NCBI GenBank assembly: GCA_021209875.1
Contig: JAGYVD010000002.1
Coordinates: 372,001 to 436,000, forward strand
Source: Rosellinia necatrix
Taxonomy: Eukaryota; Ascomycota; Sordariomycetes; Xylariales; Xylariaceae
Length of the DNA: 64,000 nt
Reading direction: 5' to 3'
Shown piece by piece: positions 1-64,000 of the stretch. A program made the translations under genes and the position numbers. Numbering within the stretch: position 1 is the stretch's first letter; each line of letters starts with the position of its first letter. The notes beneath the pieces were generated by a model. The model saw nothing but the letters and a program-made list of their open reading frames with translations, made no database searches and was not told where the DNA came from.

Positions 1-2350
1 GCAGGCGGCCTTGTGATGCTCGGACTTTCGATGTTCGTCAGGTTAGCGCCAAGCTCCATTGATGGTATACTCCCGGTGCTGGATGCCGGACTGGGATTGG
101 TGGCGATGATTTCGGCATCGGGGCAACCACAGCGAGCTTGTTGGTGATAAATTGGCCGATCCAGACCCGAATACTCAGGGAGAGCCGTGTTGGCTTGAGT
201 TGCGCGGCAATCAAGCACGGTGAAGGGCGAATCGATACTGATCTCGAAATGGCGCCGCTTCTTACCGGCTGGATCGTCTGGGTCAAGCCTCGAGATGCGC
301 ATGACGATCTACATCCCATTTGGTTAACATGCAAGTCCTTCAAGGCCAACCATATATTGGAGACGGAAAAAAAAAAAAAACAACATACCTTAATCCAGTG
401 GTGGACGTTAACGTTCTTCCAACTACAATCCGGATGTAGACGGATATTTTTATTCTTCGCCATCTGTTCGCATGTTGGGATCTGAACATGCATTTCCATC
501 TCCGTTGGTCCCCAGAACGATTCTAATCCCAGGTCCAGGTCGCCGAGCATGTTGGCCGACGGTTCGGGCAAAGGTTCAGGTACAGTCTGGTTCATAGCGG
601 CTGTCAGGCCCCTGCGCTTCTGCGCATGCGCCCGAGCCTCATGCCTTTGGTCAGGAGAAAGCTCGCCGCCGCTCAGTATCCTTATCTCCGACGTCTCAAA
701 CTGCTTGTCCAGGGGCTTCCCGGCCGCCTTCTCAAAAATAAGAATTTTACGGCCTGGGTCTTTTCGGGTGACTCTCCGGTCGGCCGTCCAATATTCAACA
801 GACTCGGTCACAAACACCTTGATCTTATGGACTTGCACCTTCGCCAACGGGGTAAGTTTGAAGGCGATGGGAATTTGGGCGCCTATCGGGAAAGATTTGC
901 CTGATATCATGATGTCGTAGTGAAGCTGATCCTCCCACTGCCTGCTTATTGAAATCGGCTCCGTCATCTCGAGTGAGAGCTGGTCAGGAACCCGGACAAT
1001 ACGCACTTCCTTCGACCCGTGAAGATTGGGCTTGAAGGCGCCCGCTCGCTCCACAACTGCCTCCAACTCCCATTTCACTGATCCGAATTGAAGTCGCGTA
1101 GTCTCCAGCTGGTGGTGGTCAATGGGTAGCTCGAAGGAGTATTCATATTTACCCGGATAGAACGATTTATACGCCCTAGGTTGCGCCGCCTCCGCGCCCG
1201 GCCAATCTCCTTTCCCAAAACTACGCGATTGGACGGATTTGAGTGATAGCCGCTTATAGTCCTGGGGGCTAAGGTTATTTGTAGCACCCCCTCGCCTCAA
1301 GACAGAGGAGATAGTAGAGGAGGTAGGCATTGACAAACTTCTGTTCGTGGGTTCCGCGCATTGTCGAAGAGTGTAGGTGCACTGGTTCCCGAATTCGGTT
1401 TCCCATGTCTCGTGGATGGCATGGAAAAAGGTCAAAACTTGCGTGCGTAGAGATACCTCCTCATGCTGCTCGATTTTCATGGGTGGAATCCCTTCAGGCC
1501 ATTCCGTCCTAGCTTTCCCGTGCAGCTTGAGTGTGACCGACTTTAGCTTCACCTTCTTTGTGATGTTCAGTTGCAATTTGCCCCGGAGAAGCGCGGTGGA
1601 GTTGTCCGTCTCGTGGTGTGGGTGGCCATCGTGATCAAAACCAGTCAGGAATAGATTGGGTTCGGCAAGAATTATCGAACACTGTACACCACTCCCGCTC
1701 GCAACCGGCTTTGGAACCTCTGTAACGGAGCTCATAATATTCTTAGCCGAGCGGACCGACATCATGCTGTTCCGGTGCGCATTTTGGAAAGCCGAGCCCA
1801 TGGTAGACATCCTACGCGCTTCGGGCGCAGCAGCGCCGGCCGCCAATGCCGTGCCGGGCGGGGGTATCGATATCATAGATAACGGCCGCTCCCTATGTGG
1901 GCGAACGTCGCCAGTCTCGGTTGGGGTCTGGGGTACGCTTGTCGCAGGTAGAATGTCAACACCGTTAGGCTGGGTAGTGGTCGACTTGAACGGAGCCAAT
2001 ACTTTTTCAAATACACGCCGAGATGACCGGTAGTGAGATCCTTCCTCTTCGTTTGTGGCCCTCACTGCCGTCTCGTTGTTCTTATTCTTCTTTGTCTTTG
2101 CTTTGCCAGCTCGCCTACATTTGGCCAATTCAGCTCGTACTTCGTCTGGGATGTAACCCGAAGGGTAGGAAGTAATATGAATTGATTGGGGTCGCCGTTC
2201 GCGTGGTTGGATTTGAGGACTTGGAAACGAGAGACCGGTGTGACAGCTCCTGCGCTCCTCGCCTCCGGGGCTGTAGAAGACGTTTCCACCTGACGGACGA
2301 GTGAGGCTCTGGTCGGCGCGTCTGGGCCGATTCCAATCTGCCCTTGACAT
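1..2350 (-). CDS. Alpha-arrestin (CreD/ART-like) protein, 3' end cut by window edge
   Basis: This is probably an adaptor that recruits a HECT ubiquitin ligase to plasma-membrane transporters, the role of fungal ART/CreD proteins. Exon 1 is 2350-389 (654 codons). An 80-bp intron (388-309, donor GTATGT) follows in phase 0, and exon 2 runs from 308 off the left edge. The first 220 residues are basic, Ser/Thr/Pro-rich and look disordered. The arrestin N-terminal sandwich starts near residue 224 (CSIILAEPNLFLTG) and continues to about 450, interrupted around 330-390 by a Ser-rich insertion. The arrestin C domain starts near 475 (LHYDIMISGKSFPIGAQIPI) and crosses the intron into exon 2 (reading IVMRISRLDPDDPAGKKRRH). 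Any C-terminal PPxY ligase-binding motif lies outside the window. The start is the first ATG of the long frame; a later start would lose only disordered sequence. Confidence 0.88.
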
Positions 2351-5300
2351 TGTGAGATGTTAGAGTTATGTATACACGGTTGAGGTAGGTAGACGGCGAG
2401 TGATGAAATGGGAGTGAGACGAGAGGGTCCGGGTGAGTTCATATCCTGATCTTAAGCCACAGGCAACCTCCTCGTATGAATGGCATAGACACAGTCTGAG
2501 CACTTGTTTCCATACGAGCCAGGGGAGACCAGCAGGGAAAAACGATGCGGTTACAGATGTGCGCAAAGACGCCGGGGGTATCATAGGTTAGGGTAGCTAG
2601 ACATAGATGGACAGGGCGGGAATGTATAAGACGGGAAGTAGGGCGAGTGGGTTCACCAGGGACGACAGGGGATAGACGAGGGCAATCCGACTCAGACAAG
2701 CAAAGCGCGAGGGGGAGCACAAGCGCATACAGAAGTATATGAGCTTCATTTAGGCTTAGACGGATCGATGGAGGAGGACCACCCGGGCGGGACACGGGGA
2801 AGAGCGGCAACAACAGGAAGCGGGAATGCGAGAAGGAGACAATCGAGACCTTGACTTACAGGCGGGATGTACAGCGCAAGTACCGGCAGCACTACGTTGG
2901 ACGTTACCTATGTAGGTAAAGTACGAGTCGACCGAGGGGGGGAAAAGAAATAATCACGAGATGCTACGGCGGACATGCGTCAGGCAAGCATAAGCGGGAG
3001 AGAGGGAAGTGAGGGTGGTGCGGTCTGTGTCTGCCGGCTGTGTGTTGCGCTCTCCTTGGCACGCAACGCCAGTTGTCATGGATGGGCAGAAGCAATCAGG
3101 CTGGCAATGCGCAGGAGTGCAAGTACGGTCTGGGCTAGGCAAGAAGTAGTGTCTGGGCAGAGTGTACTTACAATAACTTGGTAGTGGTGTCTGGGCAGGA
3201 TGTCTGGGTAGCGTGTCTTGGGGGTGGTAGTGTAGTGTATGCTATGCGTCCGGGGTAAACAACAAGAATCAATATTACCACGTAGCGCCGAGCGCAGACG
3301 CTGCCGAAGGAGAGGAGGGGTCACCCTAGTTCGCAAGCCTGTCTCCGTCTCAGGAAAAGATGCCCAATATATCCCGGGACCCGCTTTCTCGGTAATGATT
3401 ATGAGATGTGTTGTTGCTCGTGGTAACTAACCACTGTTGGTACCTAATTGCATGTTAACAGGTATCGTATGCCGAATGTCGTAATGCTGCACATGTAGGT
3501 CCTGTCTCCGATGTATGTATGCAGACAGCCCTCCGAGCTGCTACTGCACCCGCCGTTTGCGGAGAAGGAACGGGAGGAGAAGCAGGGGGGGAAAAAAAAA
3601 AGAAAAAAAAAAGAGGTCACCGTCACTAACGAAGTCGCTGGTGAGGCATGAGAGAATGAATCAGATGATACATACAGTATCAACGCCCGGCACAGTACGG
3701 TGCGGTATAGTGCAGTGCAGTGCTCCAGATGTACAATAGACAGCTGCGTACGCTAGATACATGGGTCGTGGCGCGCATGGTGTAGAACTCCAGCGTGGTG
3801 GATGTCAGGTGAGATGGATTGGCCTGTGGGACGTCGGAGGTGAGAAGGAGGGGTCGATCATCGGAGACGACGAGACTCGGGGAACAATTGGTGATGGCGC
3901 CAGAAGGGACGAAACAACAGGCGCGTGCCTGGCTTGGTCTGGCCTGGGTAGTTGCCCAGCAGACAGGCTAGGTACCGAAGTGATGGGCAGGAGCTAAATG
4001 GGACGATATAGTACTTGCCCAGGTACATACAACGGCCGAGATAAATGTTGGTAGCTTCCCTAAATCACGAGAGACTAGTATTATTGTGGATTAGACAACC
4101 CAGCTGATCTGAATGCAAGAACAGAAGGAAAAAAAATAAAAAATTAAAAATTCATCATGGAATAATTACAAAAGGAAAAAGATCAGAATAAGAAACATGC
4201 CGCAGAAGAGAGTGCGTCAGCAAGGAAAACCCTTTATGCATTGCACTATGCCTTGGTCTCTGCGTTTATTTACATCTTTCACAGCCCTCGACATAGTATG
4301 AAACAGCGAGGTGAGGCGAGCTTGACTCGTCGGTTGTGATCTCGCGGTAACTATGACGCGAACATGTGAGGACCTCGAACGAACGACAGCCATGGATAGC
4401 GGTCGTTATGCCGAGAGAAAACGATGGCATATGAACCAGCTCCGCGGCGCGGTGTGTCAGTGGGGTAGGTATCTAGGTACCTATGATGTATTGCTTGCTG
4501 TATCCTAGCTCTTTTCTCCTCTTCTTATTGGCTGAGAGAGAGCCTGCATGCACTGCGACAATCCAGCTCCTCACTCCTCCCGCACCGCGCATCTGCAGTT
4601 AGCATCCCTGTCCTACTTATATAGCCGGTTATGCGCCGGTATGCTGCTGTTCTTTGCCCATACTGCTGCATGGTACTATGTTCGGTACCCAGCCTTGGAA
4701 CTCTCAGGTAACTAAGCTACGATACTTACATATCTACCTGAGTAACCTACCTGCCTACCCTCTCTCTAGATATGCGGTACTGTTGTATGGATCTAGTTAT
4801 CTGGAGATTGGAATCACACTTGTCTCGTGGCTTTCCATGGTGGGCACATCTCCAAACAGCCCCTACATACATATGTATGTACCACCTCCAAGCGGCATAT
4901 CGATGCTCCCACGCCCAATATGACTTAGATTAAGTCCACCGCCGATGGTAGACAAATTGGGTAGTAGGTATCCCGGCGCGGTCGTCCGTCCTTCGGGCTA
5001 CCGCCCTCTGCAGTATGGTGCTAGACGATACCCGCAGCAACCCCGAATTCCCATCGCCATCACCGCCATTCCCGTCTAGTGCATGTCCGGCTATACCCTC
5101 CATTCTGTAGCCACTTCCCTGCAGGTAGTACACGGCTCTCGTGCACATCAACGCAAGCGGTAAGTGAGTGCGCGTACAAGAGAGGGGGAGAGCGAGAGAG
5201 CGAGAGCCCCCGGCATTCGGGAGTGGACGCCGACATATAACGGGCGGCGCCTGTTTCTTCATCAACCGCCAATCATATCCACGAAGATTCCAGGACAGCC

Positions 5301-7810
5301 AAGTTCCACGAACCACATCCGGGGGCATATATGGAGAGGGTTTGGGCCAGCCTAGGTATACCCGTCGCCCCGGCTCGAGCATCGTCCCACGTCACATTTG
5401 GATAGCAAGATCGCACCCATCGACGGTCATTACCGATCAATCCAGACTCGATCCTCTACTGCGCTCTCAGACATGCATAGCTGTTGGCCATTACGCGGGG
5501 CCAGCCGATACCCGGCGTCCATTGTTTCGAGGCTGCCTACATATGTAGAATCCGACATGGTGTTTCTTGAACATTATCATGCGCATCGACCTGCTTGCAC
5601 ATGGGCGCACCGGGATCTGAACAATCCCCCCCGATTCGTAGCTCATGCCACGGGCCAAGCCATCCCCCGATGACTCGATGACCCGGAGTCGTTGGCGATT
5701 TGGGACCATCAACATGTAATCTACTGCGCGTTTTTATCGCAAGCTGGCTGCTCCTCGTGATGCGCCACCAAAAACAATTCTTCGTGCAGTGCTGGCTCCC
5801 CCAGTTCCCATCCGGCATTTCTAAAGTTTACAAAGGCTTACCAATCTCTGTCATATAACTACCTAAGTACTCCATACATCGTAGCGCCGCTGTACCTTCG
5901 GGTTTAATTGGTGGGGTACTTCCTCTTGCTCCTCAACCCTGCGAAGAAATTTGCAATTGGGTTATGCACCTGGTTGACAGATTGACCCCAGCATAAGGAC
6001 TGAACCGTTATGATTTGCCTAGGCAAGTGCGTATGCCGAGGTGTAATTCCCTTACGATATATATCCACACTTCCAGCGCCAACACGAGCGTTCAATGCAA
6101 AAGCAGCGATTACATGTTACGGGGTGAGGCTTTGGTCATTGTTTTGCCAGCCCAGTGCCCAGTCCGTTACCAGCCAAGCCAGCCAAGAGATTAGAGCGAT
6201 TCCGGGCATTGCCAACCAAGCCACCAAGCATCTTGGCTATTCCCGGCAACTTCATATCAGTGGCCAGATGACGCATAGGGCTATCCATCAACGAGACCAG
6301 AGAACAAGCCCGCTGACTCGGCATCTCTCTTAATCGAGTGATGCTTGTGTTTCTGGTGTGTCTTCTACATCGGGGTTATTTTCACATCGCTATGATGTAA
6401 TCTCTCTGAGTTGGGCACGGCTGAACAGCCCTGTTGTGCCACGTCGTGTATGTGTCTAACCGCAGGGCTGTTACCAAGCCGCCGTTTCAATCCCAATTCA
6501 TTGGCTTTCGGGTTACCCTTGCAACACGATCATCTGTGGTACCGTGCTCTCGGTAGCGCCTTGGTTTTTGATGCCTGAGCTTACTTCAAGGTACTCTAAT
6601 CTTATCCCGCCTCATCTTTTTTTAGGCAAACAAAATTTTCCCTAGAAAAGCGAAAGAACGAAAGCACGAGAGCGCGAAATTAGTCTGCTAACGAAAGTTC
6701 TGTGGAGACCAGACATGAAATGGCTGGTTTTCGGGGATACAGAGAATTGCCTCATCGGAAATGGAGAAGAATAATAAGGCTGGAATCCGTCCAAGGTGAG
6801 GATAAGCACCGGGAGTTAAGTGTCTGTAGCTAGTGCATAGCGACTCAAGAGTCGTGCCGCAATCGAATTGCCGGACTTACGCGATAACCACCTAGTGTAC
6901 CTCGTCGTATTTTAGTGTAGGATCCGAGTCGAGGAATCGCTTAATCAGTCTAGTCGCGAGTCGCGAGCCAAGAAAAGGTCGGACATAGCTATATCCGTCA
7001 CTGCCCAGAATAATAAATACCCTATTCTGCCCTACAAAGAACTTAAAAACCAGGCATGCGCACACATGGGCCCCCAGACTTAATTGGGTTACTTTTTTAC
7101 TGTCAGCAGTGAACAATGGATCAAAGCTTGGATAGTCAAAGGATTCTTAGCTTTGGTATTATTCTGAATATCAATATAGCATCATAAGCCCTAAAATAGT
7201 TGATGAAATTGGGCACCACTCATCCAAGTGAGTCCGTGAGCCTTTCCTAGGTGCTCTCGCCAAGCATCCGTGGGTCGGCCATCTGCGAACAAACCCTAGT
7301 AGTGTACAACGACACAATGGTGTTCGGGCTCCCCTCCGGCTCGATATCCTAGGCCTCTCACCTGGAACACGCGGTGAAGGCCGTGTGTGGGTGATTTCAG
7401 CTACTATTGCCGAGAGCAGATGGGTATCTCATTGTGTGTGTCTTATGTGCACACGGCTCACGCCTCTTTGGGTGCTGTTTTGGTCTACTTTGACGCACTC
7501 CAACAATCCCAGCACGAAATAGATAAGCTGCTTTGATATATGTGTTTCACTAACAGCGCATCACCTTATAATGTAACAGTAGTTGCATCGCCTTTTCGGG
7601 AAGTGCCTTATGACGTGCTTTCATGCCTCGGCTATATGGGCACGCACAAAACCACTTTCTTTGTTAAAATATGCTCCCATTGTTCCAACACCAACACGCA
7701 AAAGACCAATGCACAGCACAGGTAGGTTTCAATTGGCTACCAACACTTAAAAGTAACTTGATATTAGCTGGAACAGCCAATCGATTAGCTTAGATAGGCA
7801 TTATACATAC

Positions 7811-7829
7811 ATATATATATATATATATA
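7811..7829. repeat. (AT)n microsatellite
   Basis: A nearly pure AT dinucleotide run embedded in a longer CATACATATAT...ACATGTACATAT stretch within the gene-poor region. Confidence 0.9.
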
Positions 7830-8290
7830 CATGTACATATTACAATATAACATATATAATGCGCTAGCAAATGAATAGAAACCTGCCGGGCGCCTGTTCA
7901 AGTAAGCTCACTCTCCTCAAGATAACCCACATATATAATAGTTAACGGAGCGATAATTGGGAGACATCGGCTTTTCTTCTCGCTCTTTCAGTTGTTCAAT
8001 ATACGATGAATGCGGGGGTTCTCTCGGGCTGGTGGGATAACTCTACAAGTATATCTAGATGCTTAGATAATGTTACGAACCAAGCCACTGTATGTAGTGT
8101 AATACAAATTAAGAGGGTTGGTTCTCCGCTTGGGACCAGACCCTGATTTACCATCAGCCTTAACTTCCCGTTTAGGGAGCTCAATCGTGCATCAGTCGAT
8201 CGCCACCGACCTATGCTTGCACGTTACTGGCAGGTACGAGGAACAATGATACTCCGTCTCACCACCAAACACATGCAGTAGATAAGTACT

Positions 8291-8330
8291 TGTAGGCATA
8301 AGTAGGCACAAGTAGGTACAAGTAGTGTAC
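8291..8330. repeat. Four 10-bp tandem units (AGTAGGCACA-like)
   Basis: Four consecutive 10-base units (TGTAGGCATA, AGTAGGCACA, AGTAGGTACA, AGTAGTGTAC) keep an exact 10-bp register, close to one helical turn, and run into TACCTAG. No gene lies nearby, so a function cannot be assigned. Confidence 0.75.
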
Positions 8331-9590
8331 CTAGTCAATTAGATAGTGGCTACCTCCCGGGTATGTGGTTTCCATAAATACCGCCCGGTTTCACCTTTTC
8401 GATCCGTAGCAGTCTAGGTAAGGCACAAAGTGGTGCATGCCACGGGAGGTATGTCATGGTGGATCCCTCAATGTGTTGAGAACATCTCCAGAGACAACAT
8501 TCCGCTCCGACATTCTTGGCCGCTTGCATTGTGTGTAGCACACATAAGGTAACTTAATTAATGACTCTCTGTCTAGACCCAACATGTCTCAGGCGATCGG
8601 TGTGGTGCGTACGGTGCGTACGGTGCCTGACGATCCTGCCTACAGTCGAGCCATCTTTTCCCTGAATTGGTAGGTCTGTGAATGGTGATGCGAAGGACAA
8701 GGATGAGGGAAAGGGTCACGTATGGGACTTGGGCGCATACGATCTAGCAAGCCCGACATGATAGATGGGACCTACCTACCAGAGGTCGCAGTGCATGCGC
8801 CTGGTCCTCGTATACGGATACGTACCCATCCCGGCTCAATAACAGCACTGCACCACCACCTCCAGGCGGTTGGTTAATGAGGAACTTGGCGCCATTTGCT
8901 ACCGTTCACCACCAAGCGACCGCCTTGAGCCTTGAGCACCGACATGACAACGACTGGACCGGACACAGCTCCTAGGGCTTAATTAAAGATGTTGCCTCGA
9001 CGTTCCTCTCCTTCATGCTTGGCTTGCTTGCCATCGTCGCCGCATGGATTGGCATTTGCTTGACAAAAGCTTATCTTGCTCATGCCGGACGTCGCCAGGG
9101 TGATCGCCTGCCTGATCGGGATAAGGGAGGGCACATCGACCCATCAAGACGCGGGGGAGCGCAGCCTTGGCAGGCCGATGATGTCTAATAGGGGTCAGGG
9201 CGCATATGTCATGGACATGTCCTTGGGAACCCTCTACTTCCAGTTCCCAGCCCGGTAGGCCATGTCGACACAGGCTGCATTACATTACCGTCCATGTTGC
9301 TTCACGCTGAGAGATGCCGTTCAGTCCCGGGATATTCGACGTGGGATGCTGTAGAGGACTAAGCAGACCTGTTTTGGGAGTTTCATTGACAAACTTTGCG
9401 GACTTTAAACCCCACATGTAGCAAATAAAATAGAATTCGGGGGTTTGTCACGAACATGTTGGATGGAGCACTACCGGGGGTATTTCCTGATATTAAGCGC
9501 TGCATCTGCTCGTATGCAACCAATGCAACCGGACTCGGGGCGCTGCGCAGATCAACGCCGCAATAAGACAGCGGGAAGGGATCACCGCAC

Positions 9591-9610
9591 CTATAAGAGG
9601 GCAGTTGGCC
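9591..9610 (+). promoter_or_regulatory. TATA-like core promoter element of the tripeptidyl peptidase gene
   Basis: CTATAAGAGGG followed by CAG and TTGGCC lies 112 bp before the ATG of the S53 peptidase gene. Nearly the same string, without the CAG, lies upstream of the RiPP precursor gene (30187-30171, minus). Confidence 0.45.
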
Positions 9611-9702
9611 CCCCTTTGAGGTTCAGACCCTTTGCTTCAAGGGATTGTCCTCGGCCCTTCCAGTCGTGGCATTGTTAGACGTACCTTCGATTATCCTCCG
9701 CC

Positions 9703-11668
9703 ATGTTGTCTCTGACCACTGCTCTGTTCGTCACAGCGGCTTCGGCCCGGCTGATGGACAGCCTGCCGTCCGTTCCCAAGGGATGGACTCAGCTTCGGCC
9801 CGCTGCTCTGAGCGAGCCGATCACGCTCAAAGTCGCCCTCCCGCAGCAACATGCCAGCGAATTGGAGCAGGCCGTCATTGACATGTCGACTCCAGGACAT
9901 GCCAGCTACGGGAAGCACATGAGCCGCCTCGAGCTCCGGTCCTACACTGCCCCGACAACCGAGGCTGTTTCTTCCGTGGTGAGCTGGCTTGGAGGCAGCA
10001 GCATCAAGTCCACGGTCGATAACGACTGGATCACCTTCTCTACCACGGTAGAGAAGGCGAATGCGCTGCTAAATACCACGTTTGCGTGGTACCAGTACGA
10101 GAATGGAGGCGGCCCGAAGCTTCGGACGCTCGACTACAGCGTGCCCGATGAGCTGGCAGGCAGCATTGACCTGATCCAGCCGACTACCCGATTCGGCCAG
10201 CTTGGCGCGCGGAAGTCGACCATCTTTGACATGCATATCCTCCCCGACGACGCAGAGTTCAAGGTCGACGCCACCAGCGCCGCCGCCGCCGACTGCAACG
10301 TCAACCAGATTACCCCGGCTTGCCTCAAGTCGCTGTACAACATCAACTACAAGCCTACTGCGAGCGGGAATCTTGTGGCCTTCGCCTCCTACCTCGAGGA
10401 GTATGCTAGGTATTCAGATCTGGCTTCGTTCGAGTCCAGGTGGCTGCCGACCGCTACCGGACAGAACTTCACCGTTCAGCTCGTCAACGGTGGACTAAAC
10501 AACCAGAACAGCAACAGCGACAGTGGTATGTTTTGGAGCTCCCATTATCCTGTAATTTCAACCCCCGCTAATTAGCCGCAGGCGAGGCGAACTTGGATAT
10601 TCAGTATATCCTGGGTGTTAGCGCCCCAATTCCCATCCTCGAATACAGCACCGGTGGCCGAGGGTAAGTAGACGTTGCCAATCGAGTCCCGGGTCGCAGC
10701 TGTGCTAACTAACATGACCAGCCCTCTCGTCCCCACCCAGGATGAGCCCGGCCCGTCATCCAACGAGCCGTACCTAGAGTTCTTAACCTACCTCTTGGCC
10801 CAGCCCGACTCTGCGCTCCCGCAGACTCTCTCCACTTCATACGGCGAAGAGGAGCAGAGCGTGCCGGCAGAGTATGCGCTCAAGGTGTGCAACATGTTCA
10901 TGCAGCTGGGCGCCCGTGGCGTCAGCGTCTGTAAGTGATCCATCCTTTTGGGAATCTTGTCCCCCCCAACCCTCCCTCCCCGTTAGTTATCCCAGCCCCG
11001 AGATTTCGATGCGCTGACCGGTGCGGCGGTTCATAGTGTTCTCCTCCGGCGACTCCGGTCCGGGAGACTCGTGCGTCCGCGTAACGGACGGCGCGCCGTA
11101 CTTCCAGCCGACGTTCCCCGGCGCCTGCCCCTATATCACCTCGGTCGGCGCCACGCGCGGCGTGAGCCCCGAGGCGGCGGTGAGCTTCTCGAGCGGCGGG
11201 TTCAGCACGCTGCACGCGCGCCCGTCGTGGCAGAACAGCGCCGTCAGCACGTACCTGGGCTCGATCGGCAAGACGTACGCGGCGTACTTCAACGCGTCGA
11301 ACCGGGGGTTCCCGGACGTGGCGACGCAGGGCGCGTCGTTCGCCGTCGTCGACAAGGGCCGCAACGCGCTCCTGTCGGGCACCAGCGCGTCGTCGCCGGT
11401 GTTCGCGGGCGTCGTGGCCCTCCTCAACGCCGCGCGCAAGTCGCAGGGCCTCGCCCCGCTCGGCTTCCTCAACCCCTTCCTCTACGCCAACGCGGCCGCC
11501 TTCACCGACGTCCAGACCGGCGCCGGCGTCGGCTGCTCCTCCAACTCGGCCTTCCGCAACGGCGCCCGCTGGAACGCCACCGCCGGCTGGGACCCCGTCA
11601 CCGGCCTCGGCACCCCGCTCTTCGATAAGCTGCTGGCCGCGGCGGCGCCCGGTGTCAAGAACCAGTAG
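9703..11668 (+). CDS. Secreted tripeptidyl peptidase, S53 sedolisin family
   Basis: An acid serine peptidase that removes tripeptides from N-termini, secreted as a zymogen. Exons are 9703-10525, 10582-10663, 10722-10930 and 11037-11668, giving 581 residues, typical for fungal sedolisins. A signal peptide ([15 protein letters not shown]) is followed by a pro-kumamolisin prodomain to about residue 195 and then the catalytic domain. Family catalytic residues are visible: E276 and D280 in EANLDIQY, the oxyanion Asp in FSSGDSG (about D377), and the nucleophile S488 in [12 protein letters not shown]. The C-terminus keeps the D-rich calcium-site region ([11 protein letters not shown]). The frame is continuous across all introns. 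A TATA-like element lies 112 bp upstream. Role inferred: extracellular protein digestion, though an N-terminal trimming peptidase for secreted peptides is also conceivable. Confidence 0.93.
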
Positions 11669-12149
11669 GTCGGCGGTGGTGGTAGGGTAGGCCGACGGTT
11701 CGTTATATATAAATAGATAAATAAATAAATATCGTTTTGGAGCAGCACTTGCCTTCGGGGGGTTTACGTCTCCGTATTATATATAGTGTATGTTGGCGCT
11801 TCGTATTGAGCATTATTACATCGCTTAAGATAGGACGTCTTGAAGAATTTTCCTATCCATCTATTAAATAACGTGATGATTACGCAAGGCGGACTAAGGT
11901 ACCTGACAAGCTTATTATGGAACTATAAACTTAGGATAACTAAGCATAAAATGATTAAAGCTCAAGGTTTAGTAGTGGAATTCCATCCACTATAAGAATG
12001 ATTGACGTTTGTTTTAGGGGCTCCTCCTCCTAGCGCATGTGCTACACTCATTGCTTGGATGTATATATATCACGACTCTGACTTTATCGGCTTGGCTATC
12101 AATGAACTCACGACGTTTGCACAAAACCTCTCCAGACTACGCGTCAGAC
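11669..12149. other. Intergenic region between convergent genes
   Basis: The 3' flanks of the S53 peptidase (plus) and the FAD monooxygenase (minus). An AATAAATAAATAAAT stretch near 11711-11731 could serve as the polyadenylation region of the peptidase. I see no gene. Confidence 0.6.
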
Positions 12150-13975
12150 CTAGTCCCATTCGCCCTCCCCCAGCTCGACCGGCTTCCCATCCCTGACGCC
12201 CTCTATGATCTCGTCGATATTCCACGGCTTATACCGGTACCCCTCAGGATAGTTAGGGGGCACGGTGTCGACCTCGTCGAACGGGACGCCGCGCTTGATG
12301 GTGTCCGCCATGGCAGCGTAGTGGTCGTACGCGTACCTCTCCGGGTCGTGCCTCCAGACCCAGCCCGGCAGCATGGGCTGCGCGCGCTTGTAGTCGGCCC
12401 TGACCTCGTCCCAGTCCGTGTCCTGCAGCAGCTCGGCGTTGGCGAACCCGAGCTTCTGCGCGCAGGCGCAGCGGACGAAACGCAGGCGGACGTGCGTCCG
12501 GACCGATAGCGGGATGGCCTCCTCCTCCTCCTCCTCCTCCTCCTTCTCCTCCTTCTCCTCCTTCTCCTCCTTCCCCCCGCCGGCGCCGCTGGCGCCGATC
12601 TGCAGACACGACGCCAGCGACACGGCGTCCTCGATCGCCTGCGTCGCCCCGTTGCCCGACGCCGGCAGGAACGAGTGCGCCGCGTCCCCGATCTGCACCA
12701 CCCGCCCCCCCGCCGAGCACCACGACGGCTGCGGGTTGCGCCAGAACAGCTCGAAGTTGAGGATCGTCCGGGCCGGCGTCAGCCTCACCAGCTCCTTGAA
12801 GACGGGCGCCCACGGCACGGGCCCGACGCCCTTGTCCATGTTGCCGAGCACCTCGTCGGACTCGACCGTGTGCGTCCAGCTCTCTTCTTCGGATCCGGTG
12901 ACCTTCCGCGGTTGGGTGTTACGTTAAAGGGATGCAATGGGATGGGTTTTTGGGGGGAGAGAGAGAGGATCTTACGTCATGATTCATAATCCAGATGATG
13001 GTTCCCGGTCGGGTCAGAGCTAACGCGTATGTCCCTGGACTATGAATGAAATGTTAAAAAAAAAAAAAAGTAACGCCGGATAGAGTGTAATTTGATAGGG
13101 GGAGAGGGAGGGAGGGAGGGGGGAAAGGGGGGGTGCCACGCAAGACTCACCCTAAGAAGGTGCGGATCATGGGCTCGTCGTTATTCTCCCCGGCCATGCG
13201 GCCGAAGAACTCCTTCACTTCGGCGTTCCCGTCCAGGTGCTTCGAATCGAAGGCTGCCCTCCACATCGCCCTACCCGAGCTTCTCGCCCTCACCTCCCCG
13301 CCGACGAGTCTCTGGCTCTTGGAGCCCACGCCATCGGCGGCGATGACGACGTCCGCCTCGAAGCGCTCGCCCCGGTCCGTGATGGCGACCGCCTTCCGGC
13401 GCGATTCGTCCTCGGCGTAGTCGACCACCTTCTTCCCGAACTGGATCGGCACGCCGAGCTTCCCCACCTGGCGCACGAACATCTCGTACACCAGGGGCCG
13501 CATCTGGAACGTCCCCGGCGGGGTGTTCGGGTCCATGCCGGCCCGGCGAAGCCGGTCCGAGACCTTCATGGGGGGGATCGTGCGCTCCCCGGTGTGCTTG
13601 AAGGTCTCCATCCACGCGTCGCTCATGGAGATCTTCTCATACTCGTCGAGCAGCTCCGGCCAGTGCCGGAAGAACTGTATGGCGCTGTGACCCATGAAGT
13701 ACATGTCCCCTAGGGATTTCAAACAAGTTAGAGAGAGAGAAAGAGAGGGAGAGAGGCTTTTCTGCCAAGAGTCGGGGCGTTTGCGTAGACCGCCACCCAC
13801 CTGCCGTGTTGATGTCGTTCATGCGCTCAAGCATGCGTACGTTGTGGCCCTTGCGGACGCATTCGATCGACGCCGTCAAGCCCGCAAGACCCGTGCCCAC
13901 GATCAAGACATCAATGCCCGTCGGCGGGTACGACCCAACGGGTTTGGCCTCGGCATCAGTATAAACAGAACCCAT
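12150..13975 (-). CDS. FAD-dependent aromatic-ring monooxygenase (salicylate hydroxylase-like)
   Basis: A class A flavoprotein monooxygenase of the kind that hydroxylates phenolic or polyketide aromatics with NAD(P)H and O2. Exons are 13975-13801, 13709-13151, 13039-12976 and 12902-12150, giving 516 residues. Motifs: the Rossmann GxGxxG near the N-terminus (VLIVGTGLAGLTAS), the DG motif (VVIAADGVGSKSQ) and the GD motif that binds the FAD ribityl chain (IGDAAHSFLPASGNGATQAI). Between the GD region and the C-terminal helix is a Lys/Glu insert encoded by a (GAG)n-type repeat, which I do not expect in homologues. The start sits directly behind a poly-T/A tract; an upstream in-frame ATG (14143) would add Lys-rich sequence and is less likely. 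It is the first of five oxidative genes reaching to 22.0 kb. The substrate is unknown. Confidence 0.88.
12518..12572. repeat. CTC/CTT trinucleotide repeat inside the monooxygenase CDS
   Basis: On the coding (minus) strand this is a GAG/AAG run encoding a Lys-Glu stretch then poly-Glu in the monooxygenase. It stays in frame and contains no splice signals. Confidence 0.85.
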
Positions 13976-15361
13976 TTTGTTTTTTTTGTTTTTTTTTTTT
14001 TCCCTTTGGCTGTATCGACGCGACGATGTTTGGGAGAAGAGTTCGGGACAAGAGTTCGGGACAAGAGAATGAGACGCAGGGGAAGAGTAGATTCGGGATA
14101 TATCTGACGAGGCGAGCGAAACAAGCTCGAGGATATGATGCAACGGCTATGGCCGATGATGTAGGAGAGATCATGCATCCCATTACTGCGTATTGACGTA
14201 CATAAATAAGAATCGGCTCGGAGGGGGGTTCTCGTGTTCCATGAACCGTAATTTGGTTATACAAAGCTGTAATCAATGTTATTCCTCTACATATCCCTTG
14301 TGTTGCCGTTGTATGGGAATCCATCGTCCCCCCCCCCCTCGCAGGCCCCTTGCGAAAGGAATTGTATTAGGAGGGCGGTAATAAGCAAACAGGCGGTTGA
14401 AGCCCTCGAGATCAAGTTGTTGACGCGGCCGTAATACACTACTGTCGATATCCCTGGTTTGTAATGCGTTTAAGTTCAACACGCGTTTCCGCGTACATTC
14501 GAGATGCATCATGTTGCGTGGGCATTCATACTTATCTAGTAGACACGTGATTCTAGAGCACTGTTGTTACCATAATTGAGCGTTAAGTCACGTCCAGCTG
14601 GTAGCAGTTCACTATTTTCCATATTATAGTTTAACAACGCAGAACAAGGTTAACTCGGTAGACTACTGCAACGTCCAAAATGGGAATAATCTGGCGAGGT
14701 CGAGGAGGCCTGCTCCAGATTCAGTTATTTTATCGTTGTTGTTAAGAAGAGGAGGGGAAAAAAAAAAAATGCTAACCTCAGTCAACTATGCGACCATTTT
14801 GCAGTTAATGGCGTTGATATCAGAGCCTCAGCTGTGCGATAAAACTCACGCTTGGCTACCCAGACACTTATGATCGCATCCTTATAGCATCCAAAATGTT
14901 TGCGTAGACGCACTCGATCTCCATTTAATGCATCAAACATATTGTAGCCGCCGAGACTCCTCTTGGTTGACGTTTCTCTTTTGATCTTACCCTCCTCTAA
15001 GCTTCAATATCGCGTTGGCCAATGACACGAGGGGCTGTCATCATGACTGAAATCCTGGGCACCCACCAAGACTCGGCATGTCTGGCCGAACTATTCCGTC
15101 CCTCCCTCTCTGGAAAATGAAAACATAGAAACTACGTACGACGGGCGGATACGGGATTCACACTCCGGCGTTGATCGGCTGGCTCCTGCCCTACCTGCAG
15201 GTGTGCCTGTAATGTTTGTATATCTTGTCTGTGTCAGATGGGATTGTGCGTTAAGATCTCTTGGAAGTCTGTTCATTGTTATCTAGCACAAAGTTGTCGG
15301 TTTCGCAAGTTTTCTTGCCCCTTCCTCTCTTTTATGCGGTTTGTTGAGACAGGCGCTGGCC
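13976..15361. other. Divergent intergenic region, monooxygenase / P450
   Basis: The shared upstream region of the FAD monooxygenase (minus) and the P450 (plus). It holds a T-rich tract just before the monooxygenase start (13978-14001), a 15-bp direct repeat GAGTTCGGGACAAGA near 14039-14067, a C10 run at 14330-14339 and an A run near 14759. No gene is seen. Confidence 0.6.
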
Positions 15362-17569
15362 ATGCATTACCTTACAGTTATCGCCTTGGTGACTACCTTC
15401 GTTGGTCTTGGTCTGCTCCGCCTGTACGCGTTGTTCCGGCAGGTCAATTCTCCCAGGAAGATACCGGGCCCAACGCTCATCCCGTTCCTTGGACGCATCC
15501 ATGACCTCCCGATCAATTCCATGTGGCTGAAGCTCCATGAATGGGGGAACCTGTGTATGTAGAACTCCATGGCCTTCACGCGCAGGATGACTGGATAGGC
15601 GTCTATAAGATTCTAGCCTCCGTAAGCGGCTTGATCATCAACGCCAGCCACCTACCCATCTCTTAAGCCCTGCCGTTTCATGCTTTCGGATGACTGTACT
15701 GACAGGGAACACAGACAGTGGGTCGAATGGGTTTTACATGACGGAAATCCTCAGCGTCCCGATCCTCGTTATCACGGATGAATCCGTAGCTGAAGAGCTC
15801 CTCGTTAGGAGGGCGAAGCACAACTCTGACCGCCCCATGATAAGATCCATAGTTGACTCCAAAAGCACTCATGGTTCAATGGAATACTTACCCTTGATGG
15901 GGAAGAACCGTAAGACTTATCGTATTCCCACCACAACTGTCACTGATTATCAACCAGAATACTGGGCCCGCCAACGTCGCTTAACGCACTCCTATCTGAC
16001 GGAAGCAAGCAACTCGCATTACTATGGCGTGATGAACCACGAGGCAAAAAGATGGCTGGCGAGGTTGATAGAGAACCCCGACGACTTCCAGTTCAGCCTC
16101 GAAGACATGGCGTCGAAAGTGATGTGTCAGTTGACGTGGGACGACCCGAGCCTCAGCGAGTACTGCACAAAGAGCGCCTGGGGGCTGCTGACTCAGATGT
16201 CGCCTGCCGGGCCCATCACCAACGTCTTGACGCCGCTGTGGCACCTCCCCGAGATGGTGAATCCATGGAAACGGGCGGAGCGCAGACGCCACGACGAGCA
16301 GCAGGCCTGGTGGATGGAACGGCTGGCCCATACCCGCTCGAAGATGATGATGGGCCTGCAGAGGCCTTGCTTCGCGCGGCAGTACCTGGAGAGGGGGCAC
16401 AAGCGCTCCAACATCTCGGGCGATTACGAGGCATCTTGCGTCGTCGGCATGATAGCCCTCGTCGGCATCTTTACCGTCGCCGGACCCCTCTCCTACTGGC
16501 TGGTCTCCATGGTACACCACCCACAGTGGCAGGCCATAGTGCAGAATGAGATTGACGAGGTATGCGAAGGCCGCATGCCGACCCTCGAAGACGCGCCGAG
16601 GTTGCCGAAATTGAGAGCGTGTATAAAAGAGACTATGAGATGGAGGCCGAATGTCCCTACAGGTAACCGACACTTACACTTACACTTAAGACTTACACGT
16701 ACTATACGACCTAGCGTAAGGAACCCTGTATGACTGACCTGAGAGGTAGGCGTTGCTCACGAGATGGAAGCCGATGATATATATCAGGGCTACTTCCTCC
16801 AAAAGGGGACACGAATTCTCCCGCTTGATTGGTAAGTTGAAAGCTACCTACCCTCTCGAAGTTATTCACACAAAGAAAACAAAAAGGAAAAAAGAAAAAG
16901 GAAAGAAAAAGGAAAGAAAAAGGAAAGAAAAGAAAGGAAAAGTAAAAAAAAAAAAAAAAAAAAAAGAGAAATAAAAAAAAGACTCTTTAGTTAACGATGA
17001 TAATCAGGTCATTCCTCCGGAACCCAATCAAGTACCCAGACCCGGAGAATTTCCGGCCGGAGAGGTGGCTCGAGCCGGGGTGGCCGACGTACCAGGAGCC
17101 GCTGACGCAGTTCCCGACGATCAAGGGCCTGACGTCGTTCGGCTGGGGCCAACGGCAGTGCCTGGGGCAGACGCTGACGCAGGACGAGCTCGTGGTGGCG
17201 TGCGGGGCGCTGAGCTGGTGCTTCGACCTGAAGCCGAAGCGGGACGCGGCCACGGGGCTCGACCTGCCGGTGCCGGCCGACAAGTCCAACTCGCTGCTCA
17301 TCATCAAGCCCGACCCGTTCCGGATGGCCTTCGAGCCCCGCAGCGCCGCCCGCCGGGAGCTGGCCCTGGGCCTGTGGGCCGAGTCCGACGCCCGCGACAA
17401 GAGGGAGCGGTACGAGTTCGCGAAGCGCGCCACCACCATCACTACTGCCACCATCAGTACTGCCACCATCACTACTACCACCACTGCCGCCGAGGAGGAG
17501 GAGGAGGAGGAGGAGAAGGAGAAGGAGAAGGAGAAATCGAGGCCCGGAGGAGATATGAACGATGCCTAA
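15362..17569 (+). CDS. Cytochrome P450 (O-methylsterigmatocystin oxidoreductase-like type)
   Basis: A membrane-anchored heme-thiolate monooxygenase. Exons: 15362-15554, 15715-15909, 15958-16662, 16750-16831 and 17008-17569, giving 578 residues. The 48-bp segment 15910-15957 (GTAAGA...CCAG) is in frame and stop-free, but removing it restores the usual 'YLPLMGKN-YWARQRRLTH' reading, so I treat it as an intron. An N-terminal anchor helix is followed by the Pro hinge (PRKIPGPTLIPFLG), the I-helix region (VAGPLSYWLVSMVHHPQWQ), ExxR (KETMRWR), PERF-type (ENFRPERW) and the heme motif FGWGQRQCLGQ with Cys about 443. The I-helix lacks a classical (A/G)GxxT. The C-terminus carries a Thr-rich then poly-Glu/Lys tail encoded by trinucleotide repeats. 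The OrdA-like assignment rests on overall look only. Confidence 0.9.
16881..16982 (+). repeat. Polypurine (A/G) tract in P450 intron
   Basis: About 100 nt made almost entirely of A and G (only two T), built from AAAGGAAAG-type units and ending in long A runs. It fills most of the 176-bp intron between exons 4 and 5, leaving only about 25 nt to the acceptor. Confidence 0.9.
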
Positions 17570-17722
17570 AAATCCAACTACAATGGGATGAATGCACTGG
17601 GGTTTAGGGCAGATTGGGACGTACGTTAGGCGAATGATTTATATTGCGATAAAGAATGGCGTTACTGGAGGCTTAGTTTTCTATTCTTTTGGGGTTCGAT
17701 TTCAATCCCCCCCACTCGTTGA

Positions 17723-17780
17723 CTATTGACTTTATAGAGATAAGTTATAATGGTGCTATTGACTTTATAGAGATAAGTTA
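17723..17780. repeat. 25-bp direct repeat, 33-bp period
   Basis: A unit beginning CTATTGACTTTATAGAG and ending ATAAGTTA occurs twice without mismatch; the TGATAAGTTATAATGGTG that follows repeats the tail again. It lies about 155 bp downstream of the P450 stop codon. Confidence 0.85.
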
Positions 17781-18355
17781 TGCTGATAAGTTATAATGGT
17801 GGTATCGCTCGAGTTACGGAGAGAATTCCAAGGGCGTTGTTCTGTTCTATTTCGCAATGAAGTACTACCGTCTGATTATTCCTTCTAGCCCTTAAAATCC
17901 TGCCTTATAGGCTTTTGTGAATAAAACATGTTGATTCTATTATACCTAGTTAAATGAGAAATCACGCATGATGAGAGCATCTGGCCATTGGGAGATGGAA
18001 GATCTACGCCGATACCATCGGACCGGTAACACCGTCGCGCCCGACTAGCACCATGGCATTCTAGAACCCGTACCTTAAGAGTGTGAAGAAGGCTTCTAGA
18101 AACACGGCAGTACACTCTTCCCCCATTTTTCTAATTTTGTATGATCAAGCCTGGAAGGCGCTAGCTAGCCTTTTGGGTCACCACCTACCCCTGAGAAAAC
18201 GGAAGGTGGAGGTCGTGAGATACACGAGGTCACACATGGTACAGGGTCCCAGGTAATGCTGTATTGAGACCGAATCGCGCATGAATCTTGCATAAATCAC
18301 GTTTTGGCCACGAGGTCGGGCCGACGATACAGGGTTTTCCCGAGATCGCTATCGA

Positions 18356-18381
18356 GGGGGGGTAAGGGGGGTAAGGGGGGG
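18356..18381 (+). repeat. Three G tracts separated by TAA (G-quadruplex candidate)
   Basis: G7-TAA-G6-TAA-G7. Because each tract has six or more G, one tract could donate two runs, so an intramolecular quadruplex is possible. It lies about 360 bp upstream of the DUF1772 gene. Confidence 0.6.
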
Positions 18382-18742
18382 TTCGGAACCGGCGCTAAGA
18401 GCTCGTTCCTGACCTCTTACAAACCTAACTGCTGTGTCGGGGTCCTACCTACCTTGCCTACCCTACCTACCTTAGGGTTCAAAATGACCTAATGTATACA
18501 TATAGATCATAGATCATACGATCGGAGAGGCCGCGAATTCGGGGAATGTTGCACGGCAGGAGCGAGCCAACGGTCACACTCATGGACGAAAGCGCGGGGT
18601 GACTTGGCTCGATGCATTTATGACCATCACAATCCCGATACTTCAATTTAGCGCATGTGAATAATTCTCCATTTACGGAATCCTTTCGCCATTACGAGTG
18701 CTGTGAATAAGCGGAGTCGTCAAGATATATACACGTTGTAAA

Positions 18743-19340
18743 ATGGCGGGTATACACGACGTTGTGGTCGGAACCACGATCGCATGTTCCTTCATACTCT
18801 TCGGTAAGTGTGCCGACACCTCAGCCAGGCGGCAGTGATGTAATTGCATGTATTAATAAATCCGGCCAAACAGGCAATGCCATCACCCAATCCTTCATGG
18901 GCGTGCCGGCGCTACTAGTAGACTTTCCGCCCCCATCATCTCCCGACCACGCCGCCCGAGCACGGCTTCTTGGGAGACAGTGGCCGACGTTCTGGAAGGT
19001 GGGCAATGTCTTCTTCCGGCCCATTAGCACCTTAGGTATCTTCGGCTACGGATATACAGCGTGGGTCGTCTCATCCCAAGGTGCCGGAAGCAGACTCGGC
19101 GGCGGGGATTGGAGGCTGTATGCTGCCTCGGCTATGTGCCATCTCATCACTGTCGTGCACTCCGCCATCAACATGCAGCCAATCAACGAGAAACTAGACG
19201 CCCTCAAGGAGCCCAAGGGAAATGTTGACAATGAGAAGGCGGAGAGCTACGCCCGCCAGTGGATTAAGTTTAATACCGTGCGTCTCATCACCCCGGTCAT
19301 CGCTGGTACTTTGGCACTCTCCCAGGTTCTGAGACGTTGA
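18743..19340 (+). CDS. DUF1772 (anthrone oxygenase-type) small membrane protein
   Basis: A small integral membrane protein of the DUF1772 family, which includes HypC-type anthrone oxidases acting on polyketide anthrones. Exon 1 is 18743-18803 and exon 2 is 18874-19340 (phase 1, intron 70 bp), giving 175 residues. Hydrophobic segments: residues 5-20 (VVVGTTIACSFILFG), around 75-92 (FGYGYTAWVVSS), about 106-121 (AASAMCHLITVVHSAIN) and the C-terminal VRLITPVIAGTLALSQVL. The sequence keeps the family pattern of Trp, Asn and Arg after helix 1 (GRQWPTFWKVGNVFFRP). It lies between the P450 and the SnoaL-like gene, which favours a tailoring role, but the family is wider than anthrone oxidation and the substrate is unknown. 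Confidence 0.85.
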
Positions 19341-19677
19341 TGGGGATTATGGGGTTGAGAATATAAAGATCTGATGCTCGAATGCTCGAAATCGTGTTCA
19401 ACGGGACCCCCATTAGTATGACGTATGTCAGATATCGTTGAGTATAGAGAGACTGTGAGGTAGCTCCTAGAAGGATGGAATGCATAGATGCTTGATACGG
19501 TAACTTAGTAATGCAGCAAAGATGGCGGCGAAAAGCAACACACTAGGCTGCCCCCTGAAGCGTTTATCACAGTGACGTAAAGGAAGAGACAGGAACGAAT
19601 TCTCATAAAACTAGCATGTTCCCAGTCTACGAAATAAAGGGGGTAATGAGAAATCTATCTCGAATGACATCAGGTGT
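19341..19677. other. Intergenic region between convergent genes
   Basis: The 3' flanks of the DUF1772 gene (plus) and the SnoaL-like gene (minus). Nothing recognisable. Confidence 0.6.
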
Positions 19678-20361
19678 TTACGTGCCCCTATGCGATAATA
19701 TCCGATGCACGCCAACAAGGATGAGAGCTGCCGCGCCGCAATAGATCCACAAGTCCGAATCCATCACCCCCCGGCCAAACCACCAACCCCCGTGCCCCCC
19801 AGCATCCAAGCCATCCCCCTTTCCAGCGGCGAAATCGCCGCCCATCTCGAAACCCTCCGGCGCGTGCTCGCGCGCCATCTCCACCGCCTTCGCGCTGTCG
19901 ACGAACTCCCTGACCTCGAGGACCTGGGTCCCGTCTGCCGTCAACGTCACGATCAAGACGCACTCATTCCTCCATTCTTCCCCCCCTCCTTCTTCCTCCC
20001 CTCCTCCCCCTTCCCTTTCCCCTTCCCCTTCCTCTTCCCCCTTCTGTTCCTTCTTCTTCTTCTTCTTCTTCTTCTTCTTCAAGGTCCCGACCATCTCCGC
20101 CTCGATCGCCACGACGCCTGTCCCCGCGTCGTCGACGACGGCGCGCGGCGCCATCTCGAACGCGTCGAAGGCGCCGAACACGGCCCGCGCGTGCTCCGCG
20201 AACGCGTCGCGCCCGCGCGCCGGCATCCCCAGGCGCGCCGGCAGCGCCTGGTGCCGGAACCCGGGCGCCAGCGGCGCCAGCAGCCGCGCCACCGACAGGC
20301 TGCCGTAGCCGGACAGGAGCGCCTCGATCGTCTTCATGCGCTGCTCTTTGGTGGCGTCCAT
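19678..20361 (-). CDS. SnoaL/NTF2-like protein with low-complexity insert and C-terminal membrane segment
   Basis: A single-exon gene of 227 residues. The core resembles small fungal NTF2-fold proteins (SnoaL-like), some of which are cyclases or isomerases in polyketide pathways: GYGSLSVARLLAPLAPGFRH, then a long helix around AFAEHARAVFGAF, then beta strands AVVDDAGTGVVAIEAEMVG. A Lys10 run and a Gly/Glu-rich run, encoded by AAG and GGA/GAG repeats, interrupt the sheet at about 104-145, after which the fold resumes (NECVLIVTLTADGTQVLEVREFVDSAKAVEM). No GT...AG pair removes this insert cleanly, so it is probably translated. The C-terminus ends in a hydrophobic segment (LWIYCGAAALILVGVHRI) that may anchor it to a membrane. 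The ATG at 20361 was chosen because the upstream frame is simple-sequence. Confidence 0.75.
   Translation of the reverse strand: MDATKEQRMKTIEALLSGYGSLSVARLLAPLAPGFRHQALPARLGMPARGRDAFAEHARAVFGAFDAFEMAPRAVVDDAGTGVVAIEAEMVGTLKKKKKKKKKKEQKGEEEGEGEREGGGGEEEGGGEEWRNECVLIVTLTADGTQVLEVREFVDSAKAVEMAREHAPEGFEMGGDFAAGKGDGLDAGGHGGWWFGRGVMDSDLWIYCGAAALILVGVHRILSHRGT
20051..20080. repeat. (TTC)n microsatellite in the SnoaL-like CDS
   Basis: Ten trinucleotides, read as AAG on the minus strand and giving a Lys run. An imperfect CCCTTT-type pyrimidine stretch lies next to it (19980-20045), encoding the Gly/Glu stretch. Confidence 0.9.
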
Positions 20362-20922
20362 CCCTTCCCTGATTGCCTTGGTTTGCCTTACTTGGATCGC
20401 CTTGTTGCACGTGATTCTTTTTTTGGTTTTTTTTTTAAAAAAAAAAAAATTTTTTTTCTTGGTTCGTGGGTGCTTCCCAACTAGATAGGTATTTCGGCTC
20501 GTTCTTGACAACCTCTCCTGCGAACGACGACCACATCCGGTTTTTTTTTTCTTTTCTTTTGGTAGGATGCGAACTTTAAATAATAAGCCTGACGTCGGAT
20601 ACGGGTCCTGGAATCGAGGAAGGGGGGGAGGAGGGGGGGGTTCGCTTCCTCTCGCTCTTGAGTGGTTGGTGCCCCGGATGTAAAACGTTCCCCGCAGCCG
20701 TTGCTTGTACGGGACCGAGAGTGCGGGTTTGAGTTCGCTCGTGTGACTGTGGTACCTGCCTCCCGCATAAACCCTAAACAAGCATGCGCGGAAGGTACGA
20801 ATAAAGAAGGGTGGGCAGGTATATCTCGCTCGTGATTGCTTTTGCCCCTTCTCGATGTTTTCTGACCTTTACAAAAACGTTCTCGGGAATTCGTCTGCTT
20901 CGCAAACCACGATAAAATCACC
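20362..20922. other. Divergent intergenic region, SnoaL-like / NmrA-like
   Basis: The shared promoter region of two divergent genes. It contains T/A homopolymer runs near 20418-20458 and 20540-20560 and G runs near 20621-20640. No gene is seen. Confidence 0.6.
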
Positions 20923-22004
20923 ATGGTGAAACCCATCCTCGTCACAGGCGCCACTGGCAAGCAAGGAGGCGCCGTTGTCAACGCCTTACTCAGCCTGTCA
21001 ACCGATGAGTACTTGATCCTCGCCGTCACGCGGGATGCCTCTACACAAGCTGCCAAGAAGCTGGGATTGGCATCCGGACACATCAAGGTGGTCCAAGGAA
21101 ACCTCGACGATGTCCCTAGTCTCTTCAAGAAGGCGCAGAATGTAGCTGGGCAGCCGATATGGGGCGTTTACTCGGTGCAAGTCTCCACGGGGCAAGGGGT
21201 TACCCCCGAGGGAGAGATCGAGCAAGGAAACGCGCTCATAGATGAGTCCATCAAGGCTGGCGTCAAGCACTTCGTCTACAGCAGCGTCGAGCGGGGTGGA
21301 GATGATGCGTCTTGGGACAACCAGACTCCCGTCGCTCATTTTCAGACGAAGTACGACATTGAGCATCATCTTCGTGACATTACTGCGGCGGGAAAGGCTG
21401 GCGAAAATATGAGCTGGACCATCTTGCGTCCCGTTGCAGTAAGTAACTTCCCCTCTTGTAGTATTTCTGTGGTACAGGGCCGAATACCTCGTTCAATCCT
21501 GTCACCATCTTCCTGAAGTTGCGTCACGTTGGGACCGTCGTTATCGCACTAAAAAGATGGCGATTGTTAATCTTGATTGCATAGTTTATGGACAACCTCG
21601 CCCCTGGATTTTCGACCCAGGTCTTCTTGACAGCCATGCGTAATTGGCTCGGGGACAAGACAATTCAATGGGTTGCCACGAGGGATATTGGCATTTTCGC
21701 AGCTAAGTCGTTCGCCGACCCGAAGACGTGGAATCGCAAGGCCATCGGTCTTGCCGGGGACGAACTGAATTTCGATGGGATTGACAAGTCGTTCAAAAAG
21801 ATTACGGGGAAGCCGGCGCCAGGCACATATTGGTTCTTTGGGTCCGCGCTCACTTTTATGGTGCCTGAGCTACGAGACATGATCCGTTGGTTTGCGAGCG
21901 ACGGGTACCGCGCGGATATCAAGGCACGGCGCGCCGACTACCCCGAGTTGCAAACATTCGAGGGCTGGCTGGACCGGGAAAGCTCATTTGGCAATGCAGA
22001 ATAA
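20923..22004 (+). CDS. NmrA-like NAD(P)-binding protein
   Basis: An atypical short-chain dehydrogenase of the NmrA/HSCARG family. These act either as redox sensors binding NADP or as oxidoreductases in secondary metabolism (for example OrdB of the aflatoxin pathway). Exons are 20923-21438 and 21585-22004 with a 146-bp phase-0 intron, giving 311 residues, the usual length. The N-terminus has the dinucleotide motif VTGATGKQGGAVV at residues 7-19, then strand two with an Arg (AVTRDAS) favouring NADP. HFVYSSVERGGD and the FQTKYDIEHHLR region match the family's pseudo-catalytic area, in which the SDR Tyr-xxx-Lys is not conserved. Exon 2 begins FMDNLAPGF. It ends the five-gene oxidative block. Confidence 0.9.
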
Positions 22005-22500
22005 TTATCCTGATAAGGCGAATGTGAGGTGACTCTGATGTACTTGCGTGTGTTTCGTATTCTATAAAGTCATGCTAGGACGACGGGATTCTGATTTTAC
22101 GACGGTCTGTGAAATTCGATGTTAATCAAGAGGAACGGGGCGCCTATTGGGCACGATAGATTTCCCGACCTTCTCCAGTTTCCTAGTCCCCAGTCCCCTC
22201 GAGAAAGATATAAGCGGTTTTAAGTAATCGGGTTTAGCGGCAGATATCGCATCAAGATACCGGATGAAGAAGCAAGTTTGTTGAGATTGCACGATCGTTC
22301 AACGATCTATTTAAATGCTTAGAAGAAATGTCACTGATACATTTCCGTCTGTAACGAAGGGGATGTTATACAATTGAGATCACTGGGATCAATGAGTTCA
22401 AGAAAAAAACTCAAAAAAAAAACTCAAAAAAAAAAAAACTTAAAAAACTTAATACATTTGGAAATTTCTGTTTCTCATAACATGGCTCTGCGTAATGGTA
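22005..22500. other. Intergenic region between convergent genes
   Basis: The 3' flanks of the NmrA-like and beta-trefoil genes. It contains a repeated A-run with CTCAAAAAAAA units at 22403-22450. No gene is seen. Confidence 0.6.
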
Positions 22501-24272
22501 TCATGTTAATATCGTGAATACTTGAGAATCGTCACCTGCGCACTGAGCCGACTCAAGGCGGTCATTCCCAGGCACAATGCACGTCGCGTTCCTCTCGCTC
22601 TCGGGCGCCAGCGTCAATCGAGTCCCGCCCGTGAAGGGGATCAATTGGCCGTCATTCGTCTCTCCGCCTGAAGACGGAAGACAAAAGAACAAAAGACTCC
22701 ATTAGCATGACTTGACGAGCGAAGGAGGGGGGGTGGTGGGAGGGGTGGCGGGGGATGGATAATAATAATAATAATAACGCGACTAACCTCCGTCCGCCCT
22801 CCCGCCGCACGAGAATATGGTGACCGTGTCGCCTGGCTGGCGACGGCCGTCGAAGCTGATGCAGCCGTTCGTCTGAATAAAATCCAGTTAGTTATTTGAC
22901 GCTGAGAATACAAATATATACATATATATATATGATAGGGGCGACCCACAAAGCTGCTCACCAAGAGCGCGGCACCCTGGGCGTCGTTGTGGCGGCCGGC
23001 GGTGACGACGTCGAACCGCTCGTTCGGCGTCCCCGCGCACGCCACCAGCGACACGGGGATCAGGTTCTCGCGGAAGTCGCCCGCCGTCGGGTCGACGAAG
23101 AGGCACCGCCCGTCGGGGCTCCGGATGCCGACCGACGTGAAGGCGCGCGTCGCGCCGTCGTCGCGCTGGTGCGACTCCGCCGCCGCCGTCGGCTGCAGGA
23201 CCCCGCCGGCCCCGGACACCGGGACTGCCGAGGTCGGGTTCGGCTTGCCTATGGCGGTGGCGGTGGTGGTGTTGGTGGTGGTGGCGACGGCACTGCTGCC
23301 TGTGGAAGGGGCGCTCGCCGTGGACTGGATGGTGGTCGCTGTCGTGGCTGTCGCCGTCCCTTGATCGGGAGTCGTCGATGTAGGTAGCAGCGTCGTGGCG
23401 GGGCGCGTGGCTGTCGTTCCTGCGTCTGTTGGAGTTATCACCGCCTTCGTTGAAGTGGCCCCTGCGTTCGTCGAAGTCGGGTTAGGCTGGAGGGATAGGG
23501 CATCGCCGAAGGTGAAGAGCTGGCTCAAGTCCCCCGCTCGGCACGGGGCGACGTCGATGCTGTTATCCGAGACGGTGAAGCACGTGTCCTGGTCGTTCTC
23601 CGGGGACAGCGAGAGAGGCCCGGCGCCGCCGTTGTAGGGGAACAGTTGGGAATCGGTCACGTCCCCGCCGCCATCGGCCCGTCCGCCGCAGCTAAACAGG
23701 ATGGCCTGGTTCCCGGCTGGCCGCCTGGGATCGAAGTTCAAACAGGCATTGGTCTAGACAGTGAAGTGTGTTAGGCATGATTTTGTATATAAAAAAAAAA
23801 TAAAAAAAAAATAAAAAAAAATTAAAAGAATAGGTAGGGGTTCCAACGAACCAGAGTGCTAACGACGAGCATCGAATTGGGCGCATTGTTATGTTTTCCG
23901 TTGGTGATGATGTCCCATTCTTGGCCATCTGTAGAGCCGCAGTCGGCGACCTGAATTGGAGTGAGATTTGCCCTAAAATCACCCGACAGCTTATCGACAA
24001 ATAGACATCGATCATCCGCCGTCTACAACAACGCTGTCAGTGAACCGCATCGGCTAATCCGTACTTATCACGTATGAATAAATACATATATATATAGAGC
24101 TTACTTTAATGAGAGTACCGGCGAATGCCTTGGTCGCTGTGGTATCGGGCTGCTGGGCCTCCGCGAACGCGGCCGGGTCCAGCTGCGCAACGGCTCGGCG
24201 AGGCGGGCTCGGCAGCGAGATTGGCGATGCGGCGGCCAAGCAAACCAGTGAAGCAAGCCACAGGATATTCAT
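22501..24272 (-). CDS. Secreted two-domain beta-trefoil (ricin B-like) protein with Ser/Thr-rich linker
   Basis: A predicted extracellular protein of 460 residues. Exons are 24272-24105, 24022-23852, 23753-22962, 22872-22788 and 22667-22501. After a signal peptide (MNILWLASLVCLAAA) come two copies of the same domain: RCLFVD - GDFR-NL - C - D(V/I)-T-G-HN - TN-C--FD-RR - FSCGGRADG - QLFP/QLIP - C - SQ-FT. The copies are about 150 residues each and share cysteine positions. They are joined by roughly 100 residues rich in Thr, Ser, Ala and Pro, likely O-glycosylated. The fold assignment to ricin B-type trefoil rests on the repeated C-x-D pattern and the Q-x-F ends; sugar-binding residues cannot be confirmed. 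Introns fall at equivalent places in both copies, just before TN-C, which supports an ancestral domain duplication. Confidence 0.8.
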
Positions 24273-24828
24273 CTTTCATCAAATAAGACGGCGGGTACTG
24301 TAACGAGAGAGAGAATGCGCCTAAGATGACGACTATGATGACGATGATGGCGTTGATAGTGATGAAAGATTCCGACCACGAAGGAAAATGAAGGAAAGTG
24401 CAAAGTCCAGCCGAAGAAGTCAAAACAGAATTCCGACCGGCGGATGCGAGAGCGAACGGAAGATGAGAGGAACGAGAGACGGGAAAGAAAGGAAGAGAGA
24501 AGGAGAGAAAGCTTCACCGAGCAAGAGCGCCGGAGGGGGTGAGGTGAGAGGGCATCGTGATGCTCTCTGGCGCCCCCCCCCCCATTTCGAGGCCAGGCCA
24601 TATGTAAGTAGTCGCCCAGGTCGTCTGCGTCGTTCGCTGCCATCCAATTACCCCTGAGCAAGCGCCCGCCCGTTGCTCCTTGGACCAAATGAGTTGTTTC
24701 CAGGTAGTTTCAAGGCCGCATAACTGGCGAAACGTTTTCTATGGGTGCGTGCAGTTGCTGCTGCTGCAGCCGCTAGTGCGTATGGTAGTGTACACTATAG
24801 GCGCGGGCGCATCGCGAGAAGGGCGAAC

Positions 24829-24860
24829 CGGGGACGAATCGGGGACGAATCGGGGACGGG
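24829..24860. repeat. 11-bp tandem repeat CGGGGACGAAT
   Basis: Three units in an exact 11-bp register, the last ending in a G run. Confidence 0.8.
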
Positions 24861-26700
24861 GGGTTTCGGACCGGGGCCTGTCCAGAGGGTTGGGTTGTGC
24901 TATCTTGGGGCTGATGAAACGCCATCCGTCGCAGCACCCGCACTCTATCGCCTGCTCGCCTGTCAAATTGGGCTGCTCACCTGTCGATTGGGGATTGGCG
25001 CAGGGTTTAAGGAGTCGGGCGTGCTGGGGACTGTGAAGCTGAGCGGGAACCCATGCCACCGATCATCGTCGTCGATATCCGGGGCCCATCTCGCGTGTGA
25101 TCCCATTTGCACGTCTTTCCTGAAACCGCGAGTACATGAACCTCGATTTGCATCCAGCGATACCACCATCCAAGTAAAGAGCGAGGACTGGCTACGGTGC
25201 CCGAACCCTGCCAAGGCCCGTTCGATATGGTTGTGCATGGGCGGCTGTTCTTCGGCTCTCGGCATCGAGACTTGAGTCGATATCATGTCTCTCTCTCCTT
25301 CTATCTATCTCTTTTAGTTGTGTTGGTATTTATGTGAGCATTTCAACACAATCAATGTCTCTTCTTCAGATTCCCCTACATGGATTACAGATTACACTAG
25401 ACACCCGCTAAATGCCTAACCCAGACTAGTCTCGGTAGTGTGCTAGGAGAGTACAGGGATATATGAATACACTACAAGTTGTGCAACCGCTTACTTGGGT
25501 ATAGTCTCCACTAGAATAGGTAGGGTCTGTATGCTCTTAAGCAACACATGAGAGAGAGTCCCATCTTATGAGCGTGAGCATTGGATGAACCCTCCGATCA
25601 GACCATCTTCTTCTCTCTCTCATCACATATTTGCTGAATCATCCGCGTCTACCTCGTCATTTTAAAGCACCTCACACCTATTCATCCACTTGCATACTTG
25701 CATGACCGCTTCATCATTTGCCTCCCGCACTAGTTACTCTACCTTACGTAGTCTACCTTACATTGTTTTGAAGCATAGCACTTCAAGCCGTGTTTATATT
25801 ATTACATACTTCAATGCCAAGCCGCTTAACCTAGTTTAGTATCGATGCGAAGAGTCGGCCAGTGTCTCAAAACAATGGAACAAGAGAAGAAAAGAGCGCA
25901 CACTGTCGGCATAGTACGATGAGCATGTCAGGGCGCAACTAGGCTCAGCGGCAGGCACCCGGTGTCTCTAGCGAGATAAGCGATATAGATCGTAAAAGGC
26001 CCAGACCGCGAATGATGGCATACGACGTCACGTTCCTCGATTCTGCAAACGGATTATTCCAATGGTATTTGCTGACAGGGCTTGGCCGGTTGGCCACACA
26101 AGGAAGCTGGTACATACGAAGTAGCACCGCTATACCGACGAGGCGCATGACGACAGAGCAGAGGCAGATCAGGTAGTATCCAGAATTGTCGCTTTACGCC
26201 TATTGCGGAAGCTCGCACATTGGGGAATGATGCGACCTCTTGCGAACTGCCTGTTGGAGCCATGCTCATCGCCAAGCCTGGGCCCGGACCACCAACTGTT
26301 TGGGTCGACCAGTCAGTCACTGTCTTCCCACCACTCTTCCCACCAGTCTTCCCGCCAGTCTTCTTCCCCACGCCGTCAGTACCGCCGTCCAGGCACGCCA
26401 CACGACAGGCTAAACTGCCTGCACCTTAACGAGCTGAAGTATTTATCCTGACGCTGCCATGGTTGGGTGGTTCCAGCAGCCTTCGGTATCGGTATCATGC
26501 GCTGATCTCGACCCAAATTCGTGCGTAATCTGGATAGTGCGCTGACCAGTTCGCCGCAAATCCGCCCACCGATGGGGTGAGGGAGACCAGCAATATATCA
26601 GAGACGCACAGGCGCCCCGTGGATTTGTTGTTATGTGATGGCGGGGACGGTTATCGTCACCAAGGAAGGGCTTCATGCCCGGGCATTGCCCAGAGCAGGA

Positions 26701-26752
26701 CCCGGAGCCCAGAGCCCAGAGCCCAGATCCCAGATCCCAGATCCCAGATCCT
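26701..26752. repeat. 7-bp tandem repeat CCCAGAG/CCCAGAT
   Basis: About seven units: first CCCAGAG (preceded by CCCGGAG), then four CCCAGAT. The G-to-T switch occurs once, suggesting serial duplication of a variant unit. Confidence 0.85.
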
Positions 26753-27039
26753 CCAAGGTAATCCACCCCGTGGGGACGGCAGAGAATAGATGCAGGTAAG
26801 TACGCTTATCATGACTTGATGATCTGCGAATGGCCTGTGGAACGGACCTGCCCAATAAGGTATGTGGGAAGTAGTACCACCCTGTAAGGTGTGAGAGCAA
26901 GTTCAACGGGTACGGACGGCTGGTCATGGACGGCAGCTTTGCACTATAATAAAAGGCGGCGCCAGGAACCAAGACCTCCATCTAGTCATGCTCCCATCGT
27001 TGGTTCTTGCATCCTCCATCATCCTACGCACGTGACAGT

Positions 27040-28982
27040 ATGAGGTTCCTCCGTGCAGCTCTACTACTCGCGCCCTTCGCGGCCGGTGTCCAAGTCGACA
27101 GGCGGGGGCGACAGACCTACGATGGCTACAAGGTCTTCCGTGTCGTGACCAATGGAGACGCCACCGAGTTCGAGGCCCAGCTTGAGTCCCTGTCCGCAAT
27201 TGAGCTCTCCCGTAACCGTGGGCACATTGATGCGCAGCACTTCGATATCGCTGTGCCCCCCGAGAGCCTCGACGCGTTCGGGGCCCTCAACTACGAGGCC
27301 GAGACATTGACAGAGGACCTGGGCGCGGATATTGCCCTGGAAGGAGAGCTGCAGCCGTTCCCAGGTCAGCCTACGCGGGATACGAGCCCTTGTATACGAA
27401 GCCAACTAACTGAGATCCAGGCTTGGAGACAAGCGTACCGAATGGCAATGCGAAGGCTGCCGCCGCTCTACCAAGCTTCTCGTGGTTCAGCGCATACCAC
27501 CCGTATGCCGACCACTTGACGTTCTTGCAGAGCTTGCAGGCCTCGTTCCCTTCCAACTCGGAGCTGATCACTGCCGGCACATCCTTCGAAGGCAGAGCGA
27601 TCCAGGGTATTCATCTCTGGGGTAGCGGCGGCAAGGGTTCTAAGCCGGCTATCTACTACCACGGCAATGTCCATGCTCGTGAATGGATCACATCAATGGT
27701 TAGCTGTCTGCTTTCTCCTCTGGGTTGCACGAGCTAACACTGTGTGTAGACTGTCGAGTACATCACGTATCAATTAATTAACAACTACAACAACGATACT
27801 GCTGTCAAGGCCGTCCTAGACAACTATGATTTCTACATCCTACCCATTGTTAACCCCGACGGTAGGCCTAACCAACACTCACAATAATGTAATCAACACT
27901 AAACATGGTGAACAGGATTTGTCTACACCCAAACTTCAACCCGCTTGTGGCGCAAGAACCGACAGACACGCTCCGGCACTACTGCTGTTGGTACGGACGT
28001 AAACAGGAACTGGTAAGTACCGCGCTAATATTCAGATGGGTAGCAGAACTTGGATAATAACTACCTCTACAGGCCGTATAAATGGGATGGCGCAGGCTCT
28101 TCAACCAGCCCAGGTTCAGGTAAGCTGCGCCCTTTGGCGATTTTTAGGGGGGCTGTTTCGTCCTTTTATTATTGCCTCCTGACAGCAGTCTGAAACGTCG
28201 CTAACCTAGGCACTAGAAACGTAAGCTACCTTGACCGATGCGACAAATTCCCTGTGCACTATTGTTGCGAGGATAGTGTATAATGGATTTGAAAACCCCA
28301 ACAGATCGTGAAGTGTGGCAAATGGCTGATAAAATATCACAGTTATCGTGGACAGGCACCCGGTGATACCCCTGAGAACACTGGAATCCGCAGTATGATC
28401 AAATATACAACCCCAAAAAATTCATTGCCATGAATACTAATGAGAATTTTCAGCTTTCGGTGATAAGCTTGGAAGCGGAAAGGGCATCAAGCTTTACATT
28501 GACTGGCACAGCTATGGCCAATACATCTTGACGTAAGTCATTCATTAGCTAAGCCTATTACACATGTATTACATGCTGACATAAAAACCCCCAGCCCTTA
28601 CGGCTACTCCTGCTCAGCCCAGGCCCCCAACCAGTCTAAGCAGAACACGCTGGCCAGAAATGTCGGAACGGCCATTGCCGCAGTCCACGGAACCCGATTC
28701 ACCACGGGGCAGACGTGCTCTACGCTCTACGCCACAGCCGGTGGCAGCAACGATTATTTTACCGACGTGACTCCAGCAGAACTCGCGTAAGTTACCACGA
28801 CCCCCTTGTACCTTTCCAAGACGAAAATATAGCCGGATGGCGTGCTGATATGGGTGTATAATAGCTGGGCCATCGAGCTCCGAGACACGGGCACCTACGG
28901 CTTCACTCTCCCCGCTAACCAGATTATCGCAACCGGCGAGGAGTCTTGGGCCGGCCAGAAATACCTGTGGGCAAACTTTTAA
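27040..28982 (+). CDS. Secreted zinc carboxypeptidase, M14A family
   Basis: An A/B-type metallocarboxypeptidase that removes C-terminal residues, secreted as a proenzyme. Exons: 27040-27364, 27421-27698, 27750-27861, 27916-28012, 28073-28119, 28210-28220 (11 nt, inferred), 28305-28392, 28454-28532, 28595-28786 and 28865-28982, giving 448 residues. Signal peptide [17 protein letters not shown]; activation propeptide to about 110. Zinc ligands are H193 and E196 (HAREW) and H338 (DWHSYGQ). Substrate residues lie in NPDGF, LWRKNR and DVNRNW. The catalytic Glu is about E414 in [10 protein letters not shown]. The micro-exon at 28210-28220 is the only way I found to keep frame between SSTSPGSG and SYRGQAPGD, so this stretch is uncertain. 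It converges on the RiPP precursor gene, ending 419 bp away, which makes it a candidate for trimming core peptides. Confidence 0.88.
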
Positions 28983-29401
28983 AGAGGGGGTTGGGGAGGA
29001 GGCTTGGTGATTGTAGGACAGCATTGGAGCTTGTCATGCGTAGATTGTACACTACGTACGTAGTACCGAACTACCGGAATAACCTACTCCCTGAGTCCCT
29101 GCTTGTATGTATCCTAGGCTATTCGAATAGTAGCTAATCACAAGACAACAACAACAAAACATCGCTACTTGAGCCAACACACGTCCCAAACAATGACCGT
29201 CCCTCCTATCCCATCACACATCACATCACATCACAATCCCAGCACCCCCCCATCCCTCTCTTTGCCCCGCTGTCCTGTCTATACACCCCAGGCAACTCCG
29301 CCATACGTCCCCCGGCTGTCTCTCAGCCACCGTTAAAGGCCGTGAAAAAGCGCAAGACGGCGGCATGCACGGGGGGGACCCATCCCAGCATACGCGTGCC
29401 C
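28983..29401. other. Intergenic region between carboxypeptidase and RiPP precursor (convergent)
   Basis: The 3' flanks of both genes. It includes a short CACAT tandem run near 29214-29236. No gene or regulatory site is recognised. Confidence 0.6.
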
Positions 29402-30066
29402 TCAGCCCAAAATATCCCTCGGGTCCGCAGCAGCAATGGCGTCCGCATAAGGGCTCTTAGGCTCCCGCTTCTCGACCGCGGCGGCGGCCTCCTCCTCGCT
29501 GGCCTCAAAGGGGTACCTGAAGACGATGGCGTCCGCGTCGCGTTTCTCGACAGCGTCTCCCTCCTCCTCCTCCTCCCCTGCCCCCTTCCCCTGCGCGACT
29601 CTGAAGATGGGGTACCGGAACGTAATAGCGTCGCTGGAGCGCTTCGCGACCCCGCCCTCCGCGGCCCCCTCGGTGGAAGCCTTGAAGGGGTACCGGAACG
29701 TGATGGCGTCGGTGCCGCGCCTCTCGACATCCCCGCCTTCGTCGGCGCCCTGGGCGACTCGGAAGATGGGATACCGGAACGTGATGGCGTCGGTGCCGCG
29801 TTTCTCGACATCTCCCCCTTCATCCTCCCCTTGGGCGACTCTGAAAATGGGGTACCGGAACGTGATGGCGTCGCTGGAGCGCTTATCTGATTTGGGGAAT
29901 CGTTGGCGGCGGTTAGCATATCGCGGTTCTCTTCTCCCGTGAGGTAAGCTAACAATGGGCACGGGGGGTAATATGGCGGTGGTATCTTACCAGCATCGAG
30001 AGGTAGTGCGATAGCCGAGCCGGCTAGCACCAGCAGGAGCATGTTCTTGATCGTGGAGGAAACCAT
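29402..30066 (-). CDS. Candidate RiPP precursor: secreted repeat peptide with Kex2 sites and DAI(T/V)FRYP cores
   Basis: Exon 1 is 30066-29991 and exon 2 is 29886-29402, joined by a 104-bp phase-1 intron, giving 186 residues. A signal peptide (MVSSTIKNMLLLVLAGSAIA) is followed by six segments bounded by dibasic sites at 27-28, 54-55, 81-82 (RR), 107-108, 140-141 and 165-166. Five segments carry a core: SSDAITFRYPIFRVAQG (29-45 and 109-125), GTDAITFRYPIFRVAQG (56-72), GTDAITFRYPFKAS (83-96) and DADAIVFRYPFEAS (142-155). Each is followed by an acidic Glu/Gly/Ala spacer ending before the next dibasic pair. The last segment (167-186) has SPYADAIAAADP, a diverged copy. This is the architecture of dikaritin precursors such as ustiloxin UstA: secretion, Kex2 cutting, aromatic cores. 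Neighbours are a UstYa-family oxidase (divergent) and a carboxypeptidase (convergent). A sex-pheromone precursor is the main alternative; the UstYa neighbour argues against it. Product and chemistry are inferred. Confidence 0.85.
29444..29883 (-). repeat. Five-fold coding repeat of the RiPP core
   Basis: The DNA repeats along with the peptide. The words reading GACGCCATCACGTTCCGGTA on the coding strand recur with one or two synonymous changes in four copies, and a more diverged copy (ATC GTC TTC AGG) lies nearest the 3' end. Repeat length varies (27, 27, 26, 33 and 25 codons including the dibasic pair) because the acidic spacers differ. Confidence 0.88.
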
Positions 30067-30170
30067 GATGAGTGTAGGAAGTGTGGTTAAAATTGGTTGA
30101 GTGAGGATGAAGCGGTGGTTGTTCTGGCTTGCTATGATCGGCGCGACTGAAACTCTCAGAGACGAGTCGT

Positions 30171-30187
30171 GGCCAACCCTCTTATAG
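30171..30187 (-). promoter_or_regulatory. TATA-like element of the RiPP precursor gene
   Basis: CTATAAGAGGGTTGGCC on the minus strand starts 121 bp before the precursor ATG. It matches the element before the S53 peptidase gene except for a 3-nt gap. Confidence 0.45.
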
Positions 30188-30303
30188 CTGAAGACTGAAG
30201 CGTGGGCTCGTCAAACCTAACCGCCGGCATCGCTTCCCGACGTCGTCTACCTTGGCCATCACGCGATACTTGCCCCGAGAAACGAAGGGATACTCTTGGC
30301 CGC

Positions 30304-30313
30304 CGGTAAGCCG
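30304..30313. promoter_or_regulatory. CGG-N4-CCG inverted repeat, copy 1
   Basis: CGGTAAGCCG in the divergent promoter between the RiPP precursor and the UstYa gene. Inverted CGG triplets are the usual target form of fungal Zn2Cys6 regulators. Binding is inferred. Confidence 0.35.
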
Positions 30314-30332
30314 TCCATCGCGAGACGTCACT

Positions 30333-30342
30333 CGGTGATCCG
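30333..30342. promoter_or_regulatory. CGG-N4-CCG inverted repeat, copy 2
   Basis: CGGTGATCCG, same triplets and spacing as copy 1, starting 29 bp further on (just under three helical turns). Confidence 0.35.
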
Positions 30343-30858
30343 ATTCGCATGGAAACCGCCATGATGAAAACGGAAGGTCCCATGTCGTCATGATCTAAAC
30401 GATCGTATAGCATCGACTTATGCGTCCGTGGATTTGAGTTTTCACGACATCTCGTCGCATTAAGTCAGCCTCACGATCCACGACGTCACGCAGAATGCTA
30501 CTGGGAGAGTCGAAGTACTGGCGAGTCGTGTGTCTCTGTCCTATACAGATGGGATGCTCGAGATCTGGGCGCATATGTAGGTCGACCAGGACAGACCATC
30601 TCCGGTTCCCAAAACAGCGACGTGCAACCTATAGTCTCGATACTAGATCTCATCTGACACCATCGCGTAGTGAGTCGGGTTTGATACAAGACACGATGAC
30701 TGAGCAGGAACAGCACCTAAGTCGGAGTTTCATTTCGTCCGGCTATATCAACGACGCCGGTCTAGGCCTTCGTGGCCTCGCCAATGAAAACCCCTGCATC
30801 CTTCCCCAACCCTATCCAATATTCGGGACGATTCAGCTCCCAGGGCCCTGGGTGGCTA

Positions 30859-30869
30859 TCGGAGACCGA
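30859..30869. promoter_or_regulatory. TCGG-N3-CCGA palindrome
   Basis: TCGGAGACCGA in the same divergent promoter, nearer the UstYa gene. The form TCGGN3CCGA is known as a target of Zn2Cys6 regulators of other fungal metabolite clusters (GliZ-type). Relevance here is inferred. Confidence 0.3.
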
Positions 30870-31241
30870 GCGTCTTACAAGCTTTGAATCTCACTCGGTT
30901 ACGATGCGCCAACACCCATCTCACGATCACGCAGACTATAGACTCGGTAACACAATGAGATTCACCGCTACGGGTCCTCTACTTGACCCGCCAAGTCTAT
31001 CGCCACATTGTGTATATCCCGAGAAAGACGAATTGCATGCATATAGGACTTACGTATTTGTATTTCTAATCGTACGACACATTGCGAGCGAATAATGGGG
31101 ACGAGAGGTAGCGATATTAGCGAGTAATCGTGCGCGGGGAGAAGATGGCTGACTAGCTAGGTCAAAGTAGTGGAATATAACGAATTCCCGTCCGTCCAGA
31201 GGGGCTTCCTTCCTCTTGTCGGGCAGCCACCATCACCCATC

Positions 31242-32477
31242 ATGTTCAAGATTTTCAATTCCGTCTATTCCCCCCTCACTTCACGAAGCGAGTTGCCCGG
31301 TTCTGATGAGGAACATTGCGGCTTTCTTGATGGGAAACACTACCACCACGATGGCTCATCAAACCCCAAGCCTGATCGCCGAAGCCTCATACCACACTAC
31401 TCCATCGCCGTCCCTTGGGTCTTAGCAATACTCAACTTCGGGCTCTTTCTAAACCAATACCTGAGGCACCCCAGCGACCTCGAATGTGCCCGCCGTCTAA
31501 GTCCATACTGTATGTTACCAACCATCCAACGACGCGAGTCGACTAACGAAACGTGTCCAGCTCCCGCCATCGACGCCGGCGTCATCGAGTACTACGACAC
31601 GAACTTCCAAAACGCATTCGGGGGCAGGTCGGAGTATATGGGCCCGCCGACGCCCGAGCTCGAAGAGCGATGGGACGACCTCTGGAGCCGTAAGACGATC
31701 TCCCACGACGGGCAGCAGGGCCGTCTTTCTTCTTCTTCTTCTTCCTCTTCTTCTTCTTCTCTCCTTTTGCTTGACAATTAATATCACGCTGACGCGGGCG
31801 CACGGCAGGCGGCACCATAGAACTCCCGCCCGACGGGCCCGGCAAGCTAAACAAGTCGACGGAGGGCCTCAAGCACGCGCGGGGGGACCCGAACAGGGGC
31901 TACGCGGCGGTGCTCGAGGTCTTCCACCACCTGCACTGTCTGGTACGTCAAACGGCAGGATTTTTGCTCTACCCTACCCTGCCCTGCCCTGCCCTGCCCT
32001 GCCCTGCCTCAACCCAACCCAACCAAAACACCACACCCTGACCAAAAATGCTAACCATTTCCTCTCCCCCCACCTCCCCTCTCTCAGAATCAAATCCGAC
32101 AGTACACGTGGAGAGAGTACTACGCAACGCACATGGCGGGCTGGGTGGCGGCGGATAACCACGGACGGCTGGACCTCGACGTGACGGGCACGGGCACGGA
32201 CCCGGACCACGCGAGCGTAGGCGACCGCATGCACGTGGACCACTGCATCGAGGCGCTGCGGCTGCAGCTCATGTGCGCCGCGGACGTGACGCCGCTGCTG
32301 GTCGAGGTGGACGCGGGGAGCAGCCTCGGGCAGAGGGCCGACTTCGACGTCCACCACCGCTGCAGGCGCTGGGACCGGGTCGCCGCCTGGCAGGACGCGA
32401 ATAGCGTCGAGCGGGAAGAGGCGAGGGAAGAGGGGAGAGAGAGGAGGGGGAGGGGAAAGGGGGATGTCGCACGGTAG
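31242..32477 (+). CDS. UstYa-family (DUF3328) oxidase, RiPP cyclisation/oxidation candidate
   Basis: A membrane-bound protein of the family that cross-links or oxidises aromatic side chains in dikaritin-type peptides. Exons: 31242-31509, 31561-31689, 31809-31942 and 32088-32477 (phases 1, 1, 0), giving 306 residues. A cytosolic N-terminus is followed by one transmembrane helix (YSIAVPWVLAILNFGLFLNQYL) and the family landmarks: SPYSPAIDAGVIEYYDTNFQ, GPPTPELEERWDDLW, GYAAVLEVFHHLHCLNQIRQY with HHLHC at 172-176, and HVDHCIEALRLQLMC with HVDHC at 226-230. Both HxxHC motifs thought to bind metal are intact. The first intron (51 bp) is in frame, but its removal restores the canonical SPYSPA reading. 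The tail is Glu/Arg-rich low complexity. It is divergent from the repeat precursor, the pairing expected for a RiPP locus. Confidence 0.92.
31723..31763. repeat. (TCT)n microsatellite in UstYa intron 2
   Basis: An interrupted TCT/TCC run within the 119-bp intron 31690-31808, acting in effect as an extended pyrimidine tract. Confidence 0.85.
31970..32010. repeat. CCCTG pentanucleotide repeat in UstYa intron 3
   Basis: CTACCCTACCCTGCCCTGCC... continues as at least six CCCTG units inside the 145-bp intron 31943-32087, followed by AACCCAACCCAACC. Confidence 0.85.
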
Positions 32478-33165
32478 GGTGTGATGTGATCTCTCCCTCG
32501 TGTAATATTAGTACTTATAGTACTTATCTACTTGTGAGCTTGGGGGTGGGGGGTTGTGATGATCTCGCTATCAAACTAGTTATAAGCGCAGCGCGTTCAC
32601 TTATACGGGAGAGTTGTATGATGTGCTTGGCAAATGAGTGAGTGAGCAGCAAGCCCGGTAAAACTGCCGGCGGTGATAAAATAACCCCGATATATCCGAT
32701 GGCGCAATTCATGCCAACCGTTGACACCATTGGATTGACTAATCCAGACCTCTGAATTCTTTACCCGGTTGCCAAGCCACTTTCATGAATCCTGACATTT
32801 AGTCAATAACTGTTCTGGGCAAGGAAGCAATATGAAAGGTTTTTAATTAGAACCATAAGTACACCTTTCTTCTGTAGCTTTTAATGCTTGCTAAATTGCT
32901 GGCTTTTCATTTATTGGTGATGATAATTGGAAGCGGATAACTAAGTATATAATTTACGTGGTGAGCTTCAGCTGACAACTAACCCTAAGAGGAAAGAGAC
33001 CGTTGCGGAACCGTTCCAGAAACTACAATTATAGGCCTAGTTTAAACACCGATTGATCATTATCAACACCAACTTAAACTTATGCAACACAGATAGCTTT
33101 CAACCCAAACTCAGAAACAACGAGAAAAGGAAGAAAAAGAAGAGAGAAGAAGAATCCAGGCCAAA
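32478..33165. other. Intergenic region UstYa / 2-hydroxyacid dehydrogenase
   Basis: No gene is seen. It has lower GC than its neighbours. It holds the UstYa 3' flank and the promoter of the downstream gene. Confidence 0.6.
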
Positions 33166-34809
33166 ATGGGGAATATGCTTCCTGAACGCATCCCGGAGGC
33201 GGCGGCCAGCTCCAGCGTGGTGGCCGCTCGAAACAAGGACCTCACCGGCCACAAGCTGCTGATCATAGCGGACCAAGACCTGCCGGATGGGTACCGAGAA
33301 CACCTACGGGAGAAGTTCCCTGGGCTGGAATTCCTACACCTGCGCATCAGGTCGTGGGCGTACGCGACCGGCCCCCTACCGGGACAGATGGACGAGGACT
33401 GGGCCAACGTGACCATTCTCCTGACCGGCATCCGGCTCCCCGCCATCGCGGAGGCCCCCAAGCTGCAGCTCGTGCAGCTGAGCACCGCCGGCGTCAACCA
33501 CGTTCTGGATAAGCCCATCTTCAAGGACACCAAGATCCCGTTCTGCACGGCGAATGGCGTTGCGGGGTAAGAGATGAAGCCCGATCTCGGCATTCGTGTA
33601 ACCTACCTGTATAGCCCGTCGTTCTCCCGTCGTTCTCCCTTTTCTATAGACGGAGGGGGGTGTAGGTTGTCGTTGCTACCAAAGTGAGAGTGGGGATACG
33701 ACGAAGCAAGGAGACATATGAAGCAGATACGGAGAGAGGAAGGACGACAACACGCATGATTTTCACCGTCTTGCACGAGCAGAAACTAATGATACCTCGT
33801 GTCCAGTCCGCCCATCGCCGAATGGGTGATCTGTACCTACCTCGCCTACCAGCACCGCAGTGAGTCTCTTCCCTACCCGGAAATCAGGCGGGGGTAGGAA
33901 TTGTCTGAACATGTTTTTCTAACCAGACGCCTTTCCCGCTCTCCCACCTATCTAGTCCCTCGCTACCTCGACAATATGAAGAAAGGGCTCTGGGAGCATA
34001 GCTGGAACGACATGGACACACTGGACGTGGTCAAGCAGCGGGTGTAAGTAAGGCCAAACAGACAATCAGGAACCCTCTTGACGCAAGGCCCCCCCTACAT
34101 GCCAAAGCGGAGACATAAAATTGAAAAGGGGACGTTACGAGAGACTTTCAGTTTTCTAACCTTTTATTCTCGTTATTTTATAACATATAGCGGGATCCTC
34201 GGCTACGGCAGCATCGGCCGGCAGGTGGCGCGCGTGGCGACGGCGATGGGGATGGAGGTGTACGCGTACACGAACCGTGCGCGGCCGACGCCCGAATCGC
34301 GGCGCGACCGGTCGTACCACCCGCCGGGGCTCGGGGACCCGTCGGGGGCGCTGCCGGCGCGCTGGTTCTCGGGGACCTCGGAGGCGGAGCTCGGCGCGTT
34401 CCTCGGCAGCGGCCTCGACCTGCTCGTCGCCGCGCTGCCGCTGACGCCGCAGACGCGCGGGCTCCTCGGCCGCGCCCAGTTCGAGCGCCTCGCCGCCCCC
34501 CGCCCCGGCGGCCGCGGCGCCTACCTGTGCAACGTCGGCCGCGGCGCCACCGTCGTCACCGACGATCTCATCGCCGCCCTCGACGCCGGCTGGGTCCGTG
34601 GCGCCGCCCTCGACGTCACCGACCCGGAACCACTGCCGCCTGGCCACCCGCTTTGGAAGCAGAAGGATGTCATCGTCACGCCGCACGTGAGCGGGAACTC
34701 GGACAGCTATTACGAGCGTCTGCTGGAGATCCTCGATGTTAACCTGGAGAGGCTGAGCGAGGGGAAGGATGAGTTCTTGAATGAGGTTAGTAGGAAGAGG
34801 GGTTATTAA
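33166..34809 (+). CDS. D-isomer-specific 2-hydroxyacid dehydrogenase
   Basis: An NAD(P)-dependent oxidoreductase that interconverts 2-oxo acids and D-2-hydroxy acids. Exons: 33166-33566, 33807-33859, 33956-34043 and 34191-34809 (phases 2, 1, 2), giving 386 residues, slightly above the family norm because of an N-terminal extension of about 25 residues. The split substrate domain is followed by the Rossmann motif VGILGYGSIGRQ. The catalytic set is visible: Arg in LCNVGRGATV, Glu in DVTDPEPLPPGHP and His in VTPHVSGNSD. After the Rossmann motif, TNRARPTPESRRD contains Arg residues that would suit NADP. It lies downstream of the UstYa gene on the same strand; cluster membership is possible but not shown. 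Confidence 0.9.
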
Positions 34810-35624
34810 AGGGGAGGAAGTCGAGAGGTCGAGAGTGGAATCAATCGGCTGAAGTTTGGTCAGAGCGTATGGCTTGCTGCCTTTGTCATAGCAGCGCGTA
34901 GATGATGCCTACGCTATGTATGCATTGACAAAATAAATGCCAGTGCGCTCTTCAGCCTAGTTATACGTTTATGGGGTATATTTGAAACCACTTTTATGGC
35001 TGGGCAAAGTATTCCGTGATAAATCAGGGCCTGTAGCGACTAGATAGGGAAGTTGTAAGGATGGAGATCTACATAACTACCCAGGTACCTAGTAAGTAAT
35101 TGGCATGGTGTTCACCATAGTAGGTAACCAACCACTCGACATTATGGGTCGTACCTCCCCTACAGGCCGGGTTATACAGTAAGAACTTTAAAGATCTCTA
35201 CATCCCCGACTGTTCGAATAACCCCTTGCACGGTCAAAGTGTCTACTTAGGAAGGCGCCAGACTCCCTCCATTCATATGGGTATATGTGCACAACTCTCT
35301 TTAGTTGAACATCATACCCTTCTATAAGGGAATACCCAGATATCAAGGAGTGCGGGGATAGGCAGCCTCGGCTCATGTGAAGGGTGGTAACACGATCAGT
35401 TGCCTCACCTACCTTCCTACATCGAACCACATAGCCGATCCCTGGTCACCATTCTGTAGTTATTATATATATTTACAGCGATTGATTTTTGATTTCAAAA
35501 AGGAAAAAAAAAAGGGTGGTTGGGGTTATTCGACACAAATGGCCATTGGACAAACTCGTGCCGAGGTAACAAATCGGTAACAAGATATCGCACCTCACGA
35601 CAACCTCGCTTATACTCCGTGACA
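34810..35624. other. Intergenic region
   Basis: Between two genes on the plus strand. No gene is seen. It contains GGTACCTAG-type words (35085-35095) and an A-rich run at 35500-35513 before the next start. Confidence 0.6.
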
Positions 35625-37510
35625 ATGGCAACAGACACATCCGAGACAGCGCAGCAGCAGCAGCAGCAGCAGCAGCAGCCGGAGCCGGTGCTGATCATCG
35701 GCGCGGGGCTGGCGGGGCTGGTGGCGGCGTTCGAGCTGGCAGAGCGCGGGGTGCGGACGGTGGTGGTGGACCAGGAGGGGGAGCAGAACCTCGGGGGCCA
35801 GGCGTTCTGGTCGCTCGGGGGGATCTTCTGCGTGGACTCGGCGGAGCAGCGGCGCATGGGCATCCGGGACAGCCGGGCGCTCGCGCTGCGCGACTGGCTC
35901 GGCTCGGCCGCCTTCGACCGCGAGGGCGCCGAGGACCGCTGGCCGCGCCGCTGGGCCGAGGCCTTCGTCGACTTCGCCGCGGGCGGCATGGAGCGCTACC
36001 TCAAGGCCCGCGGCGCCGGCTTCGTCGCGAGCGTCGGCTGGGCCGAGCGCGGCGACGGCACCGCCGACGGCCACGGCAACTCCGTCCCCCGCTTCCACAT
36101 CACCTGGGGCGCCGGCCCCGAGGTCGTCCGCGTCTTCGCCGAGCCCGTGCGCGCCGCGGAGGGGAAGGGCCTCGTCGAGTTCCGCTTCCGCCACGTGGTC
36201 GACGAGCTGGTGGTCGACGGGGGCTCCGGGAGGGCCGTCGGGGTGCGCGGCCGCGTGCTGGAGCAGGACCCCGTCGAGCGGGGCGCCCGGTCGTCGAGGA
36301 AGGCCGTCGACGCGTTCGAGCTGCGCGGCTCGGCCGTCGTCATAGCCACCGGCGGCATCGGCGGGAACGTCGAGGCCGTCAAGAAGGCCTGGCCCGTCGA
36401 TCGCCTCGGCCCCAAGGTGCCCGAGAACTTCGTCATCGGCGTGCCGGCCCACGTGGACGGGCGCATGATAGACATCGTCGAGTCGGCCGGCGCGAACGTC
36501 ATCAACCGAGACCGGAGTGAGTCACACATCCCATTTCCCAAACCCCATAATCAGTTATCCCAGAAACCCCCAGAAGCAAGCCCTGCTCGAAAACGACGGA
36601 CGCTAATCTCCCCTCCGGGGGCGTGTGTTCGACAGTGTGGCATTACACCGAGGGCCTGCAGAACTGGAACCCGATCTGGCCGGGCCACGGGATCCGGGTG
36701 CTGCCGGCGCCGTCCTCGCTCTGGCTCGACGCCACGGGGGTCCGGCTGCCGCCGTTCCTGTACCCCGGGAGCGACACGCTGGCGACGCTGCGGCACATCT
36801 GCGGCACGGGCCACGACTACACCTGGTTCGTGCTGAACCAGACCATCATCGCGCGCGAGTTCGCGCTCTCCGGGTCCGAGCAGAACCCGGACCTCACGGC
36901 CAAGAGCCTCTGGCAGCTCCTCCTGTCGCGCGTCTTCTCCTCCAAGGGCACCGTCCCCGTCCAGAACTTCCAGAAGCACGGCGCCGACTTCGTCGTCCGC
37001 GACAACCTCGCCGACCTCGTCGCCGGCATGAACGAGCTCGCCCGATCGTCGTCCGTGTCCCGCGGCGGCGGCGCCCCCGCGCCCGTGCTGGACTTCGCCC
37101 GGGTGGCCGAGGTCGTCGCGGCCCGCGACGGCCAGGTCGACAACGCGTTCTGCAAGGACGCGCAGGTCATGCTGATCCGCAACGGCCGCAACTACTGGCC
37201 GGACAGCCGCAGCCGCATCGCGGCGCCGCATCGCCTGCTCGACCCGGCCCACGGCCCCCTCATCGCCGTGCGCATGAACCTGCTGACGCGCAAGACCCTC
37301 GGCGGCGTCGAGACCGACCTCGGCAGCCGCGTCATGCGCCCCGACGGCTCGGCGTTCCCCGGCCTCTACGCCGCCGGCGAGGCCGCCGGCTTCGGCGGCG
37401 GCGGCGTCCACGGCTACAACTCCCTCGAGGGCACCTTCCTCGGCGGCTGCATCTTCTCCGGCCGCGCTGCCGGGATGGCCATCGCCGACGAGGTCTTGGG
37501 CTTGAAGTAA
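35625..37510 (+). CDS. FAD-binding fumarate reductase / 3-ketosteroid dehydrogenase-type flavoprotein
   Basis: A flavoprotein of the FAD_binding_2 family, which reduces or introduces C=C bonds next to carbonyls. Exons are 35625-36516 and 36636-37510 with a 119-bp phase-1 intron, giving 588 residues. The start carries a poly-Gln tract (residues 9-17, CAG repeat), then the dinucleotide motif EPVLIIGAGLAGLVAAFELAE. GGQAFWSLGGIFCVD is the FAD-contact loop of this family. VVIATGGIGGN marks the second FAD contact, and the C-terminal LYAAGEAAGFGGGGVHGYNS and GTFLGGCIFSGRAAG complete the FAD site. The closest look is to fungal and actinobacterial KstD-like or fumarate reductase-like proteins; the substrate is unknown. 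It is same-strand with the 2-hydroxyacid dehydrogenase. Confidence 0.9.
35650..35679. repeat. (CAG)n microsatellite, poly-Gln
   Basis: A nearly pure CAG run at the N-terminus of the flavoprotein gene, encoding nine Gln just before the FAD-binding strand. Confidence 0.9.
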
Positions 37511-38076
37511 AGCTTTATTCCTCATATATGTTTTAACGTGTCAAGAGTGTATGATAAAAAGACAAACGTGTGTGTATGTGGTTATCGGGATTTCATGTTT
37601 TTTTTCTTGTCAACCCCCCATCCATCCTGGGTTACTATCCATCAAGTTAGTGGTCTCGCACATTTGTAAATATGTTATAAAAAATTAAAAAAAACTTGCA
37701 AAAAATCTCGATAAACGGCTAGATTCGTATATTTAATAGCAGCCTCCGAGAATTAGATTAAAAACGCACTGTGACACCTCATAAAACAGAACATGGATGA
37801 TGTGCTCCATAACCCTGCGTATTTATGGTTCTCAACGTCGACCAACCAACCAGCCAGCCAACGAGCGAAATGCCGTTACAAAAAGGGAAAAAAAAAAAAA
37901 GAAAACATCGAGGCCACTCGTACATAATAAATAATACGAGTAAATAGCCAGTCCTTCTCCACCCACCGAGCAGTCCGTAACGCCATGCCGGGCCCGAACA
38001 CCATAACCCCCGGGATCCTCCTCCCGATCCTTCCATCAGCCAACCCCCCCCCCCACCCCTCCACCCCCCAAAGGCT
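37511..38076. other. Intergenic region between convergent genes
   Basis: The 3' flanks of the flavoprotein gene (plus) and prephenate dehydrogenase (minus). It contains T/A runs (37599, 37681-37694, 37890-37902) and a C10 run near 38047-38056. No gene is seen. Confidence 0.6.
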
Positions 38077-39931
38077 TTAGGACTTAGTGCTCTCCAGCAC
38101 GGCCTTGACCATGCGGTTCCCGACCTCGATGGCCTCGGGGAAGCGGGGCTCGAAGAAGCGCTGGGTCTCGCGGAAGCGCTCCTTCCAGGTCTCGAAGTGG
38201 CCGAGGCCGACGCACTCGGCCCAGCCGCGGGCGGCGAAGGTGAACTCGAGGTCGTCGCCGCGGAAGGTGTTGTCGTCGACGGCGACGCGCAGCGCCTCCT
38301 CGAGCCGCTCGGGCTTGCGGAACAGGTGCTCCGTCACGCCGAGCCAGAGCCGGAACAGCGGCGTGCTGCAGATCATGTGCTCGTACGGCACGATCCCCAG
38401 CGCGCTCCAGCAGTCGACCATGGCCAGGAGGCTGAGGTGGTTGTTCGGCAGCGGCGCCAGGTCCGGCGCGCGCTGGCCGAGGCTGAACTGGTCGAGCACG
38501 GTGTCGCGGAGCAGCGGCTTGTCCGCCCACTTGGGCTGCTCGTCGGACCCGAACACCTTCTCCTTCGCCTGCAGCACGCGCGCCCGCAGCTCCGCCCGCT
38601 GCCCGCCCAGCATCAGCTTGTACAGCTCCGTGACCGACTTGGCGTACTGGTTGATCTGCTTCCGCGCCTCCGGGTTGAGGATCGCGAGCCCCGCGTACAC
38701 GTGCCACTTCTGGCTGTAGATGCGCATCGTCAGGTTGATCTTGACGTTCTCGATCCCGCCCACGTAGCGCGCCCCTTCCCACGGGAACTGACGCGACGAG
38801 TGCCAGGCTTTGCCCATGCTGAGAAAGGCGGCGTGCGTGACCGCCTGGGTATCCGCCGTAATGCGGTCATGCTGTTTCGCCGTGAGGTACACGAGCTCGG
38901 ACTGCAGGCAGCTGAGGACGGTCTTGACTTTGCCCCACGACTCGTCTGAAGCACGGTGCTTGATGAGAACCTTCAGGGGGGGCCAGCCACCCGTCAGCGG
39001 GACTGTGGTCAAATCATGGCAAGAGAGGAGGGAAAGGCAGGCTATACCAATGGCTGGCCCTTACTGTCGACCTTGGGGCCGTGGAGTGAATGACAGGACA
39101 CTATATCCACGTCCGGAGGAAGATGATCCTCAAAGGCCTTGATCTCGGGGGCCTTGCAGGATGTCTGGCCACCGACGATAGCGTTCTGCTTGGTCGCTAT
39201 TTCACACTTTAGTCATAGTTCAACGTCCGGGAAACATCAAAAACGCATGTATGCCTACATGGACCGAACTCGGCAACAACCAGGCCGATACTTGCAGCTT
39301 CTACGCTGTAAATGATGTAGTCGCTAGCACGAGATACCAGATGGCCATTCCGGAGAATTTGTATATTTGTCTGGACAAGTCTCAGCACATATTCGGACTG
39401 AGAACAAATTGCTACAGATATTCACCCTGCTCGAAAACTCTTTACATAAACCTTCATAATGTTCCTCCTTGTCACAAGCCTTAATTCTACCCAGTCATCG
39501 TATTAGTAGGTCCAAGTATAGGCGTGCTTATGCTTCTACGCGGCGTCTTGATCTGCGGATGGCCTATTAGTATCCCGGTTGAAACCAAAGCGGCAAGTCG
39601 AGAGGATATGTGAATGTGCTTCAGACAAAATTGAAAAAGGTAGCTGAGAATTGACATCATGGAAAGTCAACGGCTTTACCGGGAACCAGAATGGCCGATC
39701 CGGCAAGCCGAAGACAATGCTCGAGCCAAATGCGCTCAAGTCATCATCTGCGAGAGGGTGCGACGCGGCGGTAGTGAGGTAAGGGAACTTACAAAGACAG
39801 AATGGAGGCTCAGCTGGGTGATTTGGCCACACGCTTCGGGATGCTTACTTCCAACCCGCATCGCTGAGCCTCCGGGCGTACATCTTGCCCATGTCGCCCA
39901 TGCCGATGATGCCGACGATGAAGTTCTCCAT
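38077..39931 (-). CDS. TYR1: Prephenate dehydrogenase (tyrosine biosynthesis)
   Basis: Converts prephenate to 4-hydroxyphenylpyruvate with NADP, the fungal route to tyrosine. Exons: 39931-39849, 39486-39426, 39370-39259, 39196-39048 and 38970-38077, giving 432 residues, against 452 in budding yeast. The frame holds across all four introns, the first of which is long (362 bp). The N-terminal Rossmann motif FIVGIIGMGDMGKMYARRL is followed by NGHLVSRASDYIIYSVEA, IVGGQTSCKAPEI and CHSLHGPKVD, then ITADTQAVTHAAFLSMGKAW, all matching the yeast enzyme closely. The C-terminal helical domain keeps PYEHMICSTPLFRLWLGVTE and DDLEFTFAARGW. It is divergent from the RCC1-type gene. Confidence 0.96.
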
Positions 39932-40461
39932 CTTGGCTGGGACAATTCTCCCTGAACTCGAGGCCATCATGTCCATCTACCAGTGCCAAAAGGTTCCAGG
40001 ACTTGTCGCAGTGACAAACGACAAGAATAAATCGATCGGTCGAATTGCAATCTTACACCTAAAATTAGCCAGGCAAGAGTGTCACATCATTCGAGAGAGC
40101 TCTTGGTGAACCGCGAGGTCTGTGTCTGTCGCACCGCTGAGGTGGGCGAGGCAGTTGAAACAGAAGCACTTCGAAGTGTTGATGGGAGAAAAAGTTGTTG
40201 CGAGGCAGAGGGACAAAGTTCTTTTTATGGAGCGAAAAGTTTGGATGGGGCATCCGCTTTGATCGGCGTCGGAGAAAACACTGTGCCTTGAAAGCCCCAC
40301 CCTGGCCCACTTTAGTTGAGCTTACTGTAAAGGGTAGTGGCTAATGTAGTTGATACCTGCAAAGGTACCTGCAACCACGTGCTGTAACTCCGGTAGTTCA
40401 GGCTGTTGCCCTCTACAGAAAATAGTGGTGAGTGATAGACATACACTTGCTACAACCGACT
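39932..40461. other. Divergent intergenic region TYR1 / RCC1-type gene
   Basis: Shared promoter region. Nothing recognisable beyond a GGTACCTGCA word near 40360-40372. Confidence 0.6.
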
Positions 40462-41568
40462 ATGGACGGTCTTTTCGCCCTAGGGTCCAACGGATCAGGC
40501 CAGTTAGGCTTGGGCCATAAGGAAGACGTGTCTGTCCCGAAACAGGTCGAGTTTAGTCGAGCTCTCGACAACGACCCCATCATCCAAGTGGCAGCGGGCG
40601 GCAATCATACAATTCTCGTCACAGCGTCCGGGCGGGCTTACTGGAGTGGTTATCATGACAACGGTTGTTGTGGAATATTTGATGATGAGGCCACAAACAA
40701 TGGTCGCCCAATATTTCGAAAATTACGCCTATCAGATTCTGCGGATCAAGAACCTCTTATTAAGTATGCCGCTTGCACATGGGATACCACGATACTTATC
40801 GCGAGTGATGAGGACGGTCAAGCCACACGAGTGTACAACTGCGGCACTACGGAAGGTATAGAGGGAGCACCTGCACCCATGCCTGGCTTTCCCCCGACTG
40901 GAACGACAGTAACAAGCCTGGCAGCCGGATTCAGACACGTCGTTATCGTCCTCGACAACGGCGACGTTTACGGCTGGGGTAATAGAAGAAAAGGTCAGTT
41001 GGGCCCACAGCTAGAGAATGATGCCGACACCGGGAATGCGGTCGCCGTGCCCCGGAAGGTCAGCGGCGTGCCATTCAGAGCTGCTAAAGCTGTCTGTTGC
41101 CAATATACAACCTGTCTTATTGCGGAACCCGGGGACGGGAGGATATTGGTCCTGGGCGCCGATAAATGGGGATTGAAAAGCCAGGCGCCCGCCGAGATAT
41201 CCAGCTGGAAAGCCATAGCTGCTAGTTGGGGTGGTATTTATATCCTCAAACGGGACGGGACACTCGAAGCATGGGGCCGGGATGATCATGGTCAGTTACC
41301 TCCTCCCGGTCTCCCGGAAATATCCTGTTTTGCGGCCGGAAGTGAGCATATCGTAGCTCTGACAGCGGCTGGAGAGGTGCTAGCTTTTGGCTGGGGCGAA
41401 CACGGTAACTGTGGACCTCACACGGATGGAAAATTCGGCGATGTTAAGGCGCGATGGAACGTGCTTGCCGCATTGAAGAATCTACCTGAGGGGTCAAGTA
41501 TCACAGCCGTTGGGGCGGGATGCGCGACGAGTTGGATTCATATTACGAGCGATGGTGTGTTTTTATAA
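40462..41568 (+). CDS. RCC1-repeat (ATS1-like) protein
   Basis: A single-exon gene of 368 residues. It starts directly with an RCC1 blade (MDGLFALGSNGSGQLGLGHKEDVSVP) and repeats the RCC1 signature: VAAGGNHTILVTASGRAYWSG, LAAGFRHVVIVLDNGDVYGWG, GQLGPQ, then IYILKRDGTLEAWGRDDHGQL, FAAGSEHIVALTAAGEVLAFG and WGEHGNCGPH. Size and the immediate N-terminal blade match yeast Ats1, a cytosolic protein linked to microtubules and to diphthamide and tRNA wobble-uridine modification; that role is inferred. An upstream in-frame start lacks an ATG. It converges on RAD9 with only 115 bp between the stop codons. Confidence 0.85.
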   Translation: MDGLFALGSNGSGQLGLGHKEDVSVPKQVEFSRALDNDPIIQVAAGGNHTILVTASGRAYWSGYHDNGCCGIFDDEATNNGRPIFRKLRLSDSADQEPLIKYAACTWDTTILIASDEDGQATRVYNCGTTEGIEGAPAPMPGFPPTGTTVTSLAAGFRHVVIVLDNGDVYGWGNRRKGQLGPQLENDADTGNAVAVPRKVSGVPFRAAKAVCCQYTTCLIAEPGDGRILVLGADKWGLKSQAPAEISSWKAIAASWGGIYILKRDGTLEAWGRDDHGQLPPPGLPEISCFAAGSEHIVALTAAGEVLAFGWGEHGNCGPHTDGKFGDVKARWNVLAALKNLPEGSSITAVGAGCATSWIHITSDGVFL

Positions 41569-41683
41569 CCATGACCAGCGAGTTTATCGTGCTCGCCATC
41601 AGTATTCTGTCGCACACCCTAAAGCTTGGCGGATATGGGCTAACAACGTCCGATCCGAACACACGGCCCTCTCGTAGCTTACC

Positions 41684-43353
41684 CTAGTCACCAAAAAGGC
41701 CAAATCTGCGGACTTGAGAAAGGCGTTGTGTTGGCTCCAATTGGCTTAGGTCTGGATTGAACTCGTTATTCATGATGGGCCGTGGAGCACTCGCTTGACT
41801 GCCCATCATGCTGCGCATGTTCATTGCCGATGGATGCTAGGCCATAGTCAGTATACATACTCCTGACGGCCAGATAAAGTTTGCCGAATAATATGCTCAC
41901 CAGATCGCCACTAGTATCCCACCCTAAACGCGCATTCTCGTCGTCATCATCGCCCTCGACATTGACTGGTTCCCACTGCTCATCGTTATCCTGAGGCACA
42001 AATAACGACTCAGACTCCAGAGTAGCTGGAGGGGGACGCTGGGAAGGGCGCTCTATAGGCGGTCTCAAGGAGGGTATTGGATTTGGGTGAGACTGCGGTG
42101 TTATATGGTATGGTTGCGGTGCTGACGTGGGTGCGTGAGAATTGCCTCTAGTCGTCGTTGCCTCTAGCTGCGGCCCAGCAGGCCCTTTCGCATTCGCTCG
42201 AGTCTTCTTGGCTTTCTGACCGGGTGCCCCGCGCTCCCCAACAGTCATGAGCAAGAACTCACACTTAATGACATCGCTGTCGTAAACAAGCTGCATCGGT
42301 CTAGCCGGCATTGAATAGTTAGCCGAGAGGTCAGCTCCTAGATTAGAAGCGTGTTGAATAATGGCTCGAAAGTCTTTGACACTGATAACGATGTGAAGGT
42401 TATCCTCCTCGACCTCGAAATTATTGAACTCACCCCGCGCCACAGCGACGGATGTTTGTAGTGGCTTCTTTAAGACTTCTGGCATGCCTCTCTGTTAGTG
42501 ATGACCTTGCGTGTTGGCTGACGAAACGCACCGTCGCCATTGGCAGCTTTCTCAGTAAAGCAAGTAAAATTCACAATGTCCTCATCGGCATGAATGTCTA
42601 GGTAGTCGATGCCGGGGCCGAAATGATCCATAAGTTGACGCAGCGTCCTGGGGGATATAGCCCAGTTATTCACGGCTTCAGTCTTATTGAATTTGGCATG
42701 AACTGGCGGGCTAACTTCAAACGGTAACCGGTACTTGGTGGTTATTCCTGTGAAGAATGAATGACAGACGTACGTGGCAGTAGGATTCAGGATTGAACCT
42801 ACCATTCCGAAAGACAATCTTCGTGATGAACCTGCTCTTCTTACCAGGTTCGTCAGTGACGGTGACATCACATCGCTCAATGGTAGTCTCCTTATCCCTT
42901 TCGTGCAGAGAGTCCCCGCTGCGACTGCGAAAGAGAGACAGCAGCGCCTGTGACAAGTTCCATAAGTACCTAGATCAACAGGCGATACGAGACAAGCGGG
43001 TTCTCGACATACTCGGCTATATAATTTGCAGAAGAACTTGTCTCGGTTCTGTGCAGTGCCTCCATAGTGATATTTAGAGAAGAACCGGTTCGGGGCGAAG
43101 GTGACAGAGCCGTATGCTGACTTGGAGGTGTTGATGGCGGTTAAGATAAGCTTGGCAAACGGCAAGGTTCGTCTTAGCAGGTAATCGATGAGGGTGTTGG
43201 ATAGCACGATAATAGAACGTGGAGGTAATAAATACGTACCCGATCTTTCTTCGCCTCTAACGACACCTCGTCGCTGAATTTGCCAAGGCATGAGAGGGCA
43301 TCCCGTAGGACGTTGACCCCTTCTTCGCTCAAGGTAAACTTTAATACAGCCAT
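41684..43353 (-). CDS. RAD9: DNA damage checkpoint clamp subunit Rad9
   Basis: A subunit of the PCNA-like 9-1-1 (Rad9-Hus1-Rad1) clamp loaded at DNA damage to activate the ATR-type kinase. Exons: 43353-43240, 43150-43013, 42947-42803, 42747-42532, 42478-41901 and 41836-41684, giving 447 residues. The frame is continuous. The N-terminus MAVLKFTLSEEGVNVLRDALSC, then LILTAINTSKSAYGSVTF, RFFSKYHY, FFCKLYSRALLSLFRSR, and NFEVEEDNLHIVISVKDFRAIIQHA match the Rad9 clamp domain (about residues 1-275). The remainder is a flexible tail, Pro/Ser-rich then acidic (EGDDDDENARLGWD), ending HPSAMNMRSMMG and QLEPTQRLSQVRRFGLFGD, a conserved ending in filamentous fungi. Phosphorylation of the tail is expected from the family but not visible here. 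Confidence 0.94.
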
Positions 43354-44122
43354 CGCTTCAACCTCAAGCAAGTGGTGTAGATAGCCTATAGTGCGCTGGT
43401 CAAGGCCCCAACGACGTACTAGGCGAGCTGAGGATGTAGGCGCTCGCGGTAGTCAAACGAGCCATGCAAAGGCGCATAGTCATAGCATATTTTATTGGCT
43501 CTCATAGGTTCACCCTCGCTACGAAAAGGGTGGGAATGTTTTGAGGATAAGTAGGTGAGGATAAGTAGGATCGGCTCAGGTAAGTCGAATCTACATCATA
43601 TAATTGAAGCTGGTCATATTGAAACTTGCGGCGGGTGTAGGTTAAGCACGTATCGAGAGGTAGGCATGTACCGGGGTGTCTTATGACCTACCTAGATACT
43701 GCAAGTAGTCAGGTGCTCCGCGGGAAGAGGCGCGCCACACAGCCTGCGACGCGTTGCGGGGCACCACTTCTTTGACCAATTGAGATACTTATACAGTGCG
43801 CATAGGCAAATTTGGACTCAAAAAGAGAGCCTAAATAGTCGCTGATTGGCCAATCAGAACAGACGGAGAGAAGGAACACAGTGTGCAAGCCAAAAGAAGA
43901 CTTGCTACCATCTACTTAGTAGGCAACAGCTGCCTGTGCACTCATTGACGTTGTTCCATTCATCCACTACCTTAGGTACCTCTTAAGCTCTTTACATCCC
44001 ATCAACCATAGCACTTTAAATGCCATCCAACAACTTCCCGATCATATTGCCCCCCAACTACCACCAGGGCTACTACCATAGCTACGCTTCATTGCGTAAT
44101 TACATAAGTAATTATAGAGATC
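43354..44122. other. Divergent intergenic region RAD9 / F-box gene
   Basis: Shared upstream region. It contains AGGTAGGCATG, CTACCTAGATAC and TTAGGTACC words. The open frame at 44020-44229 overlaps the first exon of the F-box gene in another frame and is not a gene. Confidence 0.6.
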
Positions 44123-45849
44123 ATGGGTGGCCCGATATTGCCACAGGACATCATGCTCCTGATATGTCAAGAGCTCGGTGCACGTCACGACTTCGCCTCG
44201 CTATACAGGTGTTCAACGGTCAGCCGTAGAGTTGCCAGCATCGCTGTGGAACAGCTCTATAGGTATGGTGCGAGAACCCTGGCGCGTTCCTCTGACTAAT
44301 AGGCCATCTGCGTAGCATCATAGAAGTCATGGATCCCTTTATCGAGGACAAGCGCCAGACGGCTCAGCTATGGAGGTCTATCATCTTGTCTAGTCTTGGG
44401 GTTACTGTCTACCCCTACTGTGCATACATCCGTGCTCTGTCTTTGGGCAACCTTGTCGAGTGTCTAGACGACTTTCGGTTAGACCAATCGCTTCGCGACT
44501 TCTTCTTTGAGGGCCCAATGCAAGAATTCCAGGTCCTACGGGAGATATCCAGACCCGTTAGGAGTCGTTCGGCACGACAACCTCCCCTCGACACGGCAGC
44601 CATCACAAGCAAATGCGCAGACTCCATTACCCAGTACATCAAGGGGCTCGCCGACAACAACGGCACCACCGTAGCTTTGACTCACTTGGAAGCTTCCCAT
44701 TATCCACCCGACGTCCTTCCAATCTGGATCGGCCGCCTCAGCACTTTAAAAGCCTTGCGATTACGTGATGGATCCGTTCTAAACACGGAAGTCGGTAGGG
44801 CTATCGCCCAGGGTTGTCCCAGCTTCGCCGAGTTAACCTGCTTGCATTGTTCGAGCGAAACCGCTGCTGAGGATATGGCCAATTTCCTCCTCACTCTCCG
44901 CCCCAACACCCTCCGAAGATTCGAGGTTCTGAGTCGGAACACTCTGAATGAATTTACTCTTGCTGCTCTGAGCACTCATTCCGAGTCCCTCCAAGCCCTG
45001 AATCTGGGGGGCCTGGAGTCATCCGCTTTTAAGAGCCTCCATCTACTCTCTAAATGCACGGCCCTAGAAATTCTTCTCATCGAAAAGGCAACGACATCTG
45101 GAGACATGGATAGTAGTATCCTCAGCGAAGTAGAGTTAGGCCAAGTTGCCGGATGGATCAGCAGCTGTAAAGCGTTGCGGGAGCTGAGTTTCTTTCGCAT
45201 CCTAGATTCGGTACTCATACTCCACCAAGTTCTGCAAGCCCCCGACATTCGTCTAGTGCAACTCACAATTCAAAACTACCGGCAAGTCTCGGAAGGGATT
45301 ATAGAAACAACGTGGCGTGCTCTCGGCGAACAGACCCAACTGGAGTCATTCACCATCGGCGCACATGATAGCTGGTCCGGGCACCCCGATCCCACTTTCT
45401 CCCAGTCCCCCGAACTTGTAAACGCAATCTGCCGTCTGTCCAATCTGACGACCTTAAATCTGATGGAAGCTGATGTATCCTCGGCTGAAATCCACCGTAT
45501 CATCACCGCCCTCCCTCGCTTAGAAGAGCTCACCGTCGGGGGCGACGCAGTCGATAGCTCGGTCCTCGAGCCCCTGAGCCGACTACCCAAGCTGGTGTCG
45601 CTCGCATTCAACGCCGCAACCAGGTTCACGTTCCGCGAGATCTGGGACTTCGCCCACAACCTAGACATGGTTACCAACCGCGGCATCAGGCTCGATGTCC
45701 TCACCCAATGGGCCACAGCGAAGTTGTCGGAGCAGGAAGAAAGACGGTTGGGCAGTTATTTCGTCAAGAACTTGAATGGGCGATTTGCCATCAGCTATGC
45801 ATACGATCCTGACGAGCTCCATGAATCTGATTTCACTGATAGCGATTGA
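44123..45849 (+). CDS. F-box / leucine-rich-repeat-like protein
   Basis: A putative substrate receptor of an SCF ubiquitin ligase. Exon 1 is 44123-44262 and exon 2 is 44316-45849 (53-bp phase-2 intron), giving 557 residues. Exon 1 encodes the F-box-like helix set (GPILPQDIMLLICQELGARHDFASLYRC, then STVSRRVASIAVEQLYS), and its frame has a stop just upstream of the ATG. The rest has irregular leucine-rich stretches (LSTLKALRLRDGS, SLQALNLGGLES, LTTLNLMEADVSS, PRLEELTVGGDAV) spaced 25-35 residues apart. The C-terminus is acidic. Homologues are usually called F-box or conserved hypothetical proteins in filamentous fungi; the substrate is unknown. Confidence 0.82.
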
Positions 45850-46635
45850 ATTTTCCTCCTAATAGCCATATGTACCAAATAGGTTCAAACGCACATATAA
45901 CAAAAGTTAGCTATAACGACTTAATAGAGTTGCTGGTTCATCTCCCTAATACCACTTGGACAGGTCTTGAGCTTTTCTGTCCCTGAATAATTTCAGTAGG
46001 GCCAATCCCTCCAGTAAAGGTAGGTGTACTTATACATGCATTGAACCAACACCCCTAAAGATATGATTTTTTTTTTTTTTTTTTTCCGTAGATTTATATA
46101 TGTTCATGGTATTTTTTCTTTTTTTGGGGGTTGGCCTTCAGCGGCAGGGCACCCGTGCATGTATATTTCTTAATCGTTCTATTCACGGTGTGTTAAGCCG
46201 ACGTAATCCAAGTAAGTATGTGTCCGGTTTCAATACATACATGCATGTAAAACCGACAACATCGCTACCGGTCAGTCGATCGATCGATCCATGTAAATAT
46301 ATCTTCACATAACATAACACGAACACGAAACCGCAAACGGAACCCAAAATCACGCTGCACAGAGGCTCAGTAAATGCCCCTCTCGTGTGTGTGTGTATGT
46401 CTACATTTATATTTATATATATGTGTTTATACATGTGTATACACACCCATCCGTAATCCCCCCAAAAAAATCCCAAAAATCCCAACCAAGCAACCAAGCA
46501 AGAGCGCACTCCCTCCCGCCCGCTACGTGCAGTTCAAGACTAGGTATACAGACAGACAGACAGACAGATAGGTATAGGTAGAGATGCAAGACAGCGGCGC
46601 AGAAACCCCCCTCCCCTTCCCCCAAGATCTAGATT
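45850..46635. other. Intergenic region between convergent genes, simple-sequence rich
   Basis: The 3' flanks of the F-box gene and alkaline phosphatase. It holds a T19 run (46067-46085), a GT/AT-rich stretch (46384-46440), GATCGATCGATC (46279-46290), an ATCCCAAAAATCCC duplication and a GACA repeat (46549-46570). No gene is seen. Confidence 0.65.
46549..46570. repeat. (GACA)n microsatellite
   Basis: Five tandem GACA units followed by GATAGGTATAGGTAG, beyond the 3' end of the alkaline phosphatase gene. Confidence 0.9.
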
Positions 46636-48638
46636 CTAATACGCATCCGCATCCGCAGCCGCGGCCATATCATCTTCAAAGCGCTGGTACTCCGCCATCT
46701 CACGCGCGGCCCAGTGATCCGGCGCGAAGTCAGCAGTCAGCATCGACGCCCCCCCCTCGTCCTCATCCTCTGCGGTCGTCGGCGGGCGAGTACCGCCGCT
46801 CCCACCACCGCCGCCGCCGCCGCCGCCGCGACCCATCTTCTCCCTTAGCTCGAGGGTGACGGCGTCGATGTCGACGCCGAGGTACTCGTGGAGGAAGCGG
46901 CCGACGTCGGTGTTCTCGACGTTGCCGCGCAGGGCGTCGGTGCCGGGCCCGCCGGAACTGTAGACGTTGACGTCGACGGCGGAGTGGCCGTGGGTGCTCC
47001 AGCCGATCTGGGCGCGGACGGAGATCATCTCGGCGAACGCGGGCTGGGCGAGCTCCGGGGCCCGCGCGACGGCCGAGAGCTCCGCGTCCGTCGCGTCCGT
47101 GATCCCGAGGCCCGGGACCACGAGCTCGTCGTTGATGTACCGCTTCAGCGCCTCGATCGGGTCTTCCGACTCCGACTCCGAGGCCGTACTCGGGGTCGAC
47201 GACTGGGCGGCGGCGGCGATGTGCGCCCAGAGCTTACGCGCGAGGTGCTCTGATGACGCGGTCGCGTTCGCGAGGACTTGCGGGTACCAGACGTATTGCG
47301 GGTAGTCTACCTCGATCTCTGTGCGGGATTGGTTTTTGTCAGTTTGTGCGTCAGGCAGTCGGTGGAAGGGGAAGGGGAAGGGGAAGAGGAAGGGGAGATG
47401 GTCGTCGACTTACGGCGTGCCACGGCCAGGCCGCCCGTCTCGTGGTCGCTGGTGGCGACGAGGACGCCGTCGGTCTTGCTCTCGTCGAGGAACTCGAGCA
47501 CGGCGGCGAACGCGCGGTCGTACTCGAGCACCTCCCGCACCTGGGCGGACGGGTCGTTGCCGTGCCCGGCGTGGTCGATCCGGCTGCCCTCGATCATGAG
47601 GAAGAAGCCCTTGTCGCTCTTCTCCGTGGCCCTCTCGAGCGCGCGCAGCGCCGTCCTGGCCATCTCCGTCAGGCTCGGGTACTGGTCGTTCATGTTGCGG
47701 CGGTCGAGCTCGAACGGGATGTCGGTCGGGGCGAACAGGCCCAGCATCGGCAGCGGGACCTCCTTCCTGCCCTCCCGGAATTCGTCGAAGGCGGGCCGGT
47801 CGCCGATGTAGTTCCAGCCGTATTCCCTCTGCGCCAGCTCGATGACGTCTATGCCGTCCTGGCGACAGCCGCCCTCCGTGGTGTTGGGCAGGAAGTGGCA
47901 TCGGCCGCCGCCGAGCATCAGATCCACGACACGGTTCAGGGGTCCCTGGCCGATCTCCTGGAGGGCAATCTCGTCCTGTTCGGAGCGGTAGTTGGCGTGG
48001 CTAGCGAAGCAGGCGGGCGTGGCGTCAGTAATGTCCGTGGTGACCACCAGGCCCGTGATGTACCCTGCCTTCTTGGCGGCCTCGAGCACGGTGCCGCAAG
48101 GGGTGTAGCCGGGGAGCATGGATATGGCGCCGTTGTAGCTCTTGGTCGCGCAGCTGAAGGCGGTGGCGCCGGCGGCGCTGTCGGTGACGAGCGACGAGTT
48201 GCTCCGCGTGCGGCTGGCGCCCCAGAAATGCTTGTCGAGGGTCAGGGTGTCGCCGAACTCGAGGCCCTCGGTGTGCTGCCTGAAGCTGCGGGTCAGGGAG
48301 AGCGAGGCCGGGCCCATGCCGTCAGAGACCATGAAGATGAGGTTGCGCTTCCCGGCCGGCTTGTCGCCGCCGGTCTGTTGTGTGTGCGAGGCCCAGACGG
48401 CTAGGACCAAGACGCCCGCCGTCGCGAGCAGCGCCCAAGAGAACAGCAGGGCTTCGCGCAGCCTCGACTGGGCCGCTCGGGGAGGGCCGCTGAGGAGAGC
48501 ATCGTCTTCCGAATCGGCCGATGAACCACGGCGGCGGTTCGCGAGGAGGGGCGTCGTCGCGTCAGCCTAGAAGCCCGTCTTCTCGTTAGCGAATCCGACG
48601 CCGATACGCTTGTGAACAGGCAGAAAACCACATACCAT
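46636..48638 (-). CDS. Alkaline phosphatase, vacuolar PHO8-like
   Basis: A type II membrane phosphomonoesterase with two Zn and one Mg per active site. Exon 1 (48638-48636) appears to be the ATG alone; then 48566-47414 and 47318-46636, giving 612 residues. The N-terminus (ADATTPLLANRRRGSSADSEDD) is cytosolic, with one signal-anchor helix (LLFSWALLATAGVLVLAVWA). The catalytic set is intact: Asp in FMVSDGMGPAS, nucleophile Ser in LVTDSAAGATAFS, metal ligands in IEGSRIDHAGHGND and VATSDHETGG, and the final metal His in STHGHSAVDVNVYS. A poly-Gly run (CCG repeat, 46807-46830) and an acidic stretch precede the C-terminus. The start is the least certain part: the frame is open to the acceptor at 48567, and only the ATG next to a GTATGT donor fits it. 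Confidence 0.9.
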
Positions 48639-49364
48639 CGTGAGGAGGGTGCATGAGGGAGGGCAACGGAGAGCAGAAAGAACAAAAGACAATATTAGGG
48701 CAGATTATCCCGATCATGCGTCGAGGCCCAGGCAGTTATACACAATAGACCTGAAAAATCTAACTCGATATAGGCGGTGGCTGGTGGTTTATTGACTCGT
48801 GGTCCGGATTCGGGCGTGTAGTGACTGGGTAGGTAGGTAGACTTGCCTTGACTACTTATCTGCTCGTTGGATGGGTCTACAGCCAGCCTCTCTATGCATC
48901 TAGCCTTAGTTGCCGTAGATATTGCACAGCAGCCAAGTCATCTAGTGTCAGGCACACGAGCGAGAACGCACATGACGCAACCTTGTACCACTTTAGGCTA
49001 GAATTATGGGTATACTACGACATAATGGGGATAGAATCCTGGGCACCGACAGGGAGCTAGCTACCTAGGTAAGTAGTGTAGGTACCTGAGGGACCCATCT
49101 GTGTCACACACCAAAGAACAGCGCATGTGATAGCGGCATGACCAACAAGATCGAGTCAATATCAACCACTTAAAACGCTGACCCGACCCTCGCTAGAGAG
49201 TCGGGTAGTGAGCGTACTACGGGCAGTACCGAATTGTAGAGGTCTATCCGCTATCTAACCTGGTAGGGTGTGGATGAAAGCATCGCAATGCGGTAGCAAT
49301 GGGCCACTCTCGGCTTCTTGCTCTAAAACCAGCTGAAATGCCCCTCCTTGGCGGTCAGAACCAT
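48639..49364. other. Intergenic region
   Basis: Between the alkaline phosphatase start and the CorA-like gene 3' end. It contains GTAGGTAGGTAGAC (48829-48842) and ACCTAGGTAAGTAG words near 49063-49085. No gene is seen. Confidence 0.6.
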
Positions 49365-51681
49365 TCAAAAATTCCGCTGGGATTCTCTAGAGAGCCGCAG
49401 TTTATCCTTATCCTTTTTCCTCGCATTGTCGATCCTCTTCTTCTTCCTCTTGCGGAGGCCAAGAATGTGTCGTCTCTGGAAGAACGTCACAAGGGATTCG
49501 TAAAGGATCTCCCGCATCAATATGATAATGGTGCCTACAACAACCGGAGTGGCGATTTTCCAGCTAGATAAAGTCAGCCTCACACCTGGCAACTCGTTAA
49601 AACGAATCCCACTCACAAATAAGTAGTGTCGTGGTCCGCGGCCTCGGGGAAGGTCCCAAAGTTCTGTCCGAAGTAGCCCGTGATGAAGGTCAATGGCAGG
49701 AAAATGATAGTAACAATCGTCAGTTGCTTCATACTCTCATTCTGATATGTCGCGATGGTGTTGAAGATCAAGTCTATCATATGATTTGCAGATTCCTTTA
49801 TTTGTGTCAAGTTTTCTGTGATGAGCACACAGTGATCAAACTAGAAAAGGGAGGGTCAGTCATGGTGGACGAGGATGGCAATGGTGAATAGCCAGCCAGG
49901 CGAGAGGTAGGCTCGCTTTAGAGAGCCTGGGTCAAATGAAGACATTGAGCAGAGAAATCTCGCGCCCGCTATCAGAACACACTAGTAGATAATAGGTACT
50001 CACCACATCGCCCAAGTATGTGTAGGTCACCGGGGTGATAATTACGCCGCCCATGGGGTTTTGGAGCTCTCTAGAGACGGCCTCTTGGCTTAGTTTCGTT
50101 TTGTGGTCGCGCAGTGAACTGATCAGGGCCTGGATTGGGTTGACAAAGCTAAACATCTTGTTGATCTCCGAAATGATGATGTATAGACTTTTGGTGTGCT
50201 TTATATTCGGATGCGTCAATATGTCAAGTTCCAAGTCGCCCACGATATCGGCGTAGCAGGTCGTTACCGGAATCGCCAGGTCAATGATGGCATCAATAAT
50301 GGCCTGAGCCACCATCGAGGCATCACAAGACTTGCGCAGGATGGTCGTCGGACTCCGCAATCGAGCAAGAATAGGCTCCTCAATGTTGTCCGCCGACTGC
50401 TCGAAAAAGGCTATTACGGTGTTGTCTGACGTGATAAACATGGAAACCTGTTCTGCCGAGACAGCTAATCCCCTAGCCGCGAGAGCCGAATGCTTCTCCA
50501 TGTATTCTGTGCGTGCCGAATTGGGGGCCCCATAGCGCTGCAGAGTGCGCAGGGTGTTGGGGTTGAAGACGTCGGATAAGGAGGTAGTAGGCTGTTGCGT
50601 GAAGCTGTAGCCTGGCGTAAGCGGTCTCGCCCCTTTTTCCAGCGTGCTTGTCGTAAGCGGTCTCGTCCCTTTTTCCAGCGCGCTTGTCGTTGTCGGGTGT
50701 TGTTCTTTCCTTTCGGTAATCCATCTTCGAAACGTTTTCTTAGGGTGTCGTAGGATGTTCTTATCATGCTCGTCATCCTCATCTCCTTCGTCGCTGCTAT
50801 CGCTGTCGTCGTCTATGACGCGCACGAGCTTCAGACATGTAAGAATCATGAAGGCATGCCCAGGGTACCTATTAACGCCGCTTAAGTCAGCCTCCGGCTT
50901 ATTAAACCATAAAAAAACAATATCGCCACAGGTATATGATAATGTAGAGATCTCACGAGTCCGACAGGATTCGCAGCTCTGAGAAGTGCTTAATCTGACA
51001 AGCCTTGAATGAAGAAAGACCGGCATGGGTATAATGCTTCTTAATAAGACCTTCTCAGACTCACCAATCAGCCTTAGTTCGGTTCCGCGTATTCATAATA
51101 TCTTCTATGGCAAGCCTGTGCAGGTCCTTATATTCGCCAAGAGCCTGGATGACGTCCCAGGAGAGGCCATTCACGTTGATCCATCTGCATTTGACCCAGG
51201 AAGGTTGCGGCCGTCTGATGAATTGAATCAATTGAGAGTTATCCAACTCATGAATCTCGAGGTTTCCTTGGGAGAAGTCAACAACGGTGACCTGGCACTC
51301 GGCATGAAGATCAGGGGCGGTATCCTGTCCGCCGTCTGGGTTCTTAGGGTCGATGCCCGGTTCGGCTCCGGGACGCCAACCTGGTCGTTTCTCGAAATCC
51401 TCGAACTCCTCGAGGGTCCTGAAGACATTGGTTCGGGTACGCCGCCGCAGGGGAGATGCCGGCGAGAAATGGGGAGCGGATTTGGGGGAGGGAGGGACAT
51501 CCACGTTCAAATCGTAGGCTACTCGGTTTCGTGAATCCTCAGGTGCGGCAGCCACCGGGGCGCTCGCGGTGGAGGAAACGTCGGGTGCAGAATAGTGGTG
51601 TGTGGCATCAAAGTCCGGAAGAGGGGGGAAACTCTCAGCAGCACCCGAGTCAGACGAGGTACGAGACGAGCCTCGCGCCAT
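49365..51681 (-). CDS. CorA-like divalent cation transporter family protein
   Basis: A membrane protein of the CorA/Mg2+ transporter superfamily. Exons: 51681-51065, 50868-50004, 49840-49617 and 49563-49365 (phases 2, 0, 2), giving 634 residues. A long soluble N-terminal region (SPASPLRRRTRTNVFRTLEEFEDF, then INVNGLSWDVIQALGEYKDLHRLAIEDI and RTKADWYPGHAFMILTCLKLV) is typical of fungal members. An acidic stretch (DDDSDSSDEGDEDDEHDKN) and two copies of a 14-residue unit (TTTSALEKGTRPLT / TTSTLEKGARPLT) follow. Two C-terminal helices: LTIVTIIFLPLTFITGYFG and IATPVVVGTIIILMREIL. The pore motif after the first helix reads GQN instead of the canonical GMN, so the ion selectivity is open. The C-terminus is strongly basic and cytosolic. 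Confidence 0.88.
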
Positions 51682-51750
51682 GATGGTTGACGATACTCGC
51701 AGCCAATGGGAGAAGGCGAGAAGGCGCAACAGCGAGAATGCCTCCAAACA

Positions 51751-51800
51751 AGCACCAGTGGGCACCAGTGGGCATCAGTGGGCATCAGTGGGCATCAGTG
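51751..51800. repeat. Five 10-bp tandem units GGCATCAGTG
   Basis: Units AGCACCAGTG, GGCACCAGTG, then GGCATCAGTG three times, in exact 10-bp register, starting about 70 bp upstream of the CorA-like gene's ATG and thus in its promoter or 5' UTR. Confidence 0.92.
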
Positions 51801-53627
51801 AGCGACGACAGCGCACTAAAAGCTATATCAATAGCTCAGGAGATGGTCCAGGTCGTCCAAGCCGTCCATCTGTGGTCCAGTCGATCAATGCCGGATGTAC
51901 AAGCTTGCAGCAACTGTCGCAAAGGGCGGCAAAGCTGACATACTCGAGGAAATGTCAAAACACAGGCCTAGGCGTCCCATCGTATGAAAAGCCGGTTGTC
52001 AATGAGACCCAATGCGCACCAAATCGCCTTTTAGAAAGGGGTTGTGTAAAGGGACGGTTTTTTGTGCTTAAGGTAGGTAGGCAGGACAGTGAGATTAATT
52101 TGGCTCAAACCTGGAACTGACCTGGGGAAGATTCAGGTGGGGCATTCGTGTTGTTTATATACCTAGGTAATGTATGTATGTACTTAGGTACTTATAGTTA
52201 TCAGGAACTATAACTGTCTGATCTAACCTAATCTAGGTACCTAGATAAGCATATTGAACCCTGCTCCAATTAGGAACCTAAAGTAACCTTAGTAGGTAGC
52301 TAGGGGTATTAAGCAGGTAAGTTAGTTACTTAGGTTTAGTAGGTACCTAGTGTCAGTAAATGTGTTGCTGTTCTGATATAGAATGTATAGCGTCCTAACA
52401 TTTGCAGGTAGTTAGTTACCCTTCGTCCATCTTTCTTATCCTCTCCTTTTTTTCACTCTCGTTCTCATTCTCGTTGTCAGATAATAACTCAGTGTTAGAG
52501 GTTTGAACCAGTCTCAGGGAACCAGTGGTGCGCGCTAAGCCATACTACCACTACAAGAAGACACGAGCCACTAACTATTTGAAGCATTATTCGCCAGCTA
52601 CCGCAAACCCCAAACACCGGATTACTAGCACGTAAAGGATGGGAGGAGGTCATGCTAGAAATTACATGGGTCACTGGGCGTGGTACACACTGTACCTAGC
52701 CCTCGACTGTCTTAGGTATTAGATAGGGGAGGAGGGCTGGTCATGGTCAGTCAATAGTTACCTATCAGACCACTCTAAAAGGACCCCGGCGTTCATTCCT
52801 GTACACGGTAGTAAACGCAAATCACCAAGTTTGAGATGGTCGCATTGTCTAAATGCCATCACGGCTTATATATTCCAAGTTGGTTTATGTTACTCTATCA
52901 CCTATGTTCCATATAGCCTCTAAAGTATTGGGAGAGTCTAGAAATCGACTGTGTTTCGTGTTGCCGATACTGCTGCAATCTATTTCATGGTACCAGCGAG
53001 CAACATTGTCATATCCAAACCACAACCTAGGACATCCAGTCAATCTGCAGCTTAAGTTCATGAAGAACGAGTCCCACGATATCTCAGGTCTAGTGCACAT
53101 CTAAACAGTCGCTCCCGTTATAGTCCAGGATTTGATAAAATTATAAAATACAAGTATTATCTACGTCGGAATTTTTGTTTTGGAGCATCGGTTAAGAAAG
53201 ACACAAAGTGCGTCATGAGGTATGCTGTGACAGTGTCACTACATAAAGCCTCGGCAATACATGCCCAGGCATGATAACCAATGCTGGCGACTTTGATGAA
53301 AGGAGTTTACTGCTACTACCACGGACATTTTCGATGTTGTGATCTGTATCCGCATCTATTTCAGGCGCTTCTCGGGACACCTTCGTCTGTAGTGTTGGGG
53401 AACTCACCTCTTACCAGACAAAGGCAAGAAGCAATACAAAACACAAACAGTCTATTGACGCACGAATTCGTGGCCTATTCTACAGAACTATGTCAACTAC
53501 TCTTTGTTTTTTCATGTTCCTCGAAGGCTCTGGCATCGTCTTATCAGTAGGTAAATGTCGATTAAGAAAATATACAGGATTTATTCCTAGTTTGACCCCA
53601 CCATTATATCATTTCATGTCCGATGCT

Positions 53628-53725
53628 CATTGCTGAAAATGCTCAATATTCATCACTGAAATTCTCGATACCCAATGCCCATCTCTGAAAATTCTCAACG
53701 CCCGTCGCTGAAAATTCCTAATGCC
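53628..53725. repeat. About 23-bp imperfect minisatellite (TCTGAAAATTCTCAACGCCC-like)
   Basis: Four imperfect copies of a unit containing CTGAAAATTCTC followed by AAT/AAC-GCCCA/GTC. The middle copies are closest. No coding frame runs through all copies. Confidence 0.8.
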
Positions 53726-55331
53726 CAAAAGAAAGTATCTCTTTCAATCAGTCTCACTATAAGATGTAACACCGAGGATGGTAAAAAGGTGGCTAGAGGT
53801 GGGAACGGCGGAAATGAAGAAGATAACGCATCTCGCGTAACGCCTCATGCGATGCAATCGCGGCCGGAATCAATGGTCACAACGCATCGAGGCAGACCAA
53901 GAAGCCTGGCCTCTAACTGTCCAACCTCTGCCTCATGGGTGCGACTCGCCGGCTGGTACAAGCGAGCGAGCGTGTTGCGCGCCCGGAACACCGAAAAAAA
54001 AAAAATGGCGCTGTCGCCAACCCTCCATTGTTGGGAGCGGTCGGTGAGCACCCAAAGCCACTTACAATTCAACCTCTGCCTGAGCGCCCAGTACGGCTTG
54101 CCGTCTATGGGTGCCATGAGCGTGTACCCGAGCACAACATCGATATCAAATGGAGTCCTCAAACGAGCCCCAATGTGGATTCTGATATTCCTTGCGTCCC
54201 GGCTGCCGGCCCTTTCCCTCAATAATTGCGAGAAGTGTGAAACTACGGGGTAAGATGCAATCCCGACACTATGGCGGACTCTCGAACTCTGCGGCAGTGT
54301 CTGAGATTCACGAGATCAGAGGGCTGACGGGGCATCCAGTTTTCGTACCTCTAGTAGGCGGACAGGATTGAAGCTAGATCCGAGGGGTTTCGTCAGTTTG
54401 AGAATCACGGAGTGAATAGATAGGCATGTTCTAGGCCGTAGGGAGGGTGTGGTGATTGTATTTAGGGCTCAATAGGGTTAACAATTGATTCCTGAACCCT
54501 TCAAGACCCAAGGGGGTCCCGAAGGTCCTTATATACACCCATTTCCAGTACTAGAACCACCCTAGGTGTCGGGTAGTAGCTAGCAGGGTCATTATTGGAC
54601 CTGACAGTTTTGGAGCGAGCGGCTGTAGCTGGGAAACATGATGACTCAAGGGTACACCAAAAGACCCAACAGTATCGAAACAGCACAAAGGATTGGCCTT
54701 CGCCTAGGAGAATGATCTTGCCTCCGAGTCTGTATTGGTTCCATCTTGTACAGTGAACAGTCCCCCGAATGGCTACAAGACTACAATCGTGTTGCGTAGC
54801 GTCCCCCAGCCGCCAAGACCTAGAAACACTTAGTGATGTTGAATCATTCATAGTACTTACCGCCCAAGAAACGGCCCGCGATACCGGTATCCACCCCGAC
54901 CCCGTTGATGGGAACTTCAACAACATTTTCGTCGTCGGAGAAGAGCACACACAGCATTGCTACGGCATTAACTGTGGCCGGAGGGATACATACAACGGCC
55001 CATTCACTATCTACATGACTGACCCTTCATCCACTACCTTGAAATGTATGGCTTAACCGCACCCCTGAGATGGGAGGGGAAGGGGGGGATGATAGAAGAT
55101 GAATCAGACTAATCTAGGCGCCACCAACACACCAACAATATTTCCAATTGTAGCTCTCACCAAGCCCATCACCATGCGTTCTCATCCATCCTAAGTCCCA
55201 TAACATTAACATATAAACATTAAACATATACTAGGATCAAATCTCCCATTGATATACAAGGCCCTGAGCAAGATCCACGCCTCGGCAGTTCATAACCCAC
55301 CACCCGTCACTCCTCACTCAGCCCCTCTCGA

Positions 55332-57121
55332 TCACGCCTCGAACCCGTAATCCAGGAAGCTGCTTACGGGCCACCCGTTCTGCACATTAAACTCGTCGAG
55401 GAACGTGGTGCCGTGCAGGACCTTGTACGCGACCATATCGCCACAGCCGACCGTAGTCTCGTCGTCGCAGCGCGTGCCCTCCCCCCCCGCCTCCCCCTCC
55501 TCGCCCGGCCCGTTCAGCAGCCCGGCGATGCGCATGGCGACGTCGCGGCCCTCGAACCAGGCGCCCTGGAGGAAGCCGAAGTACTGGGCGGAGGTGGCCT
55601 CGCCGGCGAACCAGAGGCGGCGGCCGACGTTGGCGCGCAGGTTCTGGTGGCGCTCGAGCGTCATGCCGACGGGCCAGTTGCTGTAGGAGCCGAACGCCCA
55701 GGGCTCCGTGCTCCAGCGCGGGTACGCGAACGCCGCGGGTTCCGGCACGTCCTTGTCCGGGAACATGGCCCGCAGCACCGCGAGCGCCTCCGCCTTGGTC
55801 ACCTCGTCCGCCTGCCCCTCGACCCGGTACGACTGCGGCCCCACCACCGTCGCGAAGATGATCCCGGACCCCTCGTGGAACCCCGGGCCGGACAGCGACT
55901 GCCACACCGGGTAGTACCCCCCGCGCGTTGTCGTCCGCGTACAGGAAGTACTGCGTCCCCTCGTCCCAGAACGTCTCGTTGAACTGGAAGAAGATCTTCG
56001 TGTACGTCCCCATCTGGAACTGCTCGATCGCCTCGCGCTTCCAGCGCGGCAGCTGCGGCTGGAAATCCACGATGTCGTTCTGCAGCACGCCGACGGAGAA
56101 GGTCACGATGGCGTCTGTAGTTTTTTTTTTTTTTTTCATGGGGGTTAGCGAACGCAGACCGGGAAAGAGTCAGACAGGGTGAATATATGTAGATAGATAG
56201 ATAAATGGAATAGTGTAACTTACGCTCAGCTTCGATGCAGCCGCCGTCCTCGAATGTCACGTTGACGCCCCGCGGCCCGTAGGCCACAGACGTGACCATC
56301 GTGTTCAACATCAGGCGCGGGTCGTTCTCGGTGAGGAACTCGTCCGCCTCGCCGATGATGAACGCGTTGAACCCGCGCTGGTCGATGACGAAGTTGTTCT
56401 CGTCGCTCCACTGGTAGAACGTCAGGTTGTACCCCGTCACGCCGTACAGGAAGCCCGACTGCTCCGGCGGGTAGGCCGTCTCCCAGTCCCAGTACCACCA
56501 CTCGACGGCCTGCGCGTGCATGTCCTTCCTGGGCTTCCATCCGGCGACGCTGAACGCCGCGCGCATGCTCGTGTCCTGCAGGTTGTCCGTCAGGACGCGG
56601 CCGGCGTCCTGCTCGGCGGTCGCGTACGCGGCGTCCATGTCGTCGAAGAGCGTGCCGAAGTCCGCCGCGCCGCGCTCGTCGTACGTCAGGATCGAGCTGT
56701 AGTTCGAGTACGTGTTGCGCAGGCCGTGCTTCTTCGCCAGCGTCCAGATCGGGTTCTCCGGCCCCCCCGGCGTCCCCAGCCCCTGCACCCAGTTCGCCCC
56801 GAGCTCGACCGTGTACGGCGTCCCGTGCTCGTCGTCGTCATCGCCGCCGTCCGGCTTCCGCCCAAACTCTGTGTGCTTCACACGCCCGCCCACGTAGTCG
56901 TTGCGGTCCACGATGATGAAGTCCGAGATGGACGCGTTGACCAGCGCCTGGGCCGCCGTTATGCCCGCTACCCCGGCGCCGAGGATCGCCACCTTCGTCT
57001 TGCGGCATGCCGCCTCCGCGCGCGGCGGCGCCTTGTCGTCGTTGACGGGCACGGCGGCCGCCTGGCACGCGCTGCCTAGGGCGCAGCATGCCGCGATGAC
57101 GCGTTGGATTGAGGTTCTCAT
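55332..57121 (-). pseudogene. Secreted flavin amine oxidase (polyamine oxidase-like) with apparent frameshift
   Basis: Exon 1 is 57121-56224 and exon 2 is 56114-55332 (intron 56223-56115). After a signal peptide (MRTSIQRVIAACCALGSACQA) come the FAD motif AILGAGVAGITAAQAL, the GGRV loop (VDRNDYVGGRVKH), the substrate-domain stretch FSVGVLQNDIVDFQPQLP and the C-terminal FAD contact LWFAGEATSAQYFGFLQGAW. At a run of six C (55917-55922 on the plus strand; six G in the coding strand) the family reading moves into another frame: before it YFLYADDNARG, after it YYPVWQSLSGPGF. One base in the run is in excess; no intron of usable size explains it. Corrected, it would be about 559 residues, normal for the family. 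It is either a sequencing error in a homopolymer or a recent mutation; everything else looks under selection. Confidence 0.82.
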
Positions 57122-57925
57122 TGTAGGCCGGGCTCTCGTCGTACGATGTGGACTTCTCGGCCGCGTCTATTGGCTCATGGATCGGGGGTCCTGGGCATCG
57201 ACAGGCGCGGGAAGCCCCCCGGATATATGTACGAGTAATTATATAACCCCCTGGTTCCATCGCTGAGTGATTAATTCCCCCACCCCCGGCCACCCCGGCC
57301 ACCCCGGCCCCGAGTTAATCTCAAAAACCGGGCACTTCCGAATCGGCCAAGACGCTAGATGCATACTTAGACCACCGTCGTTCGTGCGTACCTGAACTAG
57401 TCAGGGCATGATCGTCAACCTTTAAACCAGATGCGATCGCGAGATGGGCGACTTGAGCTGATGAGTTGGAGGCAGCGGGATTGGGTTGAAGTGATTCAAC
57501 GCCATCAAAGCAATTGTAGCAAACTAGAACCTAGAGTGGAAGTAGGGATACAAAGCTATTGCATCGCAGATCCATCAATACAATTGTAGGGGATCCCGGG
57601 ATTTGCTGCCTCGGTTCGGCATGGACCGAGTTGTGTACTCCGAGCCAATAATGTCTACATGGTGGTGTCGAATGACAGCGCAAGAGATTGGCCCGTGGCG
57701 CTTCAGTCGAATTGCGGGGTGTTGTCTTGAACCCCACCTAAAATCCCATCATTTCTCACTGTATTCTATGATATGGAATAATGGTGCCTTTAAATCATTC
57801 CATTGGCGGACCAAACTCCGGAAGGGACCAGAAGGAAAAGAGGCTAATTGAACCATCTAGAACTAAAGAGTTGCAAGAGCAAATACCTTTCTAAAAAGGA
57901 AAAAAATGGGTAGAAAAAATATGCT
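57122..57925. other. Intergenic region
   Basis: The promoter side of the amine oxidase gene and unassigned sequence up to the tRNA. A short CCCCGGCCACC duplication lies at 57282-57310. No gene is seen. Confidence 0.6.
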
Positions 57926-58023
57926 TGACAAGAGTGGGACTTGAACCCACGCGGATTGCTCCATGAGGAAACTGTGCTAAGGTGACCTTAACCTCACGCC
58001 ATAACCAACTCGGCCATCTTGCC
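57926..58023 (-). tRNA. tRNA-Leu (anticodon AAG) with intron
   Basis: Read on the minus strand, the 7-bp acceptor stem GGCAAGA/TCTTGTC closes with discriminator A. The D arm is GCCGAGTTGGTTATGGC, and the T arm GTGGG-TTCAAGT-CCCAC carries the B-box GGTTCAAGTCC. The anticodon stem TGAGG/CCTCA encloses TT-AAG-G, then about 16 nt of extra sequence at the position after base 37, then T. This is the usual place for a nuclear tRNA intron. A long variable arm (TGGAGCAATCC-type) fits a leucine tRNA. CCA is not encoded. Confidence 0.95.
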
Positions 58024-58675
58024 ATGTGTTGATTCGCTGCCGGTAAAAGTGTGTCAATACCATGGCAATCTTGCAGGGGCTACATTCACATGTTCATTGG
58101 CCTGAAATCGCACCCCGGTCGCTTGAATGCAGTATTTTGTTTTACCCGGCCGGGACTCGCAAGTGAAGCCTATCCGGTGACGGGAGGAAATCTAGTACCT
58201 TTACCGACAGCCTTCTGGTTCCTTAAACATGGGTTTCCATCCCATTTCGTACTGAAGGTCATCAAAGCCAAGTCTAACTAATTGGTCAAGGCGATTGGTT
58301 CATTCCAGGTTCTTACGTGTAGGTATATATATTGCTGGTTTTCGGTATAGGTGCTGATTCACGTGTTAATCAAGAGGCACACAATATTCTTTGTATCAGG
58401 TATGAACTGTAGCACGCTGTATTAAGTGTGCTGTACTTCACATTTCATGGTCACAGTAGTGTAACCGTGACATGGTAGCTGACAAAAGCCAGTTGGAGGA
58501 TGATATCATCGGTGACTATACATTTGGGAAGCCAGCGATAGGACACTCGGACACGGAGGTGGTATTGTCACAAATGCGAATTCAAGTTCGCCGTCAATTG
58601 ATCACCCCTTTTTAAGACGCCGTGCCCTATGCTACCTAGACCATAGTAATTCCCTAGTGCTTAAATCACACATAT
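58024..58675. other. Intergenic region tRNA-Leu / ribosomal protein gene
   Basis: No gene is seen. It contains the 3' flank of the eS19 gene. Confidence 0.6.
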
Positions 58676-59970
58676 TTACTCGTCATCCTCATCCTCTTCC
58701 TCCTCAGCCTCAGCGCAAGTCTGGGCAATACCTAGTGAGAGTTAGTAACGCCGGGTTCGTCCATGAGGGGTGCGTTATAGCTTGTCTTACGGTCAAGATC
58801 ACGTTGTCCTGGCCACTTATTAGTACTGGGGGTATTATGAAGGGAGGAAAGAGGACTTACCAGACTGGGTAATGCGACGACCACCCTTCTCCTCGTCCTG
58901 CTCTACGACTCCGATCTTCTCAAGAGCTTGGAGCACCTTGCGGTCGACGGAGCCAGAGGCGTCAACGTGGTGGCTGGGTCGAACGCCACGGTTCTTGCTG
59001 GTACCGTGTGTCTTGCGCAGGCGGCCACTTTGTTACCAAGTTAGATTTGTCGCGTCGTGAAGGGTTTTGGGGCGTCTGGCCCATAACCAATGATTAATTA
59101 CTTACACGCCAACGGTTTTTCTCATGTAAACACTATTGGCTGTTAGCTGCTGTATAGAATGACTTGCAACAGAGGGATAACATACTGACGAGCCACTGCG
59201 GCGGCGCGGATGTAGAACCAATCCTCGGACTGGTTGGAGTCAGCCACCAATCGCAACCGCAAGAGAGTCGAAGGTGGGCGATAGGAGATCGACGGGATGC
59301 TAAATGGGTGGAATATTGGCTATAGACTGACCTGAGGGGGACTAATAGATATCACGAATTAGCATTCTCTCGTCATCAAAATATTTAGTCGCTATTTGCC
59401 TGCAACATTTAACCGTGGGATTGGGGAATGAAAACGAAAGGGGCGAGAGCTTACAGTTCACGGGAGACACCAGTCTTTACTGTGTCAACCCAGCCTGGGA
59501 TGTATTAGATGCGAGATCGATGGCGGAGGCACTGGCTGGAAGTAATTACCGGGAACAGGGAGCTTGCCCTGACGCTTCAAGACTGGACTCCAATGTCAGC
59601 GCTACGGCTTCCTCTCCCATATTTTCTGTTTGGACAGGGTTTTTGGACAGGGTCGCCCGAGCAGGACCGGCCGAGTAGAACAGGCCGAGTCAATACGTAC
59701 ACTGCGAGTAGGTCTCGATGAACTTGTGCTTTTACACCAGAATCGTCAGCAATAAATCCGTCAACGGAAATCTTTCGATTCCCTCGCGCCTGCTCCCAAC
59801 GATGTATACGATTTCGATCTTGTGTTGCGGTCGGCAGATGGCAACGTCGATAATGTAGTTCTCGTGTGGTTGGCGGGCGCGAGCTCGTCTCAAGATGCGG
59901 CCATGGCGACGATGGCGTGGGAGGTAGGCCTTACAGCATCGACATCGCGAACGGAGATTCCACCACCCAT
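58676..59970 (-). CDS. RPS19: 40S ribosomal protein eS19 (Rps19)
   Basis: A component of the small ribosomal subunit needed for 18S rRNA maturation. Ten exons: 59970-59935, 59728-59701, 59582-59550, 59494-59455, 59341-59332 (10 nt), 59229-59186, 59132-59106, 59027-58861, 58808-58791 (18 nt) and 58731-58676, giving 152 residues (yeast 144). Every junction keeps frame and the conserved order is complete: GGISVRDVDAHKFIETYSQF, LKRQGKLPVPGWVDTVKTG, ELPPQSEDWFYIRAAAVARH, VYMRKTVGVGRLRKTHGTSK, NRGVRPSHHVDASGSVDRK, VLQALEKIGVVEQDEEKGGR, RITQSGQRDLDRIAQTC, with an acidic end. The 10-nt exon supplies the Pro-Pro-Gln. Such intron density is typical of ribosomal protein genes in filamentous fungi, but micro-exons are easily missed by gene finders. 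Confidence 0.96.
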
Positions 59971-60877
59971 TGTTGCGGTTGTGTTGTTTTGGTATGGGGT
60001 TACGGCCGGGCTAGAAGGGGCTGAAGAATTGTCGGTTGGTCGGTCGTTCGTTGGGCGTCTCGTCGTGTCGTGATGCGAAGAAGTCGAAGCGGCGCCCAGA
60101 ATTTTCTGATTTGGTTGGTGCTTTCGTGGCCAAGCCAAGGTGGGGGGAAGACCTTATCTGTGGAAATCTTGGCAATTGTAGGGCTCGCTTATCTCACCTC
60201 TGATAAGATTCATGGGGACCGACACAGATACCTAAGTAGGTCCCTTACCTACCTAGGTACCTACCTAGGTACCTACCTACCTAGGTAGTCAGGTACTATG
60301 TGGCTTGGGGGTAACTCACCCGCCACATATATGTGACTAATGGTCGCACAGGCATATATGATGTAGCTATTCTTTGCAGCTGCAGCTTGTCTCGGCATGC
60401 AGGTACTTAGGTAGGTACTTGGGTGATGCCCGTTGGCAGTCTTGGCAATTGTAGGTGAGGAAGGCAACAATTACTGCATCCCATCGCATCTACAACATCG
60501 CTATTCAATCGCTACGCAATCTAACTCTGGGGAGCATTTAAACATATCTAACACACTAGGTAACCTACTACGCAGGCTAGCTTTTCGTCAATACTGCATC
60601 CAATTGTTGGCATGATCGAAACATGCCTAGCCACGCATCCGACTCTCTCCCAAAACATGCCACATTAGATCTGTCATTGCACACAGAAGATCGATATTCC
60701 TTTGCTCGTCATTGTGTCTCGGGCCAGGCTACTGGCTCCTTCGATCTCAAAATACGAGATAAGAGCCTTACGGCGAGTGGATTGACGCTTTTCAATTTTT
60801 TATTATTTTATCTGATTCTATTTTTACTTGGTACCCAATGCTATCTTCAGCGCACTATGTTGGGGCTTTGTTAAACC
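59971..60877. other. Intergenic region with TACCTAGGTA palindrome cluster
   Basis: The promoter side of the eS19 gene and the 3' flank of the second UstYa gene. A tight cluster of TACCTAGGTACC-type palindromes lies at 60232-60292 and further words at 60398-60420. No gene is seen. Confidence 0.6.
60232..60292. repeat. Cluster of overlapping TACCTAGGTA palindromes
   Basis: CCTAAGTAGG, then ACCTACCTAGGTACC repeated with small variation, ending CCTAGGTAGTCAGGTAC. The units are self-complementary, so the whole stretch could fold into a hairpin or several alternatives. Confidence 0.85.
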
Positions 60878-61847
60878 TCAAACCCAGACCTCATCATTCG
60901 CTCTACTCTCGTTAAGATACGCCAGTATCTGGTCATAGTCTTTGCAGACATGCTTAGCATCCCATCCGTCACTGCCGTCGAACCCCTCAGGAAACGTTGT
61001 CTGCTCGCCTTCGAGTGCAACGTCACCACAACACATGATCCCTTGCCGTATATAATCAAAGCAGTGCGTGAGATGCCACGGCGTCTCTTCCGGTACTCTG
61101 CTTGTATCGGACGTGAGTGCAGAATATGCTTCCGCAATAGCGTGCTATCATCCGGCTCAGTCCTTTAGTCTTCACGAGATTGGTGACATCAGCTGCAGTG
61201 AAGACTTACTAGACAGTGTAATTGATGTGTCATGGAAGTCGTTACCACAAATTGGCCGTCGAAACCCGTGAGTTGTGTCGGTAGGTTATTATACTTCTCT
61301 GGGTCCTTTACTTCCAGGTATCCAAGCCCCTCTGATCTATACGTTAGCGTGGAAGATAAATCCCGAACGAGTCGCAGCTCTCTACATACTTGGTAGAATG
61401 CCGAGCCATCTTTGCTTTGTATCTTCGGAAAAGAACTCGGATGTGTTTTCCGGCACAAACCCCGGATCAGGCGAGAACTTGCGGATTTGTTGCGAGACTG
61501 CGAAGCCCTGTGAATTAGCATCTCTTAAGGATATGTCACCGGGCGCGGTAGGTCTCACAGAATGGTGCAAATCCGGTTATATCGCCGTTTCCTTCTAAAG
61601 AATCACGATCACACCGCGGCGTCCAGCTCCTTTCGAATACGAGAGCTACGATTACCAAGAGAAGGAAGGTATCAATCAGCCATCGGTGTCCCTCCAATAC
61701 AACGAGAAACCCGGCTTTCTTCGGCTCTGGCGGGGTCCGCAGATAGTCCCTCTCGTTCAATAAGTCGTCTCCCTCGCTGCCTGAGTCATCGTCGTCTTCG
61801 ACGTGAATAATATGGGAATGGTCGGTGTTGTTGTCGCGCTTCATCAT
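60878..61847 (-). CDS. Second UstYa-family (DUF3328) oxidase
   Basis: Exons: 61847-61559, 61497-61390, 61331-61210 and 61144-60878 (phases 1, 1, 0), giving 261 residues. An acidic cytosolic N-terminus (HVEDDDDSGSEGDD) is followed by one transmembrane helix (WLIDTFLLLVIVALVF). The family core is intact: FSPDPGFVPENTSEFFSEDT, KQRWLGILPKGLGYLEVKDP, then QFVVTTSMTHQLHCLHAI with HQLHC at 168-172, and PWHLTHCFDYIRQGIMCCGD with HLTHC at 197-201. The conserved Trp and acidic residues of the C-terminal WDAKHVCKDYDQIL are present. Two ATGs are adjacent (61847 and 61844). It differs clearly from the copy at 31.2 kb and belongs to the common PENTSEFFSE branch. No precursor-like repeat gene lies beside it here, so its partner may be the 29.4-kb precursor or a gene beyond the right edge. 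Confidence 0.93.
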
Positions 61848-64000
61848 TTCAGGTTGAAATATGCCTACTCTAATCCGGAGAGCACGCAAAATCTACTCTA
61901 TTTTCCTCTTTATTTTTCGTCTTTTCCCTTTCATTCAAGAAAGACGCTTTTTGAGACCTAAAACGTTCATGTTTGGTGTTATACGATGCTCGAACGTCAG
62001 ATTCAGGGGCTGTCCAAGTGCCTCAGATCTTCCCTCCCCACATACTTGCGACGTTTATTGTCGCGCAAACAACCATATCAAAGAAAGCCATGTAGTTAGG
62101 TGGCGCTGGATATGATAGATAGGCGAAATGAATCCGGCGACTCAAAGTACATACCGTTCAAAGTCGTCGACAAAAACTAGCACACGGAGAGCTGCCACTA
62201 GGTTTGTCTGCTCCTCTCGAATTACGAAATCGGACCAAATATCAGGCGCGCGCCTGTTGGCGAGTTTCCGAAAAGGGAGTGTTCATGCGATCCGAGTGCA
62301 TGCTTATCGAAGCAATTTAAAGGCACCCATAAACTAGACCGTACCTTGACTACTTGGACGGACCAAGCCGGATCTCACTGGGGACCCAAGGCTCAGAAAG
62401 CGGGATCCCGAGGGCGAGGCACAGACTTGCTTACGGTGCGCGTGCCAACAAGCACTTTAGGCAATCATCACGTAGGTTGGCCGACATTCTCCTCAAGATG
62501 CATGTTCCCCTCATCCTTCATTTCCGCAACGGCTCTTCTCTTTCCTTCGAGGCCAACTCCCGAATGGTTATCGGCTCGCCTGGACGAACCAGCAAGGTCG
62601 GAAGAGTTGGATGAAGACGTGCGAACAAGTCCCACGCCGCGATGAGACGTCGGCTATTAATATAAACGAGAATGGCTCCTATCGCCATTGTTCTCGTCCC
62701 TTCTTTACATAGATCCCACGTCGCATATATTGATTTCGTCAACGTAATCTAGCCTATGGATCACGGGAGAGAGGAACACGGGAACAAATGTACAACCCAC
62801 GACCCCACGGACCGCCAAGATTTAGTCCCGGGCAAGCGACTCACTCGGGCAATCTTGGCAGGCCATGCGAGGGATGCGAGGGGTATTGAATTGTCACATT
62901 GACCACCTCTACGAGGAAGGCGGATACCAACGTCTTCTGGAAACCTCTGGGGCTATATTGCACAATCATGTCGCCATCTAAAGACAACACAATGCCAAGA
63001 GATGGGCAGCCGAGTTTCCTTTATAGGTGAACTTCCCGAGCCTCCTGCTCGACTCTACAATATTGGGTCTGCAAAGACAGACATACGTGCGTATCTCTGT
63101 TATCGTCCGCCGCGGTCGCATCTGCCCATACACACACACACACACGCGCGAGAGAGACGCGCTGTATGCTGCATGCGTATGTGTCTCGGCACTTTTTAGA
63201 CGCCGCGATGATTGCTTGTCACGGCATGGCCGAGCCGGCGTCAACCATTCAGCCCTATTTCTTGGTACCACGGAGCCTCCGTGTTAAGGCGGGCTTCCTC
63301 AAGACATAGCATAGCACCTGGGCATCTATTTCTAACCGGCCGTTGCACGGCAAGAACCCCGTGTAAGGCAGAAGACCACGCTAGGCAGACATTGGGCTGT
63401 GATTATTATCACGCGAGCTGCGAATGGCTGTGTCTCCTTCTTTAAAGGTACATGCATAAAGTGTTCATACTACGTAGATGCTTGCCGGGCGCCGGCTTCT
63501 CCACCAGCCTTGGCATTACCCTTGCGAGGCTCGCCGGCAATTCATGAGTTGGGGCTCGTGGGGATACGAGTGTAACTTCTCTATCGCCCCGGAATATACG
63601 ACGGATTGGGCAGCTCGACGATCTGACGGCCCAGAGCATCCCTTGAAAATACCGTTATAATGAGTGTTCGCCTCCCATTCCGCAAATCAGGACGCAGCGA
63701 ACAAAGGGGCGCAGTGGGTGCCAAGATCGGGCCAAGACCACCATGTAGATCAATTGCCGAGTATGATACTGTATAAAGCTTGTCAGGATATTGACCTACC
63801 ATTTTGGTGTAAGGTAGATAAGACCGATATTAGTGTATGATGCCTCTCGGTCGTGTCAAGCGGCCAAGAACTGCAATATGTTGCGGCATACCGAGGAGAG
63901 GGTCAGAGCCTAAGCCAAGACATGCAGCTGCGTTATGACGGTACCCGGAAGCGACCGCTCTTTTCCGTCGTAGGATAGCTAGCTACATGGCGGATGTGCT
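61848..64000. other. Right-end region without a supported gene
   Basis: I find no gene I can support. The minus frame 62742-62518 (LIAAWDLFARLHPTLPTLL, then RELASKE) reads like protein but has no start context, domain or splice-linked extension and may be a remnant. A CA dinucleotide run lies at 63129-63146. The region holds the upstream sequence of the second UstYa gene. Confidence 0.5.

Follow-up and report, generated by a model that had tools for sequence, protein, structure and literature searches.

KEX2-processed repeat proteins (KEPs), as defined in a published survey, carry an ER signal peptide and at least three tandem repeats of at least eight residues between KR, KK, RK or RR sites, none above 100 residues (PMC7329392). 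DUF3328 genes neighbor 1,758 of the 7,878 KEPs in that survey, 1,647 of these in Ascomycota, and they are most numerous immediately beside the KEP gene (PMC7329392). Published work defines the DUF3328/UstYa proteins as enzymes that depend on copper; the family member CctR binds two copper ions through a pair of HxxHC motifs, which it requires for activity (PMC12435403). The asperipin-2a cluster of Aspergillus flavus is described as comprising the precursor gene aprA, the UstYa homolog aprY, the reductase aprR and the transporter aprT (PMC6514808). The cross-link of ustiloxin and phomopsin joins Tyr to Ile, residues one and three of the core (PMC7329392), while the ring of victorin is closed via a Phe side chain (PMC9233826). 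An ustiloxin-like RiPP cluster has been reported in some Hypoxylaceae (PMC8403587).

Here we describe a locus in a 64-kb stretch of Rosellinia necatrix DNA at C2:372001-436000 (the window). The locus matches a published class, the UstYa-associated KEX2-processed repeat proteins, which are of the dikaritin precursor type, and has a core sequence of its own. We consider it probable (roughly 0.75) that its repeat protein is a multi-core source of a dikaritin-type ribosomal peptide, secreted and modified by UstYa. As a class the locus is ordinary, given the number of DUF3328-accompanied KEPs in the surveyed Ascomycota.

Precursor gene and its product

The precursor gene lies on the minus strand, with its ATG at 30066 and its stop ending at 29402. 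The start exon and the repeats are in different frames, and only an intron links them. Its features, in window coordinates, are:

29991..30066, minus strand: exon 1 (ATG and signal-peptide-like segment), 76 nt, with a phase-1 end that three sibling precursors share
29887..29990, minus strand: predicted intron of 104 nt, with GTAAGA donor, GCTAAC branch-like site and CAG acceptor (sequence model)
29402..29886, minus strand: exon 2 (first KR, five repeats, C-terminal tail and stop), 485 nt (model)
29849..29872, minus strand: core 1, DAITFRYP (probe search and gene model)
29768..29791, minus strand: core 2, DAITFRYP (probe search and gene model)
29687..29710, minus strand: core 3, DAITFRYP (probe search and gene model)
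29609..29632, minus strand: core 4, DAITFRYP (probe search and gene model)
29510..29533, minus strand: core 5, DAIVFRYP (position derived from the gene model)

Three alternative splices would also retain all five cores: one keeps the donor at 29990 but uses acceptor 29929, and two pair acceptor 29874 with a donor at 29962 or 29953. The splice 29990-29887 is preferred because of its GTAAGA donor, the GCTAAC site, the KR right after the junction and the phase-1 plan of the sibling genes.

The spliced product has 186 residues. Judged by eye, its N-terminus is signal-peptide-like and typical in look (LLLVLAGSAIAL stretch, A-x-A), and the first KR follows soon after (LPLDADKR). The six dibasic sites (five KR and one RR) bound segments of 25, 25, 24, 31 and 23 residues, each containing the core, which reads DAITFRYP in four repeats and DAIVFRYP in one. 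The spacers C-terminal to FRYP hold 5, 4, 2, 7 and 5 acidic residues in repeats 1 to 5, respectively. A sequence-only reading of this DNA had proposed the same coordinates, six dibasic sites, five repeats and DAI(T/V)FRYP core, all of which the spliced translation reproduces; its acidic spacers correspond to the 2-7 acidic residues counted in each, and the KEX2-type layout that it assigned is borne out by the dibasic sites and repeats. With five repeats of 23-31 residues, the protein agrees with the KEP definition in PMC7329392 as to repeats and dibasic sites. A 20-residue tail lies C-terminal to the sixth dibasic site; this tail (EPKSPYADAIAAADPRDILG, window 29405-29464) again contains 'DAI', and is possibly a sixth repeat that has decayed.

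UstYa partner, neighboring genes and sibling loci

The genes around the precursor, and the region that separates it from its UstYa partner, are:

31242..32477, plus strand: UstYa gene (PF11807, DUF3328; Pfam match), 306 aa, with exons 31242-31509, 31561-31689, 31809-31942 and 32088-32477 modelled by hand
30067..31241, no strand: divergent region of 1,175 bp between the precursor and UstYa start codons (gene models)
27040..28982 (approximate), plus strand: M14 zinc carboxypeptidase gene (Pfam match), convergent with the precursor gene
33166..34806 (approximate), plus strand: D-2-hydroxyacid dehydrogenase-like gene (Pfam match only in frame 34048-34806)
35493..37507 (approximate), plus strand: FAD_binding_2 oxidoreductase gene in two frames (Pfam match)

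Three exon frames of the UstYa gene pass the Pfam cut-off, so that the UstYa-family neighbor named in the sequence-only reading stands, and it is head-to-head with the precursor. The hand-modelled protein carries the HxxHC(x)nHxxHC arrangement as HHLHC and HVDHC. The divergent region contains no 7- or 8-mer above the count threshold. A few 6-mers exceed expectation there (e.g. CTATAG, 4 versus 0.23); CTATAG is a palindrome counted on both strands, and was not taken for a site.

The M14 carboxypeptidase is a possible trimming enzyme, and the D-2-hydroxyacid dehydrogenase-like protein (whose upstream frame, 33097-33567, has no Pfam match) and the FAD_binding_2 oxidoreductase are possible tailoring enzymes. 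All three were considered as cluster members but are not claimed as such; their families have no match among 10 ORFs, nine from the sibling precursor loci and one from another UstYa locus. Further along, one frame matches a prephenate dehydrogenase dimerization domain, and an RCC1 gene follows (Pfam). Tyrosinase has 22 matched stretches in the genome and none in the window. Elsewhere in the window, a second UstYa match (60908-61093, minus strand) is separated from the first by some 29 kb, and the window shows no repeat precursor in the vicinity of this second match. Pro-kumamolisin/S8 peptidase-like and FAD_binding_3 frames, a cytochrome P450 and an anthrone-oxygenase-like frame are clustered at 9679-19337, perhaps forming another metabolic cluster, and a 36-bp unit is repeated 2.1 times with 94% match at 50616-50690.

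UstYa has 29 matched stretches in the genome, which were assigned manually to 14 loci. A scan confined to these 14 loci (with flanks of roughly 1.5 to 5 kb per side for those outside the window), looking for segments that recur between dibasic sites, places precursors at four of them, this locus included. A looser version of the scan had yielded many low-complexity rows and was tightened, giving 15 rows from 1,277 ORFs. Five rows represent the four precursors (one twice), and the other ten were discarded: some are copies of the precursors in a shifted frame, others low-complexity frames, including four at other places in the window. A shared-4-mer scan of ten loci found only the ESDIDVADAF gene. 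The three sibling precursors (repeat scan and model) are:

C1, L048, start 4186255: PWPLY(V/A)AKD(A/S/G), seven repeats
C8, L010, start 4729981: (I/V)DVADAF type, eleven repeats, core ESDIDVADAF
C3, L017, start 1775851: DND(D/E)IWLW, eight repeats, core DNDDIWLW

None of these three cores occurs in the literature searched. All four precursors have a divergent UstYa match and a modelled exon 1 of 64-76 nt that ends in phase 1 just past the signal-like segment; the C8 precursor gene has an additional second UstYa, which is convergent. That all four pairs are divergent, few cases though these are, argues that the neighborhood described here is not accidental. In a weak tree of the UstYa proteins, based on the final 80 residues in 20 of the 29 matches, precursor linkage, which applies to five rows, requires 5 changes versus a shuffled mean of 4.6 and no branch is starred; the UstYas of the four precursor loci appear not to group together. 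In the tree input, no second HxxHC was read for L019, L021 and L025; in L025, the DNDDIWLW partner, it is probably split by an intron. The nearest paralogs of this locus's UstYa in the tree are C5:1556682 (L014) and C10:262341 (L009), with no repeat precursor in the stretches around them. Near the PWPLY precursor lies a protein with cytochrome b5 and FAD/NAD reductase parts (L048 2760-4175, minus strand), which may merit a look because CctR requires electron input, which is supposed by its authors to come through an accessory protein (PMC12435403).

Proposed route and rival readings

In the proposed route, the chain would enter the ER and be cleaved by KEX2 after its dibasic sites, yielding five peptides of 23 to 31 residues. 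The copper enzyme UstYa, encoded head-to-head, would oxidatively cross-link side chains inside (D-A-)I-(T/V)-F-R-Y-P, and peptidases would remove the acidic tail and perhaps also Asp-Ala. The simplest cross-link would join residues two apart, within Phe-Arg-Tyr or Tyr-Pro-Ile/Phe. The first/third spacing of the ustiloxin and phomopsin cross-link occurs in this core as Ile-x-Phe, Phe-x-Tyr and Tyr-x-(Ile/Phe), and Phe-Arg-Tyr is our first guess because its spacing equals that of the Tyr-Ile pair. Since tyrosinase has no match in the window, an asperipin-like route would fit better than an ustiloxin-like one. Expression, the order of the steps, the site and type of the cross-link, the roles of the neighboring carboxypeptidase, dehydrogenase and FAD enzyme, and bioactivity are what we infer from gene content and known relatives. 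Among KEPs with DUF3328 neighbors, 65.6% of repeats are reported to contain Tyr, compared with 38.2% for those without (PMC7329392). The single KEX2-type P-domain match in the genome also counts in favor of this route. As counterpoints to the dikaritin reading, the sibling core ESDIDVADAF contains neither Tyr nor Trp, tyrosinase is unmatched in the window, the UstYas of precursor loci fail to group in the weak tree, and codon constraint reaches past the core (below).

The repeat array has a Tandem Repeats Finder score of 314. A 24-base core probe, allowing up to 3 mismatches, has four matches in the 49.1-Mb, 12-contig genome, all inside the precursor gene, and a search of the genome with the precursor returned only its own two exons and no second copy. 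The core is kept at the protein level between copies, and its codons differ mainly at synonymous sites: over eight codons in five copies, pS is 0.33 versus a pN of 0.048 (like the values that follow, uncorrected proportions from few codons). The IFRVAQG run after the core in copies 1, 2 and 4 gives a pS of 0.64 and a pN of 0, the seven codons 3' of FRYP in all five copies give 0.56 and 0.44, and the two residues preceding DAI show 21% synonymous and 56% non-synonymous difference. Copies 1 and 2 also agree at the protein level over the eight codons past AQG (pS 0.70, pN 0.08), and the constraint therefore extends beyond the core. This synonymous bias of the core stands against a chance or decayed repeat ORF without a gene, as does the sharing of a 4-mer by five dibasic-bounded segments of the real chain, a level that shuffling the mature chain 20,000 times never attains (at most three segments, reached in 6 shuffles). 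A GC content of 54%, at which long open frames are numerous on both strands, would favor such an ORF, as would the low-complexity frames elsewhere in the window that also pass the precursor scan (4 rows), but none of 2,629 ORFs from block-shuffled windows passes it, and we find the chance reading barely credible.

If the array encodes secreted peptides, they might instead be linear signals, released by KEX2 and trimmed by a STE13-type dipeptidyl peptidase that removes two dipeptides, ending in Asp-Ala, to leave I(T/V)FRYP... unmodified, with UstYa serving another substrate or something else. STE13 recognizes X-Ala, and each of the five repeats places Asp-Ala ahead of the remaining core residues (SSDA, GTDA, GTDA, SSDA and DADA). 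The genome has one match to the P-proprotein domain, the mark of KEX2-type proteases, and two to DPPIV_N, consistent with such processing, and 6,120 of the 7,878 surveyed KEPs are listed without DUF3328 neighbors (PMC7329392). STE13 signatures are described as absent from the precursors of toxic cyclic tetrapeptides and epichloecyclins, and hormone roles have been proposed for KEPs bearing them (PMC6339444). The signature (XA or XP after KR) is, however, imperfect here: DA is the second dipeptide in 5/5 repeats and the first in 1/5, the first being SS or GT, neither X-A nor X-P, in the other four. The UstYa gene head-to-head with this precursor and with all three siblings, and the aromatic pair two residues apart within the conserved stretch, also make a linear signal unlikely. 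An alpha-type mating pheromone precursor would have a similar secretory KEX2 repeat layout, but the chain lacks Cys, Trp and PYGXPXG, and with them both core types described for Ascomycota alpha pheromones (two Cys, of the WC...CW type, or PYGXPXG; PMC6339444). Pheromone KEPs are moreover reported as nearly all lacking DUF3328 neighbors, with three exceptions (PMC7329392), which makes a pheromone highly improbable. A search for the genome's own alpha pheromone gave no exact match and, at two mismatches, 56 matches versus 56 for the reversed control; of the four one-mismatch matches, three fall in frames that are 43-48 aa long and contain no more than one KR, and the fourth is among stops. A structural or surface-active repeat protein, whose peptides coat hyphae like Rep1 of Ustilago maydis, has precedent among described KEPs (PMC9769878, PMC6339444). 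With only eight residues conserved in all copies, acidic spacers and an adjacent UstYa gene, it is quite improbable here.

Significance and comparison with known systems

The preferred reading, a UstYa-modified peptide of the dikaritin kind, agrees with the sequence-only reading in its layout, its UstYa partner and a core string that is not found in the literature searched. The class itself is known and widespread; the core may be undescribed. The string FRY is absent from the main texts of PMC7329392, PMC12048977, PMC6339444 and PMC7099791; the core may be listed somewhere outside the literature searched.

To our knowledge, how each UstYa picks its residues is not understood. The Phe/Arg/Tyr core with a single adjacent UstYa provides a clean case for testing residue choice, for which the three sibling pairs in the same genome are ready comparisons. 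More tentatively, and at clearly less than even odds, the four head-to-head modules may represent a shared gene frame (signal exon, phase-1 intron and repeats) under four unrelated cores (ITFRYP, PWPLYVAKDA, ESDIDVADAF and DNDDIWLW) with non-grouping UstYas. They would then form a natural matched set for how fungi fit new cores to one chassis, in which this locus would yield a Phe-Arg-Tyr macrocycle that carries an Arg and comes with either of two tails, one containing IFRVAQG and one lacking it.

Like the ustiloxin and phomopsin precursors, which bear a signal peptide, the protein has repeated cores between KR sites and is accompanied by UstYa (PMC7329392, PMC6514808); its own start is signal-like by eye. 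It differs from them in its core, DAI(T/V)FRYP rather than Y-x-I-x, in the lack of a tyrosinase match in the window, and in having one adjacent UstYa gene, whereas the ustiloxin and phomopsin clusters have two or five. With victorin and the epichloecyclins it shares a multi-core precursor and, by prediction, KEX2-type processing; the products differ. As in the asperipin-2a cluster, a repeat precursor lies beside one UstYa homolog with an oxidoreductase nearby, and the core contains Phe and Tyr (FYYTGY in asperipin; PMC6514808). The four genes described for asperipin-2a include no tyrosinase (PMC6514808), paralleling the window. The two systems differ in that the core I(T/V)FRYP has an Arg and one Tyr, that the dehydrogenase here is of the D-2-hydroxyacid type while aprR is an isoflavone reductase (PMC6514808), and that no counterpart of aprT was found, with no transporter match among the 30 window ORFs scanned. 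By gene content, asperipin-2a is the nearest described case.
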